A stretch of DNA of 64,000 nt from Desulfurellaceae bacterium bin18 (GTDB lineage: Bacteria; Desulfobacterota; Binatia; Bin18), in the NCBI GenBank assembly GCA_002238415.1, contig MPMI01000004.1:1-64000 (forward strand). Reading direction: 5' to 3'. Positions within the stretch are counted from its first letter, which is position 1; every line of letters begins with the position of its first letter. This document shows, piece after piece, positions 1-64,000 of the stretch. Below the pieces are notes generated by a model. It saw nothing but the letters and a program-made list of their open reading frames with translations. It was not told the origin of the DNA and ran no database searches. A program made the position numbers and the translations under genes.

Positions 1-272
1 GACGGATCGACCGCAATAATGGCGACCCGGCGACCCGCCTGCACCTGTGGCTCGATCAGCCGTGAGATCAGCGAGCTTTTGCCCACGCCGGGCGGGCCGG
101 TCAAGCCGACGACCTGGGCCGATGCGGGTAGCGTCGAGAGGGTATCCAGGAGTGTGAGCGCTTGGGCTCGGCGACTTGGACGCCGATCTTCGAGAAGGTT
201 GAGCGCGCGCGCAATGGCCTGACGATTAAAATCAACCAGAGCGGCAACAGTGCTGTGGGGTGACTGTGTCAC
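1..272 (-). CDS. meaB: MeaB/ArgK-type G3E GTPase, N-terminal part (cut by window edge)
   Basis: Only about the first 90 residues are present; the gene runs off the left edge. The translation contains the Walker A motif GPPGVGKSSL preceded by AQVVGLT and followed by IIAVDP, which is the ArgK/MeaB signature. MeaB proteins are GTPase chaperones that load and protect adenosylcobalamin on acyl-CoA mutases. It lies 81 bp downstream of the mutase gene on the same strand, as expected for its partner. The chosen start is a GTG at 272 (MTQSPHSTVAAL); a TTG at 284 is an alternative, and a TAG at 318-320 closes the frame. Neither start has a clear Shine-Dalgarno sequence. Family is seen in sequence; partnership with ecm is inferred from position. 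Confidence 0.85.
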   Translation of the reverse strand, partial: MTQSPHSTVAALVDFNRQAIARALNLLEDRRPSRRAQALTLLDTLSTLPASAQVVGLTGPPGVGKSSLISRLIEPQVQAGRRVAIIAVDP

Positions 273-353
273 AAACAGAGGCAACGGACAAAAGGTGCGG
301 GGCGGCCCAGGCCACTCCTATGGATGTGTTCAATACCCTGGCTGAGCCGACCG

Positions 354-2339
354 TTAGGCAGCCGCCTCAGCCACCTCGACCATGTCAGACAGAATGCGCA
401 GCATTTCAAAATCCTTCGGGGTATATACCCGCGCAACGCCGGCCTGCCGTAAATCCTCCGCGTCGTCCTCGGGAATAATACCGCCGACCACGACCGGAAC
501 ATCGCTGAGGCCCTCCGCGCGCAACCCGGTGAGCACCTCGGGGACGAGGCGCAGGTGAGAGCCGGACAGGATACTCAGACCGACCAGATGCACGCCTTCA
601 TCACGCACGCTGGTGACGATTTGCTCAGGCGACAGACGAATACCCTCATACACGACTTCCATGCCCGCGTCGCGACACCAGACGGCGATTTGCTCGGCAC
701 CGTTGGAGTGTCCGTCCAAGCCCGGCTTTCCGATCAGCACCTTGAGCGGCCGGCCAAGCGTGGCGGCACTTTTCTGCACTCTCGTCCGCAGTTCCTCAAG
801 CTCTTGGGCAGTCTCCCCATCGACCGTGCGCGCAGCCGCAGCTCCGCCAATACCGGTTGGTGCCCGGAATTCTCCAAAAATATCGCGCAGGGTCTGGGTC
901 CATTCGCCCGTGGTCACGCCGGCCAGCGCGCACCGTATAGAGGCCGGCATGATATTCTCGCCATTGAGGACGACGGCGCGCAGCCCGGAGAGAGCCGTCT
1001 CCACCTCAGCCTGATTACGCGTGGTACGAAACGCTTGCAGGCGCGCCACCTGATCCCGCTCGGCCGCCTCGTCCACCTTGAGTATGGCCGACGAGTCACC
1101 CGAGTAGAGAGGAGAGTCCGCGGTCTCGGTAAATTTGTTGACACCGACAACAACGTGGTCCCCGGCGGTGATGTTGCGTACCCGTTCGGTATGACTCGCC
1201 ACGAGTTGCTCTTTGATATAGCCCAGGGCCGAAATCGCACCGCCCAGGTCCGTCACACGCTCGACCTCTGCCCAGGCGGCGTTTCTGATCGCGCTTGTTT
1301 TTGCCTCAACAACCTTACTCCCCTCAAAAATATCGCCGTACTCCAACAGGTCGGTCTCAAAGGCCAGGATCTGTTGAATCCGCAGGCTCCACTGCTGGTC
1401 CCAGGGGCGCGGCAATCCCAGCGCTTCGTTCCAGGCCGGTAACTGCATGGCGCGGCAGCGCGTGTCCTTACTGAGCGTCACGCCCAAAGCCTCCAAGACG
1501 ATCCGGGGGATATTGTTCTCCGGCTGGGCTTCCGTCAGCCCCAGAGAATTGACCTGGACACCATACCGAAAGCGGCGCAACTTCGGATTCTCAACACCGT
1601 AGCGTTCGCGCGTCAATTCGTCCCAGAGTTGACCAAAGGCGCGCAGCTTACACACCTCTTCAATAAAGCGGACGCCGGAATTCACGAAGAAGCTGATACG
1701 CCCGACCGCGGCGGTAAACTCGGCAGCGTCGAGCCGCCCGGAGGCGCGCACCGTGTCGAGTACCGCAATAGCAGTACACAACGCATAGGCGACCTCTTGC
1801 ACCGGCGTGGCTCCGGCTTCCTGGAGATGGTAGGAGCACACATTGACCGGGTTCCATTTGGGCACGTTTTTGACCGTATAGGTGATCACGTCGCTGATAA
1901 GACGCAGGCTCGGCTCGGGCGGAAAGATATACGTGCCGCGCGACAGGTATTCTTTCACAATATCGTTCTGCGTCGTGCCCTGGAGGGCCTGAGGCTCCAC
2001 CCCTTGGCGCTCAGCCGCGGCAATATACAGCGCCAGCAGCCAGGCCGCCGTGCCGTTAATCGTCATGGAGGTATTCATCTGGCCGAGCGGAATATCGGCG
2101 AACAGGGTTTCCATATCGCCGATATGACAAATCGGGACGCCGACTTTTCCAACCTCCCCGCGCGCCAGGGCGTGATCGCTGTCGTAGCCGGTCTGTGTCG
2201 GCAGGTCGAAGGCAACCGACAGGCCGGTCTGGCCTTTACTCAAATTGAGCCGGTAGAGTTCATTACTCGCCCGTGCGGTCGAGTGACCGGAATAGGTTCG
2301 CATGACCCAAGGCCGATCTTTGGAGCGATCTGTTTCCAT
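354..2339 (-). CDS. ecm: Ethylmalonyl-CoA mutase (adenosylcobalamin-dependent)
   Basis: About 661 residues: an N-terminal TIM-barrel mutase domain (MRTYSGHSTARASNELYR, then DLPTQTGYDSDH, MNTSMTINGTAAW, QGTTQNDIVKEYLSRGTY) and a C-terminal B12-binding domain with the Dx-H-xxG motif as LDGHSNGAEQIA near residue 541. The N-terminal wording and the HSNGAEQ version of the B12 motif match ethylmalonyl-CoA mutase better than methylmalonyl-CoA mutase, which usually has HDRGA. The enzyme turns (2R)-ethylmalonyl-CoA into (2S)-methylsuccinyl-CoA, the substrate of the divergent mcd product. An ATG at 2345 is possible, but AGAGGA lies seven bases before the ATG at 2339, so that start is preferred. Methylmalonyl-CoA mutase remains an alternative that a tree would settle. 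Confidence 0.88.
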   Translation of the reverse strand: METDRSKDRPWVMRTYSGHSTARASNELYRLNLSKGQTGLSVAFDLPTQTGYDSDHALARGEVGKVGVPICHIGDMETLFADIPLGQMNTSMTINGTAAWLLALYIAAAERQGVEPQALQGTTQNDIVKEYLSRGTYIFPPEPSLRLISDVITYTVKNVPKWNPVNVCSYHLQEAGATPVQEVAYALCTAIAVLDTVRASGRLDAAEFTAAVGRISFFVNSGVRFIEEVCKLRAFGQLWDELTRERYGVENPKLRRFRYGVQVNSLGLTEAQPENNIPRIVLEALGVTLSKDTRCRAMQLPAWNEALGLPRPWDQQWSLRIQQILAFETDLLEYGDIFEGSKVVEAKTSAIRNAAWAEVERVTDLGGAISALGYIKEQLVASHTERVRNITAGDHVVVGVNKFTETADSPLYSGDSSAILKVDEAAERDQVARLQAFRTTRNQAEVETALSGLRAVVLNGENIMPASIRCALAGVTTGEWTQTLRDIFGEFRAPTGIGGAAAARTVDGETAQELEELRTRVQKSAATLGRPLKVLIGKPGLDGHSNGAEQIAVWCRDAGMEVVYEGIRLSPEQIVTSVRDEGVHLVGLSILSGSHLRLVPEVLTGLRAEGLSDVPVVVGGIIPEDDAEDLRQAGVARVYTPKDFEMLRILSDMVEVAEAAA

Positions 2340-2365
2340 ACGCATTCCTCTGACTTTCGACTTTT

Positions 2366-2400
2366 CCCCTCACCCTAGCCCTCTCTCAGGGGGAGAGGGA
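2366..2400. repeat. Dispersed palindromic repeat, copy 1
   Basis: The stretch beginning CCCCTCACCCTAGCCCTCTC and ending in GGGGGAGAGGGA can fold into a hairpin (CCCTCTC with GAGAGGG). The same unit occurs inverted at 62729-62764. It lies between the lyase stop and the mutase start. REP-like extragenic repeats of this kind are common in proteobacterial genomes; it may act as a transcriptional boundary, but no such role is shown here. Confidence 0.6.
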
Positions 2401-2435
2401 ACAAACTCCCAACCCCTAGTCCCCAGTCTCTACTT

Positions 2436-3473
2436 TTACCCCACCCGTCGCATCTGTTCCAGAATATCGTAGCCGGTGATGGCCTTGCTCTTGGCAGCCT
2501 GCTCGGCCAGATAGGCCGGCTCGACGGCCTCGGCCTGAACCGCCTTGGCCAGGTCCATCAGCGCGATCTTGATGGTCGCCTCGTCGATCATCTCGCCGGT
2601 TTCCGGGTCGGGCATCGAGCCACCACCTTTCTCGTGGTAGAGGTCGAGGACGCGGGAGGCATAGCTGACCTGCGCGTCGTTGGGCGTATAGCAGGCGTTG
2701 GCGATGGCGGCCTGCTGCGGGTGGATAACCCAGGTGCCGTCCATGCCGAGATTGGCCGCGCCAACGTTTTTCTCACGCAGGCCCGCCTCGATTTCCTTGA
2801 TTTTTTCCTCGGGGTCGTTTTTCCGCCACAACGGCAGGTAGACATTATCAACCGCGTGCAAGCCAGCGGCCTTGGCCGCCACCACCACGGCTTGCTTGGA
2901 GTACAGGAAATTAATGTTCTGGTCTTTGACCACTTCACGGATACCCAGGGTGGCAGCAAAGTCGGCGATCCCGAAGATGAGGCCGGCCATGCGGTCCGAA
3001 GCGGTCGCAATGGCGTAGGCGTTCAGAATGGCCTGGGGGATTTCGATCAGGGATTCGATCTGCACCCGCGATTTCCAGCCGGCTTCCTTTTCAAATGTAT
3101 CGAGCAGGCTGGAGACGTATTTGACATCGTCCGGCCCGTGCGTCTTGGGCAGGATAATGCCGTGAAATTTATCCGGCGCGCCTTTTACGATGGCTTCCAG
3201 GTCGCCCAGGAAAAACTCGGAGCGGATATTATTGGGCCGCACGGTAATGACTTTCTTGCCGAAATCCAGCGTGTTGAGCGCTTCGACGACGCACTGCCGG
3301 CTTTGCGGCCCCTTGAATTCGTACGGGCAGGCGTCTTCAAAATCCATCATCACATGGTCAACCGGTGATTTGACCGGATCGGCCGCGTTGCGGTGCAGCT
3401 TCATGCTATGGCCTGGATAGGTCATCTCGGTGCGGGGAATGACGAAACGGGTCCCCTCATCAAGTACGAACAT
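2436..3473 (-). CDS. HpcH/HpaI-CitE family CoA lyase, probable malyl-CoA/beta-methylmalyl-CoA lyase
   Basis: 345 residues of the CitE-like TIM-barrel lyase family. The core carries the acidic segment VMMDFEDACPYEFKG, the RPNNIRSEF substrate-binding arginine region, GIILPKTHGPDDV, a conserved Glu in QIESLIEIPQ, and the C-terminal WVIHPQQAAIAN with GTWVIHP typical of the family. In the ethylmalonyl-CoA pathway such an enzyme splits beta-methylmalyl-CoA into glyoxylate and propionyl-CoA. It sits head to tail with ecm (90 bp gap to its preferred start) and divergent from mcd, which supports that role. The start has a strong GAGGAGG seven bases upstream. The N-terminus differs from the best-known Mcl1, so citramalyl-CoA or citrate-lyase-like activity is not excluded. 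Confidence 0.72.
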   Translation of the reverse strand: MFVLDEGTRFVIPRTEMTYPGHSMKLHRNAADPVKSPVDHVMMDFEDACPYEFKGPQSRQCVVEALNTLDFGKKVITVRPNNIRSEFFLGDLEAIVKGAPDKFHGIILPKTHGPDDVKYVSSLLDTFEKEAGWKSRVQIESLIEIPQAILNAYAIATASDRMAGLIFGIADFAATLGIREVVKDQNINFLYSKQAVVVAAKAAGLHAVDNVYLPLWRKNDPEEKIKEIEAGLREKNVGAANLGMDGTWVIHPQQAAIANACYTPNDAQVSYASRVLDLYHEKGGGSMPDPETGEMIDEATIKIALMDLAKAVQAEAVEPAYLAEQAAKSKAITGYDILEQMRRVG

Positions 3474-3598
3474 ACGGTCCTCCTCTATAGGTAGTCTCTT
3501 TTTCTTATCGGTGGTCTGTCAGGGCCACGAAAATAGAAGGCCCCTCCTCTATCAGATTCATGCCACTCGCCCAACCTCCCTAAGCGGATGTTTGTCCG

Positions 3599-3654
3599 AA
3601 AAGAGGAAACGTGTCCTTCCATCATCCACAGAAGCGGGACACGCTCCCTCTTTT
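3599..3654. promoter_or_regulatory. Long inverted repeat, copy A (upstream of mcd)
   Basis: Left arm AAAAGAGGAAACGTGTCC (3599-3616) and right arm GGACACGCTCCCTCTTTT (3637-3654) pair with two mismatches across a 20-base spacer. It ends 44 bases before the mcd start, in the divergent promoter region between mcd and the lyase gene, so it cannot be a terminator of either. Two closer matches to the consensus lie at 5552-5606 and 15902-15957. An operator for a shared regulator, or a leader hairpin, is the likeliest reading. Confidence 0.6.
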
Positions 3655-3698
3655 GTGGTATTTTCCCGGCACTCTTCTGCTTCCATAAGGAGAACTGC

Positions 3699-5345
3699 AT
3701 GTCCGACACACTCCAACAGACCGGCCTGATCGTTGACACACTCCAAAAAGTCCGCGACGAGGCGCTTCAGCACGGCCGCAGCCTGACCGACAACGGCAAA
3801 GGCATCGATGGCCATCAGGTGCATGCCGAGCGGCTGGCCTATCTAGCGACCGAGGTCGAAGCCGCCCGCTCCTGCCTGCATTATGCCCAGGCCGCCGGGG
3901 AAAACCGCGCCGACGAGAACGGCCATACGGCCAATATGGCTTTGGGGTTTGCCGCCGAAGTCGGCCAGCGCCTAGTCGGACAAGTCAGCACTCATATTGA
4001 AGATTTCGGATTTGACGAAACGTTTCTGAACGACACGCTCGGACAGTCCCAGGTCAGGGCCGCCATCCGGGACGGGGCGCGTGAGAGTCGCTTCCGCGCA
4101 ATCGGTCAGACCGTTTTGGCGACAAAAGGTGTGAATCACTCGTGGTTGGAGAGTGATATCGCGGAAATGACGCGGGATTCGGTGCGTCAGTTTGCCAAGA
4201 GCGAGGTCGCGCCCATTGCGGAGCGTGTTCATCGCAACGACGAGTTGATTCCGGAATCCGTGATCAAAAACATGTCCGAACTGGGCTATTTCGGCATGTC
4301 GGTACCCGAAGAGTACGGCGGCGGCGGCATGGGCAATCTGGCCATGATTATCACCACCGAGGAACTCTCCGCGGCCTCACTTGGCGTGGCCGGCAGTCTG
4401 ATCACCCGACCGGAAATTCTGACCAAGGCTCTATTGCGGGGCGGCACGGAGGACCAAAAGAAGAAATGGCTGCCACCGATTGCCAGCGGAGAATTAATGG
4501 TCGCCATTTCCGTAACCGAGCCGGACACCGGTTCCGACGTCGCCTCGGTCAAATGCCGCGCCGAGCCGGCCACGGTCAACGGGCAGAGCGGTTTTGTGAT
4601 CGACGGGGCCAAGGCGTGGTGCACGTTTGCCGGACGGGCAAACATTATTGCCCTGCTGGCGCGGACGAATCCGGAGGCCAGTTCCGGCGCGCGCGGGTTG
4701 TCCTTATTCATTGTTGAAAAGGATGCCTTTGCGGGCCATTCTTTTGAGATGCAACAGGAGACGGGCGGCGTGCTCCAGGGGGACGCCATTCCGACCCTGG
4801 GCTACCGGGGGATGCATTCCTATATATTGAACCTCGATAAATATTTTGTCCCGGCCGCAAACCTCGTTGGTGGAGAGGCCGGGCTGAATAAAGGTTTTTA
4901 TTTGCAGATGGCCGGCTTTGCCGCAGGGCGGCTCCAGACCGGAGGGCGGGCCACCGGACTCGCCCAGGCCGCGCTGGAGGTCAGTGCAGCCTATGCGGAC
5001 GAGCGCAAGCAGTTCAAGAAATCGCTGGGAGACTTCCAGCTCACCCAGTACAAGCTGGGCCGCATGGCCGCCCATATTAGCGCGGCGCGCCAGATTACCT
5101 ATGCCGCCGCACCAGCCATGGACAAAGACGAGGCGGCCACGCTGACTGCGGCCATGGCCAAACTGCTCGCCTGCGATGTGGCGGTCTGGGTCACCCAGGA
5201 AGGCCAGCTCATTCACGGCGGCTGGGGCTATGGCGAAGAGTACGCCATCTCGCGCTATGTCGTGGACGCCCTGGTGCTGCCCATTTTTGAGGGCGTCAAA
5301 CCCATTCTGGAACTCAAGGTGATTGCGCGCACATTGTTGGCGTAG
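3699..5345 (+). CDS. mcd: Acyl-CoA dehydrogenase, probable (2S)-methylsuccinyl-CoA dehydrogenase
   Basis: 548 residues, longer than a usual acyl-CoA dehydrogenase (about 380) because of a helical N-terminal extension of roughly 150 residues, a known feature of methylsuccinyl-CoA dehydrogenases. The ACAD core follows: SELGYFGMSVPEEYGGGG, ISVTEPDTGSDVAS (FAD/substrate loop), QLTQYKLGRMAAHISAARQ, and IFEGVKPILE, whose Glu is at the position of the MCAD-type catalytic base. It would oxidise methylsuccinyl-CoA to mesaconyl-CoA, the step after Ecm, and pass electrons to ETF. AAGGAGA sits five bases before the chosen ATG. The inverted repeat copy A is directly upstream. General family is certain; the substrate assignment rests on length and on the neighbouring ecm. 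Confidence 0.82.
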   Translation: MSDTLQQTGLIVDTLQKVRDEALQHGRSLTDNGKGIDGHQVHAERLAYLATEVEAARSCLHYAQAAGENRADENGHTANMALGFAAEVGQRLVGQVSTHIEDFGFDETFLNDTLGQSQVRAAIRDGARESRFRAIGQTVLATKGVNHSWLESDIAEMTRDSVRQFAKSEVAPIAERVHRNDELIPESVIKNMSELGYFGMSVPEEYGGGGMGNLAMIITTEELSAASLGVAGSLITRPEILTKALLRGGTEDQKKKWLPPIASGELMVAISVTEPDTGSDVASVKCRAEPATVNGQSGFVIDGAKAWCTFAGRANIIALLARTNPEASSGARGLSLFIVEKDAFAGHSFEMQQETGGVLQGDAIPTLGYRGMHSYILNLDKYFVPAANLVGGEAGLNKGFYLQMAGFAAGRLQTGGRATGLAQAALEVSAAYADERKQFKKSLGDFQLTQYKLGRMAAHISAARQITYAAAPAMDKDEAATLTAAMAKLLACDVAVWVTQEGQLIHGGWGYGEEYAISRYVVDALVLPIFEGVKPILELKVIARTLLA

Positions 5346-5551
5346 CGGAATTGCACCCTTGGGAGTGCGGGCCCTACCTGCCTCTGTATTCAGCACGAGC
5401 GGACGCTCGGAGCGGCCCGACTCAGCCTATTAGACAAGCATATGCTCGGCGTATATTAAGAGGCACCGCGCATCGTCAGATGCCGAGAGTTGGACCGTTT
5501 GATACGATCGTCTCCAATCTTTTTATTCTCTACGTCAGCCTCCGTATGATG

Positions 5552-5606
5552 AAAAGAGTAAACGTGTCCTCCAATAGATACACAGATGTTGACACGTTTA
5601 CTCTTT
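5552..5606. promoter_or_regulatory. Long inverted repeat, copy B (upstream of metH)
   Basis: AAAAGAGTAAACGTGTC (5552-5568) and GACACGTTTACTCTTT (5591-5606) are perfectly complementary over 16 bases, with a 22-base spacer. The right arm runs straight into the AAGG ribosome-binding site of metH, so a folded leader would overlap or flank the initiation region. Same consensus as the copies at 3599 and 15902. Confidence 0.7.
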
Positions 5607-5617
5607 AAGGATTTTAG

Positions 5618-8600
5618 GTGGGAAATTTGAACGACAGACTACCTTCATTATCGGCTCGGGCCAGTGACCTGTGCGCCCTCCTGTTCGAGCGGGTGCTGCT
5701 CTTTGATGGCGCCATGGGGACGTCCATCCAAGCTCAAGATCTGAGTCCGGAAGATTTCGGCGGTCTGGCCTACGAAGGCTGCAATGAGTACCTGGTGCTG
5801 ACCTGCCCTGAGTCGATTACACAGATTCACGACCGCTTCTTGCAGGCCGGTTCGGATATTATTGAAACGAATACTTTTGGCGCGACAAGTATCGTCCTGG
5901 CCGAGTATGGTCTGCACGAACAGACGGGCACTATCAACCAAGCCGCAGCCCAGCTCGCCCGGGCCTGTGCCCAACGCTATAGCTCTCCACACCAGCCCCG
6001 CTTTGTTGCCGGCTCCATGGGGCCAACGACCAAAACGATTTCTGTCACCGGCGGGGTGACCTTCAGCCAACTGCGGCGGGCCTATGCGGAACAGGCAGAG
6101 GGCCTGCTGCGGGGGGGCGTGGACCTGCTGCTCATGGAAACGACCCAGGACACGCTCAATCTGAAAGCAGGTCTCTTGGGGATCGACGACGCGTTTCGGA
6201 CGGTCGGGCAGCGCGTACCGGTGGCCGTCTCCATCACCATTGAAACGATGGGCACGATGTTGGCCGGACAGGGGGTGGAAGCGCTCTCTACCTCTGTAGC
6301 GCATCGGGACCTGTTCGCGCTCGGACTGAACTGTGCGACCGGACCCGATTTCATGACCGATCATCTCCGCACCTTGGCGGAGTTCTCCCGTTTCCCCGCT
6401 TTATGTATCCCGAACGCCGGCTTGCCGGACGAAGAGGGGAACTACAACGAATCACCCGAGATGATCGTGGCCAAGCTCGAACGTTTTGTCGACGCCGGTT
6501 GGCTCAATATGCTGGGCGGCTGCTGTGGCACGACACCCGCGCACATTGAATTGCTCAGTCAGATGTTGGAGGGCAAGCAGCCGCGCACCCTGCCGACGAC
6601 GAAACGTAGCGTGATCTCGGGACTTGACCCCCTGGTGATCGACGAAGACAAACGCCCAATGCTGGTCGGTGAGCGCACAAACGTTATTGGCTCACGCAAA
6701 TTCAAGCGGCTCATCCGCAACGGCGCGTTTGAAGAAGGTGCGGAAATCGGCCGCCGGCAGGTGCGGGGCGGCGCCCACATCGTGGATGTGTGTCTGGCCG
6801 ACCCGGACCGCGAAGAACTCGGCGATATGACCGCCTTCCTGGATATTCTGGTGCGGAAGATCAAAGCCCCCCTGATGATCGACTCGACCGACGCTCAGGT
6901 CATTGAAGCCGCGCTTGAACGCTCGCAGGGCAAAGCGGTCATCAACTCCATCAACCTGGAAGACGGCGAGGAACGGTTTGCCCAGGTCGTTCCGCTCATC
7001 AAACGCTACGGCGCGGCGGTGGTGGTGGGCTGTATCGATGAAGACCCGGAACAGGGCATGGCGGTCACCCGGCAGCGGAAACTCGCAGTGGCCAAACGAA
7101 GCCATGCACTGCTCACCCGGGAATACGGCCTGGACGCCGAAGATATTATTTTCGACCCGCTCGTGTTTCCCCTTGGAACCGGTGACCGCAACTATATCGG
7201 TGCTGGCGAAGAGACGATTGAAGGAGTCCGGCTGATTAAACACGCGCTACCGGCCTGCAAGACCATCCTGGGCATCAGCAATGTGTCCTTTGGCCTCCCA
7301 CCGGCCGGGCGTGAGGTATTGAACTCCGTGTTTCTCTACCACTGCGTCAAGGCGGGGCTCGACCTGGCGATTGTGAACACGGAAAAGCTGGAACGCTACG
7401 CCTCGATTGCCGAAGAAGAAAAACGTCTCGCCAACGATCTGATCTATTGGCGCGGTGCAGACCCGATCGCCGCTTTTGCCGCCCACTTTCGACAGAAAAA
7501 AGAAAGCGTAATTCAGGATACGCGCGCCGACCTGCCGCTGGATGAACGGCTGGCACGGTATATCATAGAGGGCTCCAAAGACGGGCTGATCGACGACCTC
7601 GACACCGCCCTCGACGAGCGGCCACCCCTGGATGTCATCAACGGTCCGCTCATGGCGGGTATGGATGAAGTCGGCCGCCTGTTTAACAACAACGAACTCA
7701 TCGTGGCCGAGGTCCTGCAAAGCGCAGAGTCCATGAAGGCTGCCGTCGGGCATCTCGAACCTTTTATGGAGAAAACGGACGGTGGGCTCAAAGGCACGGT
7801 CATCCTGGCCACCGTCAAGGGTGATGTGCACGATATCGGCAAAAACCTGGTGGAGATCATCCTGTCAAACAACGGCTACCGGGTGGTGAACCTCGGCATT
7901 AAAGTCGCGCCGGAAACCCTCATAGCAGCCGTGCGCGAACATCAGCCGGATATCGTGGGCCTATCCGGTTTACTGGTCAAATCGGCCCAACAGATGGTAG
8001 TGACGGCCCAGGACCTCACAACCGCCCAGGTCGCCTGTCCGATTCTGGTTGGTGGAGCCGCGCTCACCCCACGTTTTACCGCCAATAAAATCGCACCCGA
8101 GTACGCCGGCCTGGTCTGTTACGCGAACGATGCCATGCGCGGCCTGGACCTGGCCAACCAGATTGTGGATGCCGACAAGCACGCGGCGCTGCTGCTGGAC
8201 CTGGAGAAAGAGCGGGAACGTCTGGCTCGACAGGAGCGTGCGCCAAAACAAGAAACATCCGAATCACGTCCTGTCCGGCCCGCTATGCTCTCACACGGCC
8301 AGCCAGCTCCCCATCCGCCCGACCTGCGGCTCCATACGCTCGACGATTATGATCTGGACACGGTGTTCGCCTATCTCAACCCGAGCATGCTGTACGGCAA
8401 GCACCTGGGGCTCAAGGGGAATCTTGAGACCTTATTAACCCAGGGCAACGCAAAAGCGGTCGAGCTCCACCAGCAGGTTGAAGCCGTGAAGGATGAGGTG
8501 ATTGCAAAAAAATTGCTGCACGCTCAAGCGGTGTATCAATTCTTTCCGGCCCAGGCCGAGGGCGATAGCCTGCGGCTGTATCGTGCCAACGGCAAAGACA

Positions 8601-9172
8601 TTGCCGCAACGTTTCTCTTTCCCCGCCAACAGCACGGAGAGGGTCTGTGTCTGAGCGACTTTGTGGCTCCGACGAGCAGCGGCAAACAGGACTATATTGC
8701 GTTGTTCGCCGTGACCTGTGGCCATGGGGTCCGAGCACTCGCCGAACAGTACCGCGAGTCAGGCCATTACCTCCAATCCCATATCCTGCAAGCCCTGGCC
8801 ATTGAGGGCGCGGAGGCGTTTGCCGAGCTGCTCCATCAGCGTCTGCGGGAGATGTGGGGCTTTGCCGACCCGCCGGAGCTAACCATGCGGGAGCGCTTCA
8901 AGGCCCGATATCGTGGCGTCCGGGTGAGTTTCGGCTATCCGGCCTGTCCGCGCCTCGAAGACCAGGAACGCTTGTTTCAGCTGCTGCCAATCACCGACTC
9001 AATCGGCGTCACGCTGACCGAGGGCTATATGATGGAGCCGGAAGCCTCGGTCTCGGCCCTCGTCTTCCATCATCCCCAAGCCAAATACTTCAACATCCTG
9101 GATGATGAACTGGCCGCATTCGAGCGGCGGCTGGCCGGGCGCTCAAATGCGCTCAGCGTGGCGGCACTATAG
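5618..9172 (+). CDS. metH: Cobalamin-dependent methionine synthase
   Basis: 1184 residues with the full MetH order. The homocysteine-binding barrel starts at LLFDGAMGTS (residue 30) and carries zinc cysteines in LNCATGP and GGCCGTTP (near 298). The pterin/methyl-THF domain begins at VGERTNVIGS (near 350). The cap and B12-binding domain has DVHDIGKN (near 735), whose His is the lower ligand of cobalamin. The AdoMet reactivation domain spans about 905-1184, with YRGVRVSFGYPACP and a C-terminal TEGYMMEPEASVS. It moves a methyl group from methyl-THF to homocysteine through methylcobalamin. The start is GTG with AAGG eight bases upstream. Slightly shorter than the E. coli enzyme, but no domain is missing. 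Confidence 0.97.
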   Translation: MGNLNDRLPSLSARASDLCALLFERVLLFDGAMGTSIQAQDLSPEDFGGLAYEGCNEYLVLTCPESITQIHDRFLQAGSDIIETNTFGATSIVLAEYGLHEQTGTINQAAAQLARACAQRYSSPHQPRFVAGSMGPTTKTISVTGGVTFSQLRRAYAEQAEGLLRGGVDLLLMETTQDTLNLKAGLLGIDDAFRTVGQRVPVAVSITIETMGTMLAGQGVEALSTSVAHRDLFALGLNCATGPDFMTDHLRTLAEFSRFPALCIPNAGLPDEEGNYNESPEMIVAKLERFVDAGWLNMLGGCCGTTPAHIELLSQMLEGKQPRTLPTTKRSVISGLDPLVIDEDKRPMLVGERTNVIGSRKFKRLIRNGAFEEGAEIGRRQVRGGAHIVDVCLADPDREELGDMTAFLDILVRKIKAPLMIDSTDAQVIEAALERSQGKAVINSINLEDGEERFAQVVPLIKRYGAAVVVGCIDEDPEQGMAVTRQRKLAVAKRSHALLTREYGLDAEDIIFDPLVFPLGTGDRNYIGAGEETIEGVRLIKHALPACKTILGISNVSFGLPPAGREVLNSVFLYHCVKAGLDLAIVNTEKLERYASIAEEEKRLANDLIYWRGADPIAAFAAHFRQKKESVIQDTRADLPLDERLARYIIEGSKDGLIDDLDTALDERPPLDVINGPLMAGMDEVGRLFNNNELIVAEVLQSAESMKAAVGHLEPFMEKTDGGLKGTVILATVKGDVHDIGKNLVEIILSNNGYRVVNLGIKVAPETLIAAVREHQPDIVGLSGLLVKSAQQMVVTAQDLTTAQVACPILVGGAALTPRFTANKIAPEYAGLVCYANDAMRGLDLANQIVDADKHAALLLDLEKERERLARQERAPKQETSESRPVRPAMLSHGQPAPHPPDLRLHTLDDYDLDTVFAYLNPSMLYGKHLGLKGNLETLLTQGNAKAVELHQQVEAVKDEVIAKKLLHAQAVYQFFPAQAEGDSLRLYRANGKDIAATFLFPRQQHGEGLCLSDFVAPTSSGKQDYIALFAVTCGHGVRALAEQYRESGHYLQSHILQALAIEGAEAFAELLHQRLREMWGFADPPELTMRERFKARYRGVRVSFGYPACPRLEDQERLFQLLPITDSIGVTLTEGYMMEPEASVSALVFHHPQAKYFNILDDELAAFERRLAGRSNALSVAAL

Positions 9173-9249
9173 CTGGCTCTCCAGATACTCGGTCGGGCAG
9201 GGAGATGAAGCCCTGACTCAGTACGCCCAGGAAGAAAAAAGCGGGAGTC

Positions 9250-10158
9250 ATGATGTCGGAACAGAACCGTCCAGTCTTTCAATCGGTTGAAGCCGTCCAG
9301 GCACAATTTGCCCAGTGGAATTATATCGCCGACCGGGCGCTCGCCCTGACCGTCAAGCTTGCCGCTGACCTGGAGAAACCGCTGTTGCTCGAAGGGGAAG
9401 CCGGCGTGGGCAAAACGGAAGTGGCCAAAGTGCTGGCCAGCGTACTCGATACGCCGATGATCCGTTTACAGTGTTACGAGGGGCTGGATGCCCAGACGAC
9501 GCTATACGAATGGAACTATGCCCGGCAGATCCTGCATATTCGCATGGCTGAACAGCAGCCACAGGAGCGTCCACTGCTTGAGCGCACCATCTTCGGAGAT
9601 GAATTTCTGCTGAATCGTCCCTTGCTTGAAGCTATTCGCCATCCGGGCCCCCGGCCGGTCGTCCTCCTGATTGATGAGGTCGATCGCGCGGACGAGGAGT
9701 TTGAGGCATTTCTTCTGGAGATCCTGTCCGACTTTCAGGTCAGCGTACCCGAGATCGGGACTTTTATCGCCAAGCAGCCGCCCTATGTTGTCCTCACCTC
9801 AAACCGGACCCGAGAGCTGCACGAGGCCCTCAAGCGGCGCTGTCTGTATTTATGGATCGACTACCCCGCACCGGACAAAGAGCGGGAGATCATCCTGCGC
9901 CGGGTGCCGGGGATTCGGGCTGCCTTGGCCGAACGCATTGTCGCTGCGATGCAGGCGCTACGCAAAATAGATTTCTACAAACGGCCCGGCGTGGCCGAGA
10001 GTGTGGACTGGAGCCGCGCCTTGCTCGGACTGGAGATTGACGAACTACGGGCTGAGACCCTGGAGGATACTGCCGGTGTGATTCTGAAATACCATGACGA
10101 TATTGAGCGTTTACACACTATTGGGGCGGCTACCATCCTGAAGGGCGGCACGGAGTGA
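9250..10158 (+). CDS. MoxR-family AAA+ ATPase
   Basis: 302 residues. Walker A is GEAGVGKTE near residue 49, Walker B is VVLLIDEVDRADEE near 140, and a sensor-type TSNRTRELHEALKRRC segment follows. MoxR ATPases act as chaperones for cofactor insertion or complex assembly, usually paired with a VWA protein; the next gene is such a protein and overlaps by four bases (GTGA), so the two are co-translated. The pair resembles CoxD/CoxE of carbon monoxide dehydrogenase clusters, but no molybdenum hydroxylase is in view, so the client is unknown. A second ATG at 9253 is equally plausible with the upstream GGGAG. Confidence 0.85.
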   Translation: MMSEQNRPVFQSVEAVQAQFAQWNYIADRALALTVKLAADLEKPLLLEGEAGVGKTEVAKVLASVLDTPMIRLQCYEGLDAQTTLYEWNYARQILHIRMAEQQPQERPLLERTIFGDEFLLNRPLLEAIRHPGPRPVVLLIDEVDRADEEFEAFLLEILSDFQVSVPEIGTFIAKQPPYVVLTSNRTRELHEALKRRCLYLWIDYPAPDKEREIILRRVPGIRAALAERIVAAMQALRKIDFYKRPGVAESVDWSRALLGLEIDELRAETLEDTAGVILKYHDDIERLHTIGAATILKGGTE

Positions 10159-11309
10159 GAGGGGATACGCCTCCAGCGGACCCCCTCAAAGAAGTCCCCT
10201 CCGCCCTGAGTCAGCTACCCGAGACGCTGCTCACGCGGACGCTTGAACTGTGCCGATTGGCCAAGGAGGCGCAACTCGGTGTGACCCCAGGCCGCGTCAT
10301 TGATGTCGCCCGCTCCCTGCGCGGTATTCAGTTTGTCAACGAGGACGACTTCCGCCTCGCCCTGCGGACGAATCTGGCCAGCAGTCGAGCGGAAGAACAA
10401 CGATTTGACCGGGTGTTCAAGACCTACTGGTACGGAGAAGCAGAGAACGAAGGATACCGCCTGGGAGTACAAACCGAGTTACTCCGCGGAAACTTCGACC
10501 AGGGCGTCCAGGAAGCGCACCAGGACATTATTGGCCAGCTTGAGGATACCAGTGCACAGGAGACACACCGCAACCTGAACCTGACGGCGCGCTGGGATGA
10601 GGCAGCGCCCCCCATCGAACACACCGTCCGTGCCCTGGCCAAGCGTCTCGCCACGCGCCCCAGCCGGCGGCTCAAGCCGTCCCCACGGGGCCAGCGGATA
10701 GACCTGCGACGCTCACTCCGGCGTAATATGCGGCACGGCATGGATATGGTTGAACTCGCCCGGGTCCAGCGCCGCGTGCGTAAGACCCGTCTCGTCCTGC
10801 TATGCGACGTGAGTGGCTCCATGGATGCGTTTAATCCGTTTCTTTTGCAGCTCATGCTGGGGATTCAGAAAGAACTCAAGAATGCGCGTACGGTGGTTTT
10901 CAGCACGGCCGTCACCGAGATTACGTCCGTGCTGCGCCGCCGCTCTGTACAACACACCTTGCAGCAGGTCGGCGAGACAGTCCGCCACTGGTCCGGCGGT
11001 ACGGATATCGGCGGGGCACTCACCAGGCTGAACCGGAGCATCCTGCGTGAAGGCTCGGCTCGCTCAACGGTGGCCGTTATTATCAGTGACGGCTATGACA
11101 GCGGTCGCACCGAAGTCATTGCCCGCGAAATGCGCGCCCTGCGGCGGCGCGTGCGCACCGTGGTCTGGATCAACCCCATGTACGGTGCCGCAAGCTTTGA
11201 ACCACGCGCCCAGGGCATGAAGGCCGCCCTGCCCTATATTGACCATTTTTTGCCGGCGTATAATGCCCAATCGTTGCAGGTGTTAGTGCGCGAGTTGGCG
11301 CGGGTTTGA
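10155..11309 (+). CDS. VWA domain protein, CoxE-like
   Basis: 384 residues. The N-terminal half is helical and basic (RLKPSPRGQRIDLRRSLRRN); the C-terminal half is a von Willebrand A domain with an intact MIDAS: LLCDVSGSMD (DxSxS), the WSGGTDIGG threonine loop, and VAVIISDGYDSG. Such proteins bind divalent metal and client proteins and partner a MoxR ATPase. The GTG start overlaps the stop of the ATPase gene. No signal peptide or membrane segment is seen, so it is cytoplasmic. Function beyond assembly or chaperone work is unknown. Confidence 0.83.
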   Translation: MRGDTPPADPLKEVPSALSQLPETLLTRTLELCRLAKEAQLGVTPGRVIDVARSLRGIQFVNEDDFRLALRTNLASSRAEEQRFDRVFKTYWYGEAENEGYRLGVQTELLRGNFDQGVQEAHQDIIGQLEDTSAQETHRNLNLTARWDEAAPPIEHTVRALAKRLATRPSRRLKPSPRGQRIDLRRSLRRNMRHGMDMVELARVQRRVRKTRLVLLCDVSGSMDAFNPFLLQLMLGIQKELKNARTVVFSTAVTEITSVLRRRSVQHTLQQVGETVRHWSGGTDIGGALTRLNRSILREGSARSTVAVIISDGYDSGRTEVIAREMRALRRRVRTVVWINPMYGAASFEPRAQGMKAALPYIDHFLPAYNAQSLQVLVRELARV

Positions 11310-11448
11310 AGAGGCATGAGTAGTCGTGTCAAGCGCTCCCTCTCCCGAGGGGTCTGCCATAGACAGCCCCAACCCGATGTACTCTACACAGCGCCGTCGT
11401 GGAAGGAATTACATCCAATAGTGCACTCCACGATGCTGTGTAACCACC

Positions 11449-11527
11449 CGTCATCCCTGCGAAAGCAGGAATCCAGGCCCCCAGCCCCCCGGCCTCGTCA
11501 TGCCGGATCACGTCCGGCATGACGAGA
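11449..11527. repeat. Dispersed extragenic repeat
   Basis: Contains CGTCATCCCTGCGAAAGCAG followed by the palindrome CATGCCGGATCACGTCCGGCATG. A related, less perfect copy lies at 55926-56030. This family of CGTCAT...GCGAAAGC...GGAATCC repeats is widespread between proteobacterial genes. The surrounding non-coding stretch (11310-11563) holds nothing else recognisable. Confidence 0.6.
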
Positions 11528-11563
11528 ATGGAACGGTAGGGCTACAACCTGGCGTGAAACGCA

Positions 11564-12111
11564 CTAGTTGACCGACTCTAAGACTAAGCCTTGTTGGCTC
11601 TCTTCCCACACGAAGGTGGCGTTCTGGCCTGTTTCGGGAAAGTCGGGAATCGTACACATGCCCTCTGCCCCTCTCACAAACTCAGTGTCAAACGCCGTCA
11701 CCATAAACGTCTGCCGCGCAACCTCTTCGCCGTTCCGAATCAGGCGGGCCGTTACCTCGTTATCTCCCGGACCGTCCTCCGGATTCGGAGCCAGGAGATT
11801 CCAGTTGAAGGTTGCGGAAAAACCGTTATCAATATCACCGCACACGGATTCTGTATCTCTCCGCTCTGAGCCATGCAAAACTGGCGCGGTCGAAATGAAT
11901 CCCTCTGCATTGAATTCCACTTCCAACTCTCCACCCAAGCACGACCACCTGATATCAGTGAGATACCGCTCACGTTTGAGCCAGGGGATGGGATTTCAAG
12001 AGCGGCACCAGATGGCGGAACGCTCCCATCGGCGAGTTCAACATCCCCTTTTATTTCGATACTAAGCTGGGCCATGGCGCCCCTTGAAATAATGGACTGC
12101 CCAGTCTGCAT
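11564..12111 (-). pseudogene. Conserved hypothetical protein with an ISGW.C-type module, frameshifted
   Basis: Two reading frames must be joined to give one protein. The first encodes MAQLSIEIKGDVELADGSVP...NVSGISLISG; the second continues as GGELEVEFNAEGFI...RRDTESVCGDIDNGFSATFNWN...QNATFVWEESQQGLVLE. Related proteins read SGIG(I/V)ISGW(S/V)C at the junction. Here the DNA reads TCAGGTGGTCGTGCTTGG where one extra T (GGTTGGTCG) would restore ISGWSCLGGEL. So a single base is missing near 11945, in the genome or in the assembly. Function of the family is unknown; these modules look like extracellular beta domains, but no signal peptide is seen. The start may be 12111 or the ATG at 12075, which has AAGGGG upstream. 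Confidence 0.6.
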
Positions 12112-12129
12112 CAATGAGATATTGGAGAC

Positions 12130-12414
12130 TCACAATTCTGGGGCCGGGCGGGCGGGACGCAAGCGCAGGGCGTACATTTCCTCAACCATGGCGTCTGTAT
12201 CCATGTCCTTCCACGCTCCGGCAGCACGCCGAAACGCTTCTTTGCGCCCTGGTACGGATTCATGCTGGCCATTCGCTTCGGACGAGCGGTGCAGATAGAC
12301 ATCCACGGCTTCACGGAGCGCCGTAGAGAACTCCTTGCCGCTCTCAGCGGCGAGTGTATTCAACACTGCGAGGTCAGCCTCACTCAAACGAATACCGTGC
12401 GGGTCAACTGCCAT
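12130..12414 (-). CDS. Small ribbon-helix-helix-like protein
   Basis: 94 residues. The N-terminus GIRLSEADLAVLNTLAAES followed by EFSTALREAVDVYLH looks like a ribbon-helix-helix fold (one strand, two helices) of the CopG/Arc type, which binds DNA and is often an antitoxin. No toxin-like partner overlaps it; the closest gene upstream on the same strand is the TumE/TumA pair. The charged C-terminal half (RKEAFRRAAGAWKDMDTDAMVEEMYAL) could be a toxin-binding tail or a modified DNA-independent region. Assignment is by pattern only. Confidence 0.5.
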   Translation of the reverse strand: MAVDPHGIRLSEADLAVLNTLAAESGKEFSTALREAVDVYLHRSSEANGQHESVPGRKEAFRRAAGAWKDMDTDAMVEEMYALRLRPARPAPEL

Positions 12415-12497
12415 ACTGCTTCCTTTGTTTCGTCACTGCACCGTCAAGCCCGACAGGCAGCAATGCTCTGAGGCTGTTCGGGGGCAAACCCTCCCTG

Positions 12498-12869
12498 CTA
12501 TAAATGCACCTCAACCGTTAGTGTCTCATACTCGACCCGAGGCGCTTTTTTTCGACTGGCGCTACTCTCCATTTCAACGAGTCCCAACGAGACAAGAAGG
12601 CTCAGGTCATCGGCCACGTTCTTCACATTGCGACCTGCTACTGTTGCCAGAGCACGGATGGAGTCAGGCCGATGGTCATGGATCGCCTTCAACAATTCCA
12701 ATCGCCTGGGGGTGAGTACCTTGCCCATTTCCCGTACATCGGAAAAATACAACCACTCCTTTTGAGCGCGTACCTGCTTACCGGACTCTAGCTGCTGGAG
12801 CACTTCGGTCGCCTCATCAAAAATTGTCCCCGGAGGACGGACACCAATCTTGACACGTTTGACTTTCAT
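12498..12869 (-). CDS. tumA: TumA-like (HVO_A0114-type) HTH antitoxin
   Basis: 123 residues with a winged helix-turn-helix: LTPRRLELLKAIHDHRPDSI, then RALATVAGRNVKNVADDLSLLVSLGLVEME. This is the HVO_A0114 family of putative DNA-binding proteins, known as antitoxins of TumE/DUF6516 toxins. It overlaps the toxin gene stop by four bases, with the toxin upstream. It would neutralise TumE and repress the operon. Confidence 0.72.
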   Translation of the reverse strand: MKVKRVKIGVRPPGTIFDEATEVLQQLESGKQVRAQKEWLYFSDVREMGKVLTPRRLELLKAIHDHRPDSIRALATVAGRNVKNVADDLSLLVSLGLVEMESSASRKKAPRVEYETLTVEVHL

Positions 12870-13183
12870 ACCTCCTCCTTCATTTTTATTCCTTGTTTTT
12901 GCAAATGCTCTGAAACTTCACGCCGGAACCTCTGTAGCAACTCGCTGACACTGGAGGCTGTGACTGGTGACTCCACGCCTTGGAAATGCCTGTGATCCCC
13001 TTTCCCATGGTGATTGTCATAACCAACCAGGATTTCCCGACTCGGTCCCGGTCCGATAAAGTAGAAGGCGTACTTGATCCCAAGTGGAAAAGTCTTGCTC
13101 TTTCCCACTTGCCAGATACGAATCTCCGTTAGACTTCCGTCGGGGTATAACTCCTTCTTTTTGAAAATGAGACGTGCCCTCAT
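12866..13183 (-). CDS. tumE: TumE-like (DUF6516) toxin
   Basis: 105 residues. The pattern ELYPDGSLTEIRIWQVG, a beta-rich KYAFYFIGPG, then LVGYDNHHGKGDHRHFQG matches the DUF6516/TumE toxin family, in which the YDNHHGKGDHRH segment is the conserved signature. Members are type II toxins that interfere with growth, paired with an HVO_A0114-type regulator as here. It is the first gene of the pair and overlaps the antitoxin by four bases. The precise target is not evident from sequence. Confidence 0.75.
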   Translation of the reverse strand: MRARLIFKKKELYPDGSLTEIRIWQVGKSKTFPLGIKYAFYFIGPGPSREILVGYDNHHGKGDHRHFQGVESPVTASSVSELLQRFRREVSEHLQKQGIKMKEEV

Positions 13184-13325
13184 ATGTGTTGGTGTACCAT
13201 ACCATCATAAAAGACGCACTGAAAGACGTGAGGCGAGAAGCCTGCGCCATCGCACAGGCCGGAACCCTTGACAAACCCGACCCTGCCCGATTAGTCAGGT
13301 GGCAGTTTTTTCAAAGCGAGGGGAT

Positions 13326-14123
13326 ATGCCAACCAAGTATGTTGATGTTGACGGCTATGCGGTGCATTACTTTCACACCGGCCAAACGACGCTGCCGCCG
13401 GTTGTTCCTGATGTGAGCAGGGGCAGGCTCTTTCTATACGTCCATGGAGCGGGCAGTAACGGCCATTTCGCCCATAAGATGCTGGATATGCTCTCGACCG
13501 CCCACAGTCCGCTCTCCTTCGACTTTCCGGGCCACGGGCGTTCGAGCGGGACGGAAAGCCTCAAAAGCGTGACCGCCTATAGCGATTTCACCTACCGGCT
13601 GTGGCAGGCCTTGGGAGTACGCCCGGTAGTGATTATTGGCCATTCCATGGGCGGAGCTATCGCTATGGATTTAGCCCTCCGCCACGCGGATATGGTTGAA
13701 GGTATCGTCCTGACCTGCACGGCGGCGCAGTTCAACATCCCGGATGAGCTGATACACACCTGGCAAGCGGTAATGAAGGGTCGCCAGGGACAGCCGTTTA
13801 CCAAGGTTTCATGCTCACCTCAGACGCCGCAGGAGATCATCCGAGAGGGCTGGATGGAGCAGATCAAAACCGACCCGCGCGTCCGCTGCTTTGATTTGCT
13901 GGCCTGCCAACAAGTTGACCTGAGGGCACAACTGGGACAGATCGACCTGCCCACGCTGGTACTGGCCGGAGCGGATGACGCCACCACGCCAGTCGCTCAG
14001 GCAGAAGAATTGCGAGACCATATCCCGAACGCCCAACTGGCTGTCATTCCCGAGGCTGGGCACTGGCTGCCGCTCGAAAAACCGCAGGCCGCCTGCGACG
14101 CCATTCAGGCGTTCTTCAACTAA
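13326..14123 (+). CDS. Alpha/beta hydrolase
   Basis: About 265 residues. The oxyanion segment is YVHGAGSNGHF, the nucleophile elbow is GHSMGG (Ser), the acid is in VLAGADDATTP and the catalytic His in PEAGHWLPLEKP, so the triad is complete. It probably cleaves an ester or thioester in the cytoplasm. A GTG at 13299 extends the frame, but GAGG lies five bases before the ATG at 13326. It leads a same-strand run with a thiolase and DUF35 gene, hinting at a role in CoA-ester breakdown; the substrate is unknown. Confidence 0.82.
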   Translation: MPTKYVDVDGYAVHYFHTGQTTLPPVVPDVSRGRLFLYVHGAGSNGHFAHKMLDMLSTAHSPLSFDFPGHGRSSGTESLKSVTAYSDFTYRLWQALGVRPVVIIGHSMGGAIAMDLALRHADMVEGIVLTCTAAQFNIPDELIHTWQAVMKGRQGQPFTKVSCSPQTPQEIIREGWMEQIKTDPRVRCFDLLACQQVDLRAQLGQIDLPTLVLAGADDATTPVAQAEELRDHIPNAQLAVIPEAGHWLPLEKPQAACDAIQAFFN

Positions 14124-14152
14124 AGAGGCCTCTTCAACTAGAGAGGAATAGT

Positions 14153-15301
14153 ATGAGTATCAGTCGAAAAGCAGCGCTAGCCGGTGTCTACGAGCACCCG
14201 CTCCGTTGGGCACCCCATAAAACCCAATACCAGATCATGGCCGAGAGTGCGCGAGGCGCCCTGGACGATGCCGGGCTGAGCATAAAAGACGTCAACGGCC
14301 TGTTTACCTCAGGGGTGGGCGGCATGGGGATTATCGCGCTGGCCGAGCACTTGAATCTGAACCCCGATTTCCTGGACTCCAACTCGATCGGCGGCTCGTC
14401 CTTTGTTTCGCATACGGCTCACGCTGCGGCGGCGATTGCCGCCGGCTACTGCGATGTGGCCCTGATTCTGTACGGCAGCAAATGGTCCTCAGACCGTTTT
14501 GCCGTTGGCACGGGAGGCGGCGGGAGCGGCGATCCGCCGGAACAGTTTGAGGGCTGCTACGGCCCGACAACCGTTGGCGACTATGCCCTGGCCGCGCAGC
14601 GGCATATGTACGAATTCGGTACGACCGGTGAGCAACTGGCCGAGATTGCCGTGACCACGCGCAAACATGCCTCGCTGAACCCGCATGCAAAGTTTCGTGA
14701 TCTGATCAGCGTTGACGACGTCCTTGCCTCGCGCGAGGTGTCTTCGCCGCTGCACCTGCTGGACTGCTGCATGATCTCCGACGGCGGCGGTGCCCTGGTT
14801 GTCACCTCTGCTGAGCGCGCGCGCGACCTCAAGAAGAAGCCCGTCTACCTCCTGAGTGCGGCAGAAGCCTGCACACATACCAGCGCTGGGATGCGCGATA
14901 TTACCGACGCGGCAGCCAAGCAGTCTGGCCCGAAGGCCATGGCGCGGGCAGGGGTGAGTCATAGCGACTTTGACATGGCCATGATTTACGACTCCTTCAC
15001 CATTACCGTGTGTATCACCCTCGAAAGCCTGGGGTTTTGTCAAAAAGGGGAAGGCGGGGCGTATGTCCAGAACGGTCGTATTGGTCTGGGCGGAGAACTC
15101 CCGATCAATACCGACGGCGGCGGGCTGTCCTCCAATCACCCCGGCATGCGCGGGATTTTTCTGGTGATCGAGGCGGTCAAGCAGTTGCGGGGCGAGTGTG
15201 GAGAGCGCCAGGTCAAAGATTGTGCACTCGCATTTTGCCATGGAACGGGTGGAACACTCGGGCTCCGACATAGCGGGGCCTCTCTGGTCCTCGGAGTATA
15301 G
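14153..15301 (+). CDS. SCP2-type thiolase / acetyl-CoA acetyltransferase-like protein
   Basis: 382 residues of the thiolase fold, non-condensing branch: RKAALAGVYEHPLRWAP at the start, GLFTSGVGGMG, and the C-terminal LAFCHGTGGTLGLRHSG with the active-site His. The usual N-terminal thiolase Cys is replaced by the SIGGSSFVSH region, as in lipid-transfer-protein thiolases and Ltp2-type retro-aldolases. It is followed after 27 bp by a DUF35 zinc-ribbon/OB-fold protein, its usual complex partner. Together they suggest side-chain degradation of a steroid-like or branched acyl-CoA. RBS AGAGGAA is well placed. Confidence 0.8.
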   Translation: MSISRKAALAGVYEHPLRWAPHKTQYQIMAESARGALDDAGLSIKDVNGLFTSGVGGMGIIALAEHLNLNPDFLDSNSIGGSSFVSHTAHAAAAIAAGYCDVALILYGSKWSSDRFAVGTGGGGSGDPPEQFEGCYGPTTVGDYALAAQRHMYEFGTTGEQLAEIAVTTRKHASLNPHAKFRDLISVDDVLASREVSSPLHLLDCCMISDGGGALVVTSAERARDLKKKPVYLLSAAEACTHTSAGMRDITDAAAKQSGPKAMARAGVSHSDFDMAMIYDSFTITVCITLESLGFCQKGEGGAYVQNGRIGLGGELPINTDGGGLSSNHPGMRGIFLVIEAVKQLRGECGERQVKDCALAFCHGTGGTLGLRHSGASLVLGV

Positions 15302-15328
15302 CCGCGGTCCGGTAACGGGGAAGTGATT

Positions 15329-15754
15329 ATGGCTGATGAGAAAAAGAAAGCGAACCGTCCGGTCCCACGGGTAGATGAAGAGTCGCGGCCGTTCTGGGAG
15401 GCCTGCGCCCGACACGAACTGTATGTTCAGAAATGTCGCACCTGTGGAACGGTCTTTTACTATCCGCGCGCCTTTTGCCCAGAAGACATGTCGCAGGACT
15501 TTGAGTGGCTGCGCTGTAGCGGCAGGGGGACCGTCTACACCTTTACGATTACCCGACAGAATCAAAGTGCAGGCTTTCGTAACAAAGTGCCCTATGTCAT
15601 GGCATATGTCGAGTTGGAAGAAGGGGTGCGGATGCTGACCAATATCGTGGACTGTGACCCGGAGAGCGTCACCATCGGCATGCCGGTCGAAGTCACCTTC
15701 GAGGACGTGACGCCGGAAGTCTCGGTGCCGCTGTTCAAGCCTGCCACCGAGTGA
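15329..15754 (+). CDS. DUF35 zinc-ribbon/OB-fold protein
   Basis: 141 residues. Zinc ribbon LYVQKCRTCGTVFYYPRAFC (Cys pairs CxxC and downstream C) followed by an OB-fold with GRGTVYTFTITRQN and VAYVELEEGVRML. Such proteins bind acyl-CoA and form complexes with SCP2-type thiolases or MaoC hydratases (as ChsH2 with Ltp2 in cholesterol breakdown). The preferred start is the ATG at 15329, with GGGGAAG upstream; a GTG at 15323 is also in frame. Confidence 0.82.
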   Translation: MADEKKKANRPVPRVDEESRPFWEACARHELYVQKCRTCGTVFYYPRAFCPEDMSQDFEWLRCSGRGTVYTFTITRQNQSAGFRNKVPYVMAYVELEEGVRMLTNIVDCDPESVTIGMPVEVTFEDVTPEVSVPLFKPATE

Positions 15755-15901
15755 CGAGTCAGACGGGCTGGATAAGCGCCGCGTGAGCTGACAACGCGGT
15801 TCGCCTCTCCCAGGAAGGGTTCGCTTTGCATTGCCACACACGTTCGCTTCTGGCACTATAGGCAATTCGCGACCGAAAAAACTTCTTCGACAAAAGGAGA
15901 C

Positions 15902-15957
15902 AAAAGAGTAAACATGTCTAGCAGCTTTATATCTATTGAAAGACACGTTTACTCTTT
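15902..15957. promoter_or_regulatory. Long inverted repeat, copy C (upstream of PHP gene)
   Basis: AAAAGAGTAAACATGTC (15902-15918) and GACACGTTTACTCTTT (15942-15957) pair with one mismatch over 16 bases, with a 23-base spacer. It lies 37 bases before the PHP-domain gene in an otherwise featureless 240-bp gap. The sequence is nearly identical to the copy before metH, while the spacers differ fully, so the arms are what is conserved. Confidence 0.7.
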
Positions 15958-15994
15958 GAAAAGCCGGTGCCGACCGCCGGCCCTCAGATAGCCC

Positions 15995-16672
15995 ATGGCA
16001 CGAGTAATTGACCTCCATCTCCATTCTGAAGTCTCGGACGACAGCCGCGCGCCGGTTGAGGCCTACCTCAAATGGCTGGCCCGTAAACGCGACGAACGGC
16101 CGCTGGATGGCATCGTGTTGACCGAACACCGCCAGTTCGACACCCGGAGTGATTACCGAGACCTCGAAGATAAGTACGGCATGCTGATCCTCAAAGCCTC
16201 TGAAGTCGAGACCGAGTACGGTCACGTCTTGGTGTATGGGGTCAATGACGCAATGCTGCAACGCTTCGACTTCTCCAACGTCCGGCTGCGGGCCCAAGAG
16301 GTGATTGACGAGGTGGCGCGCATGGGCGGTGTGGCCATGCCGTGTCATCCGGGTCGGCCCACTATTGGATTGATAGAGCACTATGAAAACCGTCCTCCGC
16401 TTGAGGGGGTGGTTGGCGTCGAGGCCCTGAACGGCGGAAGCAAAAAAGGCGAGAATGAACGTGTTGCCACACTGATCGATACGTATGGCTACCACGCGTT
16501 TGGGGGGAGTGATGCTCATCTGGTGAGTTTTGTCGGGATTTGTGCCACCGAGTTTGAAAAAGAGATTACGAATACCGAAGAGTTGGTTGGGGCGCTGCGG
16601 GCGGGCGGTTACCGTCCCGTTGATTTTCGGGTCCGGCGCGCTCCGGCCCAGCCGGCATCCAGTGGCACCTAG
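15995..16672 (+). CDS. PHP-domain metal-dependent phosphoesterase-like protein
   Basis: 225 residues. Metal-binding motifs of the PHP family in order: VIDLHLHSEVSDDS (HxH), IVLTEHRQ, LKASEVETEYGHVLVYG (E and H), MPCHPGRP, and FGGSDAHL. PHP proteins hydrolyse phosphoesters or, in small stand-alone forms like this, act on nucleotides or unknown substrates. It is followed by two MaoC genes. The upstream inverted repeat is shared with mcd and metH, so it may belong to the same regulon. Substrate unknown. Confidence 0.82.
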   Translation: MARVIDLHLHSEVSDDSRAPVEAYLKWLARKRDERPLDGIVLTEHRQFDTRSDYRDLEDKYGMLILKASEVETEYGHVLVYGVNDAMLQRFDFSNVRLRAQEVIDEVARMGGVAMPCHPGRPTIGLIEHYENRPPLEGVVGVEALNGGSKKGENERVATLIDTYGYHAFGGSDAHLVSFVGICATEFEKEITNTEELVGALRAGGYRPVDFRVRRAPAQPASSGT

Positions 16673-16683
16673 GGGAGATGCAG

Positions 16684-17127
16684 ATGGCGCTTGAATTTGA
16701 TCGGTCCATTTTAGGCCAAGTGTTTGACGAGACGGACTTTCCACCGGTTGAGAAAGCCGACCTCTTACAATTTGCGGATGCGCTGGGAGAGACCAACCCG
16801 CTCTACACCGATGAAGCAGTAGCGGCGAATGGACCGTATAGCGGCCTTGTTGCGGCCCCGACCTATGTAACCCGGCTCCGTCCCAAGAAAATGACGCCCG
16901 AGCATATGCCACGCTTTGGCAAGGTCGGCTTTGACGGCGGGCGTGACGTTGAAATTTTCGCCCCGGTCCGGCCCGGCGACCGGCTGAAAATGGTCAGCAC
17001 CATACACGATATTTACGAGAAAACCGGGCGCAGTGGCTCCATGTATTTCATCGTCCTGCGGAATGAGATCACAAACCAGGACGGCCAGAAGATTGCTATT
17101 GTTGACCATAGGATTATGCAGCGATGA
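16684..17127 (+). CDS. MaoC-like hydratase, N-terminal (FAS1-type) subunit
   Basis: 147 residues resembling the N-terminal MaoC-dehydratase domain: FDETDFPPVEKADLLQFADA, ETNPLYTDEAVA, AAPTYVTRLRP, and a hot-dog core with VRPGDRLKMVSTIHDIYEK. It overlaps the next MaoC gene by four bases (ATGA), so the two products probably form a heterodimer in which this subunit binds the acyl tail. The start is the ATG at 16684 because AGGGGAG is six bases upstream; an ATG at 16678 lies inside that spacing. Confidence 0.77.
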   Translation: MALEFDRSILGQVFDETDFPPVEKADLLQFADALGETNPLYTDEAVAANGPYSGLVAAPTYVTRLRPKKMTPEHMPRFGKVGFDGGRDVEIFAPVRPGDRLKMVSTIHDIYEKTGRSGSMYFIVLRNEITNQDGQKIAIVDHRIMQR

Positions 17128-17546
17128 AGACACTCTATTTTGAAGAGGTCGAAGAAGGCGATGAGTTGCCCCCTATCGACCTGCTCCTGACCAAAGACTT
17201 TGTCCGCACATACGCCAAGACGGCCGGCATGGATTTCCCACGTTTCACAGATGATGAAGGGGCGCGTCAGGAGGGCCTGCCGGGCATGATCGCGCCGGGG
17301 GTCTTAAGTATGGGGCTGCTGGCCCGACTGATCGGCGAGTGGAACCAAGCGGCGCAGATTACCCGGATCGGCACGACGTTTCGCAGTCCGGTCCTGCCTG
17401 ACTGTCATATTCACCTGCTGGGCTTTGTCACGCAAAAGGATGCAGAGCAGCATACGGCGGAGTGCGATATCTGGATGGAGAACGATGAGGGAGAACGCTG
17501 GGTCATTGGCACGGCGACCGTTGTGCTGCCAACCAGAAACTCCTAG
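17124..17546 (+). CDS. MaoC-like acyl dehydratase, catalytic subunit
   Basis: 140 residues of the hot-dog fold: YFEEVEEGDELPPIDLLLTKDFVRTYAKTAGM, then MIAPGVLSMGLLARLIGEWN and FRSPVLPDCHIHLLGFV. The expected hydratase-2 motif (D..H near an N-terminal helix) appears only partly: MDFPRFTDDEGA occupies the usual NPIHxD position, so catalysis may depend on the partner subunit or be altered. With the thiolase, DUF35 and hydrolase genes upstream it suggests a beta-oxidation-like module. Translationally coupled to the preceding gene. Confidence 0.75.
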   Translation: MKTLYFEEVEEGDELPPIDLLLTKDFVRTYAKTAGMDFPRFTDDEGARQEGLPGMIAPGVLSMGLLARLIGEWNQAAQITRIGTTFRSPVLPDCHIHLLGFVTQKDAEQHTAECDIWMENDEGERWVIGTATVVLPTRNS

Positions 17547-17571
17547 AGGACAGTATTCAGAGAGTAGAACA

Positions 17572-18339
17572 ATGCAAAAAAGACGACTTGGCGGTGTGAT
17601 GGTTCTCTGTTTGGTCAGTATGCTCGGACTTGGCCCGTACATGCCAACAGCCCTTGCTCAGAATGGAGCTACGCAGCAGGGGCTGAATGACTCCCTGGAC
17701 ACGCTTGACACCGTCATCCCCGCGTACGAACCGTCTGTTTTTGAACCCTTTAATGAGAAGATGTTCTCCTTCAACATCTGGATGGACGAACATATCCTCC
17801 GACCGGTTGCCCGTTCCTATGCCGGGGCTGTGCCGGAGCCTGCGCGGCTCAGTGTGCGCCGTTTTTTCGACAATATCGGTGTCGTGCCGCGCTTCGCCAA
17901 TAGTCTCTTTCAGCTCAAGCTGGACGGTGCGGCACGGGAAGCCGGACGCTTTGTGATCAATTCGACGATTGGCGGTCTCGGCTTTTTCGATGTTGCCAAA
18001 AATCAGTTTGGACTCGAAAGGAGCCAAGAAGACTTTGGTCAAACGCTCGGGAAGTATGGCGTGGGACCGGGGCCATATCTGGTGCTGCCCTTTATCGGTC
18101 CGTCTACGGTGCGAGATGCCGTTGGCCGGGTCGCGGACGGAGCCATGGACCCGAAGACGTATCTTTTATCCACGGTCGAAGTCACGGCCACGGATGCGGG
18201 CACGCTGATAACCAGTGCGGTCAACGAACGCTCTCTCAATCTCGGACTCTTCGAGAGTGTGGACCGCTTTTCCCTGGATATGTATAGCGCGGTGCAAGAC
18301 TTCTATCTGCAAAATCGGGAGAGGCAAATCGCAGAATAA
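17572..18339 (+). CDS. mlaA: MlaA/VacJ-family outer-membrane lipid-asymmetry protein
   Basis: 255 residues with an N-terminal signal peptide (MVLCLVSMLGLGPYMPTALAQ). The MlaA signature is FEPFNEKMFSFNIWMDEHIL and VARSYAGAVPEPARLSVRRF, then RFVINSTIGGLGFFDVA and GVGPGPYLVLPFIGPSTVRD. MlaA removes misplaced phospholipids from the outer leaflet of the outer membrane. No lipobox Cys is seen, unlike E. coli MlaA, so it may be a soluble or porin-held form. The next genes are the MlaC-like hpnM and the RND protein hpnN, an arrangement common in hopanoid loci. Confidence 0.88.
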   Translation: MQKRRLGGVMVLCLVSMLGLGPYMPTALAQNGATQQGLNDSLDTLDTVIPAYEPSVFEPFNEKMFSFNIWMDEHILRPVARSYAGAVPEPARLSVRRFFDNIGVVPRFANSLFQLKLDGAAREAGRFVINSTIGGLGFFDVAKNQFGLERSQEDFGQTLGKYGVGPGPYLVLPFIGPSTVRDAVGRVADGAMDPKTYLLSTVEVTATDAGTLITSAVNERSLNLGLFESVDRFSLDMYSAVQDFYLQNRERQIAE

Positions 18340-18398
18340 GCCTCTGGCCGCTTGAAAACATCAGGAAGACAACGACTGGAGTGTCGAGGAGCGTGATT

Positions 18399-18989
18399 GT
18401 GGGTAGAACTCTCCTTTTGGTGATAGGTCTTCTTTTTCCGCAGCTCGGCTGGGCGGATTCTCCGGCGGAGGTAACCAAACGGCTGATTTCCACCATGCAA
18501 TCGTGCGGTCAGGAATTTGGTTCTCCCTCAGCCCCTCCACAGTGTACCAGTGAAGAGATTGAAAAAAACCTGGCCGTTGTCCAACTGTCGCGTTGGCTAA
18601 TGGGACCGCACTGGGACACCCTCGGCCAAGAGAAGCAGGACGATTTCATCGCTCTCCTCACACGCTTGCTGCGTGAACTGGCTTATCCGAGAGCGTCGGA
18701 ATTTCTGGCTGACACGCAATTCGAATACGGTGACACGCAGTTACAGGGAAATGAGGCTCTGACTGAGGTCTCGGTCGTGAATCCGGACGAAGGGCGTGTG
18801 ACCATCGGGTTTCGGCTCAACCAGTCGGAGGGCGTGTGGAAGATTTGGGATGTCCGGCTTGACGGGGTCAGTATGGCGAGCAACCTGCGCAAACAGGTAC
18901 AATCGCTCATGTCCAAACAGTCCTACGAAGAGTTGGTGGAGCGGATGCAGCGGACAATCGCGAACGCCAAGACCGAAGAGGCCGGATAA
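18399..18989 (+). CDS. hpnM: MlaC/Ttg2D-family periplasmic lipid-binding protein, HpnM-like
   Basis: About 196 residues with a signal peptide (TLLLVIGLLFPQLGWA). The mature part matches the toluene-tolerance Ttg2/MlaC fold: LSRWLMGPHWDTLGQEKQDDFIALLTRLL, EVSVVNPDEGRVTIGFRL, and VWKIWDVRLDGVSMASNLRKQ. Members next to hopanoid genes are called HpnM and are thought to ferry hopanoids across the periplasm. GTG codons at 18381, 18393 and 18399 are all in frame; AGGAG seven bases before 18399 favours the last. Confidence 0.82.
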   Translation: MGRTLLLVIGLLFPQLGWADSPAEVTKRLISTMQSCGQEFGSPSAPPQCTSEEIEKNLAVVQLSRWLMGPHWDTLGQEKQDDFIALLTRLLRELAYPRASEFLADTQFEYGDTQLQGNEALTEVSVVNPDEGRVTIGFRLNQSEGVWKIWDVRLDGVSMASNLRKQVQSLMSKQSYEELVERMQRTIANAKTEEAG

Positions 18990-19180
18990 CAGCGGACCTC
19001 TCAGACTCTCTCCTCCGCTTGAGTAACCGCCATAGCTAGGATAGGCTGCTCGGCTCAACAGAGGACTGGCAGGACTTGTGCGGGGTATGGGGAACTTGGC
19101 GACGACGTTAGCAGATATCGTGACCCATCCTCCTAGCCTACATACGTTCTCTGTCCTCTCCGTTCTAGCACACTTTATGA

Positions 19181-22015
19181 GTGGAGACCTTATCCGTGCA
19201 GGCGATCCCCCCGTCTTTTAAACAACGCCTCGTTGCCCTGGAAAAACAGGCTCTACGAGCTTGTGCTCGGGGAATCGTTTCATACGCAAAGACGGCACTG
19301 GCTGGCTGTCTGCTGCTTACTGTTGCGGCCTCACTCTACACCGCACGGCATCTCGAACTCGTCACCGGCCGGAATGATTTGATTTCGACCGAAAAGCGCT
19401 ATCTGCAACTCGATGAGGAATATTCCGAAGAGTTTGTCGGCGTCGATCAGGTGGCCGTAGTTGTTGAACCGCAAGACATTCCGCAGGGCAAAGCCTTTGT
19501 GACGCGCCTGGGTGAACGACTCGCCCAGGAGCAGGAGCATATTGCTGAGATTTTTTACCGAGTGGACGTTTCCTCCTTAGAGGGCAAAAAGCTGCTCTAC
19601 CTGCCGGCTGAGGATCTACGCGACTTACAGCGGAGTCTTGAAGACTCGCAAGAGATTATTCATGAGCTGCTGACGAACCCCGGCCTGAATACGCTGTTCG
19701 AGGCGATTAACACCCAAGTCAGTAGTGCCGTTGTTTCGCATCTGGTTGACGAATTCCTCGGGCTGGGAGCCCCATTGGATGAAGACTCCGGTGAGTTCTC
19801 CGACTCTCAGTTGTCCTTCCTCACCGCCTTATTACAAGAGATCGCACGGGCGCTGTACGGACAAGACTACCGCTACCGTTCTCCCTGGGCTGAGTTTTTT
19901 GGTGGGACAGCACAGCTCGATGACGACGGCTTCCTCATTGCCGAGAACCGCAAATACATGTTCCTCATGGTCGAGGCGAAAGAAGACGCCACTGCTGGCT
20001 TCAACGACCTTCAGGATTCGATGGCGGCTATTCGGCAGGCGATTGCCGACCTCAAAGTGGAGTTTCCGGGCCTGGATGCCGGTGTCACCGGCACAAAGGC
20101 ACTGGGCAATGACGAAATGCTCAGCGCTCAGCACGATACGGCCGTGGCAACGGTAGTGTCCCTGTCGGGTATTGCGCTCCTCTACCTGCTCTTTTTCCGA
20201 CGCATTCGGCATCCGCTCTTCATTGTCTCATCGCTCATGATCGGCCTGAGTTGGACGCTGGGTTTCGTCACGCTCTCAGTTGGTCATCTGACGATTATTA
20301 CCGTCTTCATCGCGCCTATGCTGCTCGGCTTGGCCGACGACTTCGGCGTCCACTTCATGACCCGCTATGAGGAAGAGCGGGGCAAGGGGAAGAACCAGGC
20401 CGAAGCCATTACCATCGTGTTCGAGCAGACCGTCCCCAGTATTATTGCGGGGGCGTTGACTACCTCGCTCGCCTTTTTTGCGGTCATACTGGCGGACTTT
20501 CGCGGGGTTCAGGAACTCGGCATCATTTCGGGCGGAGGAATCCTGCTGTCCGTTCTCGCAATCCTGACTTTCCTGCCAGCCTTGATCGTCGGGATGGATA
20601 CGTTCTGGCCCTGGCGTGTTCCCGTGGGGCAGCAGACGGTCTTACAGACAACGTTTTCCGGGTTGGGCAAATATGTCGAACGGAAGAGAAGTCTCCTTTT
20701 CGGAATCGCCGGACTTGGAACGGTGGCAGGACTCCTGGCTCTGCCGTGGGTCTCTTTTGACTATAATCTGCTGAACCTCCAGGCACACGGCACAGAGTCG
20801 GTTGAATGGGAAAAGCGTATTATTGCGAACTCCGAACGTTCGTCCTGGAACGCCTTGGCAACCGCGCCGACGCCAGAAGCGGCGCGCCAAAAGGCTCAAG
20901 CGTTCGCGGCGCTGCCCAGCGTGGAAACCGTTGAGGGCGTTGCGTCACTAATTCCGGACGGACAACAGGAACGTCTCCATATCCTGACAATCATCCGCCC
21001 GCTGCTGAGTGAACTCCCGCCGCTCAGTAATAATCCCCAGGAGGTGGAGGTCGGGCAACTCGAACTGACCCTGGATAAACTCCGTCTCAAAATTCGCGAT
21101 CAGGAAAACGGCAGCGCAACGCTCCTGCACGAGGCGCGCCAACACCTCCTGGCCGTTTTTGAAGCGATCCGAACGCTGCCCGAACAGAACGTCCAACAGC
21201 GTCTGGCCCTTTTTCAGGACGCGCTATTTCTCGACTTTCAGGATAAATGGTCCCTGCTCAGTAATAACCTGTCTCCGGATGGACCGATCACCTTTGCCGA
21301 TGTCCCGCCTCAGTTGCGTAGCCGTTTTGTCAGCCGGGACGGCCAGCGGTTTCTTTTACAGATCTATCCCAAGGAAAATATCTGGGAGCGCGAGCCACTG
21401 ACGGAGTTCATTCGGCAGTTACGTACGGTTGATCCCGACGTTACCGGTTCCCCGATTATTGGCTACGAATCTATTGGGGCGATGCAGAACGGCTATATTG
21501 AGGCGGCCTGGTATGCGTTTCTCGCCATCCTGGTTGTCACCTTTTTGGCGCTCCGACGTATCACGGATGCCCTGCTGGCCATCCTGCCGCTCGGTCTGGG
21601 TATGATCTGGACCGCGGGCCTGATGTGGCTGTGGGACGTGCAATTTAATCTCGCCAACATGGTTGCCGCCCCTCTGATTATTGGTATCGGCGTAGAGAAC
21701 GGCATCCATCTCGTCCATCGCTTCCGGGTAGGCCGTGGCGGCTCGGTCGTCAGTTTGATTGCCGGCAGTACCGGCCAGGCGGTCGTACTATTCTCACTGA
21801 CGACCATGGTCGGGTTTGGCAGTCTCATGGTTGCCCAATACTATGGTATTTTCAGTATGGGCCTGCTGCTGAGTCTGGCAGTCGGGAGTGTCCTGGTCGC
21901 CTCTATTGTGGTCTTGCCGCTGCTTTTATATGAGTCTATTGGGTTTATTGGGTCCTTTGCGTCTGACCCAATGGACCCAATAAACCCAACAGACCCAACG
22001 GATTCTCATGGTTAG
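19181..22015 (+). CDS. hpnN: RND/MMPL-family hopanoid transporter HpnN
   Basis: 944 residues with two MMPL/SSD-type membrane halves. TM1 is near residues 31-50 (TALAGCLLLTVAASLY). Then comes a long periplasmic loop, a cluster of helices around 325-460 (GIALLYLLFF, IITVFIAPMLLGLADDFGVHF), a second TM near 505, and the second cluster around 780-930 (AFLAILVVTFLAL, MVAAPLIIGIGVENGIHLVHRF). The GLADDFGVHF and GVENGIHL motifs are the RND proton-relay region. HpnN moves hopanoids to the outer membrane. The last 30 residues (FASDPMDPINPTDPTDSHG) are encoded by a repeat hairpin and are not part of the family. The start is GTG. The stop overlaps the next gene by eight bases. Confidence 0.87.
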   Translation: METLSVQAIPPSFKQRLVALEKQALRACARGIVSYAKTALAGCLLLTVAASLYTARHLELVTGRNDLISTEKRYLQLDEEYSEEFVGVDQVAVVVEPQDIPQGKAFVTRLGERLAQEQEHIAEIFYRVDVSSLEGKKLLYLPAEDLRDLQRSLEDSQEIIHELLTNPGLNTLFEAINTQVSSAVVSHLVDEFLGLGAPLDEDSGEFSDSQLSFLTALLQEIARALYGQDYRYRSPWAEFFGGTAQLDDDGFLIAENRKYMFLMVEAKEDATAGFNDLQDSMAAIRQAIADLKVEFPGLDAGVTGTKALGNDEMLSAQHDTAVATVVSLSGIALLYLLFFRRIRHPLFIVSSLMIGLSWTLGFVTLSVGHLTIITVFIAPMLLGLADDFGVHFMTRYEEERGKGKNQAEAITIVFEQTVPSIIAGALTTSLAFFAVILADFRGVQELGIISGGGILLSVLAILTFLPALIVGMDTFWPWRVPVGQQTVLQTTFSGLGKYVERKRSLLFGIAGLGTVAGLLALPWVSFDYNLLNLQAHGTESVEWEKRIIANSERSSWNALATAPTPEAARQKAQAFAALPSVETVEGVASLIPDGQQERLHILTIIRPLLSELPPLSNNPQEVEVGQLELTLDKLRLKIRDQENGSATLLHEARQHLLAVFEAIRTLPEQNVQQRLALFQDALFLDFQDKWSLLSNNLSPDGPITFADVPPQLRSRFVSRDGQRFLLQIYPKENIWEREPLTEFIRQLRTVDPDVTGSPIIGYESIGAMQNGYIEAAWYAFLAILVVTFLALRRITDALLAILPLGLGMIWTAGLMWLWDVQFNLANMVAAPLIIGIGVENGIHLVHRFRVGRGGSVVSLIAGSTGQAVVLFSLTTMVGFGSLMVAQYYGIFSMGLLLSLAVGSVLVASIVVLPLLLYESIGFIGSFASDPMDPINPTDPTDSHG
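21939..21989. repeat. GGGTCC/GGACCC hairpin repeat at the hpnN 3' end
   Basis: TTGGGTTTATTGGGTCC (21939-21955) and GGACCCAATAAACCCAA (21973-21989) form a perfect 17-bp inverted repeat with a 17-base spacer. It is built from 8-9 base units (TATTGGGTC-like) related to those at 58150-58250. It lies inside the hpnN reading frame and ends 18 bases before the next start codon, so the hairpin would sit in the mRNA between hpnN and the decarboxylase genes. Confidence 0.75.
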
Positions 22016-22493
22016 CGGACCCCAGTTTGTGCAACACCTCAGGAATGCCGGCTTCGACTTTTTCACCGGGGTGCCCTGCTCTTTGGTCAAAAGTATTATT
22101 GCCACGCTTGAAGAACGGGGCGGCTATATTGCCGAGACACGCGAAGATGCGGCGGTGGGCCTGGCGGCAGGAGCCTATCTGGCCGGCAAACAGCCTGTTG
22201 TCATTATGCAGAATTCCGGCCTGGGGGTCTGCCTGAACGCGCTGTCTTCTCTCAGCTTGATCTATGCGCTGCCCTGTTTGCTGTTGATTACGTGGCGCGG
22301 CTATCAGGGTAAAGACGCGCCGGAGCATATCATTATGGGAGACATTCTGCCCGAGCTGTTATCCACCCTGAAGATTCCGTATCGGGTGCTTGAAGAACAC
22401 ACCCTTGAGGACGCGATTGTCTGGGCTGCCTCAACCCTGAAGCAGACGAGTCGCCCGACGGCACTGGTCCTTCCGCCTGGAGTTGCCGCATGA
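22008..22493 (+). CDS. Phosphonopyruvate (or sulfopyruvate) decarboxylase, alpha-type subunit
   Basis: 161 residues, the pyrimidine-binding half of a thiamine-diphosphate enzyme: FFTGVPCSLVKSIIATLEE, ETREDAAVGLAAGAYLAGK with the Glu that activates TPP, and MQNSGLGVCLNALSSLS. It matches the N-terminal half of phosphonopyruvate decarboxylase (Ppd) or ComD of sulfopyruvate decarboxylase. The TPP-pyrophosphate half is the next gene, overlapping by four bases. PhnW, which uses phosphonoacetaldehyde, lies two genes on, and favours the phosphonate reaction: phosphonopyruvate to phosphonoacetaldehyde plus CO2. The ATG lies within the last codons of hpnN, so expression is coupled to the transporter. 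Confidence 0.78.
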   Translation: MVSGPQFVQHLRNAGFDFFTGVPCSLVKSIIATLEERGGYIAETREDAAVGLAAGAYLAGKQPVVIMQNSGLGVCLNALSSLSLIYALPCLLLITWRGYQGKDAPEHIIMGDILPELLSTLKIPYRVLEEHTLEDAIVWAASTLKQTSRPTALVLPPGVAA

Positions 22494-23059
22494 ACCTGGC
22501 CCAGGCCCTGAGTGTGGTTATACCTCTCTTACAGGACGCCCTGGTTGTCCATGCGAATGGGTTTATCTCGCGTGAGTCTTTCAATCTTGAGGATCGGCTC
22601 GGCAATTTCTATATGATCGGCTCAATGGGCCTGGCCTCGTCTATTGCGCTCGGCGTGGCCCTGAGTAAACCCGAGCGGCGCGTGGTCGTCTTTGACGGGG
22701 ATGGCAATGTCCTCATGAATATGGGCTCGCTGGCCCTGATCGGCGCGCAGCAGCCGCGCAATCTGGTTCACCTTGTTTTTGATAACGAAGTTTACGGTTC
22801 GACGGGCAACCAGCCGACGATTTCCAGTCGCGTAGCGCTCGACGAAGTGGCGCGAGCGAGCGGCTATGTCGAGACACGGCGCGCGGAGGATGCCGACCAA
22901 CTGCGCGGCGCAGCGCAGGACCTGCTGGTGCGAGATGGCCCGTCCTTTCTGCTGATTAAAATTGAGCCGGACCGGCAAGAGCGTCACATTGGTCGTATTA
23001 CGCACGAGCCACAGCACATTGTCAGACGCTTTATGGAGGCCATTCATCAGGACGTGTAG
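22490..23059 (+). CDS. Phosphonopyruvate (or sulfopyruvate) decarboxylase, beta-type subunit
   Basis: 189 residues, the TPP-pyrophosphate half: NFYMIGSMGLASSIALGVAL, the GDG motif in VVFDGDGNVLMNMGSLA, and the metal-binding Asn in LVFDNEVYGSTGNQ. Ppd is usually one chain of about 380 residues; here it is split into two genes like ComDE. ATGA overlap with the alpha gene and TGGAG upstream indicate coupled translation. With the alpha subunit it would form phosphonoacetaldehyde in the cytoplasm. Sulfopyruvate decarboxylase is the main alternative, made less likely by the phnW neighbour. Confidence 0.78.
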   Translation: MNLAQALSVVIPLLQDALVVHANGFISRESFNLEDRLGNFYMIGSMGLASSIALGVALSKPERRVVVFDGDGNVLMNMGSLALIGAQQPRNLVHLVFDNEVYGSTGNQPTISSRVALDEVARASGYVETRRAEDADQLRGAAQDLLVRDGPSFLLIKIEPDRQERHIGRITHEPQHIVRRFMEAIHQDV

Positions 23060-23095
23060 GCCTCATTCTAACTCTCCGTCCCTCGCGGTTTCACG

Positions 23096-24184
23096 ATGCA
23101 ACAATACATTCTTCTGAATCCCGGCCCCGTCAACGTTTCTCCGCGTGTCCGGCAGGCTCTCCTGCGTGGAGACCTGTGCCATCGGGAAGAAGAGTTTTCC
23201 GACCTCCTGGCTATGGTTCGCGCCAATCTGCTACAGGCGTTTGCCCCGCAAGGCTATACCGCGGTGGTGGTGAGCGGATCGGGCACCTTGGCGGTTGAGG
23301 CCATGGTCTCGTCGGCTCTGACAGAGGGAGGCAAGCTCCTGGTGATTAACAACGGCGTCTATGGTGACCGGATGCGCCAGATGGCCGAAGCCCACCGTAT
23401 CCCGACCGTAGAATTGAGCTATGCCTGGACTGAAGCCCCAAGCCCGGAGCAAATTGAATCCACCCTGAGAAATGACCCCACTATCGCGGCGGTAGCCCTG
23501 GTCCAGCATGAGACCACCACTGGCCTGCTCAACCCGGTGACGGAAATTGGCCGTGTTGTACGTCAGGCGGGCCGATTGTTTCTGCTTGACGCGGTGAGTG
23601 CGCTTGGTGGTGAAGACCTCGATGTTATGCGCGATAGCGTGGACCTGTGTGCCTGTACAGCCAACAAATGTATCCAGGGTCAACCGGGTGTTGCCTTTGT
23701 GTTGGTCCGGAACGAGGTCATGGCGGCTATGCAGGACTATCCCCGCCGTTCGCTATACCTCCACCTACCACTGCACTGGGAGGCGCAGGAACGCCGCAGT
23801 ATTCCATTTACGCCAGCCGTCCCGGCCTGGTATGCGCTGGATGCCGCTCTTGATGAACTCCTGGAGGAAACCCCTGCGGGACGGGTCGAACGCTACCGTC
23901 AGGCCGCCCGGTTCCTACGCGCCGGCTTTGCGGAGCTCGGACTCTCTTTCCTCCTTCCCCCGGAGTCACGCTCCAACTCCCTGACCTCGCTGGTCTTGCC
24001 CCAGGGTATTTCGTATCCCCGTTTGCATGACGATCTCAAACAGCGTGGCTTTGTCATTTACGAGGGGCAGGGGAAACTCCGAACCGATATTTTCCGAGTC
24101 GCCAATATGGGGCATCTGACCCTGGACGATTTTCGGCTTTTTCTCGATGCCCTCAAAGATGTGTTATCAGGTGGGAGGCCATGA
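23096..24184 (+). CDS. phnW: 2-aminoethylphosphonate:pyruvate aminotransferase
   Basis: 362 residues of the class V PLP aminotransferases. LLNPGPVNVSPRVRQAL and DLCHREEEF open the chain, VVSGSGTLAVEAMVSS is the substrate loop, and the PLP lysine is in CTANKCIQGQPGVAF near residue 192. The NPGP-(V/L)NVS..V...L and CHRE-EF signatures are those of 2-aminoethylphosphonate aminotransferases. In a biosynthetic setting it aminates phosphonoacetaldehyde to 2-aminoethylphosphonate (AEP). It follows the decarboxylase genes by 36 bases and overlaps the nucleotidyltransferase gene by four. No AEP degradation gene (phnX) is nearby, which favours biosynthesis. Confidence 0.85.
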   Translation: MQQYILLNPGPVNVSPRVRQALLRGDLCHREEEFSDLLAMVRANLLQAFAPQGYTAVVVSGSGTLAVEAMVSSALTEGGKLLVINNGVYGDRMRQMAEAHRIPTVELSYAWTEAPSPEQIESTLRNDPTIAAVALVQHETTTGLLNPVTEIGRVVRQAGRLFLLDAVSALGGEDLDVMRDSVDLCACTANKCIQGQPGVAFVLVRNEVMAAMQDYPRRSLYLHLPLHWEAQERRSIPFTPAVPAWYALDAALDELLEETPAGRVERYRQAARFLRAGFAELGLSFLLPPESRSNSLTSLVLPQGISYPRLHDDLKQRGFVIYEGQGKLRTDIFRVANMGHLTLDDFRLFLDALKDVLSGGRP

Positions 24185-24939
24185 AAGCGATTATCCTCGC
24201 GGCCGGTGTGGGCAAACGATTTCGGGCCATCACCGACCATCGGCCCAAATGTTTGATTCAGGTCAGTGGTAAAACCTTGCTCGAACGCACCCTCACCGCT
24301 TTAGGAGCTGCTGGGGTCCGAGAAGCAGTCATCGTGATCGGCTATCGTGGGGACATGATTGTCGAAGAAATCGGTGAGCGGTGCGGCGGCGTGAGCGTGC
24401 GCTATATCCGGAACCCACAGTACGAAAAGGGCGCCATCCTGTCGCTCTGGAGCGCACGCCAAGATTTCGACACCGACCTGCTGATTATGGATGCCGATGT
24501 ACTGTTCCCGGTGCGTTTGCTGAAGCGCTTGGTGCAATCCGAACACGCGAGCTGTTTCTTGCTTGACGCGAGTTCCGAGAATACCGGCGAAGAACAAATG
24601 CTACTCACCCGCGCCGGGCGGGTGCTGACGATTATCCGGGGTGGCGCGGGCGACTACGACCTGGTGGGCGAGTCGGTCGGTTTTCTCAAGGTCGCGCGAG
24701 ACGTGGCTCCGCTGCTCCGCTCTATCCTCGATGACTGTGTGGCGCAGGGCCGAGACACGATTGAGCATGAAGAAGCCTTCCCGGTGTTTCTGGCCCAGCA
24801 CCATGTTGGCTTTGAACAGGTTGACGACCTGCCCTGGACGGAAATCGATTTTCCGCAAGACCTCGAACACGCCGAACGCGATATCCTGCCCGCTATCGAA
24901 CGCCTCGACGCGCTTGACTTGGCCATCAGTTCGGCCTGA
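24181..24939 (+). CDS. Nucleotidyltransferase, possible AEP cytidylyltransferase (PntC-like)
   Basis: 252 residues with the sugar-nucleotidyltransferase fold: MKAIILAAGVGKRF (GxGxRF nucleotide loop), RPKCLIQVSGKTLLERTL, YIRNPQYEKGAILSLWSA and the metal site LLIMDADVLFP. The PKCL and NPxYxxxxxxxSLW patterns recall LicC/PntC-type cytidylyltransferases, which activate phosphocholine or 2-aminoethylphosphonate with CTP. Overlapping phnW by four bases, it most likely makes CMP-AEP, the donor for adding AEP to a lipid or glycan. A sugar-phosphate nucleotidyltransferase is the alternative. In many bacteria this domain is fused to PEP mutase; here it stands alone. Confidence 0.7.
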   Translation: MKAIILAAGVGKRFRAITDHRPKCLIQVSGKTLLERTLTALGAAGVREAVIVIGYRGDMIVEEIGERCGGVSVRYIRNPQYEKGAILSLWSARQDFDTDLLIMDADVLFPVRLLKRLVQSEHASCFLLDASSENTGEEQMLLTRAGRVLTIIRGGAGDYDLVGESVGFLKVARDVAPLLRSILDDCVAQGRDTIEHEEAFPVFLAQHHVGFEQVDDLPWTEIDFPQDLEHAERDILPAIERLDALDLAISSA

Positions 24940-24942
24940 AGT

Positions 24943-25842
24943 ATGCCTGCTCCCGTCCGTGTCGCCCGCTATCTGATCGTCAACGGGGACGACTTCGGCC
25001 TGTCCGCTCAGGTCAATGCCGGCATATTGCACGCCCATCAGCAGGGCATTCTGACGAATACCAGCCTCATGGTCACGGCTCCGGCCTGGGAGGAAGCAGT
25101 CGAGCTTGCCCGCTCGACACAACGCCTCGGGGTTGGACTGCATGTGACATTAGTCCAGGGGCGGGCTGCTCTCTCCCGACAGCATCTCCGCACGATCATC
25201 GACAGCGAGGGGAATTTTACCCACGATCCAACCTGGGCCGGCTTGCGCTATTACTTTTCCCAGCAAGCGCGGGAAGAAATCCGGGCCGAATGCCGAGCCC
25301 AGATTGAACGTTTTCTGGAAACGGGCCTCCCCCTGTCCCATATTGATGGACATCTCAATATCCATATGCACCCGGTCGTTATGGACGCTCTCCTGGCGCT
25401 CGCACAGGAATACCATATTCCGGCTATGCGCCTGACCCGAGAGAACCTGACGACCAGCCTGATGCTCGATCCGCACCACGCTTTGAGGAAACGCTGGGAA
25501 TCCTTTGTCTTTACATCTCTTGCCCGGACGACAGAGAAAAAACTGTGGCGTGCTTGTATTCCCTACCCGGATCATCTGTTTGGCCTGCATCAAAGTGGCG
25601 CTGTGGATGAATCTTACCTGCTCGGCCTGCTTCCGCGACTCCAAGCCGGCGTAACGGAACTGTACTGCCATCCCTCCTTCTTGCCGTGTCCCGAAGTCGA
25701 ACGGTGGACTCCAACGTATCAACGAGATGTTGAGCTTGCGGCCCTCACGAGTCCGACGGTGCGAGCGGCAGCCGCGGAAGAGAATATCCGGTTCGTGAAT
25801 TACCGTGATCTCCCGTCGCTTCGTGAAGAAGCGGGGGATTAA
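24943..25842 (+). CDS. hpnK: HpnK, hopanoid-associated ChbG/YdjC-family deacetylase
   Basis: 299 residues. YdjC/ChbG signature: YLIVNGDDFGLSAQVNAGIL (metal-binding Asp pair), VGLHVTLVQGRAA, and LSHIDGHLNIHMHPVV (His ligands). HpnK deacetylates the N-acetylglucosamine attached to bacteriohopanetetrol by HpnI, on the route to the cyclitol ether. It starts three bases after the nucleotidyltransferase stop and its 3' end overlaps the convergent hpnI by four bases. The tight join to the phosphonate genes is the main reason to link the two pathways. Confidence 0.87.
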   Translation: MPAPVRVARYLIVNGDDFGLSAQVNAGILHAHQQGILTNTSLMVTAPAWEEAVELARSTQRLGVGLHVTLVQGRAALSRQHLRTIIDSEGNFTHDPTWAGLRYYFSQQAREEIRAECRAQIERFLETGLPLSHIDGHLNIHMHPVVMDALLALAQEYHIPAMRLTRENLTTSLMLDPHHALRKRWESFVFTSLARTTEKKLWRACIPYPDHLFGLHQSGAVDESYLLGLLPRLQAGVTELYCHPSFLPCPEVERWTPTYQRDVELAALTSPTVRAAAAEENIRFVNYRDLPSLREEAGD

Positions 25843-26981
25843 TTGACGCGAACCATGCGGCCGTCTTTTTGGAGCCGGAAGGTATACTCCCGCCAGCGGA
25901 CGGTGTTGCCCCACAGGCTTGCACACCAGACAACAAAAGAGAGGAGGTCCGTAAGGAGGGTCAGCAGAATAGCGGGACGCGGCAGCGTCGATTGCAGAAA
26001 GGCAGTGTTCATCAGCGCAGCGGTCAGGAGGCGGACTGCTATGACGCCGAGAGCGAGCACGGTCATCTCGAAAGACGACCAAAAACAGAGCAGACTCGCA
26101 TAGGCCCAGACCGTGCCAAACGTCACAACCGTACTGATATAGCCGCCGGGACGACAGTTTCGTTGCGTTCTCGCCCAGCGCAACTGATGGGAAAATAACC
26201 CGCGCAGCGAGCCCGCATCGGGACGGGTTTCAACAACGGTGGGCAGGACCCGCAACCGGTAGCCGGCCTGGCTAATCAGATACCCCAGGTAATAGTCATC
26301 CGCCAGATAATCGGACAGCCTGGCAAATCCCCCAATCGCGTCGAGGCAGGTGCGTTTGAGCGCCATGGTTGCGCCGAAGGCATACGCGGGCCGTTCGACC
26401 TGGCTGCCAATCACGACCTGGGTGGTAAACGTCGTGTTGATCATGAGCGATTCCAGCAGGGCCGGCAGGGGCTGGCCGGAACCACCACGGTACACACAGG
26501 TGACCAGCCCTGTTTCCGCCTGCGTTAAGGGCGGGATAATCGCCCGCAAGTAATCGGGCTCAACACAGACATCACTGTCGGTAATGACGAGATAGTCATA
26601 CTTCATTTGCGGCGTCAGATGGTGCAGGGTACTGACCTTGTAATTGGTCCCGATCACAGCAGACGCAACAACCAGAGTAATATCGTACTGGGGAAAATCG
26701 TGCTGCACTTTCTTGACAATGGCCACCGCCGGGTCATTAGGGTCGCGGACGCCACACAGGATTTGAAAGGTCGGGTAATCGAGTCGACAAAAGCTCGCCA
26801 GACTGTCGTACAAATCGGGCGGTGCGCCTTTGAGCGGCTTGAGAATAGTGACCGGAGGAAGGGCTGTGCCAAGGGCCGGGCGCGGACGGAAAAAACGCCA
26901 CGCCGCATAGATACTAAAAAGATAATAGACCAGGGCAATGCACAGCAGGCCAACCAGGAACCAGAGAGCGAGAAAGGACAT
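25839..26981 (-). CDS. hpnI: HpnI, bacteriohopanetetrol glycosyltransferase
   Basis: 380 residues. One N-terminal membrane helix (LWFLVGLLCIALVYYLFSIY), a GT2 catalytic domain of the ceramide-glucosyltransferase type with VTILKPLKG, TDSDVCVEP (DxD), DDYYLGYLI, and the QLRWARTQR (QxxRW) acceptor motif, then two or three C-terminal helices (FWSSFEMTVLALGVIAV, LTLLTDLLSFVVWCASLWG). It transfers GlcNAc to bacteriohopanetetrol at the inner membrane. It is convergent with hpnK and followed upstream by hpnJ on the same strand. Confidence 0.9.
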   Translation of the reverse strand: MSFLALWFLVGLLCIALVYYLFSIYAAWRFFRPRPALGTALPPVTILKPLKGAPPDLYDSLASFCRLDYPTFQILCGVRDPNDPAVAIVKKVQHDFPQYDITLVVASAVIGTNYKVSTLHHLTPQMKYDYLVITDSDVCVEPDYLRAIIPPLTQAETGLVTCVYRGGSGQPLPALLESLMINTTFTTQVVIGSQVERPAYAFGATMALKRTCLDAIGGFARLSDYLADDYYLGYLISQAGYRLRVLPTVVETRPDAGSLRGLFSHQLRWARTQRNCRPGGYISTVVTFGTVWAYASLLCFWSSFEMTVLALGVIAVRLLTAALMNTAFLQSTLPRPAILLTLLTDLLSFVVWCASLWGNTVRWREYTFRLQKDGRMVRVN

Positions 26982-27020
26982 GGCTCAGACACAGTCTCCT
27001 CCCGGTCGGGAGGAGACGTA

Positions 27021-28463
27021 TTAGGCGGCCGCAGAAGACGTGGTGCTCATCTCCCGCCGTTTTCGCATGGTGCGGAAAAAATCCTTGCCTTCCTGCCACA
27101 TGCGTTTCCGCTCCTCGGGATCACGTGCCATCTTTTTTACGGCTTTGAAGATGTAACGCGGGCGGAGGTAATACGAGCGGTAAAATTTCTCAACCGTTTC
27201 AAAAATTTCTTCCCCGGACAGGTTGGGATAGTTGATCACGCACTGCTGATAGCCTGACTCGCCCACCATATCCTCGGCCTTGATATAGCCGTTATCAAGG
27301 GCAAAATCGTAAAAGGCGGTGCCAGGATAGGGGGAAGCCAAAGAGACCTGAATGGTTTCCGGATTCATCTCCCGAGCGAAACGCATGGTCTCCTGCATGG
27401 TCTCACGGGTTTCTCCCGGCAGGCCCAAAATAAAGGTACCGTGGATCAAGATGCCAAGCTTGTGGCAGTCCTGAGTAAAACGCCGCGAGGTTTCGAGGGC
27501 CACGCCTTTTTTAATATTCTTGAGAATGGCCGCATTCCCGGACTCATAGCCGACCACAAACAGCCGCAGCCCGCCATCTTTCAGCACCTTGAGGGTCTCG
27601 TAGTCAACATTGCCACGCGCGTTGGTGGACCAGCACAGGCCGAGAGCGCCCATCCTTTTTGCGATCTCGCGTGCCCGTTTCGGGTCGGCGGTAAACGTAT
27701 CGTCATCAAAAAAGACCTCTTTCATACCCGGAAAGAGGCGCTTCATTTCCTGCACTTCCTCAATGACATTGCCCACTGAGCGGGTGCGGTAGGAATGACC
27801 GGTGGTCACCTGCGGCCACAGACAAAACGTGCAGCGTGCCGGACAGCCCCGTCCGGTGTACAGCGACACATAGGGATACTGGCAATACGGGCTATTATAC
27901 TTGCGGAAGTCCAAATCACGGTCATAAATCTGGGTAACAAAGGGCAACTGGTCGAGTTCTTCGTTGGTGAGCGTCGAACGTTCAAGGTTGTGATGGATCT
28001 GTCCGTCCCGGCGATAGCTGATACCGCGGATGTCCTTCCAATCCCATCCCTCGGCAACCTCTTTCATGGAGTAGTCAAACTCTTTGCGCGCGACAATATC
28101 GATGGCTTCCGAGATCTGTAAGGTCCCCTCCGGCTCAGCCGTGGCCTGACCGCCCACAAACGCGATGCGGCAGTCCGGATTTTTTTCTTTGATCAGTTCC
28201 GCGGTCTGCGCGTCCAATTTCACCGACGGCGTACTGGTGTGCAGCACAACAAAATCGTACTCTTTGGCGATATCAACGGTCTGCGCCTGATTCAGCCCTT
28301 CGGGCGGCGCGTCCAGCACGCGACTGTTCTCGATCATGCCGGCCGGATAACACAGCCAGGTCGGATACCAGAACGACCAGACCTCACGAGTTGCCTGATA
28401 GCGGGAGCCTGCTCCCCCATCGAAATTTTCATATGCAGGCGGATTCAAAAACAATGTACGCAT
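27021..28463 (-). CDS. hpnJ: HpnJ, hopanoid radical SAM enzyme
   Basis: 480 residues. An N-terminal B12-binding-like Rossmann domain (MRTLFLNPPAYENFDGGAGS, then FVVLHTSTPSVKLDAQTAELI) precedes a radical SAM barrel with the iron-sulfur motif CPARCTFCLW near residue 210 and EVFFDDDTFTADPKRAREI. HpnJ is thought to contract the glucosamine ring to the cyclitol ether after HpnI and HpnK. It is the distal upstream gene of an hpnJ-hpnI pair with a 39-base gap. GGAAGGAG lies upstream of the start. Confidence 0.9.
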   Translation of the reverse strand: MRTLFLNPPAYENFDGGAGSRYQATREVWSFWYPTWLCYPAGMIENSRVLDAPPEGLNQAQTVDIAKEYDFVVLHTSTPSVKLDAQTAELIKEKNPDCRIAFVGGQATAEPEGTLQISEAIDIVARKEFDYSMKEVAEGWDWKDIRGISYRRDGQIHHNLERSTLTNEELDQLPFVTQIYDRDLDFRKYNSPYCQYPYVSLYTGRGCPARCTFCLWPQVTTGHSYRTRSVGNVIEEVQEMKRLFPGMKEVFFDDDTFTADPKRAREIAKRMGALGLCWSTNARGNVDYETLKVLKDGGLRLFVVGYESGNAAILKNIKKGVALETSRRFTQDCHKLGILIHGTFILGLPGETRETMQETMRFAREMNPETIQVSLASPYPGTAFYDFALDNGYIKAEDMVGESGYQQCVINYPNLSGEEIFETVEKFYRSYYLRPRYIFKAVKKMARDPEERKRMWQEGKDFFRTMRKRREMSTTSSAAA

Positions 28464-28569
28464 GCGTGCATCTCTCCTTCCCCGCCGCGGCCTTCACGAG
28501 CGCGCCGGTTCTGCCGAAGGCATGGTATTATACATAGGAAAAGAAGGAAAGCGAGTAGTGTTTTACATG

Positions 28570-28796
28570 GGTAGTGTCTCACTTTGAAATTTCTTCTCCT
28601 CACTGCTGATTGACGACCCGTTTTTTCGGCGCTCGCGTCATTTTTTTGCTCTTTTCCTCGTAATCTATGTAGTGACAGGAGCAACAGCATGTGATATTAA
28701 TTGCCCTTCATCAGCGCGGCCAAGACCCTGCGGGCGGTAGAGTCAAGGTCCCCCGTACGAGGGCGCAATCCAAAGGATGCAAACTGAGACACTACC
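28570..28796. mobile_element. Miniature inverted-repeat element (MITE-like)
   Basis: The ends GGTAGTGTCTCACTTTG (28570-28586) and CAAACTGAGACACTACC (28780-28796) are inverted repeats with one mismatch in 17. The flanks TTTACATG and TTCACATG differ at one of eight positions, consistent with a decayed target duplication. The interior (about 190 bp) has no intact gene. On the minus strand it holds a stub MTRAPKKRVVNQQ after a run of A residues, and an open frame ending FGLRPRTGDL...LAALMKGN that may be a transposase remnant. It sits between hpnJ and the TonB array. Confidence 0.55.
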
Positions 28797-29078
28797 TTCA
28801 CATGGCACCTTATTGGGAGCAAGGGACAATGTGCGCCTGTGTCCCCGGCCAGGAATCCGAGTAACTGCCTCCGGTCAGGTCCCACAGAAAGGCCGGGAGA
28901 CAGGTTGAGCGACCTGCGAGGGGGTTGCAAACCGAAGCACCTTTACCCTTCTCTTCCCAAATATGCCTGTTCGGTATATGGTCCGGGTTCGTGCACACTG
29001 CATGTCATATTTGCATATTCTATCCGTGTGTTATATCTACATTTTCGTGGGTGGAAAAATTCTGAAGGGGGAAGTAGC
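28797..29078 (+). other. Leader region of the first TonB receptor gene, possibly structured
   Basis: About 280 bases with no convincing gene. CCCGGCC (28844-28850) can pair with GGCCGGG (28891-28897), and CAGGT/ACCTG (28901-28905/28912-28916) form a second stem. GAATCCGAGTAACTG inside the first loop faintly recalls a cobalamin riboswitch core, but the other conserved boxes are not seen, so no riboswitch is called. The receptor RBS (AAGGGGGAAG) ends the leader. Confidence 0.3.
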
Positions 29079-31718
29079 ATGAGCAAACTGAAGTGGTGGC
29101 AGCCCTATCTTCTCGTAAGTATATTAGCCTTGACGGGAGCATCTGTGGTCGGCGCGCAAGACGCAGAACCACAAGAGCCGGTCGGCGCACAAGATGCGCA
29201 GCCGCAAGAGCAAGTCCTGGAACTCGGAGAACTCAAGGTGGTCGGCTCCCGCGTGGCGGGTCGCTCGGCCCAGGAGTCGCCGGTGCCGGTCGATGTCATT
29301 CAGGGGGAAGACTTGCAGACCTACGGCATTCGGGACATGGACTCCCTCCTGTCCGCGACCGTCCCTTCCTATAATGTCGGCCAGGAGCCCATCAGCGACG
29401 AGGCCACCTTTGTTCGGCCGGCCACGTTGCGCGGTCTGCCGCCGGACTCCACATTGGTCCTGGTCAACGGCAAACGCCGCCACCGTGGGTCGGTGATCAA
29501 TTTCCTGGGTGCGCCGAATTCCAGAGGATCACAGGGGGCCGACATTTCCACGATCCCGTCCATTGCCCTGGAGCGCATCGAGGTTCTGCGTGACGGGGCT
29601 GCGGCCCAGTACGGTTCGGACGCCATCGCCGGCGTGATGAACTTCAAGCTCAGGGAAGACACTGAGGGCCTGACGGTCCAGACGAGCTATGGGCAGAACT
29701 ACCACGGCGACGGCGACAAGGTGAATGTGGCCGCCAATCTGGGGCTACCATTGAGCGATCGCGGCTTTGCCAATTTCAGCTTTGAGTTCACCAATGTGGA
29801 CGAGACCAGCCGCAGCGTACAGCGCAGCGATGCCCGAGGCTTGATCGAGGCCGGCAACATGCATGTGCGCCGGCCCGCGGCGCAGATTTGGGGAGCACCC
29901 GAAGTTCAGTACGACTACAAATTTTTCGGCAACCTGGGATTTGATTTGGAGGAGATCAACAGTCGCCTATATGCGTTTGGCAATTATGCCGAGCGCAAGG
30001 TGGAGGGCGGCTTCTACTTTCGTAATCCCCATACCCGGTCCGGCGTGTTCAGAGGCGATCAGCTTGAGGATGGCACGCCCACCGTCAAGGTGATCGACCT
30101 GTCGAACGATGGCAGGTCCGGCGGCTGCCGCGACATTCCTATCCGCGGCAACGTACCCCGGTTTGGGGAAGTCGCCGATAACGGCCCGGACTGCTTTTCA
30201 TTTATTGAGCGGTTTCCGGGCGGATTTACGCCCCGCTTCGGCGGCTATGTGCAGGACTGGAGTATCGCCTTTGGCCTGACCGGAGACCTGGAGAGCGAAT
30301 ACTCGCTGCTCAACGGCTGGTACTACGATGTGAGTGCCTATTTCGGTGAGAACAGCGTTGACTATTTCATGATCAATACCATCAACCCGCAGTTGGCCGA
30401 TATGCGGATGGCCATCCCGACCGAGTACCGGCCCGGCGGCGTCTCCCAGTCTGAGAAGACGTTTAATCTGGATATTTCCAAACCGTTTGATGTCGGCATC
30501 TTCCACTCCGACCTGAACATGGCATTCGGGTTCGAGTACCACATCGAAGAGTACGAGGTGAAACTCGGCGGCGAAAACTCCTGGTCTTCCGATTTTGACC
30601 GGTTCGGCCCGCAGGGGCTTGGAGTCGGCTCAAACGGGTTTACCGGATTCGGACCCAACATCGTCGGCGATTATGAACGGAATAACTACGCTCTCTACAT
30701 GGACATGGAAGCCGAGGTGGTTAAAAATGTGACCCTCGGCGTGGCCGGGCGGTATGAGAACTTTGACAAGCCGATCGGCGAGTCCGTCAACGGGAAGGTG
30801 TCGGCCAGGTGGCAAGCGCTGGAGATGCTGGCCATGCGCGGTGCGGTCAGCTCGGGTTTCCGCGCCCCAACACCCGGCCAGGCCAACGTGAACAAAATCA
30901 CCACTTCGTTTCAAGACGGCATGTTGATAGACGACGCAACCTTTCCCGGCTACCATCCCGCTTCGGCCTTCTTCGGCGCCAGCGATTTGACTCCGGAAAA
31001 ATCCGTCAACTACTCGGCGGGCTTTGTCTTCAACGTGGCCGATGTCGATGTCACCGTCGACTACTACCGTATCAAGATGCAGGATCGCATCGTCCGTAGC
31101 AGCCGATTTAATGTTGCGGAAGAACTCGCCAAGCGGGGCATTACCCGGGCGGCATTCGACGCGGCAGTTGGGCCGAACCAGATTTCGGTGCTCCGCTTCT
31201 ATACCAACGACTTCGACACCACCACCCAGGGTATCGACGTCGTGGCGACCTATCCGCTGCAATCGGTCGCTGGCTTCACCCAATTCACGCTTGTCGGGAA
31301 CTGGAATAAGACCAAGGTAGACAGCCGCACCCCGGAGTTCATCAGTGATAAGCTTGTACGGCAAATCGAAGATGGCCTGCCGCAGTTCCGGTTCTCGCTG
31401 ACGGCCGACCACAACTGGGGGCCGTGGCGCTTCCTGTCCCGGCTGTACTACTACGACACCTTCCGCGACTACCCGACCGATGGCAGTTTCGGCTTCAACG
31501 CCGGCGAGCGCCTTCTGGTAGATATGGAACTCTCGTACACCTTCCTGAACCTGCCGTTCATGGAGGCTGCCACCTTCGCATTCGGCGCGGAAAACCTGTT
31601 CGACCAATATCCACGCAGGAACCCGCAAGCGACTGGCGCCGGCCTGAAATACCCGGAAACCTCACCCTACGGCTTCAACGGTGGATTCTACTACCTGCGG
31701 GCCGGCTTCGAGTTCTAA
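29079..31718 (+). CDS. TonB-dependent outer-membrane receptor 1
   Basis: 879 residues. Signal peptide (YLLVSILALTGASVVGAQ), a short low-complexity linker (AEPQEPVGAQDAQPQEQ), a TonB-box-like VLELGELKVVGSR, then the plug (SPVPVDVIQGEDLQTYGIRD, LRGLPPDSTLVLVNGKRRHR, ALERIEVLRDGAAAQYGSDA) and a 22-strand-type barrel ending in YYLRAGFEF with the outer-membrane C-terminal Phe. It would import a large ligand across the outer membrane with TonB-ExbBD energy. Closest relatives are the four copies at 42-53 kb. A strong terminator follows 29 bases after the stop. The ligand cannot be read from sequence. Confidence 0.93.
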   Translation: MSKLKWWQPYLLVSILALTGASVVGAQDAEPQEPVGAQDAQPQEQVLELGELKVVGSRVAGRSAQESPVPVDVIQGEDLQTYGIRDMDSLLSATVPSYNVGQEPISDEATFVRPATLRGLPPDSTLVLVNGKRRHRGSVINFLGAPNSRGSQGADISTIPSIALERIEVLRDGAAAQYGSDAIAGVMNFKLREDTEGLTVQTSYGQNYHGDGDKVNVAANLGLPLSDRGFANFSFEFTNVDETSRSVQRSDARGLIEAGNMHVRRPAAQIWGAPEVQYDYKFFGNLGFDLEEINSRLYAFGNYAERKVEGGFYFRNPHTRSGVFRGDQLEDGTPTVKVIDLSNDGRSGGCRDIPIRGNVPRFGEVADNGPDCFSFIERFPGGFTPRFGGYVQDWSIAFGLTGDLESEYSLLNGWYYDVSAYFGENSVDYFMINTINPQLADMRMAIPTEYRPGGVSQSEKTFNLDISKPFDVGIFHSDLNMAFGFEYHIEEYEVKLGGENSWSSDFDRFGPQGLGVGSNGFTGFGPNIVGDYERNNYALYMDMEAEVVKNVTLGVAGRYENFDKPIGESVNGKVSARWQALEMLAMRGAVSSGFRAPTPGQANVNKITTSFQDGMLIDDATFPGYHPASAFFGASDLTPEKSVNYSAGFVFNVADVDVTVDYYRIKMQDRIVRSSRFNVAEELAKRGITRAAFDAAVGPNQISVLRFYTNDFDTTTQGIDVVATYPLQSVAGFTQFTLVGNWNKTKVDSRTPEFISDKLVRQIEDGLPQFRFSLTADHNWGPWRFLSRLYYYDTFRDYPTDGSFGFNAGERLLVDMELSYTFLNLPFMEAATFAFGAENLFDQYPRRNPQATGAGLKYPETSPYGFNGGFYYLRAGFEF

Positions 31719-31747
31719 GCACAGTCTGACGAGCATAGCTGCGATGA

Positions 31748-31777
31748 GGGGGGCGGGTTCATACCCGCCCCCCTTTT
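31748..31777 (+). terminator. Rho-independent terminator after TonB receptor 1
   Basis: A perfect 10-bp GC stem (GGGGGGCGGG / CCCGCCCCCC) with a 6-base loop TTCATA, followed by TTTT. It ends transcription of the first receptor, so this copy is not in one operon with the others even before the insertion. Confidence 0.85.
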
Positions 31778-31802
31778 ATTGTTGTCAGGTTTCTATCCCC
31801 TC

Positions 31803-31880
31803 GGTCCTGTCCTAATTAGGACAAAAAAACTTCGATTTCTCCAAAATAGGACAAACGAAATTCAAAATAGGACAAACGTC
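31803..31880. repeat. Left end of the element: terminal repeat and AGGACA motifs
   Basis: After the terminal TGTCCTAATTAGGACA, two AAAATAGGACAAACG units (31842 and 31863 onwards) are joined by AAATTC. The joined block closely resembles the two inner units of the right end, in the same orientation rather than inverted. Repeated sites of this sort are typical transposase-binding arrays at transposon ends (Tn7/Tn5053-like and IS21-like elements). Confidence 0.65.
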
Positions 31881-31983
31881 CACGGGACCGACCCTGCTGC
31901 ATATGCTAAGATTCCTTCCAATTTTTTGATCGGTGCACGTGTTCACAGCACGGCGCCGAAATTGGAAAGAAGGAGGGTTCACA

Positions 31984-32166
31984 ATGGAAGAATACGGCTG
32001 GACTACGTTCGTGTCTATAGCGGGGTCGATCGCGTCGATCACCTCACTCGCGTGGGCCTGCTGGGCCTGGCTTCAGAAACGGAAGGCGCCAGAGCCAAAA
32101 CCCCAATACGGACGGGTCGCTCTGACCGCCCCGAAAATTGTGCGGCTTTTGGACCCCGACTACTGA
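31984..32166 (+). CDS. Small single-span membrane protein
   Basis: 60 residues: MEEYGWTTFVSIAGSIASIT then SLAWACWAWLQKRKAPEPKP, one transmembrane helix followed by a basic, proline-rich cytoplasmic tail. A strong AAGGAGGG about eight bases before the ATG supports translation. It is the first gene inside the left end of the element and is separated from the next, oppositely directed genes by a repeat-rich gap. Function unknown. Confidence 0.5.
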   Translation: MEEYGWTTFVSIAGSIASITSLAWACWAWLQKRKAPEPKPQYGRVALTAPKIVRLLDPDY

Positions 32167-32225
32167 ATACGCGGCGGCCTGCGTTGCATAATGCAACAGC
32201 CTGCCGTAGACTCGGTGAGCCGATT

Positions 32226-32326
32226 CTAGGCAATACCTAACTGGGCAATGCATGGCACTGCGAGGCATGGTAAGGCACTGCGATGCAATGCTTGGCGCGG
32301 CAGTGCAAGGCAATCCAAGGACAGGG
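32226..32326. repeat. Degenerate GGCA/GCAATG repeat tract
   Basis: About 100 bases built from irregular repeats of GGCAATGC, GGCACTGCG, GGCATGG and GGCAGTGC spaced seven to ten bases apart. There is no open reading frame. The motif density is far above background and it marks the gap between the first cargo gene and the convergent operon. Confidence 0.55.
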
Positions 32327-32386
32327 GAGGGGTGGTTCGCCCCTCCTCAAGGGCGGTCATTTTGACGCACTACCAAATCCGAACCG

Positions 32387-32809
32387 TCACCTCTGAAACG
32401 GAGCCGAGCACACTTTCCGTTCGTGCTTGCCCTCTCCTGGTTCAGCATAGTGAAAGCACACGCGGTACTCCCCTGGTCCCGCAGTATTTGCGTATGGCAA
32501 GACACTTTCGGTCACGTGTCCTGCCGGGAGGAAACGCAGCCCCCAAGGAGAGCGGGCGCCCGAAGGTATTCTCTCCCAGCGGTCTCCCCCTTGTCGGTCG
32601 AATTGAAAAGCCCCCGCCCCATAGTGCAGTGTCGTCTCCGTACCATTCAGGGCACGGGCGCAGACATGACTGACAGACACCACATGGACCACAACCTGAA
32701 GACTGGACTGCTGCGGGACATCGGGGACGACTGAGCACTGCTGGGCGTGAGTGACGGGACTCCACAGCACAATGAGTACGAAAAAAGGAAGGGAGGGTTG
32801 CCTTTTCAT
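32387..32809 (-). CDS. Small secreted protein of unknown function
   Basis: 140 residues with a signal peptide (LPFFVLIVLWSPVTHAQ) and a mature part containing paired cysteines (QCSVVPD, HVCARALNG, RVCFHYAEP, KVCSAPF), which suggests a disulfide-bonded beta-sandwich in the periplasm. The ATG overlaps the stop of the upstream gene by four bases, so it is the last gene of the SIR2-containing operon. A longer frame opens upstream, but the signal peptide and the overlap fix the start at 32809. Not recognised. Confidence 0.55.
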   Translation of the reverse strand: MKRQPSLPFFVLIVLWSPVTHAQQCSVVPDVPQQSSLQVVVHVVSVSHVCARALNGTETTLHYGAGAFQFDRQGGDRWERIPSGARSPWGLRFLPAGHVTESVLPYANTAGPGEYRVCFHYAEPGEGKHERKVCSAPFQR

Positions 32810-33330
32810 TCGGGTGGCGGGCCACTGTTCGCCGTCACGTGGACCTTTGGCGGCGCCTGCGTGGGGACTAGAAAAAACAACGGCCCCAAGGCTTTCTGGC
32901 TGACCTCCCAAATCTGATAGGGCTCCCCGTCAATACACGGGAGATAGGTCTGCTGTTTTGCATGCCACTGGAGCGTCTCAATCGTAAACAGATTCTCCCA
33001 ACCAGTCTGCTGGCCGTTCTCGACCTTTGGGACTTCTACGTGAATGGAGTCTTTGTTGAGATCAAACTCGAACGCCACAGCGAGGTTCTGGTATAAATAA
33101 CGATTGGTACTTGTACGGACTAACACGGTCGTGGGAAGCTGCTCTTGATCTAAGACAAACGGGCAGAGACGCATTTCACGGCCCGGTATCTCTTCCTTAG
33201 CCACCCGGTCAACCTGTTTATTCATCTCCTCCACGTCGCGCTGAACGATCTTTGCCAGTTCGGCAAAGATATTTTTCATCCTGCATTGCACCCGTTTCTC
33301 GACCCAATTCGGCGTGTCCTCTAGTTGCAT
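32806..33330 (-). CDS. Unknown protein in the SIR2-like operon
   Basis: 174 residues from MQLEDTPNWVEKRVQCRMKN; the N-terminal third is a charged helix (IVQRDVEEMNKQVDRVAKEE), and the rest is beta-rich (TTVLVRTSTNRYLYQNLAVAFEFDL, LFTIETLQWHAKQQTYLP). AAGGAGAAGGAA precedes the ATG. Overlaps the secreted-protein gene by four bases and lies 20 bases after the gene upstream. No family recognised. Confidence 0.55.
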   Translation of the reverse strand: MQLEDTPNWVEKRVQCRMKNIFAELAKIVQRDVEEMNKQVDRVAKEEIPGREMRLCPFVLDQEQLPTTVLVRTSTNRYLYQNLAVAFEFDLNKDSIHVEVPKVENGQQTGWENLFTIETLQWHAKQQTYLPCIDGEPYQIWEVSQKALGPLFFLVPTQAPPKVHVTANSGPPPE

Positions 33331-33349
33331 TTCCTTCTCCTTTCTCAGT

Positions 33350-34195
33350 TTATCGGAATATGTCTTGGTGACGGTCCCAAACAAGGGGTTTGGGAGCATG
33401 CATCGCGCGGAGTAAAAGCTGCTGCATATCCCGATCCTTGCTCTTGAGAAGAGCCAGGATTAAATTTTGCAGGAACTCTGAAAGAGGCGGTTTGAATTGG
33501 TACGGTATAGGGAGGTCTTCGTTATTCTCACACCAGACGATCTTGGCGACCCCATTGAGATAAGAGCCGTTATTCTCCTTGGCCCACTTGGTGAGGGCTT
33601 CAGCCGTCCCCTCTTGGTACTCAATATGCAACTGATTAGTCAGCAGGGTATTTCTAATCTTCCACTCCAACCGATTCCCTACTGATTTGTAGCCGGGATC
33701 GGTCGCAACGAGACCTGCGAAGATATCGAGTGTTTGGCGAGCGACTTCAAGCATCGCCTCCACCGAGGTTGTTGCAGGCTGCCCGTTCTTCCATCCCTCA
33801 AGAGGATAATAGCGCCATTTCACATAGTCCTTGTCGATGTTGTCTATAAATTCGTCCAGGGTGCGGTAGCCGACATAGTTATGTAAGGATTGGAAGGCGA
33901 CATATCCCTTCCGTATTCGGTCTGCGACTTTTTGATCGCGTGTCTTGAGCTGGCCAAAGACGGTTTTTAAGCTATGCCCATCTTTTTGAGGGTTGTAGGT
34001 TTTCGTTTTGTCCAGCTCGATCACCAGCGCTTTCATCGACTGTTCCAGTAATGGATATGCCATATTCACATAGGGCCACCCATTGAACACCACTTGCTGG
34101 GCCATGAGGTCATTCTCTATGGGTCGTTCTTGGAACCAGTCCTTGATTTTCCGATAGATCGTGTCTAGTCCGTGAAGGGTGATGATCGGTTTCAT
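33350..34195 (-). CDS. HEPN-like protein of unknown function
   Basis: 281 residues. The region VNMAYPLLEQSMKALVIELD ... DGHSLKTVFGQLK ... FQSLHNYVGYRTLDEFI has the helical pattern of HEPN domains (a KAL helix, then GHxL, then a later helix). However, the RNase R-x4-6-H motif is not clear (R and H are about ten residues apart). A second, mixed C-terminal part ends in LLRAMHAPKPLVWDRHQDIF. HEPN proteins are common in toxin-antitoxin and defence systems. It lies between the SIR2-like gene and two unknown genes in one operon. The start may be 34210 or 34195. Confidence 0.5.
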   Translation of the reverse strand: MKPIITLHGLDTIYRKIKDWFQERPIENDLMAQQVVFNGWPYVNMAYPLLEQSMKALVIELDKTKTYNPQKDGHSLKTVFGQLKTRDQKVADRIRKGYVAFQSLHNYVGYRTLDEFIDNIDKDYVKWRYYPLEGWKNGQPATTSVEAMLEVARQTLDIFAGLVATDPGYKSVGNRLEWKIRNTLLTNQLHIEYQEGTAEALTKWAKENNGSYLNGVAKIVWCENNEDLPIPYQFKPPLSEFLQNLILALLKSKDRDMQQLLLRAMHAPKPLVWDRHQDIFR

Positions 34196-34279
34196 ATGAA
34201 TAATCTCCAATCAGTTTGTGACATTCAGAGGCGGGATCACGGCGCCATTAGGGCAAAGATGGATTCCGCTCCTTTTAGC

Positions 34280-35317
34280 CTATAGCTCATCGGCAATCAT
34301 TCTCTGATCGTTGAGATAGCTGAGACAGCGTGCCATCGTCTCTTCCGTCAATCCTGACCCATCATGTGCAAAAGTGACTGAGAGAGGAACAGTGGGCGGT
34401 AATCCGGTATCAAGCAAATCTCCTTCAAATTTGAAGATAATAAATACCGGGAGGTGTGAAGGAAGTTCAGCGAGGATGGCATTGATATAGTCATCGCGAA
34501 AGGCATATCCGACGAAAACTGCTGCGGTCAGGCCCCCATATTTCCTTTGCACAACGTTTCGGAGATGGTTATGGAACGAGATAAAGGGCTCAGTGTCCGG
34601 CGATCCTTTATGGCCAGGATACAAGAGGCAGTGGTTTTCATGCTCACCCGTAAAATGAGAACTGCCGACGATAATCTCGTCATTCTCCCGCTGCCAATCC
34701 ACTGATCCGTGTAGTTTGGTCAGTAACCCACACGTCCCGAGATGATCTTTGGGCGGATGCCAGAAATCCACGTCTAGTCTTGTTCTCCGCCCCGTGTTGT
34801 CAAGACCGTAATTGACGTGTACCCCAGCCTGTTTAGTCGCTTCTTCTAATACGAGGTCATAGTTCGTCGTAAAGATTTGGAGGCAGGAGTCAAACTGTTC
34901 CAGTTCACTGAGGAAGTGTATCCAAGACGAGAGTTTTTTAGTAGGAGGCGGTTTGCCGTAGAAATTATACACCCGTGCCTTAATATCATCGTTCAGCAAG
35001 ACAATTCTGTCCCGCATTGCCTCGTTAGTGTGTCGTGTATGCCCGAGGCGTTCCGATGCGAATGTCACCCCTCCCTTGGTATATAACTGTTCCCCCAATC
35101 CACTCGTGACTCCCATAAAACTTTCCTGGAGTTTATCCAAAACCTCCAGCACATCTTCAATATCCAGTCTCTCCTTTTCAATCGACTGACAGACGGTCTC
35201 AAACAATTTCTTCTGCTTAATTTTCCCTTGCACCTTCTCAAAGAATCCACGTGCCACGGGATACTGCTTTTCGTCCACGGCGGCCGAGCCGCCCGCACCA
35301 ACAAAAAGGAGAATCAT
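34280..35317 (-). CDS. SIR2-like NAD-binding protein (defence-type)
   Basis: 345 residues. SIR2 family motifs in order: LLFVGAGGSAAV at the N-terminus (NAD phosphate loop), IFTTNYDLVLEEA near 150 (TNYD), TKLHGSVDW near 200 (the catalytic-type His), and VFVGYAFRDDYINAIL near 285 (GYSFRD-type). This SIR2_2 branch is found in anti-phage systems such as Thoeris, DSR and SIR2-Argonaute pairs, where it destroys NAD. It is the start of a tightly spaced four-gene run (with the HEPN-like, unknown and secreted genes) inside the mobile element. RBS AAGGAAAGGAAG is present. Enzyme activity is inferred. Confidence 0.75.
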   Translation of the reverse strand: MILLFVGAGGSAAVDEKQYPVARGFFEKVQGKIKQKKLFETVCQSIEKERLDIEDVLEVLDKLQESFMGVTSGLGEQLYTKGGVTFASERLGHTRHTNEAMRDRIVLLNDDIKARVYNFYGKPPPTKKLSSWIHFLSELEQFDSCLQIFTTNYDLVLEEATKQAGVHVNYGLDNTGRRTRLDVDFWHPPKDHLGTCGLLTKLHGSVDWQRENDEIIVGSSHFTGEHENHCLLYPGHKGSPDTEPFISFHNHLRNVVQRKYGGLTAAVFVGYAFRDDYINAILAELPSHLPVFIIFKFEGDLLDTGLPPTVPLSVTFAHDGSGLTEETMARCLSYLNDQRMIADEL

Positions 35318-35454
35318 CGAGACTTCCTTTCCTTTTGCGCTACTGAAAGTGGGTGTTCCCGCCGCATCTTGGCGAGGAACCTCCGCGTACTGAAATGTCG
35401 GCTAGCCCTTCATCCCGCTGCGGATAGTCCATTATGTGTTGTCGGGGCATGATT

Positions 35455-35685
35455 CTATTTTTTAGAACCGCTCCGATCCGCGATTTGCTGAGGACTCTCC
35501 ATAACTTTTATTTCTGTACTTGCTGAGTATGGTTCACCATTGGGGCCTTGCCGGGAAGTCAGGGTAGTGAGCGTGAGAGATGTTATTGTTTGCCCTCCCC
35601 TGAACTCTATTTCCTGTATGAACGCGATAGATTCTGGGTTGACCCAGACCGTCTTTCCATCACTCTTTTGTAATTTCAGAAACAT
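35455..35685 (-). CDS. Small protein, FlbD-like fold
   Basis: 76 residues: MFLKLQKSDGKTVWVNPESI then FIQEIEFRGGQTITSLTLTT and KVMESPQQIAD. The pattern of a short first strand, VNP..I..I, and a terminal ESP..I resembles the FlbD/EpsG-like small beta proteins, but no flagellar genes are near. A clear GGAGG lies about eight bases before the ATG. Probably a cargo gene of unknown role, on the same strand as the SIR2-like operon, 137 bases upstream of it. Confidence 0.5.
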   Translation of the reverse strand: MFLKLQKSDGKTVWVNPESIAFIQEIEFRGGQTITSLTLTTLTSRQGPNGEPYSASTEIKVMESPQQIADRSGSKK

Positions 35686-35744
35686 TATATAACCTCCAGG
35701 GACAAGAGTTCAAATGGGTCATAATCATTGGAATCAGGTGCCTA

Positions 35745-36041
35745 TTAGTTTGCTACTTCGGGGAGGGACACGACCCCGCGCGTGAAGGTGCGCTCACCTC
35801 CCGCCTTTTCTATTTCGGCTTCAAACAAAAAGGGCTTCCAGGCTTTAATGAGCAGTTTTTGTGATAATTCTGATTGGCCCCTCAAGATAATGGGATGCGA
35901 CCGATCCGGTGGAAACCAGAAGGTGACGGCCTCGATATCTTCCTTCCCAACATTGACGGTGAGGGATGCCGTATAGCGGGGGTGGACGAGGCCAATTTTT
36001 TCGAGTGCCTGCCGGATTGCCCCAGCATGGCGTCGAGCCAC
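35745..36041 (-). CDS. Hypothetical protein, possibly 5'-truncated
   Basis: 98 residues from a GTG: MARRHAGAIRQALEKIGLVH, then a beta-rich TASLTVNVGKEDIEAVTFWF. The frame stays open and protein-like (ENWYDWTKEDLFQ, WQEPPAYIQVKVARRHAG) for about 145 bases upstream to a TAG at 36189-36191, without any ATG, GTG or TTG. Either translation starts inside at the GTG, or the original 5' end has been lost or frameshifted. A short MAQQV-stop begins just beyond. No family recognised. Confidence 0.4.
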   Translation of the reverse strand: MARRHAGAIRQALEKIGLVHPRYTASLTVNVGKEDIEAVTFWFPPDRSHPIILRGQSELSQKLLIKAWKPFLFEAEIEKAGGERTFTRGVVSLPEVAN

Positions 36042-36259
36042 CTTTACTTGGATATAAGCGGGCGGCTCCTGCCAGGCAGGGGTGCTTTGGAACAGGTCTT
36101 CTTTGGTCCAATCGTACCAGTTTTCTCCCGGATTGTTCGGCCCTGGCCCCTGTCTGCGCAGTGAATATCTCTTTGCCTGTACAAAAGACTAAAGAGGGCC
36201 ACGGGAAAGGCGCTTAAACTTGCTGTGCCATGAATGAGTCGATATAGTCTCTAAACGCC

Positions 36260-36285
36260 AAGACCCCGGTCGAAACCAGGGTCTT
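36260..36285. terminator. GNRA-type hairpin in a divergent gap
   Basis: AAGACCCCGGT and ACCAGGGTCTT pair over ten of eleven positions around a CGAA loop, and outer GATATAG/CTATAT can extend the stem. It lies between divergently directed cargo genes with no T run after it, so it may be a structured RNA or leader element rather than a true terminator. Confidence 0.4.
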
Positions 36286-36340
36286 AGTGAATCTATATGC
36301 CGCCTCCCGTTGGAGCGGGGAGCGGAAAGGAAAAGCGCTT

Positions 36341-36586
36341 ATGCATGAAGATACCGCCTCGTCCGAATATCGTCAAGCACTCTCTCTCACTCTTCAAGAA
36401 CAATGGGATTCCGCTAACGATTTATGTGACCATAACATCAAAGAATTGCGTCGCTTCACGGCGTTAGTCGAGGACTTAGGGAATCGGAAAACGATCTATA
36501 AAGTGCTCTGGATTGGGTTCTTCTTGATTTTGCAAATCTGTGAAGGATTTGACGCCCGGCTGAAGCAACTGGAGAATCCAAACTGA
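36341..36586 (+). CDS. Small hypothetical protein with one hydrophobic segment
   Basis: 81 residues: MHEDTASSEYRQALSLTLQE, a helical polar N-terminus, then KTIYKVLWIGFFLILQICEG, a likely membrane or buried helix, and a short charged end. AAAGGAAAAG precedes the ATG. Frame continues upstream to 36287 without better starts. Cargo gene of unknown role. Confidence 0.45.
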   Translation: MHEDTASSEYRQALSLTLQEQWDSANDLCDHNIKELRRFTALVEDLGNRKTIYKVLWIGFFLILQICEGFDARLKQLENPN

Positions 36587-36770
36587 TTTCCCCTCAGATG
36601 CAGGATATGCAACTCAGTACGCGCCTGTTCCCAGCAGAACGCGGAGATTCAAGGAGGTCGTAAGGCGAAACTCAAGATAGTCGAATGTCTTGCGATGAAT
36701 CGGCTACTTGATACCCAGCGGGAACACCAGTGAACCGTGACGGGTGGGCCACGCTCAAGAAAGGAATGCT

Positions 36771-36938
36771 ATGAGTGAAGTACAGGTCCAAGAGCTTCAA
36801 GCGCTTTCCATAGCCGAAAATGGGGAGCTTGTTCTCGTCTTCCAAGATGAGCAGGAGACCATTTGGGAGGTATTCTTTCCCCCCGGCAGGGCCAAAGAAT
36901 TACAGGAACTCCTGGCTGCAATCCAGCGCAAAAAATAG
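36771..36938 (+). CDS. Very small hypothetical protein
   Basis: 55 residues: MSEVQVQELQALSIAENGEL then FQDEQETIWEVFFPPGRAKE, acidic with a beta hairpin-like middle and a helical end. AAAGGAATGCT gives good RBS spacing to the ATG. Function unknown; it could be an anti-toxin- or anti-restriction-sized cargo protein, but nothing in it says so. Confidence 0.4.
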   Translation: MSEVQVQELQALSIAENGELVLVFQDEQETIWEVFFPPGRAKELQELLAAIQRKK

Positions 36939-37081
36939 CGGCCTAGCAAGCAGATTGAAAGGGACTCAATGGAAAAAAGAGCAGAGATACACAATATCAG
37001 AAAAGGGGAACGGAATGGCAAGCTAGGGGCTTGACAAGTCATCCCCTCCTATAGCGCATTCTGGTGAGGAGGACCCCCCCC

Positions 37082-37402
37082 ATGAAGCGAGACATGGAAG
37101 TAGTGAAAAAGATTCTGGAGACTTTGCAATTAGGCGATACCTTGCGGTTTTGGAGTCCTGGGCAAATCTATGAGGCGCTCAGAGAGTCGTCTGAGGGCGG
37201 GCAGAGGATCATTAAAGACCATCTTGAGTTGCTACTGGATGAGGGTTTCGTGACTGAAGTAATCGAAGGGGATGAAGATTACACCCTACGATTGACTTGG
37301 AAAGGCTATGATCTGTTGGAAGCACTGCCACAACCGAGGAATCCAGAGGCCGAAGCTGCGATAGCTAAGGCTAATCTTGGGCTGAAACACAGGCCGCGAT
37401 AG
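37082..37402 (+). CDS. DUF2513-like winged-helix protein
   Basis: 106 residues: MKRDMEVVKKILETLQLGDT, then IIKDHLELLLDEGFVTEVIE and YTLRLTWKGYDLLEALPQP. The MKRDMD..KKIL opening with HL.LL...GL and RLTWxGxxFL is the DUF2513 pattern, small DNA-binding-like proteins frequent in prophages and islands. A possible regulator of the element. Confidence 0.6.
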   Translation: MKRDMEVVKKILETLQLGDTLRFWSPGQIYEALRESSEGGQRIIKDHLELLLDEGFVTEVIEGDEDYTLRLTWKGYDLLEALPQPRNPEAEAAIAKANLGLKHRPR

Positions 37403-37825
37403 AGATAGCCCGTTAGAGTGTCTCGTGCCAGTCGGGTTTGTCTTGACAATTACTAGTTGGGGTGAAAGTGTACCAGCACCCACGATCCAAACGCAGCCAC
37501 TCTCCCCATTCAAACGCAGCCACTCTCCCCATTCAAACGCAGCCACTCAGATCGCCCCGAGTGGCTGCACTTCACCGACAGTGGCCGAATTCGGCCAGCA
37601 CCATCTTGATGGAGGCTTAGATAGGTTCAGAAGAGACCTTAAGCCCCTTTTGCTTTTGCCCCCAGATAGGAGAGACCATCCCCGTCAGGATTTTATTGAG
37701 GAAGCGAATAGAATCCGTGGGTGGGATTCGGCATAGGATGAAAAGGAGGCCACCCGCCCACTCTATCGTCGGCCTTGGCGGTTTCGGACGGCGCAGGAAT
37801 ATCGAGATCAGTAGAGGAGGAAAGC
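37403..37825. other. Gap with a tandem repeat and no convincing gene
   Basis: A 103-codon frame (37425-37736) spans the repeat; its first half is repeat-derived and it lacks an RBS, so it is not called. The latter part (DRFRRDLKPLLLLPPDRR, DFIEEANRIRGW) looks protein-like and could be a gene relic. Confidence 0.4.
37489..37568. repeat. 23-bp tandem repeat ending in a hairpin
   Basis: The 23-base unit starting AAACGCAGCCACTCTCCCCA is present twice perfectly (37489-37511, 37512-37534), then as a 14-base partial copy. The partial copy GCAGCCACTC pairs with GAGTGGCTGC ten bases on (37559-37568), giving a perfect 10-bp stem. Confidence 0.75.
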
Positions 37826-38149
37826 ATGGTAGATCAAACGGATGATGCCCGAGTCCAAGCTCATATAGAGCGGACGAAGAGAATGGATGAAATTAGAACT
37901 CTTCCGCCAGAAGACCAGTTGGAGTTCGAGTGGGGCAGGCAGGCCGCCTACGTGCTCTGTATTCAGAATGTGATGAAACTTGGTCTCACAGAGGAACAGA
38001 TAGGCACACTATTGAAGCCTGACTGGACAACAATCGAGCCCGTTACTGAAGAACATAATCCACTGAGAAGTGAAGGGGAAAGAATCGGAAAACAGCAAAT
38101 TGAAGAGTTTATGAAAGGCAAAGCCCGTCTCAGTGAGGAGGAGGCATGA
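37826..38149 (+). CDS. Hypothetical helical protein
   Basis: 107 residues, mostly helical and charged: MVDQTDDARVQAHIERTKRM, LEFEWGRQAAYVLCIQNVMK, KQQIEEFMKGKARLSEEEA. GAGGAGGAAAGC directly precedes the ATG. Lies three bases before the DUF4145 gene, so the two are co-expressed. Not recognised. Confidence 0.5.
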   Translation: MVDQTDDARVQAHIERTKRMDEIRTLPPEDQLEFEWGRQAAYVLCIQNVMKLGLTEEQIGTLLKPDWTTIEPVTEEHNPLRSEGERIGKQQIEEFMKGKARLSEEEA

Positions 38150-38152
38150 GCG

Positions 38153-38860
38153 ATGTCTGATAAGCCAGCGGAGATCCAGGCGAATTGCAATACGTGTGGA
38201 GGCAACCGCAGTGCCTTTATACGGGCTGAACATTCAGTAAGGGAGACTTTCGACGCTAGTGATCCAGAGTATCCGGTCTCGTATGAGACGACAATATCAA
38301 TCTTAGAATGTTGCGGGTGTCATGGTTTAAGTACCCGTCACAAAGGGTGGCTCTCCGAATGGAATCCCTTTGATCTCCCAGATATCTCCTATTGGCCTCC
38401 TCCACAGCGCTCTCTGCCTCCTTGGCATTCTGAGCTGGGAGACGAAAATCTCCGAACAGCAATGAAAGAGGTCTATATAGCTGCAAGCCAAGAGATGGTG
38501 ATTCTTGGCTCCATTGGTGTCCGGACCTTGTTAGATCGCGCCTTCTATCTCCTCTTGGAGGAAAAAGACCATGGCCCTTTTGCTCGAAAGCTAGAGGAGA
38601 TGGTGAAGAAGGGGCTCTTGGCTGAAAGCCAAAGGGAGATATTCCAAATCATTGCCAATGTGGGCAACGCTGCTACCCACCAGGCGCACGCGCCTTCTCA
38701 AAAGACGCTCATAAGAATTCTGACAGCAGTAGAGTCCTTTTTATACCAAAATTTCATTCTCCCAGACGAAGCGGAGCATATTGCAAAAGAGACGCCTGAC
38801 AAAGACAAACCCGGTGTATTCGAAGCCCTTGGCTTATCGGAGGAAGACCTGAAAAGCTGA
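38153..38860 (+). CDS. DUF4145 (HEPN-like) protein with zinc-finger N-terminus
   Basis: 235 residues. N-terminal CNTCGGNRSAF and later ECCGCHG give a probable zinc site. The C-terminal helical domain EVYIAASQEMVILGSIGVRT, LLAESQREIFQIIANVGNAA and THQAHAPS matches DUF4145, a HEPN-related domain with the RN/AH-type motif seen in restriction and defence proteins. Co-transcribed with the preceding small gene. Likely an accessory of a defence or toxin system; no activity assigned. Confidence 0.65.
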   Translation: MSDKPAEIQANCNTCGGNRSAFIRAEHSVRETFDASDPEYPVSYETTISILECCGCHGLSTRHKGWLSEWNPFDLPDISYWPPPQRSLPPWHSELGDENLRTAMKEVYIAASQEMVILGSIGVRTLLDRAFYLLLEEKDHGPFARKLEEMVKKGLLAESQREIFQIIANVGNAATHQAHAPSQKTLIRILTAVESFLYQNFILPDEAEHIAKETPDKDKPGVFEALGLSEEDLKS

Positions 38861-39019
38861 TCCCGACTGCCCCTGCAAAACTCATGCAACCCTCCCTTCT
38901 CTTTTGGTACTGGTGCAGGTGTACCACTCACGCGGTCATTTTTCTGACGTGTACCACTGTGAGGGGTGGGACGCTGTCAAATTTCAGCCTCGTCAGGAGA
39001 TTCGTTCGGGGCCGACCGA

Positions 39020-39259
39020 CTATTGATAGCCGTCGCGAAATTCTTTTTCGATCAGGCGAAAGAGGCCCTTCTCCGCGTCTTCAAAATTGTCTGCCCTCTC
39101 ATGCTTTTCTTCTTCTAGGGTCTCCCTTTTGATGTGGTAAACGTAGTATCCGTCGATAGTCTTATGAATCTTCCCTAGGAGCACCTCACTGTCTCCTTCT
39201 TTTGTGTACCCGATTACGTCCCATTCGGTATCAGATATCGGTCGGCTCTCCAGTCTCAT
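39020..39259 (-). CDS. Small hypothetical protein
   Basis: 79 residues: MRLESRPISDTEWDVIGYTK, LLGKIHKTIDGYYVYHIKRE and FEDAEKGLFRLIEKEF, a beta-then-helix small domain. AAGGGA is six bases before the ATG at 39259; an ATG at 39277 is alternative. The gene is 142 bases downstream of the HicA-like gene on the same strand. Unknown function. Confidence 0.45.
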   Translation of the reverse strand: MRLESRPISDTEWDVIGYTKEGDSEVLLGKIHKTIDGYYVYHIKRETLEEEKHERADNFEDAEKGLFRLIEKEFRDGYQ

Positions 39260-39400
39260 AGTATTTCCCTTCATCACTTACGAGGTTCTGCCCACTGTTC
39301 CTTCTGCTTTACGAAGATGGTGCGGGGAGTTTTCGGTGTCGAGTCGGGCGATGACGCGGACAAACTTTTCAAATGGGGAAAAGCAGCGGAGTGAAAGCAA

Positions 39401-39622
39401 TCAGGACTCCTGAAAGATGTCGGCAATCTTTTTGGGAGAGTAGCCCTCGCGTTGCAAGACCCGACGGACAAATTCCTCTGATAACTCCGCGCGCTGAGGA
39501 ACAAAGATATTGTCGCGGCTGCCTTTTTTCTTATAGAGAAGAGTCCGGCTAGTTTCTTTGCCCTTTTGGTGAGTGTACCCACATAAATGGAGTTCTTTGA
39601 TAAACCGGCTACGGGTGAGCAT
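39401..39622 (-). CDS. HicA-like toxin candidate
   Basis: 73 residues: MLTRSRFIKELHLCGYTHQK, TLLYKKKGSRDNIFVP, ELSEEFVRRVLQREGYSPKK. Size, the two-stranded middle and the 'VP ... V..VL...G.S' end match HicA/YcfA-type double-stranded-RNA-binding toxins, but the usual GSH catalytic His is replaced by ETSR. It overlaps the HicB-like gene by 14 bases, with the antitoxin upstream, the reverse of many hicAB loci. It may be an inactive or divergent toxin. Confidence 0.5.
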   Translation of the reverse strand: MLTRSRFIKELHLCGYTHQKGKETSRTLLYKKKGSRDNIFVPQRAELSEEFVRRVLQREGYSPKKIADIFQES

Positions 39623-39962
39623 GGGCACTCCGACATACAACGGGATTGGAAACCTGGAAACGCCCGCTACTCTCAGTGTAGTCTTCCGTTTCCAGCGGGG
39701 TGCGTTGAACGGTCCATCCGTGCTCATGAGCAAGGCGGTCGAGTTCCCCGGACTCCTCCAAATCGAGAAATAACACCTGCATCGCTTCTTGGATGTCTTC
39801 AACCAATTCTTCCTTGGTCTCTGACTGGATCACGGAGTGTAACACCTCACAGGTGGCGAGCCATTGGCCGCTGTCTGTTCTTTTATAGTCCCATACCGCA
39901 TCGCATTCGACACTAATCAACATCATCATTTCTTCGGTGCTGTGTGAATATGTGTTCTCCAT
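39609..39962 (-). CDS. HicB-like antitoxin
   Basis: 117 residues. LISVECDAVWDYKRTDSGQW followed by CEVLHSVIQSETKEELVEDI and QEAMQVLFLDLEESGEL is the partially degraded RNase H-like fold of HicB. No C-terminal HTH or RHH is evident. GGGGGAG precedes the ATG at 39962; longer starts at 39977 and 40013 are less supported. Pairs with the overlapping HicA-like gene. Confidence 0.6.
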   Translation of the reverse strand: MENTYSHSTEEMMMLISVECDAVWDYKRTDSGQWLATCEVLHSVIQSETKEELVEDIQEAMQVLFLDLEESGELDRLAHEHGWTVQRTPLETEDYTESSGRFQVSNPVVCRSAHAHP

Positions 39963-40073
39963 AGGGCTCCCCCTCATGCCCGCTATTATTGACCGGATTG
40001 CATGGTATGTCAAAGTAGGATAGCGCCAATTTCAGATCGTGGAACTATTGGCGTATGCTCGCAGGAAAAGACA

Positions 40074-40250
40074 ATGAATAATTTTCTCTGGTCGCTGACC
40101 GCCGCTGGGTCGCTGATTGGCATGGTTATTCTGGGAGTGGGGCTCATGAGTGTGGAAAGTGCCCCGCAAGAAGCTGCTATCGCCGCCATTGCCTTGGCCT
40201 GCGCGGTGCTCCCCTACTGTTTGGCACGGGCTGCTTCCGAGTTGAAATAA
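40074..40250 (+). CDS. Small two-helix membrane protein
   Basis: 58 residues with two hydrophobic segments: LWSLTAAGSLIGMVILGVGL and AAIAAIALACAVLPYCLARA, joined by a short acidic loop. AGGAAAAG precedes the ATG. Divergent from the HicB-like gene, 61 bases upstream of another membrane protein gene. Small hydrophobic proteins of this type occur in toxin or defence contexts, but no function can be named. Confidence 0.5.
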   Translation: MNNFLWSLTAAGSLIGMVILGVGLMSVESAPQEAAIAAIALACAVLPYCLARAASELK

Positions 40251-40310
40251 CAGCAGCATAGCTGCCCTAGAAGTAGCCGAGCAAGAAGCGATCATGAAGG
40301 TGAGAGAACA

Positions 40311-40838
40311 ATGAATATCGGGGACACCGGACGGCAACAGGAAAGCAAGTCTTTCAGCCAGCATATGCGGCAATGGGTCTGGAGCGCCCTGATCTTCCTC
40401 GCGCTTGCCGTCGTGACTGTGGTCATTCCTAAATTGTTTTCCCAAGCCGTCGTTGCCCCGAAGGTGAAAGAATGGCTGGCACCGTCTGAAAAGTCCGACA
40501 TTGGCGCCCACCTGAGACAACTGATGAATCAGATGAATAGTGAATTGCCGATGATGATCGACTCCGAAACCCGGTGTGATACGACCATGTATGCGGAGGG
40601 CACATTCCGCTACATCTACACGTTAATCAACGTGTCTGCCGAGGACATCGTACCCTTTGTCTCCGATCAGGAATGGGAGGTGCAAGGGACCGACATCAGA
40701 AACCGGGTCTGTACAACTCCAGAACTGCAATTTTTTGTGACGAACAACATCGCGGTTGAGTATTTCTATCGTGGCAAGCACGGGAAACATATCAAGACCT
40801 TCACGGTGGCCCCGTCGCAATGCGACGAAAATCCCTAA
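40311..40838 (+). CDS. Single-span membrane protein of unknown function
   Basis: 175 residues. One N-terminal transmembrane helix (WVWSALIFLALAVVTVVIPK) followed by a periplasmic-type domain with cysteines (SETRCDTTMYAEGTFRYIYT, NRVCTTPELQFFVTNNIA, YFYRGKHGKHIKTFTV). Follows the two-helix protein on the same strand, so the two may be an operon. Not recognised. Confidence 0.5.
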   Translation: MNIGDTGRQQESKSFSQHMRQWVWSALIFLALAVVTVVIPKLFSQAVVAPKVKEWLAPSEKSDIGAHLRQLMNQMNSELPMMIDSETRCDTTMYAEGTFRYIYTLINVSAEDIVPFVSDQEWEVQGTDIRNRVCTTPELQFFVTNNIAVEYFYRGKHGKHIKTFTVAPSQCDENP

Positions 40839-40865
40839 CCCTTGCGCGGGCGAAGACCATAGCTC

Positions 40866-41378
40866 TTACTGTACGAGCGTAGACGTAAAGCGCACAGGCA
40901 AAACGACCCCCGGCATAAGTCGGTTTCTATAATACCAGACCTGCGTTCCTGGGAGCCGAGTCCATCTGGAGGTCATATTCGCGTAGCGCATATTATTTTC
41001 TATTTTCGTCAGGATTCTACCGGGTGGCAACTCGATATAATATGTTGGTCTCTCTGCTGTTGTCGGTCCAAGACGGGCTTCAAAGATATCTGTCGTCACA
41101 TCGGTAGTCACGAGCGTAGACCGATTCTGCCCATCCCCCTCAGCAATGCCATGCACCACTATGAACGGCTCTGATACCTTTGACAGAGGCAGATGCCTGA
41201 GCTTTTCCTCCACCGCACTGAGCCGGTAATGAAAATTGACCGCAGACCCCGCTAAGCTGATAATGATAGCAAGAAGGGCAGGCCGCCAATATCGTGCAGC
41301 CAAGTCCATGATAATGGCGTCAACAGAAGGGGTTGCTGGCTCTGATTTTTTTGGACGGACAGTCATGAAGTATTTCAC
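40866..41378 (-). CDS. Single-span membrane protein of unknown function
   Basis: 170 residues. An N-terminal helix (WRPALLAIIISLAGSAVNFH) anchors a mostly beta domain (YIELPPGRILTKIENNMRYA, WYYRNRLMPGVVLPVRF). The GTG start overlaps the stop of the upstream gene by four bases (GTGA), indicating translational coupling; an ATG at 41366 is the alternative. Unknown role. Confidence 0.5.
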   Translation of the reverse strand: MKYFMTVRPKKSEPATPSVDAIIMDLAARYWRPALLAIIISLAGSAVNFHYRLSAVEEKLRHLPLSKVSEPFIVVHGIAEGDGQNRSTLVTTDVTTDIFEARLGPTTAERPTYYIELPPGRILTKIENNMRYANMTSRWTRLPGTQVWYYRNRLMPGVVLPVRFTSTLVQ

Positions 41379-41704
41379 CCTGCCACGAGAAACGATCCTG
41401 CCAAGGCAACACTATCCTGCTTCTGAGGAGCCTGGACCGCCTCATCTCTGTCGATAGTCGAGACCTGAGAGGGATCATCAGTACAAGGAAAGAAGAAGCG
41501 GCTCCGCCGCGCCATCCGCCACTCACGATCGAAGAGCCGCTGCATCCGCAATTCATGGTCGATAAGCCGCTGCATCCGATTGATATTTGAAGAGCGTTGC
41601 AGGCGTTGAATTACACGTATGGCCGGAGGAACTAATCGTTCCATCTGTTCCATAGGGGTGAGAACTGGCATTGCAAATCTGACCTGATTGGCGGTATGAG
41701 TCAT
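41375..41704 (-). CDS. Small arginine-rich protein with an internal repeat
   Basis: 109 residues: MTHTANQVRFAMPVLTPMEQ, then a repeated RMQRLIDHELRMQRLFDREW, basic and helical. The repeat is visible in DNA as GCCGCTGCATCCG...GCCGCTGCATCCG. GAAGGAG sits five bases before the ATG. Coupled to the membrane-protein gene downstream. It could bind nucleic acid or the membrane; unknown. Confidence 0.5.
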   Translation of the reverse strand: MTHTANQVRFAMPVLTPMEQMERLVPPAIRVIQRLQRSSNINRMQRLIDHELRMQRLFDREWRMARRSRFFFPCTDDPSQVSTIDRDEAVQAPQKQDSVALAGSFLVAG

Positions 41705-41835
41705 AGCATCTCCTTCAATGCACGGGGCGCTGTGTGAGAGCGCCCAGGTAAATGTGTTGATGGGAAATGTGAACGCACGACAGCGCCGCCGGGGGCGACC
41801 GGCCAGCGTTGCCGCAACGAATAAAAGAGGGAATC

Positions 41836-41879
41836 CACGTTGCACAGCCTCCTCACTTGCTAATAGGCTGTGCAACGTG
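41836..41879. repeat. Perfect 15-bp inverted repeat (hairpin 1)
   Basis: CACGTTGCACAGCCT and AGGCTGTGCAACGTG are exact complements around a 14-base loop. The core GTTGCACAGC recurs at 41918, just before hairpin 2. The gap between the last cargo gene and the right end holds only these structures and the end repeats. Confidence 0.7.
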
Positions 41880-41924
41880 ATACTGAAGGAGGTGCTTGGT
41901 TTCTTTCAGTGCCTATGTTGCACA

Positions 41925-41967
41925 GCAAAACGCCCGATAGACAATTTCTGTCTATTGGGCGTTTTGC
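41925..41967. terminator. Long hairpin with T-rich tail (hairpin 2)
   Basis: GCAAAACGCCCGATAGACA and TGTCTATTGGGCGTTTTGC pair over 19 positions (one G-T) around a 5-base loop, followed by TTTTGG. It reads as a terminator on either strand and may insulate the element from the flanking receptor genes. Confidence 0.6.
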
Positions 41968-42122
41968 TTTTGGACCTGCATAAAAGCTGCTTTTATTTGT
42001 GCTCCCCCTCACAAGGTTTGTCAACACAATCGATGGGGGCATGGAGCAGGATCACCCCCAACTGGTCGTATGCAGGCGGGTATTCTTGTGCCAAGAGGAT
42101 TGACCGAAGTGAAGCAAATCTC

Positions 42123-42198
42123 AAACTAGGACAAACTGCAATTCAAACTAGGACACCCCGCCCAAATTAGGACAACTCTGCCAAATTAGGACAGGACC
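42123..42198. repeat. Right end of the element: four AGGACA motifs and terminal repeat
   Basis: AAACTAGGACA, AAACTAGGACA, AAATTAGGACA and AAATTAGGACA follow each other at 22, 19 and 19 base steps; the last runs into the terminal GGACC. Regular spacing near two helical turns is typical of multimeric transposase binding sites. Confidence 0.7.
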
Positions 42199-42363
42199 AT
42201 CCCCTCCTTTACCCCCTCCTTTTTAATAGGTAATGCAAAAGGGCGGGTTGTCGGGGTTGGCACGCCAACGGGACCCACCCCGCCGCTACGCGGCACCCCT
42301 CCAGGGAGGGGATAAAAAATTTCCTCCCGGCACATCTGGAGGGGAAGATAAGGAAGGGCAGCG

Positions 42364-44991
42364 ATGAAGAAAGCGGGAATGCGAATATATGGCTTGACGG
42401 TCGCTCTGGTCTTCAGCGTGGGAGCTGCGCCGACCGGGGCGCAGGGTGTGGGCCAACCAGAGCCGGTCGCAACAGCAGCGCAAGAGGCAGAGCCGCCAGA
42501 AGAAGTCGTAGAACTCGGAGAACTCCAGGTGGTTGGCTCCCGCGTGGCGGGTCGCTCGGCTCAGGATTCACTGGTGCCGGTGGATATTATTCAGGGCGAG
42601 GACTTGCAGACCTACGGCATCCGGGACATGGACTCGCTGCTGTCTGCCAGCGTGCCCTCCTATAACGTCAACCAGCAGCCCATCAGTGACGCCGCCACGC
42701 TCGTTCGCCCAGCCAACCTGCGCGGGTTACCATCCGACTCCACTCTGGTGCTGGTCAACGGCAAACGTCGCCACCGGGCGTCCGTCATTACCTTCCTGGG
42801 GGGCGGTGTTTCGGACGGCTCTCAGGCTCCCGACGTTTCCGTTATTCCCGCCATTGCGTTGGATCGGGTGGAAGTGCTGCGCGACGGCGCCGCGGCCCAG
42901 TACGGCTCGGACGCTATTGCCGGCATCCTGAACTTCAGGCTGCGTGAAGATCGCGAGGGTTTGACGGTTCAGACCAGCTACGGTCAGAACTACCACGGCG
43001 ACGGCGACAAGGTGAACGTGGCCGCCAACCTGGGCCTGCCGTTGACCGAGCGTGGCTTTGCCAATTTCAGCTTTGAGTTCACCAACGCGGACGAAACCAG
43101 CCGTAGCGTACAGCGTAATGATGCGCGGGGCTTAATTGAGGCGGGTAACGAACATGTGCGTCAGCCGGCAGCACAGATCTGGGGGGCGCCGGAGGTTCAG
43201 TACGACTACAAGTTTTTCGGCAACTTGGGCTTGGACCTGGAGGAGATCAACAGCCGTGTGTATGCCTTTGGCAACTATGCGGAACGCCGGGTTGAGGGCG
43301 GCTTCTTCTTTCGCAATCCCAACACCCGTGGCGGTGTATTCAGAGGCGATCCGCTTGAAGACGGTACGCCGACGATCCGGGTCGCCGACCTGTCAGGTAC
43401 AGGCCGCGGCTGTCCTGCCGTACCGGCAAACCCCGCGGCCGACTATACAAACATGAGCCTGCCCGACCACTGTTTTATCTTCAACCAGCGTTTTCCGGGT
43501 GGATTTACGCCCCGCTTCGGCGGGGTCGTCGAGGACTGGAGCATCACCTTTGGCCTGCGCGGGGAACTGTTCGGCTTCGGTCTGGCGCTGCTCGACGGCT
43601 GGCACTACGACGCCAGCGCCAGCTTCGGCCAGAATAGCGTGAACTTCTTCATGCACAACACCATTAACCCCCAACTCGCGGCCATGCGCACAAACATCCC
43701 GACCTCGTACAAACCCGGCGGCTACCGAGAGTTTGACAAGACATTCAACTTCGATATTTCCCGACCCTTCGATGTGGGGCTGTTCTACTCGGCGTTGAAC
43801 TTTGCTTTCGGGCTGGAATACCGCGAGGAGGAGTTTGAGATCGAAGCTGGGGGCAAGAACTCCTGGTCTATAGACGACAGCCCTCACGGCCTCGCCCGAC
43901 AGGGTTTCGGCGTCGCCTCCAACGGTTTTCCCGGTTTCAGGCCGGACATCGCCGGCTCGTTCAACCGGAACAGTTATGCCGGCTATCTCGATCTGGAAGC
44001 CGAAGTCATCAGGAACCTGACCATCGGCCTCGCTGGCCGGTATGAGGATCACGAAAAAGTCGGCGACACGTTGAACGGGAAGGCATCCGCCCGCTGGCAG
44101 TTGGTGGAAGCGATTGCCGTGCGCGGCTCGGTCAGCTCGGGGTTTCGCGCCCCGACCGTAGGACAGGCCAACGTCCGCAACGTCACGACCGCGTTTGACG
44201 GCGGCGAGTTGGCGGACCGGGCCACCCTGCCACCGGACCATCCCATATCCGTCCTGAAGGGCGGTAAGGGGCTGAAGCCGGAAAAATCAGTCAATTATTC
44301 TGTGGGGACGGTCTTCAACCTGGGTGACCTCAGCGTCACCGTCGACTATTACCGCATTAAGGTACAGGACCGCATCGGGCAGGGCAGTCCGCTGCGATTG
44401 ACCGCAGAAGATATTGCCACCCTGCAACACCAGGGTATTGCGGACGCCAGCAGTTATTCGTTTGTGACCTTCTTCACCAACGATTTCGATACCACCACCC
44501 AGGGGGTGGACGTGGTAGCGACCTATCCGCTGGAGACGGGTGTCGGTCACACCGTGTTCACCCTGGTGGGCAACTGGAACGATACTGAGATCGACAGCTT
44601 CAACCCCGCCATCATCAACATCAATAAACAGCGCATGATTGAGGGCAGCCTGCCGGAGTTCCGCTTCTCACTCATGGCCGACCACACCTGGGGTCCGTGG
44701 CGGTTCCTGACAAGGCTGCACTACTACGATGGCTTTTTCGAGGATCATGTAGGGAGCAACCTGCCCATCACTTCCGGCGACCGTTTCCTGGTGGATGCGG
44801 AGCTGTCCTACACCTTCCTGAACCTGCCGTTCATGCAGGCGGCGACCGTCGCCTTTGGCGCAGAAAATCTATTCGACCAGTATCCACGCAGAAATCCTTA
44901 CGCCCAACTCGTCGGCGCGAAGTACCCGGAATCCTCACCGTACGGATTCAACGGCGGCTTCTACTACCTGCGCGCCAGCCTGGAGTTCTAA
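42364..44991 (+). CDS. TonB-dependent outer-membrane receptor 2
   Basis: 875 residues, same architecture as receptor 1: signal peptide (GLTVALVFSVGAAPTGAQG), TonB-box-like ELGELQVVGSR, plug with LVPVDIIQGEDLQTYGIRDM and DRVEVLRDGAAAQYGSDA, barrel ending FYYLRASLEF. First of four receptors in a row on the same strand without an obvious terminator between them, so probably one operon. Large blocks are near-identical to receptor 4 (NFFMHNTINPQLAAMRTNIP, KPGGYREFDKTFN). The AAGGAAGGGCAGCG leader gives a good RBS. The ligand is unknown. Confidence 0.93.
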   Translation: MKKAGMRIYGLTVALVFSVGAAPTGAQGVGQPEPVATAAQEAEPPEEVVELGELQVVGSRVAGRSAQDSLVPVDIIQGEDLQTYGIRDMDSLLSASVPSYNVNQQPISDAATLVRPANLRGLPSDSTLVLVNGKRRHRASVITFLGGGVSDGSQAPDVSVIPAIALDRVEVLRDGAAAQYGSDAIAGILNFRLREDREGLTVQTSYGQNYHGDGDKVNVAANLGLPLTERGFANFSFEFTNADETSRSVQRNDARGLIEAGNEHVRQPAAQIWGAPEVQYDYKFFGNLGLDLEEINSRVYAFGNYAERRVEGGFFFRNPNTRGGVFRGDPLEDGTPTIRVADLSGTGRGCPAVPANPAADYTNMSLPDHCFIFNQRFPGGFTPRFGGVVEDWSITFGLRGELFGFGLALLDGWHYDASASFGQNSVNFFMHNTINPQLAAMRTNIPTSYKPGGYREFDKTFNFDISRPFDVGLFYSALNFAFGLEYREEEFEIEAGGKNSWSIDDSPHGLARQGFGVASNGFPGFRPDIAGSFNRNSYAGYLDLEAEVIRNLTIGLAGRYEDHEKVGDTLNGKASARWQLVEAIAVRGSVSSGFRAPTVGQANVRNVTTAFDGGELADRATLPPDHPISVLKGGKGLKPEKSVNYSVGTVFNLGDLSVTVDYYRIKVQDRIGQGSPLRLTAEDIATLQHQGIADASSYSFVTFFTNDFDTTTQGVDVVATYPLETGVGHTVFTLVGNWNDTEIDSFNPAIININKQRMIEGSLPEFRFSLMADHTWGPWRFLTRLHYYDGFFEDHVGSNLPITSGDRFLVDAELSYTFLNLPFMQAATVAFGAENLFDQYPRRNPYAQLVGAKYPESSPYGFNGGFYYLRASLEF

Positions 44992-45108
44992 ACTAGGTCT
45001 GACAAACACACCGATACCAAGAGGCCGGATTCCCATCCGTCCCCTCGGTCTAGAATAGTGTCGCCGCAAGTGTTCGTCACCACAGAGGCCGGAGGAAAGA
45101 AATCAGTA

Positions 45109-47670
45109 ATGAGGACATACGGCCTGCTGATCGCCCTGTTCCTCAGCCTGGGAGCCGCGCCGGTCGGAGCCCAAGACGCGGAGGCCCCACAGGCGGCACA
45201 GCAAGAACAAGAAGGGGTCGTAGAGCTGGAAGGCGTCAAGGTGCTGGGCTCCCGTAATGAAGCACGTTCAGCCCGAGACTCGCTGGTGCCGGTGGATGTT
45301 ATTCAGGGCGAAGATTTGCAGACCTACGGCATCCGGGACATGGACTCACTGCTGTCCGCCAGCGTGCCCTCCTATAACGTCAACCAGCGTGCCGGCGATG
45401 CCGCCGCACTGGTCCGTCCTGCCAATATGCGCGGCCTGCCGCCCGACTCTACCCTGGTGCTGGTCAACGGCAAGCGCCGGCATCGCGCCGCAGTGATTAC
45501 TTTTCTGGGGAACGGTATTTCGGACGGCGCGCAGGGGGCGGATATTTCGGTCATCCCGGCCATTGCGCTCAAGCGGCTGGAAGTATTGCGCGACGGTGCT
45601 TCGTCTCAGTACGGCTCCGACGCCATTGCCGGAGCGTTGAATTTCGTGCTGCGCGACGACTCCGAGGGAGCCACGCTGGAAACGCGCTGGGGCCAGAACT
45701 ACCACGGCGACGGCGACAAGGTGAGTGTGGCCGGCAACCTCGGCCTGCCGTTGACCGAGCAGGGCTTTGCCAACCTCAGTTTCGAGTTCATGAATGGAGA
45801 CGAGACCAGCCGCAGCGTGCAGCGCAACGACGCACGGGGGCTGATTGCCGCCGGCAATGACCACGTTCGTCAGCCGGCGCAATTTTTCGGCACACCTGCC
45901 GTGCAGTATAATTACAAATTCTTTGGCAACCTGGGCCTGGACCTGACCGACAGGCATAGCCTGTATGCGTTTGGCAACTATGCCGAACGCAAGGCCGAAG
46001 GCCACTTCTTTTTCCGCAACCCCAACACCCGAAGCGGGGTGTTCCGGGGCGACCCTCTTGAAGACGGCACGCCGACGGTCCGGGTAGCCGACCTGTCCGA
46101 CGATCTCAAAGGCTGTCCGGTGGTACCAGCCAACCCGGCCGCAGACTACACCAATGTGAATCTGCCGGCCCACTGCTTTATTTTCAACGAGCGCTTTCCG
46201 GGTGGTTTTGCGCCGCGGTTCGGTGGCTCTATGCAGGACTGGAGCGTCGCCTTCGGCCTGCGCGGGGAACTGTCCGACATGCTGGACGGCTGGCACTACG
46301 ATATGAGCGCCAGCTTCGGTCGGAACAGCATTGATTTCTTCATGCACAACACCATTAACCCCCAACTCGCTCACCTACAGACCGCCATTCCGACCTCGTA
46401 TAAACCCGGCAGCTATAGCGAATTCGACAAGGTGTTCAATTTTGACATCTCCAGGCCGTTCGACTTGGGCCTCTTCTATTCCGCGCTGAACCTGGCCTTT
46501 GGGCTGGAGTATCGAGAGGAAGAATTTTCAGCGAACGCCGGTGAGCCGAACTCCTGGAAAATCGAAGAAAGCCTGGCCCGTCAGGGTTTTGGCATTGGCT
46601 CCAACGGCTTTCCCGGCCTCAGCCCCACACATGCCGGTACGTTCAGTCGCGGCAGTTATGCCGGCTATCTCGATCTGGAAGCCGAAGTCATCAGAAACCT
46701 GACCATCGGCCTCGCCGGACGGTATGAGGCGTATGAGGGGATAGCGGATACCCTGGACGGCAAGGTATCGGCCCGCTGGCAATTCCTGGCCGATATGGCC
46801 GTGCGCGGCTCGGTCGGTTCCGGCTTTCGCGCCCCGACCGTGGGCCAGGCAAACGTTCGCAATGTGACAACGTCGCTCATCGACGGAAGACTGGCGGACG
46901 AAGCGACCCTCTCCCCCACCGACCCGATTGCACGACAGAAGGGCGGCAAGGAACTGGAGCCGGAAAAATCGGTCAACTATTCCGTGGGCACGGTCTTCAG
47001 CCTGGGCAAGCTGGACATTACCCTCGACTATTATCGCATCAAGATGCAGGGTCGCATCGGGCTGACGAAGACGCTGACACTGACCGAGCCGGATATAGCG
47101 GCACTCCTGGCCCGAGGCGTCGTGGACGCGAGCAGTTTTACCGGAGTGCGCTATTTTACCAACGACTTCGATACTACCACGCAAGGTGTCGATCTCGTGG
47201 CGACCTACCCGCTGGAGACGTTCGCCGGCAGCACACAGTTCACCTTTGTGGGCAACTGGAACAAGACCAAGGTTGACAGCCGCAACCCGACTATTATCGA
47301 CGCTGGGCGCGTGCGGCAGCTTGAAGACAATCTGCCGGAGTTTCGTTTCTCCCTCACGAGTGACCACACCTACGGACCGTGGCGGCTTTTGACCCGGCTG
47401 CATTTCTACGACGGTTTTTATACGGCCTATCTGCGGGACTTGCCCATACAGGCGGGCGAACGCTGGCTCGTGGACGCGGAACTCTCGTACATGTTTATGA
47501 ACCTGCCGTTCATGGGGGTGCTGACCCTCGCGTTCGGCGCCGAGAACCTATTCGATCAGTACCCGGCCAGAAATCCGTACGCACGCCTCGCCGGCGCCAA
47601 ATACCCGGCATCGTCGCCCTACGGCTTCAACGGCGGCTTCTATTATCTGCGGGCCGGCTTCGAGTTTTAA
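45109..47670 (+). CDS. TonB-dependent outer-membrane receptor 3
   Basis: 853 residues: signal peptide (GLLIALFLSLGAAPVGAQD), VELEGVKVLGSRNEARSARD, plug, and barrel ending FYYLRAGFEF. It is the most divergent plug entry of the five (NEARSARDS in place of VAGRSAQDS; NQRAGDAAALVRPANMRG, missing a few residues). GGAGGAAAG precedes the ATG at 45109; an upstream ATG-less extension is ignored. Shares AGRYEAYEGIADTLDGKVSA exactly with receptor 4, pointing to gene conversion. Confidence 0.92.
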   Translation: MRTYGLLIALFLSLGAAPVGAQDAEAPQAAQQEQEGVVELEGVKVLGSRNEARSARDSLVPVDVIQGEDLQTYGIRDMDSLLSASVPSYNVNQRAGDAAALVRPANMRGLPPDSTLVLVNGKRRHRAAVITFLGNGISDGAQGADISVIPAIALKRLEVLRDGASSQYGSDAIAGALNFVLRDDSEGATLETRWGQNYHGDGDKVSVAGNLGLPLTEQGFANLSFEFMNGDETSRSVQRNDARGLIAAGNDHVRQPAQFFGTPAVQYNYKFFGNLGLDLTDRHSLYAFGNYAERKAEGHFFFRNPNTRSGVFRGDPLEDGTPTVRVADLSDDLKGCPVVPANPAADYTNVNLPAHCFIFNERFPGGFAPRFGGSMQDWSVAFGLRGELSDMLDGWHYDMSASFGRNSIDFFMHNTINPQLAHLQTAIPTSYKPGSYSEFDKVFNFDISRPFDLGLFYSALNLAFGLEYREEEFSANAGEPNSWKIEESLARQGFGIGSNGFPGLSPTHAGTFSRGSYAGYLDLEAEVIRNLTIGLAGRYEAYEGIADTLDGKVSARWQFLADMAVRGSVGSGFRAPTVGQANVRNVTTSLIDGRLADEATLSPTDPIARQKGGKELEPEKSVNYSVGTVFSLGKLDITLDYYRIKMQGRIGLTKTLTLTEPDIAALLARGVVDASSFTGVRYFTNDFDTTTQGVDLVATYPLETFAGSTQFTFVGNWNKTKVDSRNPTIIDAGRVRQLEDNLPEFRFSLTSDHTYGPWRLLTRLHFYDGFYTAYLRDLPIQAGERWLVDAELSYMFMNLPFMGVLTLAFGAENLFDQYPARNPYARLAGAKYPASSPYGFNGGFYYLRAGFEF

Positions 47671-47759
47671 GGGTGGAGACGGGTGCTTTTTCTGGAAAAA
47701 AAGACAGCAATTTGTTAGGCCGGAGGGGCTGATTCAAACACACCGAGAGGAGGCTGGAG

Positions 47760-50357
47760 ATGCCGGGGATGAAGATCAAGCGGTGGAGATGCGGTATATT
47801 GGCAGGGCTCCTGGTCCTTATGAGCGCACTGACGGTCCCCGCTCAAGAGGCCAGCCAGCCAGAGCCAGCCACCGAACCGCAGGAGTCGGTCGTGGGGCTC
47901 GACGAGATCCAGGTGATCGGCTCCCGCGTGGCGGGCCGCTCGGCCCAGGACTCCGTGGTGCCGGTGGACATTATTCAGGGCGAAGACCTACAAACCTACG
48001 GCATCCGGGACATGGACTCGCTGCTGTCTGCCAGCGTGCCCTCCTACAACGTCAATCAGCAGCCCATCAGTGACGCCGCTACCCTGATTCGCCCGGCCAA
48101 TCTGCGCGGGTTGCCGCCGGACTCCACCCTGGTACTGGTCAACGGCAAGCGCCGCCACCGGGCGTCGGTCATCCCCGAATTCGGAGGCATTTCGAACGGA
48201 TCGCATGGGGCCGATATTTCCGCGATCCCCGCCATTGCGTTGGACCGGGTGGAAGTGCTCCGCGACGGAGCCGCGGCCCAGTACGGCTCGGACGCCATTG
48301 CCGGGATTCTGAACTTCAAGCTACGCGAGGACCGGCAGGGCCTGACGGTCCAGACGAGCTACGGCCAGAACTACCACGGCGACGGCGACAAGGTGAATGT
48401 GGCCGCCAACCTGGGCCTGCCGCTAACGGACAACGGCTTTGCCAATTTCAGCTTCGAGTTCACCAACGCGGACGAGACCAGCCGGAGTGCACAGCGCGCC
48501 GACGCGCGGGGCTTGATCGAAGCCGGCAACGAACACGTCCGGCGTCCGGCGACGCAGATATGGGGAGCGCCGGAGGTCCGGTACGACTACAAGTTTTTCG
48601 GCAATCTAGGCTTGGACCTGGAGGAGATCAATAGTCGTGTATACGCCTTCGGTAACTATGCGGAGCGCAAGGTGGAGGGCGGCTTCTTCTTTCGGAATCC
48701 CAACACCCGCGGCGGGATCTTCGATGGTGGCGAGAATCTCCTGGTTGCCGACCTGTCGGACGACCGTCAGGGCTGCCCGCCAATTGCGAAGAACCCTGCG
48801 GCCGACTACACGGCGGCATTGGCAGGATTACCCAACCACTGCTTCGCTTTTAACGAGCGCTTTCCGGGTGGATTCACGCCGCGTTACGGTGGAGTTGTTG
48901 AGGACTGGAGCATCACCTTTGGCCTGCGTGGCGAGGTCGAGAGCACATCGGCGCTGCTCAGTGGCTGGTTCTATGACGCCAGCGCCAGTTTTGGCCACAA
49001 CAGCGTCAACTTCTTCATGCACAACACCATTAACCCCCAGCTCGCGGCCATGCGCACGAACATTCCGACCTCGTACAAACCCGGCGGCTATCGAGAATTT
49101 GACAAGACCTTCAACCTGGATATTTCCCGGCCGTTCGATGTGGGGCTGTTCTACTCGGCATTGAACATTGCCTTTGGGTTGGAATACCGTGAGGAGGAAT
49201 TTGAGATCAAATCCGGCGGCAAGGACTCCTGGTATGTTGACAACAGTCCGGGAGGCCTGGCGGCTCAGGGGTTCGGGATCGGCTCCAATGGCTTTCAAGG
49301 CTTCGGGCCGGAGATAGCCGGTACGTTCAACCGGGGCAGCTATGCCGGCTATCTGGACCTGGAAGCCGAGGTGATCAAAAATCTGACCGTCGGCCTGGCC
49401 GGGCGGTATGAAGCGTATGAGGGCATAGCGGATACCCTGGACGGCAAGGTCTCCGCCCGCTGGCAGTTCTTGGAGGCGATTGCCCTGCGCGGCTCGGTCA
49501 GCTCGGGCTTTCGCGCCCCGACCGTGGGACAGACCAACTACCGCAAGACCTCGACCTCCCTGGAGGGCAATCGGCTGGTGGACAATGCAATCCTGCCGCC
49601 GGACCATCCGGCCGCGGTCCGCAAAGGCGGCAAGCAACTGGAGCCGGAAAAGTCGGTCAACTATTCCGTGGGTACGGTCTTCAGCCTGGGCGACCTCGAC
49701 GTGACCGTCGACTACTACCGCATCAAGGTGCAGGGCCGCCTCGCCCTGACGAGCAATCTCAAACTGACGCCGGAGGATATCGACGCGCTCCTGGACCAGG
49801 GTGTTACCGATGCGCGCAGTTTCTCGGGGGTGAACTTCTTCACCAATGATTTCGACACCACTACCCAAGGCGTAGACGTCGTGGCCACCTATCCGCTCCA
49901 CACGTTCGCCGGGCATACCCTGCTGACCTTTGTGGGAAACTGGACCGACACGCAGGTGGATAGCTTCAATCCGAACATCATCAATTCGAGGCGGCGGCGG
50001 CAGTATGAAGACGCCCTGCCGGAGTTCCGCTTCTCCCTTACGGCCGACCACACCTGGGGGCCGTGGCGATTCCTGACCCGTGTGCATTACTATGACCCGT
50101 TTTTTGAGGATATCGTAGAGGCGGGTTTGACCTCCATAAACGGGGAACGCTGGCTCACCGACATGGAACTCTCCTACACCTTCAGGGACCTGCCGTTCAT
50201 GCAGATGGCGACCTTTGCCTTCGGCGCGGAAAACGTGTTCGACCAGTATCCACGCAGGAGTCGCTGGGCGCCTGTGCTCGGCAATAAATATCCGCCCAAC
50301 TCACCCTACGGATTCAACGGCGGCTTCTACTATCTCCGAGCCAGCTTTGAGTTTTAG
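47760..50357 (+). CDS. TonB-dependent outer-membrane receptor 4
   Basis: 865 residues with signal peptide (GILAGLLVLMSALTVPAQE), GLDEIQVIGSRVAGRSAQDS, plug, and barrel ending FYYLRASFEF. It lacks the RGDPLEDGTPT loop of the others (IFDGGENLLVADLSDDRQ instead), so one extracellular loop differs. AGGAGG sits six bases before the start. Confidence 0.92.
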   Translation: MPGMKIKRWRCGILAGLLVLMSALTVPAQEASQPEPATEPQESVVGLDEIQVIGSRVAGRSAQDSVVPVDIIQGEDLQTYGIRDMDSLLSASVPSYNVNQQPISDAATLIRPANLRGLPPDSTLVLVNGKRRHRASVIPEFGGISNGSHGADISAIPAIALDRVEVLRDGAAAQYGSDAIAGILNFKLREDRQGLTVQTSYGQNYHGDGDKVNVAANLGLPLTDNGFANFSFEFTNADETSRSAQRADARGLIEAGNEHVRRPATQIWGAPEVRYDYKFFGNLGLDLEEINSRVYAFGNYAERKVEGGFFFRNPNTRGGIFDGGENLLVADLSDDRQGCPPIAKNPAADYTAALAGLPNHCFAFNERFPGGFTPRYGGVVEDWSITFGLRGEVESTSALLSGWFYDASASFGHNSVNFFMHNTINPQLAAMRTNIPTSYKPGGYREFDKTFNLDISRPFDVGLFYSALNIAFGLEYREEEFEIKSGGKDSWYVDNSPGGLAAQGFGIGSNGFQGFGPEIAGTFNRGSYAGYLDLEAEVIKNLTVGLAGRYEAYEGIADTLDGKVSARWQFLEAIALRGSVSSGFRAPTVGQTNYRKTSTSLEGNRLVDNAILPPDHPAAVRKGGKQLEPEKSVNYSVGTVFSLGDLDVTVDYYRIKVQGRLALTSNLKLTPEDIDALLDQGVTDARSFSGVNFFTNDFDTTTQGVDVVATYPLHTFAGHTLLTFVGNWTDTQVDSFNPNIINSRRRRQYEDALPEFRFSLTADHTWGPWRFLTRVHYYDPFFEDIVEAGLTSINGERWLTDMELSYTFRDLPFMQMATFAFGAENVFDQYPRRSRWAPVLGNKYPPNSPYGFNGGFYYLRASFEF

Positions 50358-50431
50358 CGGGGAAGCCTGGAAAACAAGACACCGCGCGGCGGAGAGCAAC
50401 CGATACCGGTGAACAGTGATGGAGGAGAAGG

Positions 50432-53008
50432 ATGAGGACGATACGGTGGCCAGGCTGGGCAGGAGCGGCGCTCTTCATTCTGCTGGGGGCAGTGACAGCC
50501 AGACCGCAGGAGGTGGAATCGGAAGCGGAGGTCGTCGGGCTTGACACCTTGCAGGTGGTCGGCTCGCGCGTGGCGGACCGCTCGGCCCAAGATTCACCAG
50601 TGCCGGTGGACATTATTCAGGGCGAGGATTTGCAGACCTACGGCATCCGGGACATGGACGCATTGCTGTCCGCCACTGTGCCGTCCTATAACGTCAACCA
50701 GCATCCCATCAGCCAGGACGCCACCTTTATACGACCGGCCAATCTGCGCGGTCTGCCGCCCGACTCCACCCTGGTACTCGTCAACGGCAAACGCCGCCAC
50801 CGCTCCGCCGTGATTGCCCTCGCTGCGGACGGCAGCAATCACGGGACGCAGGGCGCCGACCTGTCCGTCATTCCGGCCATCGCCCTGGAGCGGGTCGAAG
50901 TTCTGCGCGACGGAGCCGCAGCCCAATACGGCTCGGACGCCATCGCCGGTATCCTGAACTTCAGGCTGAAGGAAGCGTCCGAGGGCCTGTCGCTCCACAC
51001 CAGTTGGGGCCAGACCTACCACGGGGACGGGGACAAGGTGCAGGTGGCCGCCAACCTGGGCCTGCCGCTGACCGAAAACGGTTTCGCCAACTTCAGCTTC
51101 GAGTTCCTGAACTCCGATGAGACCAGCCGCAGCGTACAGCGCAGGGATGCGCGGGGGCTGATCGAGGCCGGCAATGCGCATGTGCGCCGACCTGCGACCC
51201 AGATATGGGGGGCGCCTGAAATCCAGTACGACTATAAATTCTTCGGCAACCTCGGCCTGGACCTGGAGGCGCTCGACGCTCGGCTGTACGCCTTTGGTAA
51301 TTATGCGGAGCGCAAGGTGGAGGGCGGCTTCTTTTTCCGTAACCCCAACACGCGCGGGGGTATCTTCAGAGGCGACCCGCTTGAAGACGGCACGCCTACA
51401 GTCCGGGCGGCCGACCTGTCCGGCACCGGCCTCGGCTGTCCCGCCGTGCCCGCCAACCCGGCCGCCGACTACACCCGCGTGCATCTGCCCGATCACTGCT
51501 TCCTCTTCAATGAGCGTTTTCCGGGCGGTTTTACGCCTCGTTTTGGCGGGTACCTCCAGGACTGGAGCATCGCCTTTGGCCTACGCGGGGAGATGGCGAG
51601 TGCCTCAGCCCTGCTCGACGGCTGGTCGTACGACGCCAGCGCCAGCTTCGGCTACAACAGCGTGGATTTCTTCATACACAACACCATCAACCCGCAGCTG
51701 GCCGCTATGCGCACCGCTATCCCCACGAAATATAGACCCGGTGGAAACGCGCAGTTTGAGCGGACCTTCAACCTGGATATTGCCCGGCCCCTGGATATCG
51801 GCCTCTTCCACTCTCCGCTGAACGTGGCCTTCGGATTTGAATATCACATGGAGGAATTCGAACAGAAAGTTGGGGAAGCGCAGTCCTGGTTCATCGATGA
51901 AGACCTGAGAAATCAGGGCTTCAGCATCGGCTCCAACGGGTTTGCGGGCTACCGGCCGGATTCGGCCGGCGTGTTCGAACGAAACAACTATGCGCTGTAT
52001 CTGGACCTGGAAGCTGAAATGATACAGTCCCTCAGCCTCGGCCTGGCCGGGCGATATGAAAACTTCGACAGCGCAATAGGAGAGTCGCTGAACGGCAAGG
52101 CTTCGGTCCGCTGGCAACTGCTGGACGCTCTGGCCCTGCGTGGTTCGGTCGGTTCGGGCTTCCGCGCTCCGACGCCGGGACAGGCCAACATCCGAAAAAT
52201 CAACTCGCAGTTTACTACCGCAGGCTTGGTCGACCAGGGTATTTTCCCCTCGCGTCACCCTGTCGCGGCCTTCTTTGGAGGCCGGCCGCTGGAGTCGGAA
52301 AAATCGGTCAACTATGCCGTCGGCAGCGTGTTCAACGCGGGCGCCTTCAGCCTGACCGTCGACTATTATCGGATCAAAATTCAGGACCGCATCGGGCTGA
52401 CGCAGGATTTCAGAGTCTCAGCCGAGCAGCGGGCGGCCTTCAACCGCCTCGCTCCCGACGCGAGTACCATCACCTCGGTGCGCTACTTCACCAACGCGTT
52501 CGACACGACCGCGCAAGGGCTTGACGTGGTGGCGACCTATCCGCTGGAGACACGGGCCGGCGACACCGTGTTGACCCTTGCCGGCAACTGGAACGACTTG
52601 AACCTCGACAGCCGCGATCTGCACGTCATTAATGACAAACAGGTACGTCAGATGGAGGACGGCTTGCCGGAATTCCGTTTTTCGCTAACCGCCGACCACG
52701 TCGCCGGGCCGTGGCGGTTTTTGACCCGCGTACACTTCTACGACGAATTTTTTGAAGCCCACGCCAACACCGATACACGCTTCCTGACCGCTGGGGAGCG
52801 CTGGCTGGTGGACGTCGAAGCCTCATACACCCTGCTGACGCTGCCCTTCACTCAGGCGGTGATTCTTGCGGTGGGTGCGGAAAACGTGTTCGATCAATAC
52901 CCGCGCAGAGATCCGTACGCGCGCGACCTGGGCGCGAAGTACCCGGAATCCTCACCCTACGGCTTTGGCGGCGGCTTCTACTATGTGCGTGCCGGCTTGG
53001 AGTTCTAG
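50432..53008 (+). CDS. TonB-dependent outer-membrane receptor 5
   Basis: 858 residues: signal peptide (GAALFILLGAVTARPQE), GLDTLQVVGSRVADRSAQDS, plug and barrel ending FYYVRAGLEF. In the barrel it is closer to receptor 1 than to 2-4 (AGRYENFD.AIGESLNGK, FHSPLNVAFGFEYHMEEFE). GGAGGAGAAGG leads into the ATG. Last gene of the array; the 200 bases after it hold nothing recognisable and no terminator. Confidence 0.92.
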   Translation: MRTIRWPGWAGAALFILLGAVTARPQEVESEAEVVGLDTLQVVGSRVADRSAQDSPVPVDIIQGEDLQTYGIRDMDALLSATVPSYNVNQHPISQDATFIRPANLRGLPPDSTLVLVNGKRRHRSAVIALAADGSNHGTQGADLSVIPAIALERVEVLRDGAAAQYGSDAIAGILNFRLKEASEGLSLHTSWGQTYHGDGDKVQVAANLGLPLTENGFANFSFEFLNSDETSRSVQRRDARGLIEAGNAHVRRPATQIWGAPEIQYDYKFFGNLGLDLEALDARLYAFGNYAERKVEGGFFFRNPNTRGGIFRGDPLEDGTPTVRAADLSGTGLGCPAVPANPAADYTRVHLPDHCFLFNERFPGGFTPRFGGYLQDWSIAFGLRGEMASASALLDGWSYDASASFGYNSVDFFIHNTINPQLAAMRTAIPTKYRPGGNAQFERTFNLDIARPLDIGLFHSPLNVAFGFEYHMEEFEQKVGEAQSWFIDEDLRNQGFSIGSNGFAGYRPDSAGVFERNNYALYLDLEAEMIQSLSLGLAGRYENFDSAIGESLNGKASVRWQLLDALALRGSVGSGFRAPTPGQANIRKINSQFTTAGLVDQGIFPSRHPVAAFFGGRPLESEKSVNYAVGSVFNAGAFSLTVDYYRIKIQDRIGLTQDFRVSAEQRAAFNRLAPDASTITSVRYFTNAFDTTAQGLDVVATYPLETRAGDTVLTLAGNWNDLNLDSRDLHVINDKQVRQMEDGLPEFRFSLTADHVAGPWRFLTRVHFYDEFFEAHANTDTRFLTAGERWLVDVEASYTLLTLPFTQAVILAVGAENVFDQYPRRDPYARDLGAKYPESSPYGFGGGFYYVRAGLEF

Positions 53009-53208
53009 CGCAGTTTTCATGGTGGTGTAGCGAGGAGCTTCATAGTATCGGAGATAACCAGCCACTCAGCCGGGGAGAAGCCCTTAAGTGCATGTCCGCG
53101 GGCTATTGGACGCTACACTAATGTGAAATTTGCTCCAATCCGCCCCATGGGACTTGAAACCGCAATGGAACCAGAGGGTTCATCCCATCAACCTACGAGG
53201 CTGACCAG

Positions 53209-53883
53209 CTATCTGTACGAGCCTTTCTTCATATTCTCCACACGATGTGGTGGTGGAAATTTTGCCTTGAGGCGCTTCGCCAAGTCTCCTAGGTATGTCT
53301 TCGCACGAGGTTGCAATCTGGAGTAGTGCCTTTCGAGATCACCTAATCTATCACCCTTCTTGCCTTCCCACCCTGGAATTTCGGCGAGGCTATCATTGAC
53401 CCGTCGGGCGTGCTTTATCGCATTATTGAGCCGACGCAATTCGTCCATATATTTAGCACAGCAAATCTTGCTTTCTTCTATTTTCAATCTCGCAAGAATA
53501 TCCACAAAGTTTTTATGGTTGAAGGGGAATGGGTGCTTAGATTTCTTGCGCCTCAAGAAACACCTAATGGCGTTATCGTCGCCTAAGGCATGTTTGATTG
53601 CGTCTTTCCTGTACAGTTCAACACACCTCCAAAGGCCGATGATAGCAAATTCCGAGGAAAGCCAGGCAAATTCCTCAAGCTGCGCAACATCATCAACCCA
53701 AAAGTCGTCGGGATATCCTCCTCCACTTCTCTCTGCTCTTTGTTCGAGCGCCTTCTTCTCGAACCTCAAAGAGGTCTTAGACTGCTCAAAGAAGGCGTCA
53801 ATCTTTTCCAACTCGCCTCCTGCGAGTCTGAGCAGCACGCCATCGAAAGCTGACCGATACTGGTAGTTGGACTCGCTCGCCAT
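53209..53883 (-). CDS. HEPN-like hypothetical protein
   Basis: 224 residues, helical throughout: FEKKALEQRAERSGGGYPDD, LWRCVELYRKDAIKHALGDD, and YMDELRRLNNAIKHARRVND, where RxxNxxKH is the HEPN-type motif. Possibly an RNase or RNA-binding cytoplasmic protein. AAAGGA precedes the ATG at 53883. Faces away from the receptor array, toward a restriction-enzyme remnant. Confidence 0.55.
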   Translation of the reverse strand: MASESNYQYRSAFDGVLLRLAGGELEKIDAFFEQSKTSLRFEKKALEQRAERSGGGYPDDFWVDDVAQLEEFAWLSSEFAIIGLWRCVELYRKDAIKHALGDDNAIRCFLRRKKSKHPFPFNHKNFVDILARLKIEESKICCAKYMDELRRLNNAIKHARRVNDSLAEIPGWEGKKGDRLGDLERHYSRLQPRAKTYLGDLAKRLKAKFPPPHRVENMKKGSYR

Positions 53884-53952
53884 GGTATTATTCCTTTCTA
53901 CTGCCATTCCCTACGGTATGAGCTAGTCCCGTAGGTCGGCTTACGCCTACGG

Positions 53953-54210
53953 CTAATCCGACACCGCTGGCGTCTCGGTTACCACTAATATTGCTCCAAT
54001 CCGCCTCGCCACCTCCGCAAAATACCACACCTCATCCGGCACCAGCGCCCGCTCCAGCACCGCCCGTCCCCGATACGACAACCACTTCTTGAGCACCTGA
54101 TGGCCGCCCAGCGTTCTGGAGTGGTGCGGAAGAGACGTCTGTCCACATTCCACTCTTGGCAGCCGATATCTTCCGCCTCGCCTCGTCTTGACGTATAAGT
54201 GGACGGACAT
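53953..54210 (-). pseudogene. C-terminal remnant of a type ISP-like restriction-modification enzyme
   Basis: The frame encodes LGGHQVLKKWLSYRGRAVLE, then PDEVWYFAEVARRIGAILVV. The motif GG(Y/H)QVxKKWLSYR...LxxxEVxYFxxxARRIxAI is the C-terminus of large methyltransferase/nuclease proteins (type ISP and relatives of over 1000 residues). Only about 80 residues remain; the rest is absent, and the oppositely directed nuclease gene begins 18 bases beyond. So it is a relic of an R-M locus. Confidence 0.65.
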
Positions 54211-54228
54211 AATTGAGGAGAACCGCTC

Positions 54229-55737
54229 ATGGCCATTTCAGACCACATCGAAAGAGTGAGAGAAGGATTACGGAGCAGCGCTTTCCTTTCCGAAGCCGCC
54301 GTTTCCCAAGGTATCCTTCTGCCGGCGTTGCATGAACTGGGATGGCCCGTCTTTGATACTCGGGTTATTGTTCCCGAGTTCTCACTTGAAGGACGACGTG
54401 TTGATTATGCACTGTGCCATCCAGCGAACAGACCTGCGGTGTTTGTCGAGGTAAAAAAGGTAGGTCTTTCGGACGGGGCCGATAGGCAGCTTTTTGAATA
54501 TGCCTTCCATTCGGGCGTGCCTATGGCCATCCTGACAGACGGCCGAGAGTGGAGCTTTTACCTGCCTGGTGAGCAGGGGGCTTACGATGAGCGGAGGGTA
54601 TATAAGCTCGATCTTCTTGAGCGAAACATCGAAGATGCTGCAAAGAGGCTGGAAAGATATCTCAGCTACGAGAAGGTATGTTCCGGTGAAGCCTTACAGG
54701 CCGCGCGGTCGGACTATCAGAACGTTGCCAGAGATAGAGAGATAGAGGCCGCTCTCCCCAGAGCGTGGAGCGCTCTGCTCGAAGAACAGGATTCATTGCT
54801 GTTAGAGCTCTTGGCGGAAAAGGTTGCAGACCTGTGCGGTTACAAACCCAATTCGGATTTGTGTAGTCGATTTCTTGACAGTATCTCAAAGCCGGCTGCA
54901 CCCACAACAGAATCGGTCTCCAAACCGTTCATCGGTCCCCCCGTCAAAAAACCGAAAAAAGTGGAGCGCACTCGTACCAGAGCAGTCGGTCATCTCTCAT
55001 TTGTCTTCAAAGGGCAAACGCATGAATCTAGGTCAGCGGCAGGAGTGATGCGCGAGGTCTTCCGGTTATTGGCCAGAGAGGACCCTACTTTTCTTGAAAA
55101 GTTTGCTAAACTCGAACACGGAAGAAAGCGGAGGTATTTGGCTCAAAATCCAGAAGAACTTTACCCTGGACGCCCAGACCTCGTTGAGCAGGCATCTGCT
55201 GAGGTGGCTCCTGGTTGGTGGCTCGGAACCCACTACGGTCGAGAATACATACAGAAGATACTGAATTTAGCGTTGGGGGTTGTCCATCCAAGCCTTCGGT
55301 CCGAAATACGAGTAAACATGGGCCGCACAGTAGCCGCCCCCACACAGCTAAAAAATTTCTCCAGAGAAGAATCAAAAAGACCGCAAGATATTCATGTCAG
55401 GACGATCAATTCGTTCGTATTCAGAGGACAAACATATAAGTGCGAGTCAGCGCGAGAAGTGATGCGCGAGGTCTTCCGGTTGTTGGCCAGAGAAGAGCGT
55501 GATTTCCCTGAAAGGTTTGCAGCGCGCAGACATGGGAGATATTTGGCTCAAGACAAACAAGAATTGTATCCTCGTCAGCCTATGGACTTCACTGAAAAGA
55601 ACTCTACCGAGATAGCCCCCGGTTGGTGGCTCGCAACAAACCAGGGGCGAGTCCGTATTCAGCGTATCCTAGATTTAGCGCTGGAGGTCGTTCATCCAAG
55701 CCTTCGGTCTGAAATCCAAGTCAACCTTGACGGTTAG
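54229..55737 (+). CDS. Putative type I R-like N-terminal nuclease with duplicated C-terminal module
   Basis: 502 residues. N-terminal PD-(D/E)XK domain of the HsdR-N type: VSQGILLPALHELGWPVFDT, EGRRVDYALCHPANRPAVFV then EVKKVG, giving D...ExK; followed by a helical linker. The C-terminal half is an internal duplication: residues about 260-365 and 390-502 share SFVF(K/R)GQT......VMREVFRLLARE, RYLAQ...ELYP, APGWWL.T..GR..IQ.IL.LAL.VVHPSLRSEI. The repeated module is not one I recognise. It could be a self-contained defence nuclease, or what is left of an R-M locus next to the remnant at 53953. Confidence 0.6.
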   Translation: MAISDHIERVREGLRSSAFLSEAAVSQGILLPALHELGWPVFDTRVIVPEFSLEGRRVDYALCHPANRPAVFVEVKKVGLSDGADRQLFEYAFHSGVPMAILTDGREWSFYLPGEQGAYDERRVYKLDLLERNIEDAAKRLERYLSYEKVCSGEALQAARSDYQNVARDREIEAALPRAWSALLEEQDSLLLELLAEKVADLCGYKPNSDLCSRFLDSISKPAAPTTESVSKPFIGPPVKKPKKVERTRTRAVGHLSFVFKGQTHESRSAAGVMREVFRLLAREDPTFLEKFAKLEHGRKRRYLAQNPEELYPGRPDLVEQASAEVAPGWWLGTHYGREYIQKILNLALGVVHPSLRSEIRVNMGRTVAAPTQLKNFSREESKRPQDIHVRTINSFVFRGQTYKCESAREVMREVFRLLAREERDFPERFAARRHGRYLAQDKQELYPRQPMDFTEKNSTEIAPGWWLATNQGRVRIQRILDLALEVVHPSLRSEIQVNLDG

Positions 55738-55925
55738 GCTCTCTCCTGTTCGTTACACGACACCGATTACGTCTCCACCGAAGGTTGAGGGGACAGCCGA
55801 GCGCTGGTGGGACAGGGCACAGTAGAGATATTCCCCCAGCCTTATGCAAGCCGGATCGTAGGGCGAGGACTGGCAATCAGGCAGGGTGTCTGTCATACCG
55901 GTGTTGTGCACACCCTGTCCCTTCC

Positions 55926-56030
55926 GTCATGCCGGCGAAAGAACGTCACTCCGGCCCAAGAGCCGGGGCCGGCATCTAGGTCCTCATCCCCCGGCCTCTG
56001 GATACCGGATCACATCTGGCATGACGAGAT
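55926..56030. repeat. Dispersed extragenic repeat, second copy
   Basis: CGTCATGCCGGCGAAAGAAC followed by CATCTAGG, CTGGATACCGGATCACATCT and GGCATGACGAGA resembles the repeat at 11449. The 328-base gap between the nuclease gene and the HpnL-like gene holds only this. Confidence 0.5.
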
Positions 56031-56065
56031 ACGAGAGCGAGCCTGACCGCCGGACCGGCTGCGGA

Positions 56066-57085
56066 TCAGGTCGGGGACGTTTCCTTCGGGAAAAAGTCAT
56101 AGCCGGCGCGGGCCAGAACGAGCAGACCGACCGAGTTGTAGACGGCCTCGCGCGCGCGTTTGAGGAGCATGAGCGTCAGGCCGGCGCCCTCCTCGATACC
56201 GAGCAGACGGCACAGGAATATCCCACCCGCTTCACGCACCCCCAACGCGCCGGGGATGATCAACGCCGCGGCCGTGACGGGTTGAATCATGGTCTCAATA
56301 ATGAGGGCGTCCATCCAACTGACCGGTGCGCCGATCAGGATCAGAAACACATAGACTTCCACCGCTCCAACCGCCCAGCCCAGAAAATGGTACAGGCTGG
56401 CCGCAAGAAAATCTTTGGCGTCTCCGTCATACAGATGAAAAAGATGCGCATCGACGTGTTTGGCCCGCTCCTGCCAGCGCGCCAGGCGGTTCCAGTTGGG
56501 AAATCGGCACCGCAGCCATCCAACACATTTTTCAACAAGTCCCCGCTGCTGCCAGCGCACGATGATCATCACAAACCCGTACGCCATGACAAAAACGGCA
56601 CCGAATATCCACCAGGCATGGTAGCCGACATCCATACGATACAGAAAAAACGGCAGGCCCAGCACAATAAAAGCAACCTGAGAGACAGTCAGAGCGGTCT
56701 TGGCAGCGACCACCGACGCCGTGCCAACATCGGAGGTCACACCGTGTTGTCGCAGCAGGTAGACCTTGACGGCCTCGCCACCGACATTCGCCGTTGGGGT
56801 CAGATTATTGATGGCCTCGCCGGCCAGTCGGGTCAACGAGAGCTGAAGAACGGAGAGCTGCTTGGCGGCCGCTGAGCCGCCCATGGTATAGCCCCAGCCC
56901 TTGGCGTCAAACAGCGCCACAAAGCTCTGCGGGATCAGGACCAGGGGAGCGAGCCAGCCGATGTGGTACAGGTGCTGGCCGACCTCGGTAATCCCGACCT
57001 TCCAGAAGAGAACCCCCAGCAGGCTGAGTCCGAGCAGGGCGGCCCCAAGCTGGAGGGCCCGGCTCTTTTTCTGCTCGGCGGTCAT
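56066..57085 (-). CDS. Multi-pass membrane protein, UPF0104/LPG-synthase-like (possible HpnL)
   Basis: 339 residues with 7-8 transmembrane helices (LGAALLGLSLLGVLFWKVGI, AFIVLGLPFFLYRM, WIFGAVFVMAYGFVMIIVRW, VGAVEVYVFLILIGAP). Conserved family segments are RLAGEAINNLTPTANVGGEA and PGALGVREAGGIFLCRLLGI. The family includes lysyl-phosphatidylglycerol synthase transmembrane regions and hopanoid-associated HpnL. With a hopanoid locus 28 kb upstream the HpnL reading is attractive, but other lipid flippase-like roles are open. Confidence 0.7.
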   Translation of the reverse strand: MTAEQKKSRALQLGAALLGLSLLGVLFWKVGITEVGQHLYHIGWLAPLVLIPQSFVALFDAKGWGYTMGGSAAAKQLSVLQLSLTRLAGEAINNLTPTANVGGEAVKVYLLRQHGVTSDVGTASVVAAKTALTVSQVAFIVLGLPFFLYRMDVGYHAWWIFGAVFVMAYGFVMIIVRWQQRGLVEKCVGWLRCRFPNWNRLARWQERAKHVDAHLFHLYDGDAKDFLAASLYHFLGWAVGAVEVYVFLILIGAPVSWMDALIIETMIQPVTAAALIIPGALGVREAGGIFLCRLLGIEEGAGLTLMLLKRAREAVYNSVGLLVLARAGYDFFPKETSPT

Positions 57086-57241
57086 GCCCGGATTTCTCTA
57101 CGGAACAGCAGACGGGGGGAAGGCATATCGCCGCCATTCATCTGCCATGAGAAACGGCGGGCAGCGATATACCTTGAAGGCAGTGCAGGGTGCAAGCAAT
57201 CGCTCTCTTGTCCGGGTGTTTATCCTGGGGTTGCGTACCGG

Positions 57242-58141
57242 CTATTCAGGGGCTCCGGACGGGAGGCCGGCCATCTCTCGAAGAACGGTCGCCAGCGCGC
57301 CCCAGTCGAGGTCGCCCCGGCCTCTGGCAAAGGCGGCCCGTAAATGATTGTCGGCCAAGTCGGCCAGCGGTAAGGGCGCGACCACATCTTTGGCCAGCTT
57401 TTGCATCAGCCCGACATCTTTCAATCCCAGCGCCAGCGCAAAGCCCGCAGGAGCAAACTCCTGCCTGGCGATCCGGCTGCCATAGCCTTGAAACAGAGGC
57501 ACGGGCAGCAGCGCCCGAATCAACTCCAGGACGGTCTCGTTTTGTAAGCCGCCCTTCTCGGCCAGGGTCAGCGCCTCACTGAGGGTTTCGATGCCGGCAA
57601 TCACAAAAAAGTTCCCCACCAGCTTGAGGACATTGGCGAGGTGAGGCTCTTCACCCACCACGATGACCCCCTGCCCCATGACCTCAAACGCGGGCCGGCA
57701 ACGGTCGATGGCCGCGGCTGAGCCAGCCGGACAGATCCACAGTTTTGCCGCGGCTGCGGCCTCGGGACGGCCAAAGACCGGCGAGGCCACAAAATGCGCT
57801 TCCCGGTCGTGATACAGCGGCGCCAGTTCTTTGGTCACGTCGGGCGAGACGGTACTCATATCAACGTGAATCCCGTCCGGTTTGAGGCCGGCCAGAATGC
57901 CGTCCTCGCCCAACGCAATCGCCCGGAGCGCGGCATCGTCGGCAATAATACTGATCACAATATCGGATTGTGCGGCCAGGTCGCGGGGGGAATTGGCCCA
58001 CCGCGCTCCGTTTTGGCGCAGGGTGTCGGCGCGTGAGGCCGTGCGATTAAAAACCGCGAGGGGAAAATCGGCATCGAGCAGATTTTGCGCCATGGGCAGG
58101 CCCATCCGGCCCAGTCCAATAAAGCCAATCGAGGAAGTCAT
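57242..58141 (-). CDS. NAD(P)-dependent beta-hydroxyacid dehydrogenase
   Basis: 299 residues of the 3-hydroxyisobutyrate dehydrogenase family: GFIGLGRMGLPMAQNLLDAD (Rossmann GxGxMG), VDMSTVSPDVTKEL, and the substrate-binding helix with the catalytic Lys in NVLKLVGNFFVIAGIETLSE. Reduces or oxidises a short beta-hydroxyacid; substrate unknown. Its upstream gap carries the GGGTCC repeats. Confidence 0.85.
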   Translation of the reverse strand: MTSSIGFIGLGRMGLPMAQNLLDADFPLAVFNRTASRADTLRQNGARWANSPRDLAAQSDIVISIIADDAALRAIALGEDGILAGLKPDGIHVDMSTVSPDVTKELAPLYHDREAHFVASPVFGRPEAAAAAKLWICPAGSAAAIDRCRPAFEVMGQGVIVVGEEPHLANVLKLVGNFFVIAGIETLSEALTLAEKGGLQNETVLELIRALLPVPLFQGYGSRIARQEFAPAGFALALGLKDVGLMQKLAKDVVAPLPLADLADNHLRAAFARGRGDLDWGALATVLREMAGLPSGAPE

Positions 58142-58149
58142 ATCTGCTT

Positions 58150-58250
58150 TGTCCTTTGGGTCCTTGGAGTCCTTGGAGTCTATGGGGTCCTTTGGGTCTA
58201 TGGGTCCGACTCAACAGACTCAATAGACCCAACAGACTCAATAGACCGAA
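58150..58250. repeat. GGGTCC/GGAGTC direct-repeat tract with hairpin
   Basis: A run of 8-9 base units (GGGTCCTTGGAGTCCTTGGA, then GGGTCTATGGGTCC) followed by the inverted forms (ACTCAATAGACCCAACAGAC). TGGGTCTA pairs with TAGACCCA. Same repeat style as the hpnN 3' end at 21939. Confidence 0.7.
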
Positions 58251-58252
58251 TC

Positions 58253-58642
58253 TCAGTGCATGGCGTGCGGCTCGCGCAGAATAAACTCGGCGATTTCCGC
58301 ATCAAACTGCTCGCCGTCAGCCGTCGTCATCTGATAAGTGCCGCGCATGGAACCAAAAGGGGTGCTCAGCGGACAGCCCGAGGTGTACTCAAAAGATTGG
58401 CCCTGCGCCAGGACGGGCTGCTCGCCCACCACACCGGGTCCTTTGACTTCTTCCACATGGCCGGTGGCGTCGGTAATAATCCAGTGGCGGGTCATGAGCT
58501 GGGCGGTGACCGATCCTTCGTTGGTGATGCGGATGGTATACAGGAAAAACCACTGGCTCTGCTGAGGAGAAGAGCGGGTCGGATCGTATTGGGTTTCCAC
58601 GCTGATGCGAATCCCTCGGGTGACTGTTTCAGAGGCTGGCAC
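58253..58642 (-). CDS. apaG: ApaG-domain protein
   Basis: 129 residues from a GTG with AGGAGGAG upstream. ApaG beta-sandwich: ETVTRGIRISVETQYDPTRS, QWFFLYTIRITNEGSVTAQL, MTRHWIITDATGHVEEVKGP, GVVGEQPVLAQGQSFEYTSG and PFGSMRGTYQM. Full length compared with the family (about 125). Proposed roles are in Co/Mg resistance; the real function is not settled. An ATG at 58666 also fits. Confidence 0.9.
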   Translation of the reverse strand: MPASETVTRGIRISVETQYDPTRSSPQQSQWFFLYTIRITNEGSVTAQLMTRHWIITDATGHVEEVKGPGVVGEQPVLAQGQSFEYTSGCPLSTPFGSMRGTYQMTTADGEQFDAEIAEFILREPHAMH

Positions 58643-58724
58643 GCTGTCTCCTCCTCTTTCTCTCATTGGCACGCATGTCGGAGTGTATGACTGCCCTGCC
58701 AGCACGTCAACCAAGTGCAACAAC

Positions 58725-59156
58725 TCACTCTTCAGCCAACGCCGCGGTGATATCTGCCGCCAGCCGCTGACCTGTTTCGTTGTCCAGCGTTCCCGCCGGC
58801 CATTCAATTCCGAGCCCCGCGCCCTCGGCCGAATCCGGGAATCTGGGAATAATATGGAAGTGAACGTGCATCACGGCTTGATGCGCGCTGGCGCCGTTAT
58901 TTTGCAGGACGTTGAACGCCGTGGCTCCGCTGGCTTTGAGGACGGCCCGGCTCAGTCGGGGCAGCATCCGGCCAAGGGCGGCCGCGGATTCATCCGAAAG
59001 CTGGTCGAGCGTTTCTGCCGGCTCTTTTGGGATGAGTAGGGTATGACCGCTGCTCAGCGGACCAATATCGAGAAAGGCGAAAACCTGGTCGTCTTCATAG
59101 ATTTTATGACACGGAATCTCACCGGCAATGATTTTCAGAAAGATCGTTTCTGCCAT
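58725..59156 (-). CDS. HIT-family nucleotide hydrolase
   Basis: 143 residues. IIAGEIPCHKIYEDDQVFAF, LDIGPLSSGHTLLIPKEPAE, and the catalytic triad HVHFHIIPR in GASAHQAVMHVHFHIIPR. Full-length HIT protein acting on AMP-linked nucleotides. Starts at 59156; a spurious upstream extension is ignored. Confidence 0.9.
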   Translation of the reverse strand: MAETIFLKIIAGEIPCHKIYEDDQVFAFLDIGPLSSGHTLLIPKEPAETLDQLSDESAAALGRMLPRLSRAVLKASGATAFNVLQNNGASAHQAVMHVHFHIIPRFPDSAEGAGLGIEWPAGTLDNETGQRLAADITAALAEE

Positions 59157-59206
59157 GCCCCGAGAGTAGCGTATGACAGAACGGGCGGCTAGGGTTCTCC
59201 TATCAG

Positions 59207-60127
59207 CTATGGAAGAGCCTTCTGACAGTCGAGGCAATAGGCTCTCCCGCTGAAACGCCCCTTGTTTTGAAAGCAAAACATCGCCACCTTTTTCGATATA
59301 CGCTTTTTACATGTAGCACAGAAGTAAAAACTGGACTTTCGGCTCTGTTGGTACTTGGCAGTGTGTTCTCTGATGGTCGAATTTACCTCAGCGCTGGGTA
59401 TGTTATTCGATATTACCTCGGTCCGAATTGCGAATTTCTTCCGGTAGTCAACACTGGCAGGCCGATGCTGCAATGCCAGGGAACGCGCAATGTTCTGGAG
59501 CGTGTCTTGCCCGATAAGACGGCCGAGAGCAAGCACGGACACGGACTCCTTCTCAATCTTGTCTCGCAGCATATCAGACTTGATCACCATACTGGTATCA
59601 AAAGTGGGGGGTCGTATAACCTTAGATTCGGGTGAGACCAGAATAAGGCTCTTAAACTCTGGTCTGATGGTGAGCCCCAGCCGTTTCGGCAAGAATGCCT
59701 GGTTTTTCAAATAGCGTTCCAGAAAAATGATATGACGCTTATTCTGCTCAATGGGAGAGGGAATGGTCTGAGCACCCCCGTTAAAGAAAAACGAAAATTC
59801 GCCCGACTCGGAGATTTTGAGACCGGTACGATAACGCTTTGATTCAAGAACGAATATCTCCAAATGACGACTGATGAGTAAGTGATCGATTTGGGCAACC
59901 TGTCCACGGTGTTCCAGCCGCAGGTCGTGTAAGACCGCCCAATTTTTCGAGTCGCGCCACTGAAAATCGATGTAATAGGCGGAATCCTTTTCACCTTTCG
60001 CGCCCGCACGCAATATTTTCAACTCTTTTTCGACCAGAATGTGTTTGTTCGCTGGAAGGTCAAGGTCCAGCAGCGCTTTCAACTCGTCTATCTGGGGTTG
60101 TAGCGAATCTTTTTCCTTCACGAGCAT
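59207..60127 (-). CDS. NERD-domain protein with C-terminal zinc motif
   Basis: 306 residues. The nuclease-related domain is in the middle: LRAGAKGEKDSAYYIDFQWR, HRGQVAQIDHLLISRHLEIF and VLESKRY (D...ExK). The C-terminus has FYFCATCKKRISKKVAMFCF and YCLDCQKALP, a zinc-ribbon-like cluster. Probably a nuclease involved in DNA processing or defence. AGGAAAGG upstream of the ATG at 60127; the frame continues to 60238 through the duplicated hydratase fragment, so that part is not counted. Confidence 0.75.
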   Translation of the reverse strand: MLVKEKDSLQPQIDELKALLDLDLPANKHILVEKELKILRAGAKGEKDSAYYIDFQWRDSKNWAVLHDLRLEHRGQVAQIDHLLISRHLEIFVLESKRYRTGLKISESGEFSFFFNGGAQTIPSPIEQNKRHIIFLERYLKNQAFLPKRLGLTIRPEFKSLILVSPESKVIRPPTFDTSMVIKSDMLRDKIEKESVSVLALGRLIGQDTLQNIARSLALQHRPASVDYRKKFAIRTEVISNNIPSAEVNSTIREHTAKYQQSRKSSFYFCATCKKRISKKVAMFCFQNKGRFSGRAYCLDCQKALP

Positions 60128-60171
60128 TTTGGGGACCTTTCCTCCCTCCGCAGCCTTCCTGCTACCGTCCC

Positions 60172-60300
60172 CGGAAGACCGGTTGCCGTTTGTCCATAAA
60201 CGTATTGACGCCTTCTTGATGATCTTCCGTTTGGTCACAGCGCAAATGCGTTTCCGCCTCCCGGTCGAGCATAGTGCGAAAATCTACCCCACCCGACGCA
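60172..60300 (-). pseudogene. Duplicated 3' fragment of the enoyl-CoA hydratase gene
   Basis: 129 bases that match 61201-61329 (the C-terminal end of the hydratase gene) with about five differences, including CGTATT for CGCGTT. It encodes FRTMLDREAETHLRCDQTED then GVNTFMDKRQPVFR without a gene body. It sits beyond the SMP-30 gene, as if a hydratase gene once stood on both sides of it. Confidence 0.75.
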
Positions 60301-60329
60301 GAGCAAGTGCCCTCTTTTTAGGCTCCGGC

Positions 60330-61172
60330 TCAGGGCAATCCGACGCCCGGCACCTCAACCCGGACCGTTTCGATAGAAGCCTGGGACTTCCCCTGGGCTA
60401 ACTCTTCTAAGGTTGTGACTGCGGTCAGCATGAAGAGCGTCTGCCGCCCTTCCCCGCCCAACATGCAGGCAACGGCCCGTTTGTCCGGGACAGAAACACG
60501 ATGCGTGACCTCTCCACCGTCTTTGACCCGGATAAATTCACCACTCCCAAACGAACTCACCCAGATCGCCCCTTCGGCGTCCAGACAAATTCCGTCGGGG
60601 GTCGCCTCCCCCAGTTGGGCGAACACGCGCCGGTCCGACAGCGAACCGTCGCCGGCAATATGGAAGGCGGTTAAACGATTCGCAAACGATTCGGCAACAA
60701 TGAAAGTGCCCCCGTCCGGACTGATCACGCTGCCATTCGGGAAGCTCAGACCGTCCGCGACCACGCGGGCCTGTCCGTCCGGCGTGACCATGACAATGTT
60801 GGCCGGCCGGGCGTCTTCACCGCCCATCATGTCGTAGCCAAAACTCCCGATATAGGACCGGCCCTGGGCATCAACGACCATGTCATTGATATCGCCCCGG
60901 ACGAGCGCGGAGACATCCGCGACTTCCGCGAGGCCATTCGGGTCCTGCCGGAGCAGTTTTTTATCGTGCATGGAGACGATGAGCAGGCGTCCATCCGGCA
61001 GGAAGCCCAGTCCCGACGGGCGCTGCGGAACCGTTGCGACGAACTCGGTGTTGCCCTGCGCATCCACCGTGAGCACTTTCTCGGCAAACATGTCCGAAAC
61101 CCAGAGTTTGCCGTCGTGCCAACGCGGACCTTCAAGAAAAATAAATCCGTCTGCGAGAAGTTGAGGAGTCAT
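60330..61172 (-). CDS. SMP-30/gluconolactonase-like beta-propeller 1
   Basis: 280 residues of the SMP-30/LRE family: FLEGPRWHDGKLWVSDMF, GLGFLPDGRLLIVSMHDKKL, NDMVVDAQGRSYIGSFGYDM, FPNGSVISPDGGTFIVAESF. The metal site residues (E in EGPRW, N in FPNGS/NDM, D in TPDGICLD) are present. Could be a lactonase or dehydrating enzyme; substrate unknown. AAGGGGGACGGT precedes the ATG. Confidence 0.85.
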   Translation of the reverse strand: MTPQLLADGFIFLEGPRWHDGKLWVSDMFAEKVLTVDAQGNTEFVATVPQRPSGLGFLPDGRLLIVSMHDKKLLRQDPNGLAEVADVSALVRGDINDMVVDAQGRSYIGSFGYDMMGGEDARPANIVMVTPDGQARVVADGLSFPNGSVISPDGGTFIVAESFANRLTAFHIAGDGSLSDRRVFAQLGEATPDGICLDAEGAIWVSSFGSGEFIRVKDGGEVTHRVSVPDKRAVACMLGGEGRQTLFMLTAVTTLEELAQGKSQASIETVRVEVPGVGLP

Positions 61173-61190
61173 ACCGTCCCCCTTTTATCC

Positions 61191-61988
61191 TTAGCGGCCA
61201 CGGAAGACCGGTTGGCGTTTGTCCATAAACGCGTTGACGCCTTCTTGATGATCTTCCGTTTGGCCACAGCGCAAATGCGTTTCCGCCTCCCGGTCGAGCA
61301 TAGTGCGAAAATCTACCGCACCCGACGCATTGACGTTGGCTTTCATATAGCGGTAGCTGACCAAGGGGCCGGAGGCGATCCGCTCGGCCAGTTCCAGCGC
61401 GTCGTTCATGAGTTGGTCATGGGCAAAGACACGATTAACCAGACCGATCCGCAGGGCTTCATCCGCGTTAATCATATCCGGCAAAAAGAACAATTCCTTG
61501 GCCTTGGCTTGTCCGACCAAACGGCTGAGCTGCCAGGTCGTGCCGTAGTCGCCGCCGTAGCCTACCCGCGCATAGGCCGTCCCGAGCCGTGCCCGGTCGG
61601 AGGCAAGGCGCAGGTCGCACGACAGGGCGATGCCCAGGCCGGCGCCAGCGGCTGGGCCGTTAATGACCGCGATCGTGACCTTGGGCATATGGTGCAGCAG
61701 CCAGGGCCAGGTATGGCCTTCGCGGAGTTCGTCGACCTGCTGCTCAAGGGTGGAATCCCTGGTGCCGATCTCCTCACCCTTTTGCATGGCTGACACATCA
61801 CCGCCCGCGCAAAAGCCCCGGCCCGCGCCCGTCAGCACAACCGCGCCAACCTCGGGGTTTTCCGACATCTCGCGCAGCGCCGAAACCGCCGCCTGGTTCA
61901 TGTCTCTGGTGAGCGCGTTGAGCTTATCCGGGCGATTCATGGTCAGAATGCCGACACGGTTTGTGACTTCGATAGTGAGATCAGCCAT
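61191..61988 (-). CDS. Enoyl-CoA hydratase/isomerase-family protein
   Basis: 265 residues. Crotonase motifs: LTMNRPDKLNALTRDM, AGRGFCAGGDVSAM (oxyanion GGD), NGPAAGAGLGIALSCDLRLA, GYGGDYGTTWQLSRLVG. In the crotonase glutamate positions the chain reads ASDRARLGTAYARVGYGGDY, so the hydration acid/base residues may not be standard. AAGGAGGAAGAC precedes the start. The 3' end is the source or partner of the fragment at 60172. Confidence 0.87.
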   Translation of the reverse strand: MADLTIEVTNRVGILTMNRPDKLNALTRDMNQAAVSALREMSENPEVGAVVLTGAGRGFCAGGDVSAMQKGEEIGTRDSTLEQQVDELREGHTWPWLLHHMPKVTIAVINGPAAGAGLGIALSCDLRLASDRARLGTAYARVGYGGDYGTTWQLSRLVGQAKAKELFFLPDMINADEALRIGLVNRVFAHDQLMNDALELAERIASGPLVSYRYMKANVNASGAVDFRTMLDREAETHLRCGQTEDHQEGVNAFMDKRQPVFRGR

Positions 61989-62083
61989 CTGTCTTCCTCC
62001 TTGTTCCCTGTGGATGAAGCTTGCACTTTATCGCGTTTTGCGTAGAAAGGAAGGGACAGCGCAACGGTAAAGGAGAGGACATT

Positions 62084-62713
62084 ATGACGGCAAGCGCAGA
62101 CCCGCATCAGATTACGAGTGTGGAGCAGCTTCGCGAACGCATTGGATCACCGAGTGAGCTCGTCCCGCATAAGCTCTGGACCGAGTTGGACGAGTCGTGC
62201 ATGGATTTCATCAAACGCTCGCCGTTTCTCTTACTCGCCACGGCGGATGCCGAGGGGAATCAGGATGTCTCACCCAAAGGGGATGGGCCGGGGTTTGTCT
62301 GTATTGAGGATGCACACACGCTGCTCATCCCGGACCGGGCGGGCAACAAGCTGGTCTTCGGGCTGACCAATATCATTGAGAATCCCCATATTGGCCTGAT
62401 TTTCCTGCTGCCGGGAACGCCGGAAACCATGCGGGTCAATGGCAGGGCTGAGCTCACGTCCGACCCTGAAGTCCTGGAGCGCCTGTCCGCGCGTGGCAAA
62501 CCCGCGGTGGTTGCCATTCGGGTCCATATCAAAGAAGTGTTCTACCACTGCGCCAAGGCGTTTATTCGGTCACAACTCTGGAGGCCCGATACTTGGGAGG
62601 AGCGCCTCAAGATCTCGTTCGGCAAGATTCTGGCGGCCAAGATGGGCGGCGATGCCGGCATGGCCGACAAGATTGACGAATTTGTCGAACAGGACTACCG
62701 GACCAATCTATAG
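62084..62713 (+). CDS. PPOX-class FMN-binding protein (MSMEG_1061-like)
   Basis: 209 residues with the split-barrel flavin fold: FLLLATADAEGNQDVSPKGD, LLIPDRAGNKLVFGLTNIIE and IGLIFLLPGTPETMRVNGRA. This subfamily is annotated as F420- or FMN-dependent oxidoreductase-like. AAGGAGAGGACATT leads to the ATG. Convergent with the second SMP-30 gene across the palindromic repeat. Confidence 0.82.
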   Translation: MTASADPHQITSVEQLRERIGSPSELVPHKLWTELDESCMDFIKRSPFLLLATADAEGNQDVSPKGDGPGFVCIEDAHTLLIPDRAGNKLVFGLTNIIENPHIGLIFLLPGTPETMRVNGRAELTSDPEVLERLSARGKPAVVAIRVHIKEVFYHCAKAFIRSQLWRPDTWEERLKISFGKILAAKMGGDAGMADKIDEFVEQDYRTNL

Positions 62714-62728
62714 CCTCCCTCCTCGCAT

Positions 62729-62764
62729 TCCCTCTCCCTCCGGGAGAGGGCTAGGGTGAAGGGG
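62729..62764. repeat. Dispersed palindromic repeat, copy 2
   Basis: The inverted form of the unit at 2366 (TCCCTCTCCCTCCGGGAGAG then GCTAGGGTGAAGGGG). It lies between two convergent genes and can form a hairpin, so it may serve as a two-way terminator. Confidence 0.6.
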
Positions 62765-62772
62765 TCTGCGTT

Positions 62773-63666
62773 TTACAGCAATGCCAACCCTTTCCGCTCC
62801 CATTCCATGGCCACAATCCAGCCCAGACCGGATTCCGTAATGTATAAGGTCCTCGAGTCGACGCCGCCAAAGGCGATATTCGTGACTGCTTTGTCCTTAC
62901 TCGGAATCCGTTCGACCTGCTGTCCGTGCGGATCGAAGACAATAATGCCTCCTCCCAGCACACCGCAGACCAGGACATAGCCTTCTTCGTCCAGACAAAA
63001 GCCATCGGGATAATGGCCGGCCGGGAGTTCACAGAATGGCCGGCGCTGGCCGAGTTCGCCTGGGGCGAGAATGGGAAAGGCGCACAGGGCAGCGGCAAAG
63101 GTTTCCGCTACGAGCAGGGTTTTGCCGTCCGGGGTGAGGCCAATGCCGTTTGGATGTTGCAGGTTGGTGGCGACACGCCGAATCCATGTCCCATCCGGGC
63201 TGGCGTAGTAGACGCTGCCCGGACGCCGAGTGGGCGCATTCATTGGTTCAGGCCGCGTGGGATCACGCTGGAGCGGATCGGTGAAGTAGCAATTTCCTTC
63301 AGCATCAAAGACCAGATCGTTTGGCGCGCTGAGTTGTATGCCGTCACACGAGGTGTACAAGCGTTCGACCTTGCCCTCGGCGTCAATCCGCTCAAGGCGT
63401 CCGGTCTCGTAGTCCGCAGCCGGCCCAATCGGCAGCCCCTTGCGCCAGCGAAAACCCCCGTTATTCGTGACGTATAGGGCTCCGTCCGGCCCCCGGGCTG
63501 CCCCGTTCGGACCACCGCCCGGAGTGGCGAAGGTGGAGAGTGTTCCGTCAGGCGATATCTTCCGAACACGGCCCGCACGGATTTCCACACAATACACACT
63601 GCCGTCCGGGTCACACACCGGACCTTCCGGGAATGCCAAGCCGGCTGCAATAACGGTGTCACTCAT
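62773..63666 (-). CDS. SMP-30/gluconolactonase-like beta-propeller 2
   Basis: 297 residues: GLAFPEGPVCDPDGSVYCVE, GGGPNGAARGPDGALYVTNN, SAPNDLVFDAEGNCYFTDPL, NGIGLTPDGKTLLVAETF and YPDGFCLDEEGYVLVCGVL. Complete SMP-30 metal site. A distant paralogue of the other SMP-30 gene 1.6 kb away. Enzyme substrate unknown. Confidence 0.85.
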   Translation of the reverse strand: MSDTVIAAGLAFPEGPVCDPDGSVYCVEIRAGRVRKISPDGTLSTFATPGGGPNGAARGPDGALYVTNNGGFRWRKGLPIGPAADYETGRLERIDAEGKVERLYTSCDGIQLSAPNDLVFDAEGNCYFTDPLQRDPTRPEPMNAPTRRPGSVYYASPDGTWIRRVATNLQHPNGIGLTPDGKTLLVAETFAAALCAFPILAPGELGQRRPFCELPAGHYPDGFCLDEEGYVLVCGVLGGGIIVFDPHGQQVERIPSKDKAVTNIAFGGVDSRTLYITESGLGWIVAMEWERKGLALL

Positions 63667-63700
63667 AAGGGCGAGCGTACCCGGCGTACGCTCAAAAATT

Positions 63701-64000
63701 TCAGGCCGCTTGCTGCTCTTTGTGTTTCAGCAACTTACCGGCAATCTGGTCAATAACCTGGTCGGCCAGCACACGGACTTCATCCTCTAGCTTGGGCTGA
63801 ATAGGATGCGGGACCAGAATGGGCTCATACTGAGGCATGCCAAGGGCCGCACATTGGGCGTGCGCAGCACTCAGGAACTCCGTGGTCGTGATATTTGCAG
63901 TCGGGACACCTTTTTCTTCGAGCGCGATGACATCGTGCGAACTGCACGATATACAGCCGCCTCAATCGCTGAGCGCTTCAATGACTGCGTCACACTTTTC
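63701..64000 (-). CDS. UGSC-family selenoprotein, C-terminal part (cut by window edge)
   Basis: The frame enters at the right edge as EKCDAVIEALSD, meets an in-frame TGA (63962-63964), and continues GGCISCSSHDVIALEEKGVP to the stop at 63701. The context D-U-GGC-ISCSSHD matches the UGSC family, in which the TGA encodes selenocysteine in a redox motif. The reading frame is open for 86 codons past the TGA and the sequence is protein-like (IPTANITTTEFLSAAHAQCA-type residues, then VRVLADQVIDQIAGKL). A hairpin just downstream could be the bacterial SECIS. Normal gene callers would miss or truncate it. Function unknown, probably thiol/selenol redox. Confidence 0.75.
63930..63952 (-). promoter_or_regulatory. 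Candidate bacterial SECIS hairpin
   Basis: On the minus strand, starting nine bases after the TGA, ATATCGTGC pairs with GCACGATGT (seven perfect pairs plus a wobble and A-U) around the loop AGUUC. SelB-binding hairpins sit at this distance and carry a G-U pair in a small apical loop, as in fdhF. Fits, but selenocysteine insertion has not been shown. Confidence 0.55.

Follow-up and report, generated by a model that had tools for sequence, protein, structure and literature searches.

The analyzed window comprises the first 64,000 nucleotides of contig MPMI01000004.1, which belongs to a genome of the uncultured lineage Candidatus Binatia (83 contigs, a fragmented assembly of metagenome type). 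Four genes predicted to act in 2-aminoethylphosphonate (AEP) metabolism, ppdA, ppdB, an AEP aminotransferase gene (AEPT), and a nucleotidyltransferase gene (NT), were found between an hpnN-like gene and hpnK. The window contains the following features:

17572..18339, plus strand: MlaA-family outer-membrane lipoprotein (PF04333, 1.8e-64; ATG at 17572 inside a longer TTG open reading frame, 17425-18339)
18381..18989, plus strand: MlaC/HpnM-like periplasmic lipid carrier (PF05494, 1.9e-21; TIGR03481, 45.9 bits, below the cut-off of 160.1)
19181..22015, plus strand: HpnN-like RND/MMPL lipid transporter (best family TIGR03480, 598 bits, below the cut-off of 751.85)
22008..22493, plus strand: ppdA, phosphonopyruvate decarboxylase-like alpha subunit, TPP N domain (PF02776; TIGR03297, 134.1 bits, and TIGR03845, 131.4 bits, both below cut-off)
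22490..23059, plus strand: ppdB, phosphonopyruvate decarboxylase-like beta subunit, TPP C domain (PF02775; TIGR03297, 183.8 bits; TIGR03846, 183.4 bits)
23096..24184, plus strand: AEP aminotransferase, PhnW/AepZ (TIGR03301, 360.8 bits, cut-off 360.8)
24181..24939, plus strand: PntC-like cytidylyltransferase, predicted CTP:AEP (profile and predicted structure)
24943..25842, plus strand: HpnK deacetylase (TIGR03473, 309 bits, cut-off 232.6)
25839..26981, minus strand: HpnI glycosyltransferase (TIGR03472, 371.4 bits, cut-off 310)
27021..28463, minus strand: HpnJ radical SAM enzyme, bacteriohopanetetrol (BHT) cyclitol ether formation (TIGR03471, 725.4 bits, cut-off 577.6)
56066..57085, minus strand: HpnL-like (LPG_synthase_TM) membrane protein (TIGR03476, 181.3 bits, below the cut-off of 195.65)

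With ppdA starting at 22008, its first 8 bases overlap the end of the hpnN-like gene (22015). Overlaps of 4 bases connect ppdA to ppdB and AEPT to NT, 36 bp separates ppdB from AEPT, hpnK starts 3 bases past the NT stop, and the convergent hpnK and hpnI genes overlap by 4 bases. A base-by-base check bore out the gene order and all junctions given in an earlier note on this DNA. The hpn names used there were appropriate for HpnI, HpnJ, and HpnK, which all reached the NCBIfam curated cut-offs, but not for HpnN and HpnM, whose scores (like that of HpnL) were too low; these two were therefore kept as HpnN-like and HpnM/MlaC-like. Besides HpnI, HpnJ, and HpnK, the genome encodes squalene-hopene cyclase (SHC; G000:C38, 1.8e-202) and HpnH (G000:C29, 7.5e-113), the pair by which we recognized hopanoid producers. 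A summary of the steps of the HpnI-HpnK-HpnJ pathway to the BHT glucosamine and cyclitol ether forms is available (PMC12583986). All three genes are clustered here; in contrast to the known pathway, they are interrupted or flanked by AEP genes, and sister genera add a CDP-alcohol phosphotransferase.

Models of phosphonopyruvate decarboxylase and of sulfopyruvate decarboxylase gave PpdA and PpdB approximately equal scores, in all cases below cut-off. With 134 and 184 bits, the two subunits stayed below the TIGR03297 cut-off of 312.5; that model describes a single chain, and the gene is split in two here. The two activities are inseparable by sequence alone; the neighborhood separates them. The aminotransferase reached the TIGR03301 equivalog cut-off exactly. 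A phosphonatase gene (phnX), sought as a test of a catabolic role for PhnW, was not found above cut-off. For NT, the best profile match was PntC (6pd1, 6.6e-22), and the best Foldseek match of the predicted structure (pLDDT of 94.7) was 6pd2 (2.8e-20), with a VIA Z of 31.3 against PntC and 27.2 against LicC. Judged by profile and predicted structure, the closest solved relative of NT is PntC, an AEP cytidylyltransferase. Glu196 and Glu104 have been named as amine-contact residues of Treponema denticola PntC (PMC6697681). In our alignment, the equivalent of the former is an invariant E197 and that of the latter is D104, as in LicC. The neighborhood is as expected for PntC: AEPT overlaps NT in the window, and other Binatia families have a PepM-like gene in the run as well.

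The earlier note had pointed out that the window contains no pepM and proposed a genome search, and a PEP-mutase-like/nucleotidyltransferase fusion was located on a separate contig (C24). ppdA is kept in 28 of 58 relatives, and the fusion was present in 24 of these 28, compared to none of the 30 without ppdA; in the genus studied here, the two are unlinked. The mutase domain matched PF13714 (1.9e-61), its nearest solved relative by sequence was the PEP mutase 5unc, and 5unc was also the best match of its predicted fold (TM of 0.97 of the target). TIGR02320 gave 274.8 bits, below the cut-off of 319.55 yet the best of all models. The diagnostic EDKxxxxxNS motif, which the survey of Rice et al. 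demanded (PMC6697681), is absent; the motif reads EDNIFPKRCS (EDNxFPKRCS) in this genome and EDN/EDS/EDA..RCS through the variant clade. We therefore refer to the protein as PEP-mutase-like and not as PepM, and its conversion of phosphoenolpyruvate (PEP) to phosphonopyruvate is predicted. The variant branch was found in Binatota, Nitrospirota, Planctomycetota, Omnitrophota, Acidobacteriota, Rokubacteria, Nitrospinota, and Myxococcota. Three other PF13714 proteins of the genome (L002 to L004) were dismissed as PEP mutases, being of the PrpB type (PKRCG/PRRCG), as is a PF13714 protein beside hpnJ in another genome (L162 in G033). The lack of the canonical mutase motif had not been foreseen in the earlier note.

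An AEP transferase was likewise missing from the window, and the genome search suggested for it yielded CDP-alcohol phosphotransferases on two further contigs (C77 and C4). The full DGx2ARx8Gx3Dx3D signature is present in the phosphotransferase, which also reaches the PF01066 gathering score. Copies from AEP clusters have an hpnJ-adjacent copy as their sister (97/93), next to the copies of the genome studied here. In several genomes, the gene adjoins hpnJ and an HpnL-like gene; in this genus, it lies away from hpn genes. In other phyla, HpnL-like homologues border the AEP cluster, and in sister genera they lie next to hpnJ and the phosphotransferase. Like IPCT-DIPPS (4mnd; CTP:inositol-1-P cytidylyltransferase/CDP-inositol phosphotransferase), the protein combines an N-terminal nucleotidyltransferase-like domain (a weak match, in one copy) with a C-terminal CDP-alcohol phosphotransferase domain of the same signature; unlike IPCT-DIPPS, it scored far under the DIPPS cut-off and has an AEP/hopanoid context. 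No CDP-alcohol phosphotransferase for hopanoids was found described in the open-licence literature searched. In one family, a CoA-transferase III cluster close to hpnK was weighed as a candidate for the transferase and dropped.

The arrangement, which the earlier note had proposed to survey in other hpn loci, is not unique to one genome. Its order was constant in the four other genomes of the genus that were examined, with exact overlaps varying between species, and at least four Binatia families have conserved it (gene calls in GC-rich loci were made with a codon-usage caller). Of 25 loci from Binatia, 23 had an hpn gene within 10 kb of the AEP cluster, compared to none of approximately 15 loci with this pathway from other phyla. 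In Binatia families other than this one, pepM, ppdA, ppdB, AEPT, PntC, and the CDP-alcohol phosphotransferase form one run with repeated 4-base overlaps, which adjoins hpnJ/hpnI or hpnK (213 to 220 bp to a divergent hpnJ). One genome (G009) carries PntC, hpnK, hpnI, hpnJ, the phosphotransferase, and an HpnL-like gene within 11 kb, and another (G019) has the whole set in approximately 14.6 kb. AEP and hpn genes meet at three types of junction (hpnN to ppdA, NT to hpnK, and divergent hpnJ and pepM), which argues against one inherited accident. Of the three findings that the earlier note had listed as refuting its reading, two (a genome lacking pepM and an arrangement confined to one genome) did not occur; the third, a sulfopyruvate-specific decarboxylase, is as compatible with the sequence scores as a phosphonopyruvate decarboxylase.

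From the observed gene content, order, co-occurrence, motifs, and fold matches, we infer which reactions are catalyzed in this organism, what accepts the AEP, and how the product is transported, as follows. The PEP-mutase-like fusion would convert PEP to phosphonopyruvate, which PpdA/PpdB would decarboxylate to phosphonoacetaldehyde, drawing the unfavorable first step forward; the aminotransferase would then form AEP, and the PntC-like enzyme would activate it to CMP-AEP. A CDP-alcohol phosphotransferase (that of C77 or C4 in this genome; elsewhere, the one adjoining hpnJ in sister genera or directly following PntC in another family) would move the AEP-phosphonyl group onto a membrane-lipid hydroxyl, most likely of a hopanoid polyol or its glucosaminyl or cyclitol form from HpnI-HpnK-HpnJ, and the product may be moved by HpnL-, HpnN-, HpnM-, and MlaA-type proteins. 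The route from AEP to CMP-AEP put forward in the earlier note is encoded, with the PepM-like fusion tracking ppdA and NT nearest to PntC, and AEP is very probably both made and activated. Its attachment to a lipid by a CDP-alcohol phosphotransferase is probable. We see an even chance that the window holds the central steps of a phosphonolipid pathway integrated into a hopanoid head-group locus, the lipid most likely being a hopanoid; a hopanoid acceptor, taken by itself, comes just short of that. Tentatively, and at somewhat under an even chance, Binatia would make phosphonohopanoids from CMP-AEP and a bacteriohopanepolyol (or its glucosamine/cyclitol form) via the hpnJ-linked phosphotransferase, with the C-P bond coming from a Cys-containing PEP mutase lineage.

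Given the 83 contigs of this metagenome-type assembly, chance proximity or a binning or assembly artefact might be suspected. This is hardly credible, since the order recurs within the genus, including on a single contig (G006), the links recur in other families, and the genes are under purifying selection (Ka/Ks of 0.07 to 0.26 within the genus). The equal decarboxylase scores could also point to a sulfonate, with sulfopyruvate decarboxylase and aminotransferase leading to taurine. We consider this very unlikely: the PEP-mutase-like fusion runs straight into ppdA in several families, the aminotransferase and NT match AEP enzymes as described above, and a sulfonate is not expected in a CMP/CDP-alcohol phosphotransferase route. 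The variant mutase could instead belong among the C-C lyases or hydrolases of the isocitrate lyase superfamily, so that imported AEP or another amine would be activated and no C-P bond made. It shares Cys at position 122 with PrpB-type lyases, and in a quick tree with long branches, the variants formed a paraphyletic grade between lyases and canonical PepM/PPH, a single-clade origin being unsupported (AU p of 0.02). This reading is nevertheless unlikely, as all other active-site positions read off the alignment are kept (D58, D85, D87, E114, K120, S123, R159, and H190, mussel numbering), the best fold match is a PEP mutase, ppdAB are partners of the variant across many phyla, and other genomes have this gene set led by canonical-motif PepM-nucleotidyltransferase fusions (L085 and L088).

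The acceptor is contested more closely. The AEP of CMP-AEP could go to a surface glycan, to diacylglycerol, or to a glycolipid of the polyprenyl or lipid A type. In that reading, the hpn genes would be adjacent because both serve the outer membrane, perhaps sharing transport; we hold this to be a substantial possibility, if somewhat below an even chance. The same core with an HpnL-like gene occurs outside Binatia with no hpnI/J/K/N neighbor (Nitrospirota, Planctomycetota, Desulfobacca, and others), and bacterial AEP is mostly predicted on surface glycans or lipids (PMC6697681). SHC and HpnH were not found in four cluster-bearing Binatia genomes (G021, G031, G045, and G052), three of which are also without a close phosphotransferase; hopanoids therefore cannot be the sole acceptor. 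ArnT-like PMT, ArnC-like, PseC-like, and sugar genes near some Binatia clusters are equally compatible with an acceptor that is a glycan or of the lipid A type. Against a non-hopanoid acceptor, the partners in Binatia are repeatedly the HpnI/K/J head enzymes, reached via three junctions, and even where a genome has no AEP genes (G026, G046, and G047), the phosphotransferase lies next to hpnJ or hpnI.

Kennedy-type phosphonolipid synthesis is known from Tetrahymena, and sphingophosphonolipids are known from Bdellovibrio stolpii. A CMP-AEP donor and the CDP-alcohol phosphotransferase logic are common to such synthesis and the route proposed for Binatia, but the Kennedy-type acceptors are diacylglycerol or ceramide, whereas a hopanoid is proposed here. 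The Pnt (phosphonyl tailoring) pathway includes T. denticola PntC-AEPT and PepM-nucleotidyltransferase fusions (Rice et al. 2019, PMC6697681). It shares with Binatia the pairing of AEP aminotransferase with PntC, the CMP-AEP logic, and a PepM fused to a MobA-like nucleotidyltransferase, with a second nucleotidyltransferase free. In contrast, the Pnt pathway has LicD-like transferases and cell-wall glycans, and Binatia have the CDP-alcohol phosphotransferase, HpnL-like, and hopanoid head genes. Open-licence literature searches (hopanoid or bacteriohopanepolyol with phosphonate; hopanoid with CDP-alcohol) retrieved no described phosphonohopanoid, in line with the earlier note, which knew of no such pathway. 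The AEP/hpn linkage in Binatia suggests an undescribed phosphonate-carrying membrane lipid. A phosphonohopanoid would be a new type of lipid that brings a C-P bond into the hopanoids, sterol-like bacterial lipids that rank among the leading molecular fossils; it could serve as a biomarker and be an unrecognized pool of phosphonate phosphorus. The gene-by-gene route makes phosphonate attachment to bacterial lipids directly testable in a heterologous host. Independently of the acceptor, motif-filtered surveys drop this mutase branch because EDNxFPKRCS replaces EDKxxxxxNS, and the resulting counts of phosphonate producers may be too low.

The window is contig C82 of a 5.24-Mb genome (G000; 96% complete). 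Because the closest named relatives of this genome's mutase gene are Binatia/Binatota bins (77 to 92% identity), the window was assigned to Candidatus Binatia. Its genes and junctions, with 2-aminoethylphosphonate (AEP) genes between hpnN and hpnK, were exact when rechecked. Curated cutoffs were reached by HpnI, HpnJ, HpnK and the AEP aminotransferase of the window and were not reached by its HpnN, HpnM and HpnL-like proteins. The 3′ end of hpnN (21960 to 22010) encodes a short Asp-Pro-rich repeat (DPMDPINPTDPTD); the hpnN/ppdA overlap falls there, and its length differs among species.

The earlier note had found neither pepM nor an AEP transferase in the window. A single PepM-type gene, fused to a second nucleotidyltransferase domain, was located on contig C24 of the same genome. 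The nearest fold to its predicted structure was PEP mutase 5unc. The protein and its homologs carry ED(N/S/A)xFPKRCS at the site where PEP mutases have EDKxxxxxNS, and the remaining active-site positions visible in an alignment to the mussel enzyme were retained. This PEP-mutase-like branch stands outside the accepted motif and would drop out of the survey of Rice et al. (PMC6697681), since only EDKxxxxxNS sequences were retained there; 22 fused sequences without the motif are mentioned. The fusion tracked ppdA, being present in 24 of 28 ppdA-bearing relatives and in 0 of 30 without ppdA. Within the window's genus, pepM and ppdA are distant (997 kb and 1,875 kb in G006, a relative on one contig); in Binatia families f5, f7 and f8, pepM is immediately followed by ppdA, ppdB, the aminotransferase and the nucleotidyltransferase, mostly with 4-base overlaps. 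Homologous clusters were found in Nitrospirota, Planctomycetota, Rokubacteria, Acidobacteriota and Minicystis rosea, and the fusion additionally in Omnitrophota and Nitrospinota. Three loci (L085, L086 and L088) have the whole or partial gene set headed by canonical-motif fusions, and the L081 mutase shows an intermediate motif, EDNVFPKRNS.

In a PepM tree rooted on lyases, the Cys variant formed a paraphyletic grade from within which canonical PepM and phosphonopyruvate hydrolase emerged. The Cys form may tentatively be the older mutase state, a reading limited by the long branches. Free-standing EDNxxPK(R/K)CS mutase-like proteins, with no nucleotidyltransferase domain and no ppd genes close by, occur in Streptomyces sp. 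SID3343 and in Phycisphaerales and Proteobacteria bins (L093 to L095 and L097). One Binatia cluster (L058) lies on CAMBZJ010000034.1, from a metagenome bin named Klebsiella pneumoniae, evidently wrongly.

The window nucleotidyltransferase (24181 to 24939) likely prefers AEP. A profile of 14 Binatia homologs matched PntC-AEPT of Treponema denticola best (6.6e-22), ahead of LicC (9.2e-19). Structure comparison with a confident model (pLDDT 94.7) agreed: Foldseek returned PntC at 2.8e-20, and VIA Z scores were 31.3 for PntC, 27.2 for LicC and about 25 or less for others. Two residues of PntC are described as contacting the AEP amine (PMC6697681); one is kept (E197) and Asp replaces the second, a residue shared with LicC, so the preference for AEP is no more than likely.

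A candidate transferase is encoded directly after the nucleotidyltransferase in five relatives (G055, G048, G022, G034 and G021): a CDP-alcohol phosphotransferase in which the signature is complete. G000 has copies on C77 and C4. Close homologs adjoin hpnJ in four genomes of the window's family (G008, G009, G011 and G014) and in G019, and more distant ones lie beside or near hpnJ/hpnI in G026, G046 and G047, all without ppdA. In the phosphotransferase tree, AEP-cluster copies of f8 grouped with the hpnJ-adjacent G019 copy (97/93), beside own-family copies including those on C77 and C4 (88/92). Contig C96 of G009 carries, consecutively, a nucleotidyltransferase (73% identical to that of the window), a PMT-family gene, a PEMT-like methyltransferase, hpnK, hpnI, hpnJ, the phosphotransferase and an HpnL-like gene. 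In G019, pepM through phosphotransferase, with hpnK, hpnI and hpnJ in between, spans about 14.6 kb. HpnL-like proteins neighbor the phosphotransferase in other phyla too. A PEMT/ICMT-like methyltransferase (PF04191; L147:3453-4259, relatives in L151 and L160) adjoins hpnK in the window's family, two genes from the nucleotidyltransferase in L147; N-methylation of an aminoethyl head group is a possible function.

Of 25 Binatia loci, 23 (including L037, with an hpnN end) have an hpnI/J/K/M/N gene no more than 10 kb from an AEP gene, and one of the other two is broken by a contig end near the nucleotidyltransferase; about 15 pathway loci in other phyla had no such neighbor. The junctions vary by family (hpnN|ppdA, NT|hpnK and hpnJ<>pepM), a variation that points to repeated association. 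G000 encodes squalene-hopene cyclase (SHC), HpnH, HpnI, HpnJ and HpnK, supporting hopanoid production. SHC is present in 24 of 28 cluster-bearing genomes, and the close phosphotransferase occurs in 22 of these 24 versus 1 of the 4 without SHC (counts uncorrected for kinship). Those four (G021, G031, G045 and G052) also lack HpnH, and in three of them hpnK adjoins or is near AEP genes. Thus, either a hopanoid is not the sole acceptor or the head-group enzymes serve another lipid there. The proposal of an AEP-decorated hopanoid or a coexported phosphonolipid was therefore partly supported: the arrangement, the AEP/CMP-AEP genes, a pepM-like fusion and a candidate transferase stand, and a hopanoid acceptor is plausible. 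We regard the locus as a new variant of phosphonyl tailoring with CMP-AEP, itself of a known kind, with an undescribed hopanoid link.

In the most likely pathway, for which gene order, co-occurrence and folds were observed and activities were inferred from enzyme families, the PepM-like enzyme would convert PEP to phosphonopyruvate, PpdAB would yield phosphonoacetaldehyde, the aminotransferase AEP, and the PntC-like enzyme CMP-AEP. The phosphotransferase would then transfer the head group to a lipid hydroxyl, in hopanoid-making Binatia probably that of bacteriohopanepolyol or its HpnI/K/J-modified form (steps from PMC12583986), and HpnL/HpnN/HpnM/MlaA-type proteins would move the product.

HpnJ exceeded its curated cutoff in G021, G045, G033 and G054, where HpnH and an SHC over cutoff are missing, which suggests a nonhopanoid substrate in those genomes. 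An SHC-like protein of roughly 300 to 345 amino acids is encoded near AEP genes (L005:7914-8879 on G000:C24, L049:9481-10512, L058:11707-12738 and L087:3207-4118): it comes after the mutase fusion in the window's family, is flanked by pepM and ppdA in another Binatia family and is near the nucleotidyltransferase in an Omnitrophota cluster. Own-family and Omnitrophota copies have DLDTT at the site of the DxDD of SHC. TonB-dependent receptors of a single family are encoded by five genes, four of them consecutive, between window positions 29145 and 53008 (at 29145, 42364, 45109, 47820 and 50492). Farther along the window are two adjoining genes:

56066-57085, HpnL-like gene
57242-58141, 3-hydroxyisobutyrate-dehydrogenase-like gene

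Since a similar pair is next to hpnJ in genus g2 (L157 and L159), the window pair looks like a displaced piece of the hpn locus.
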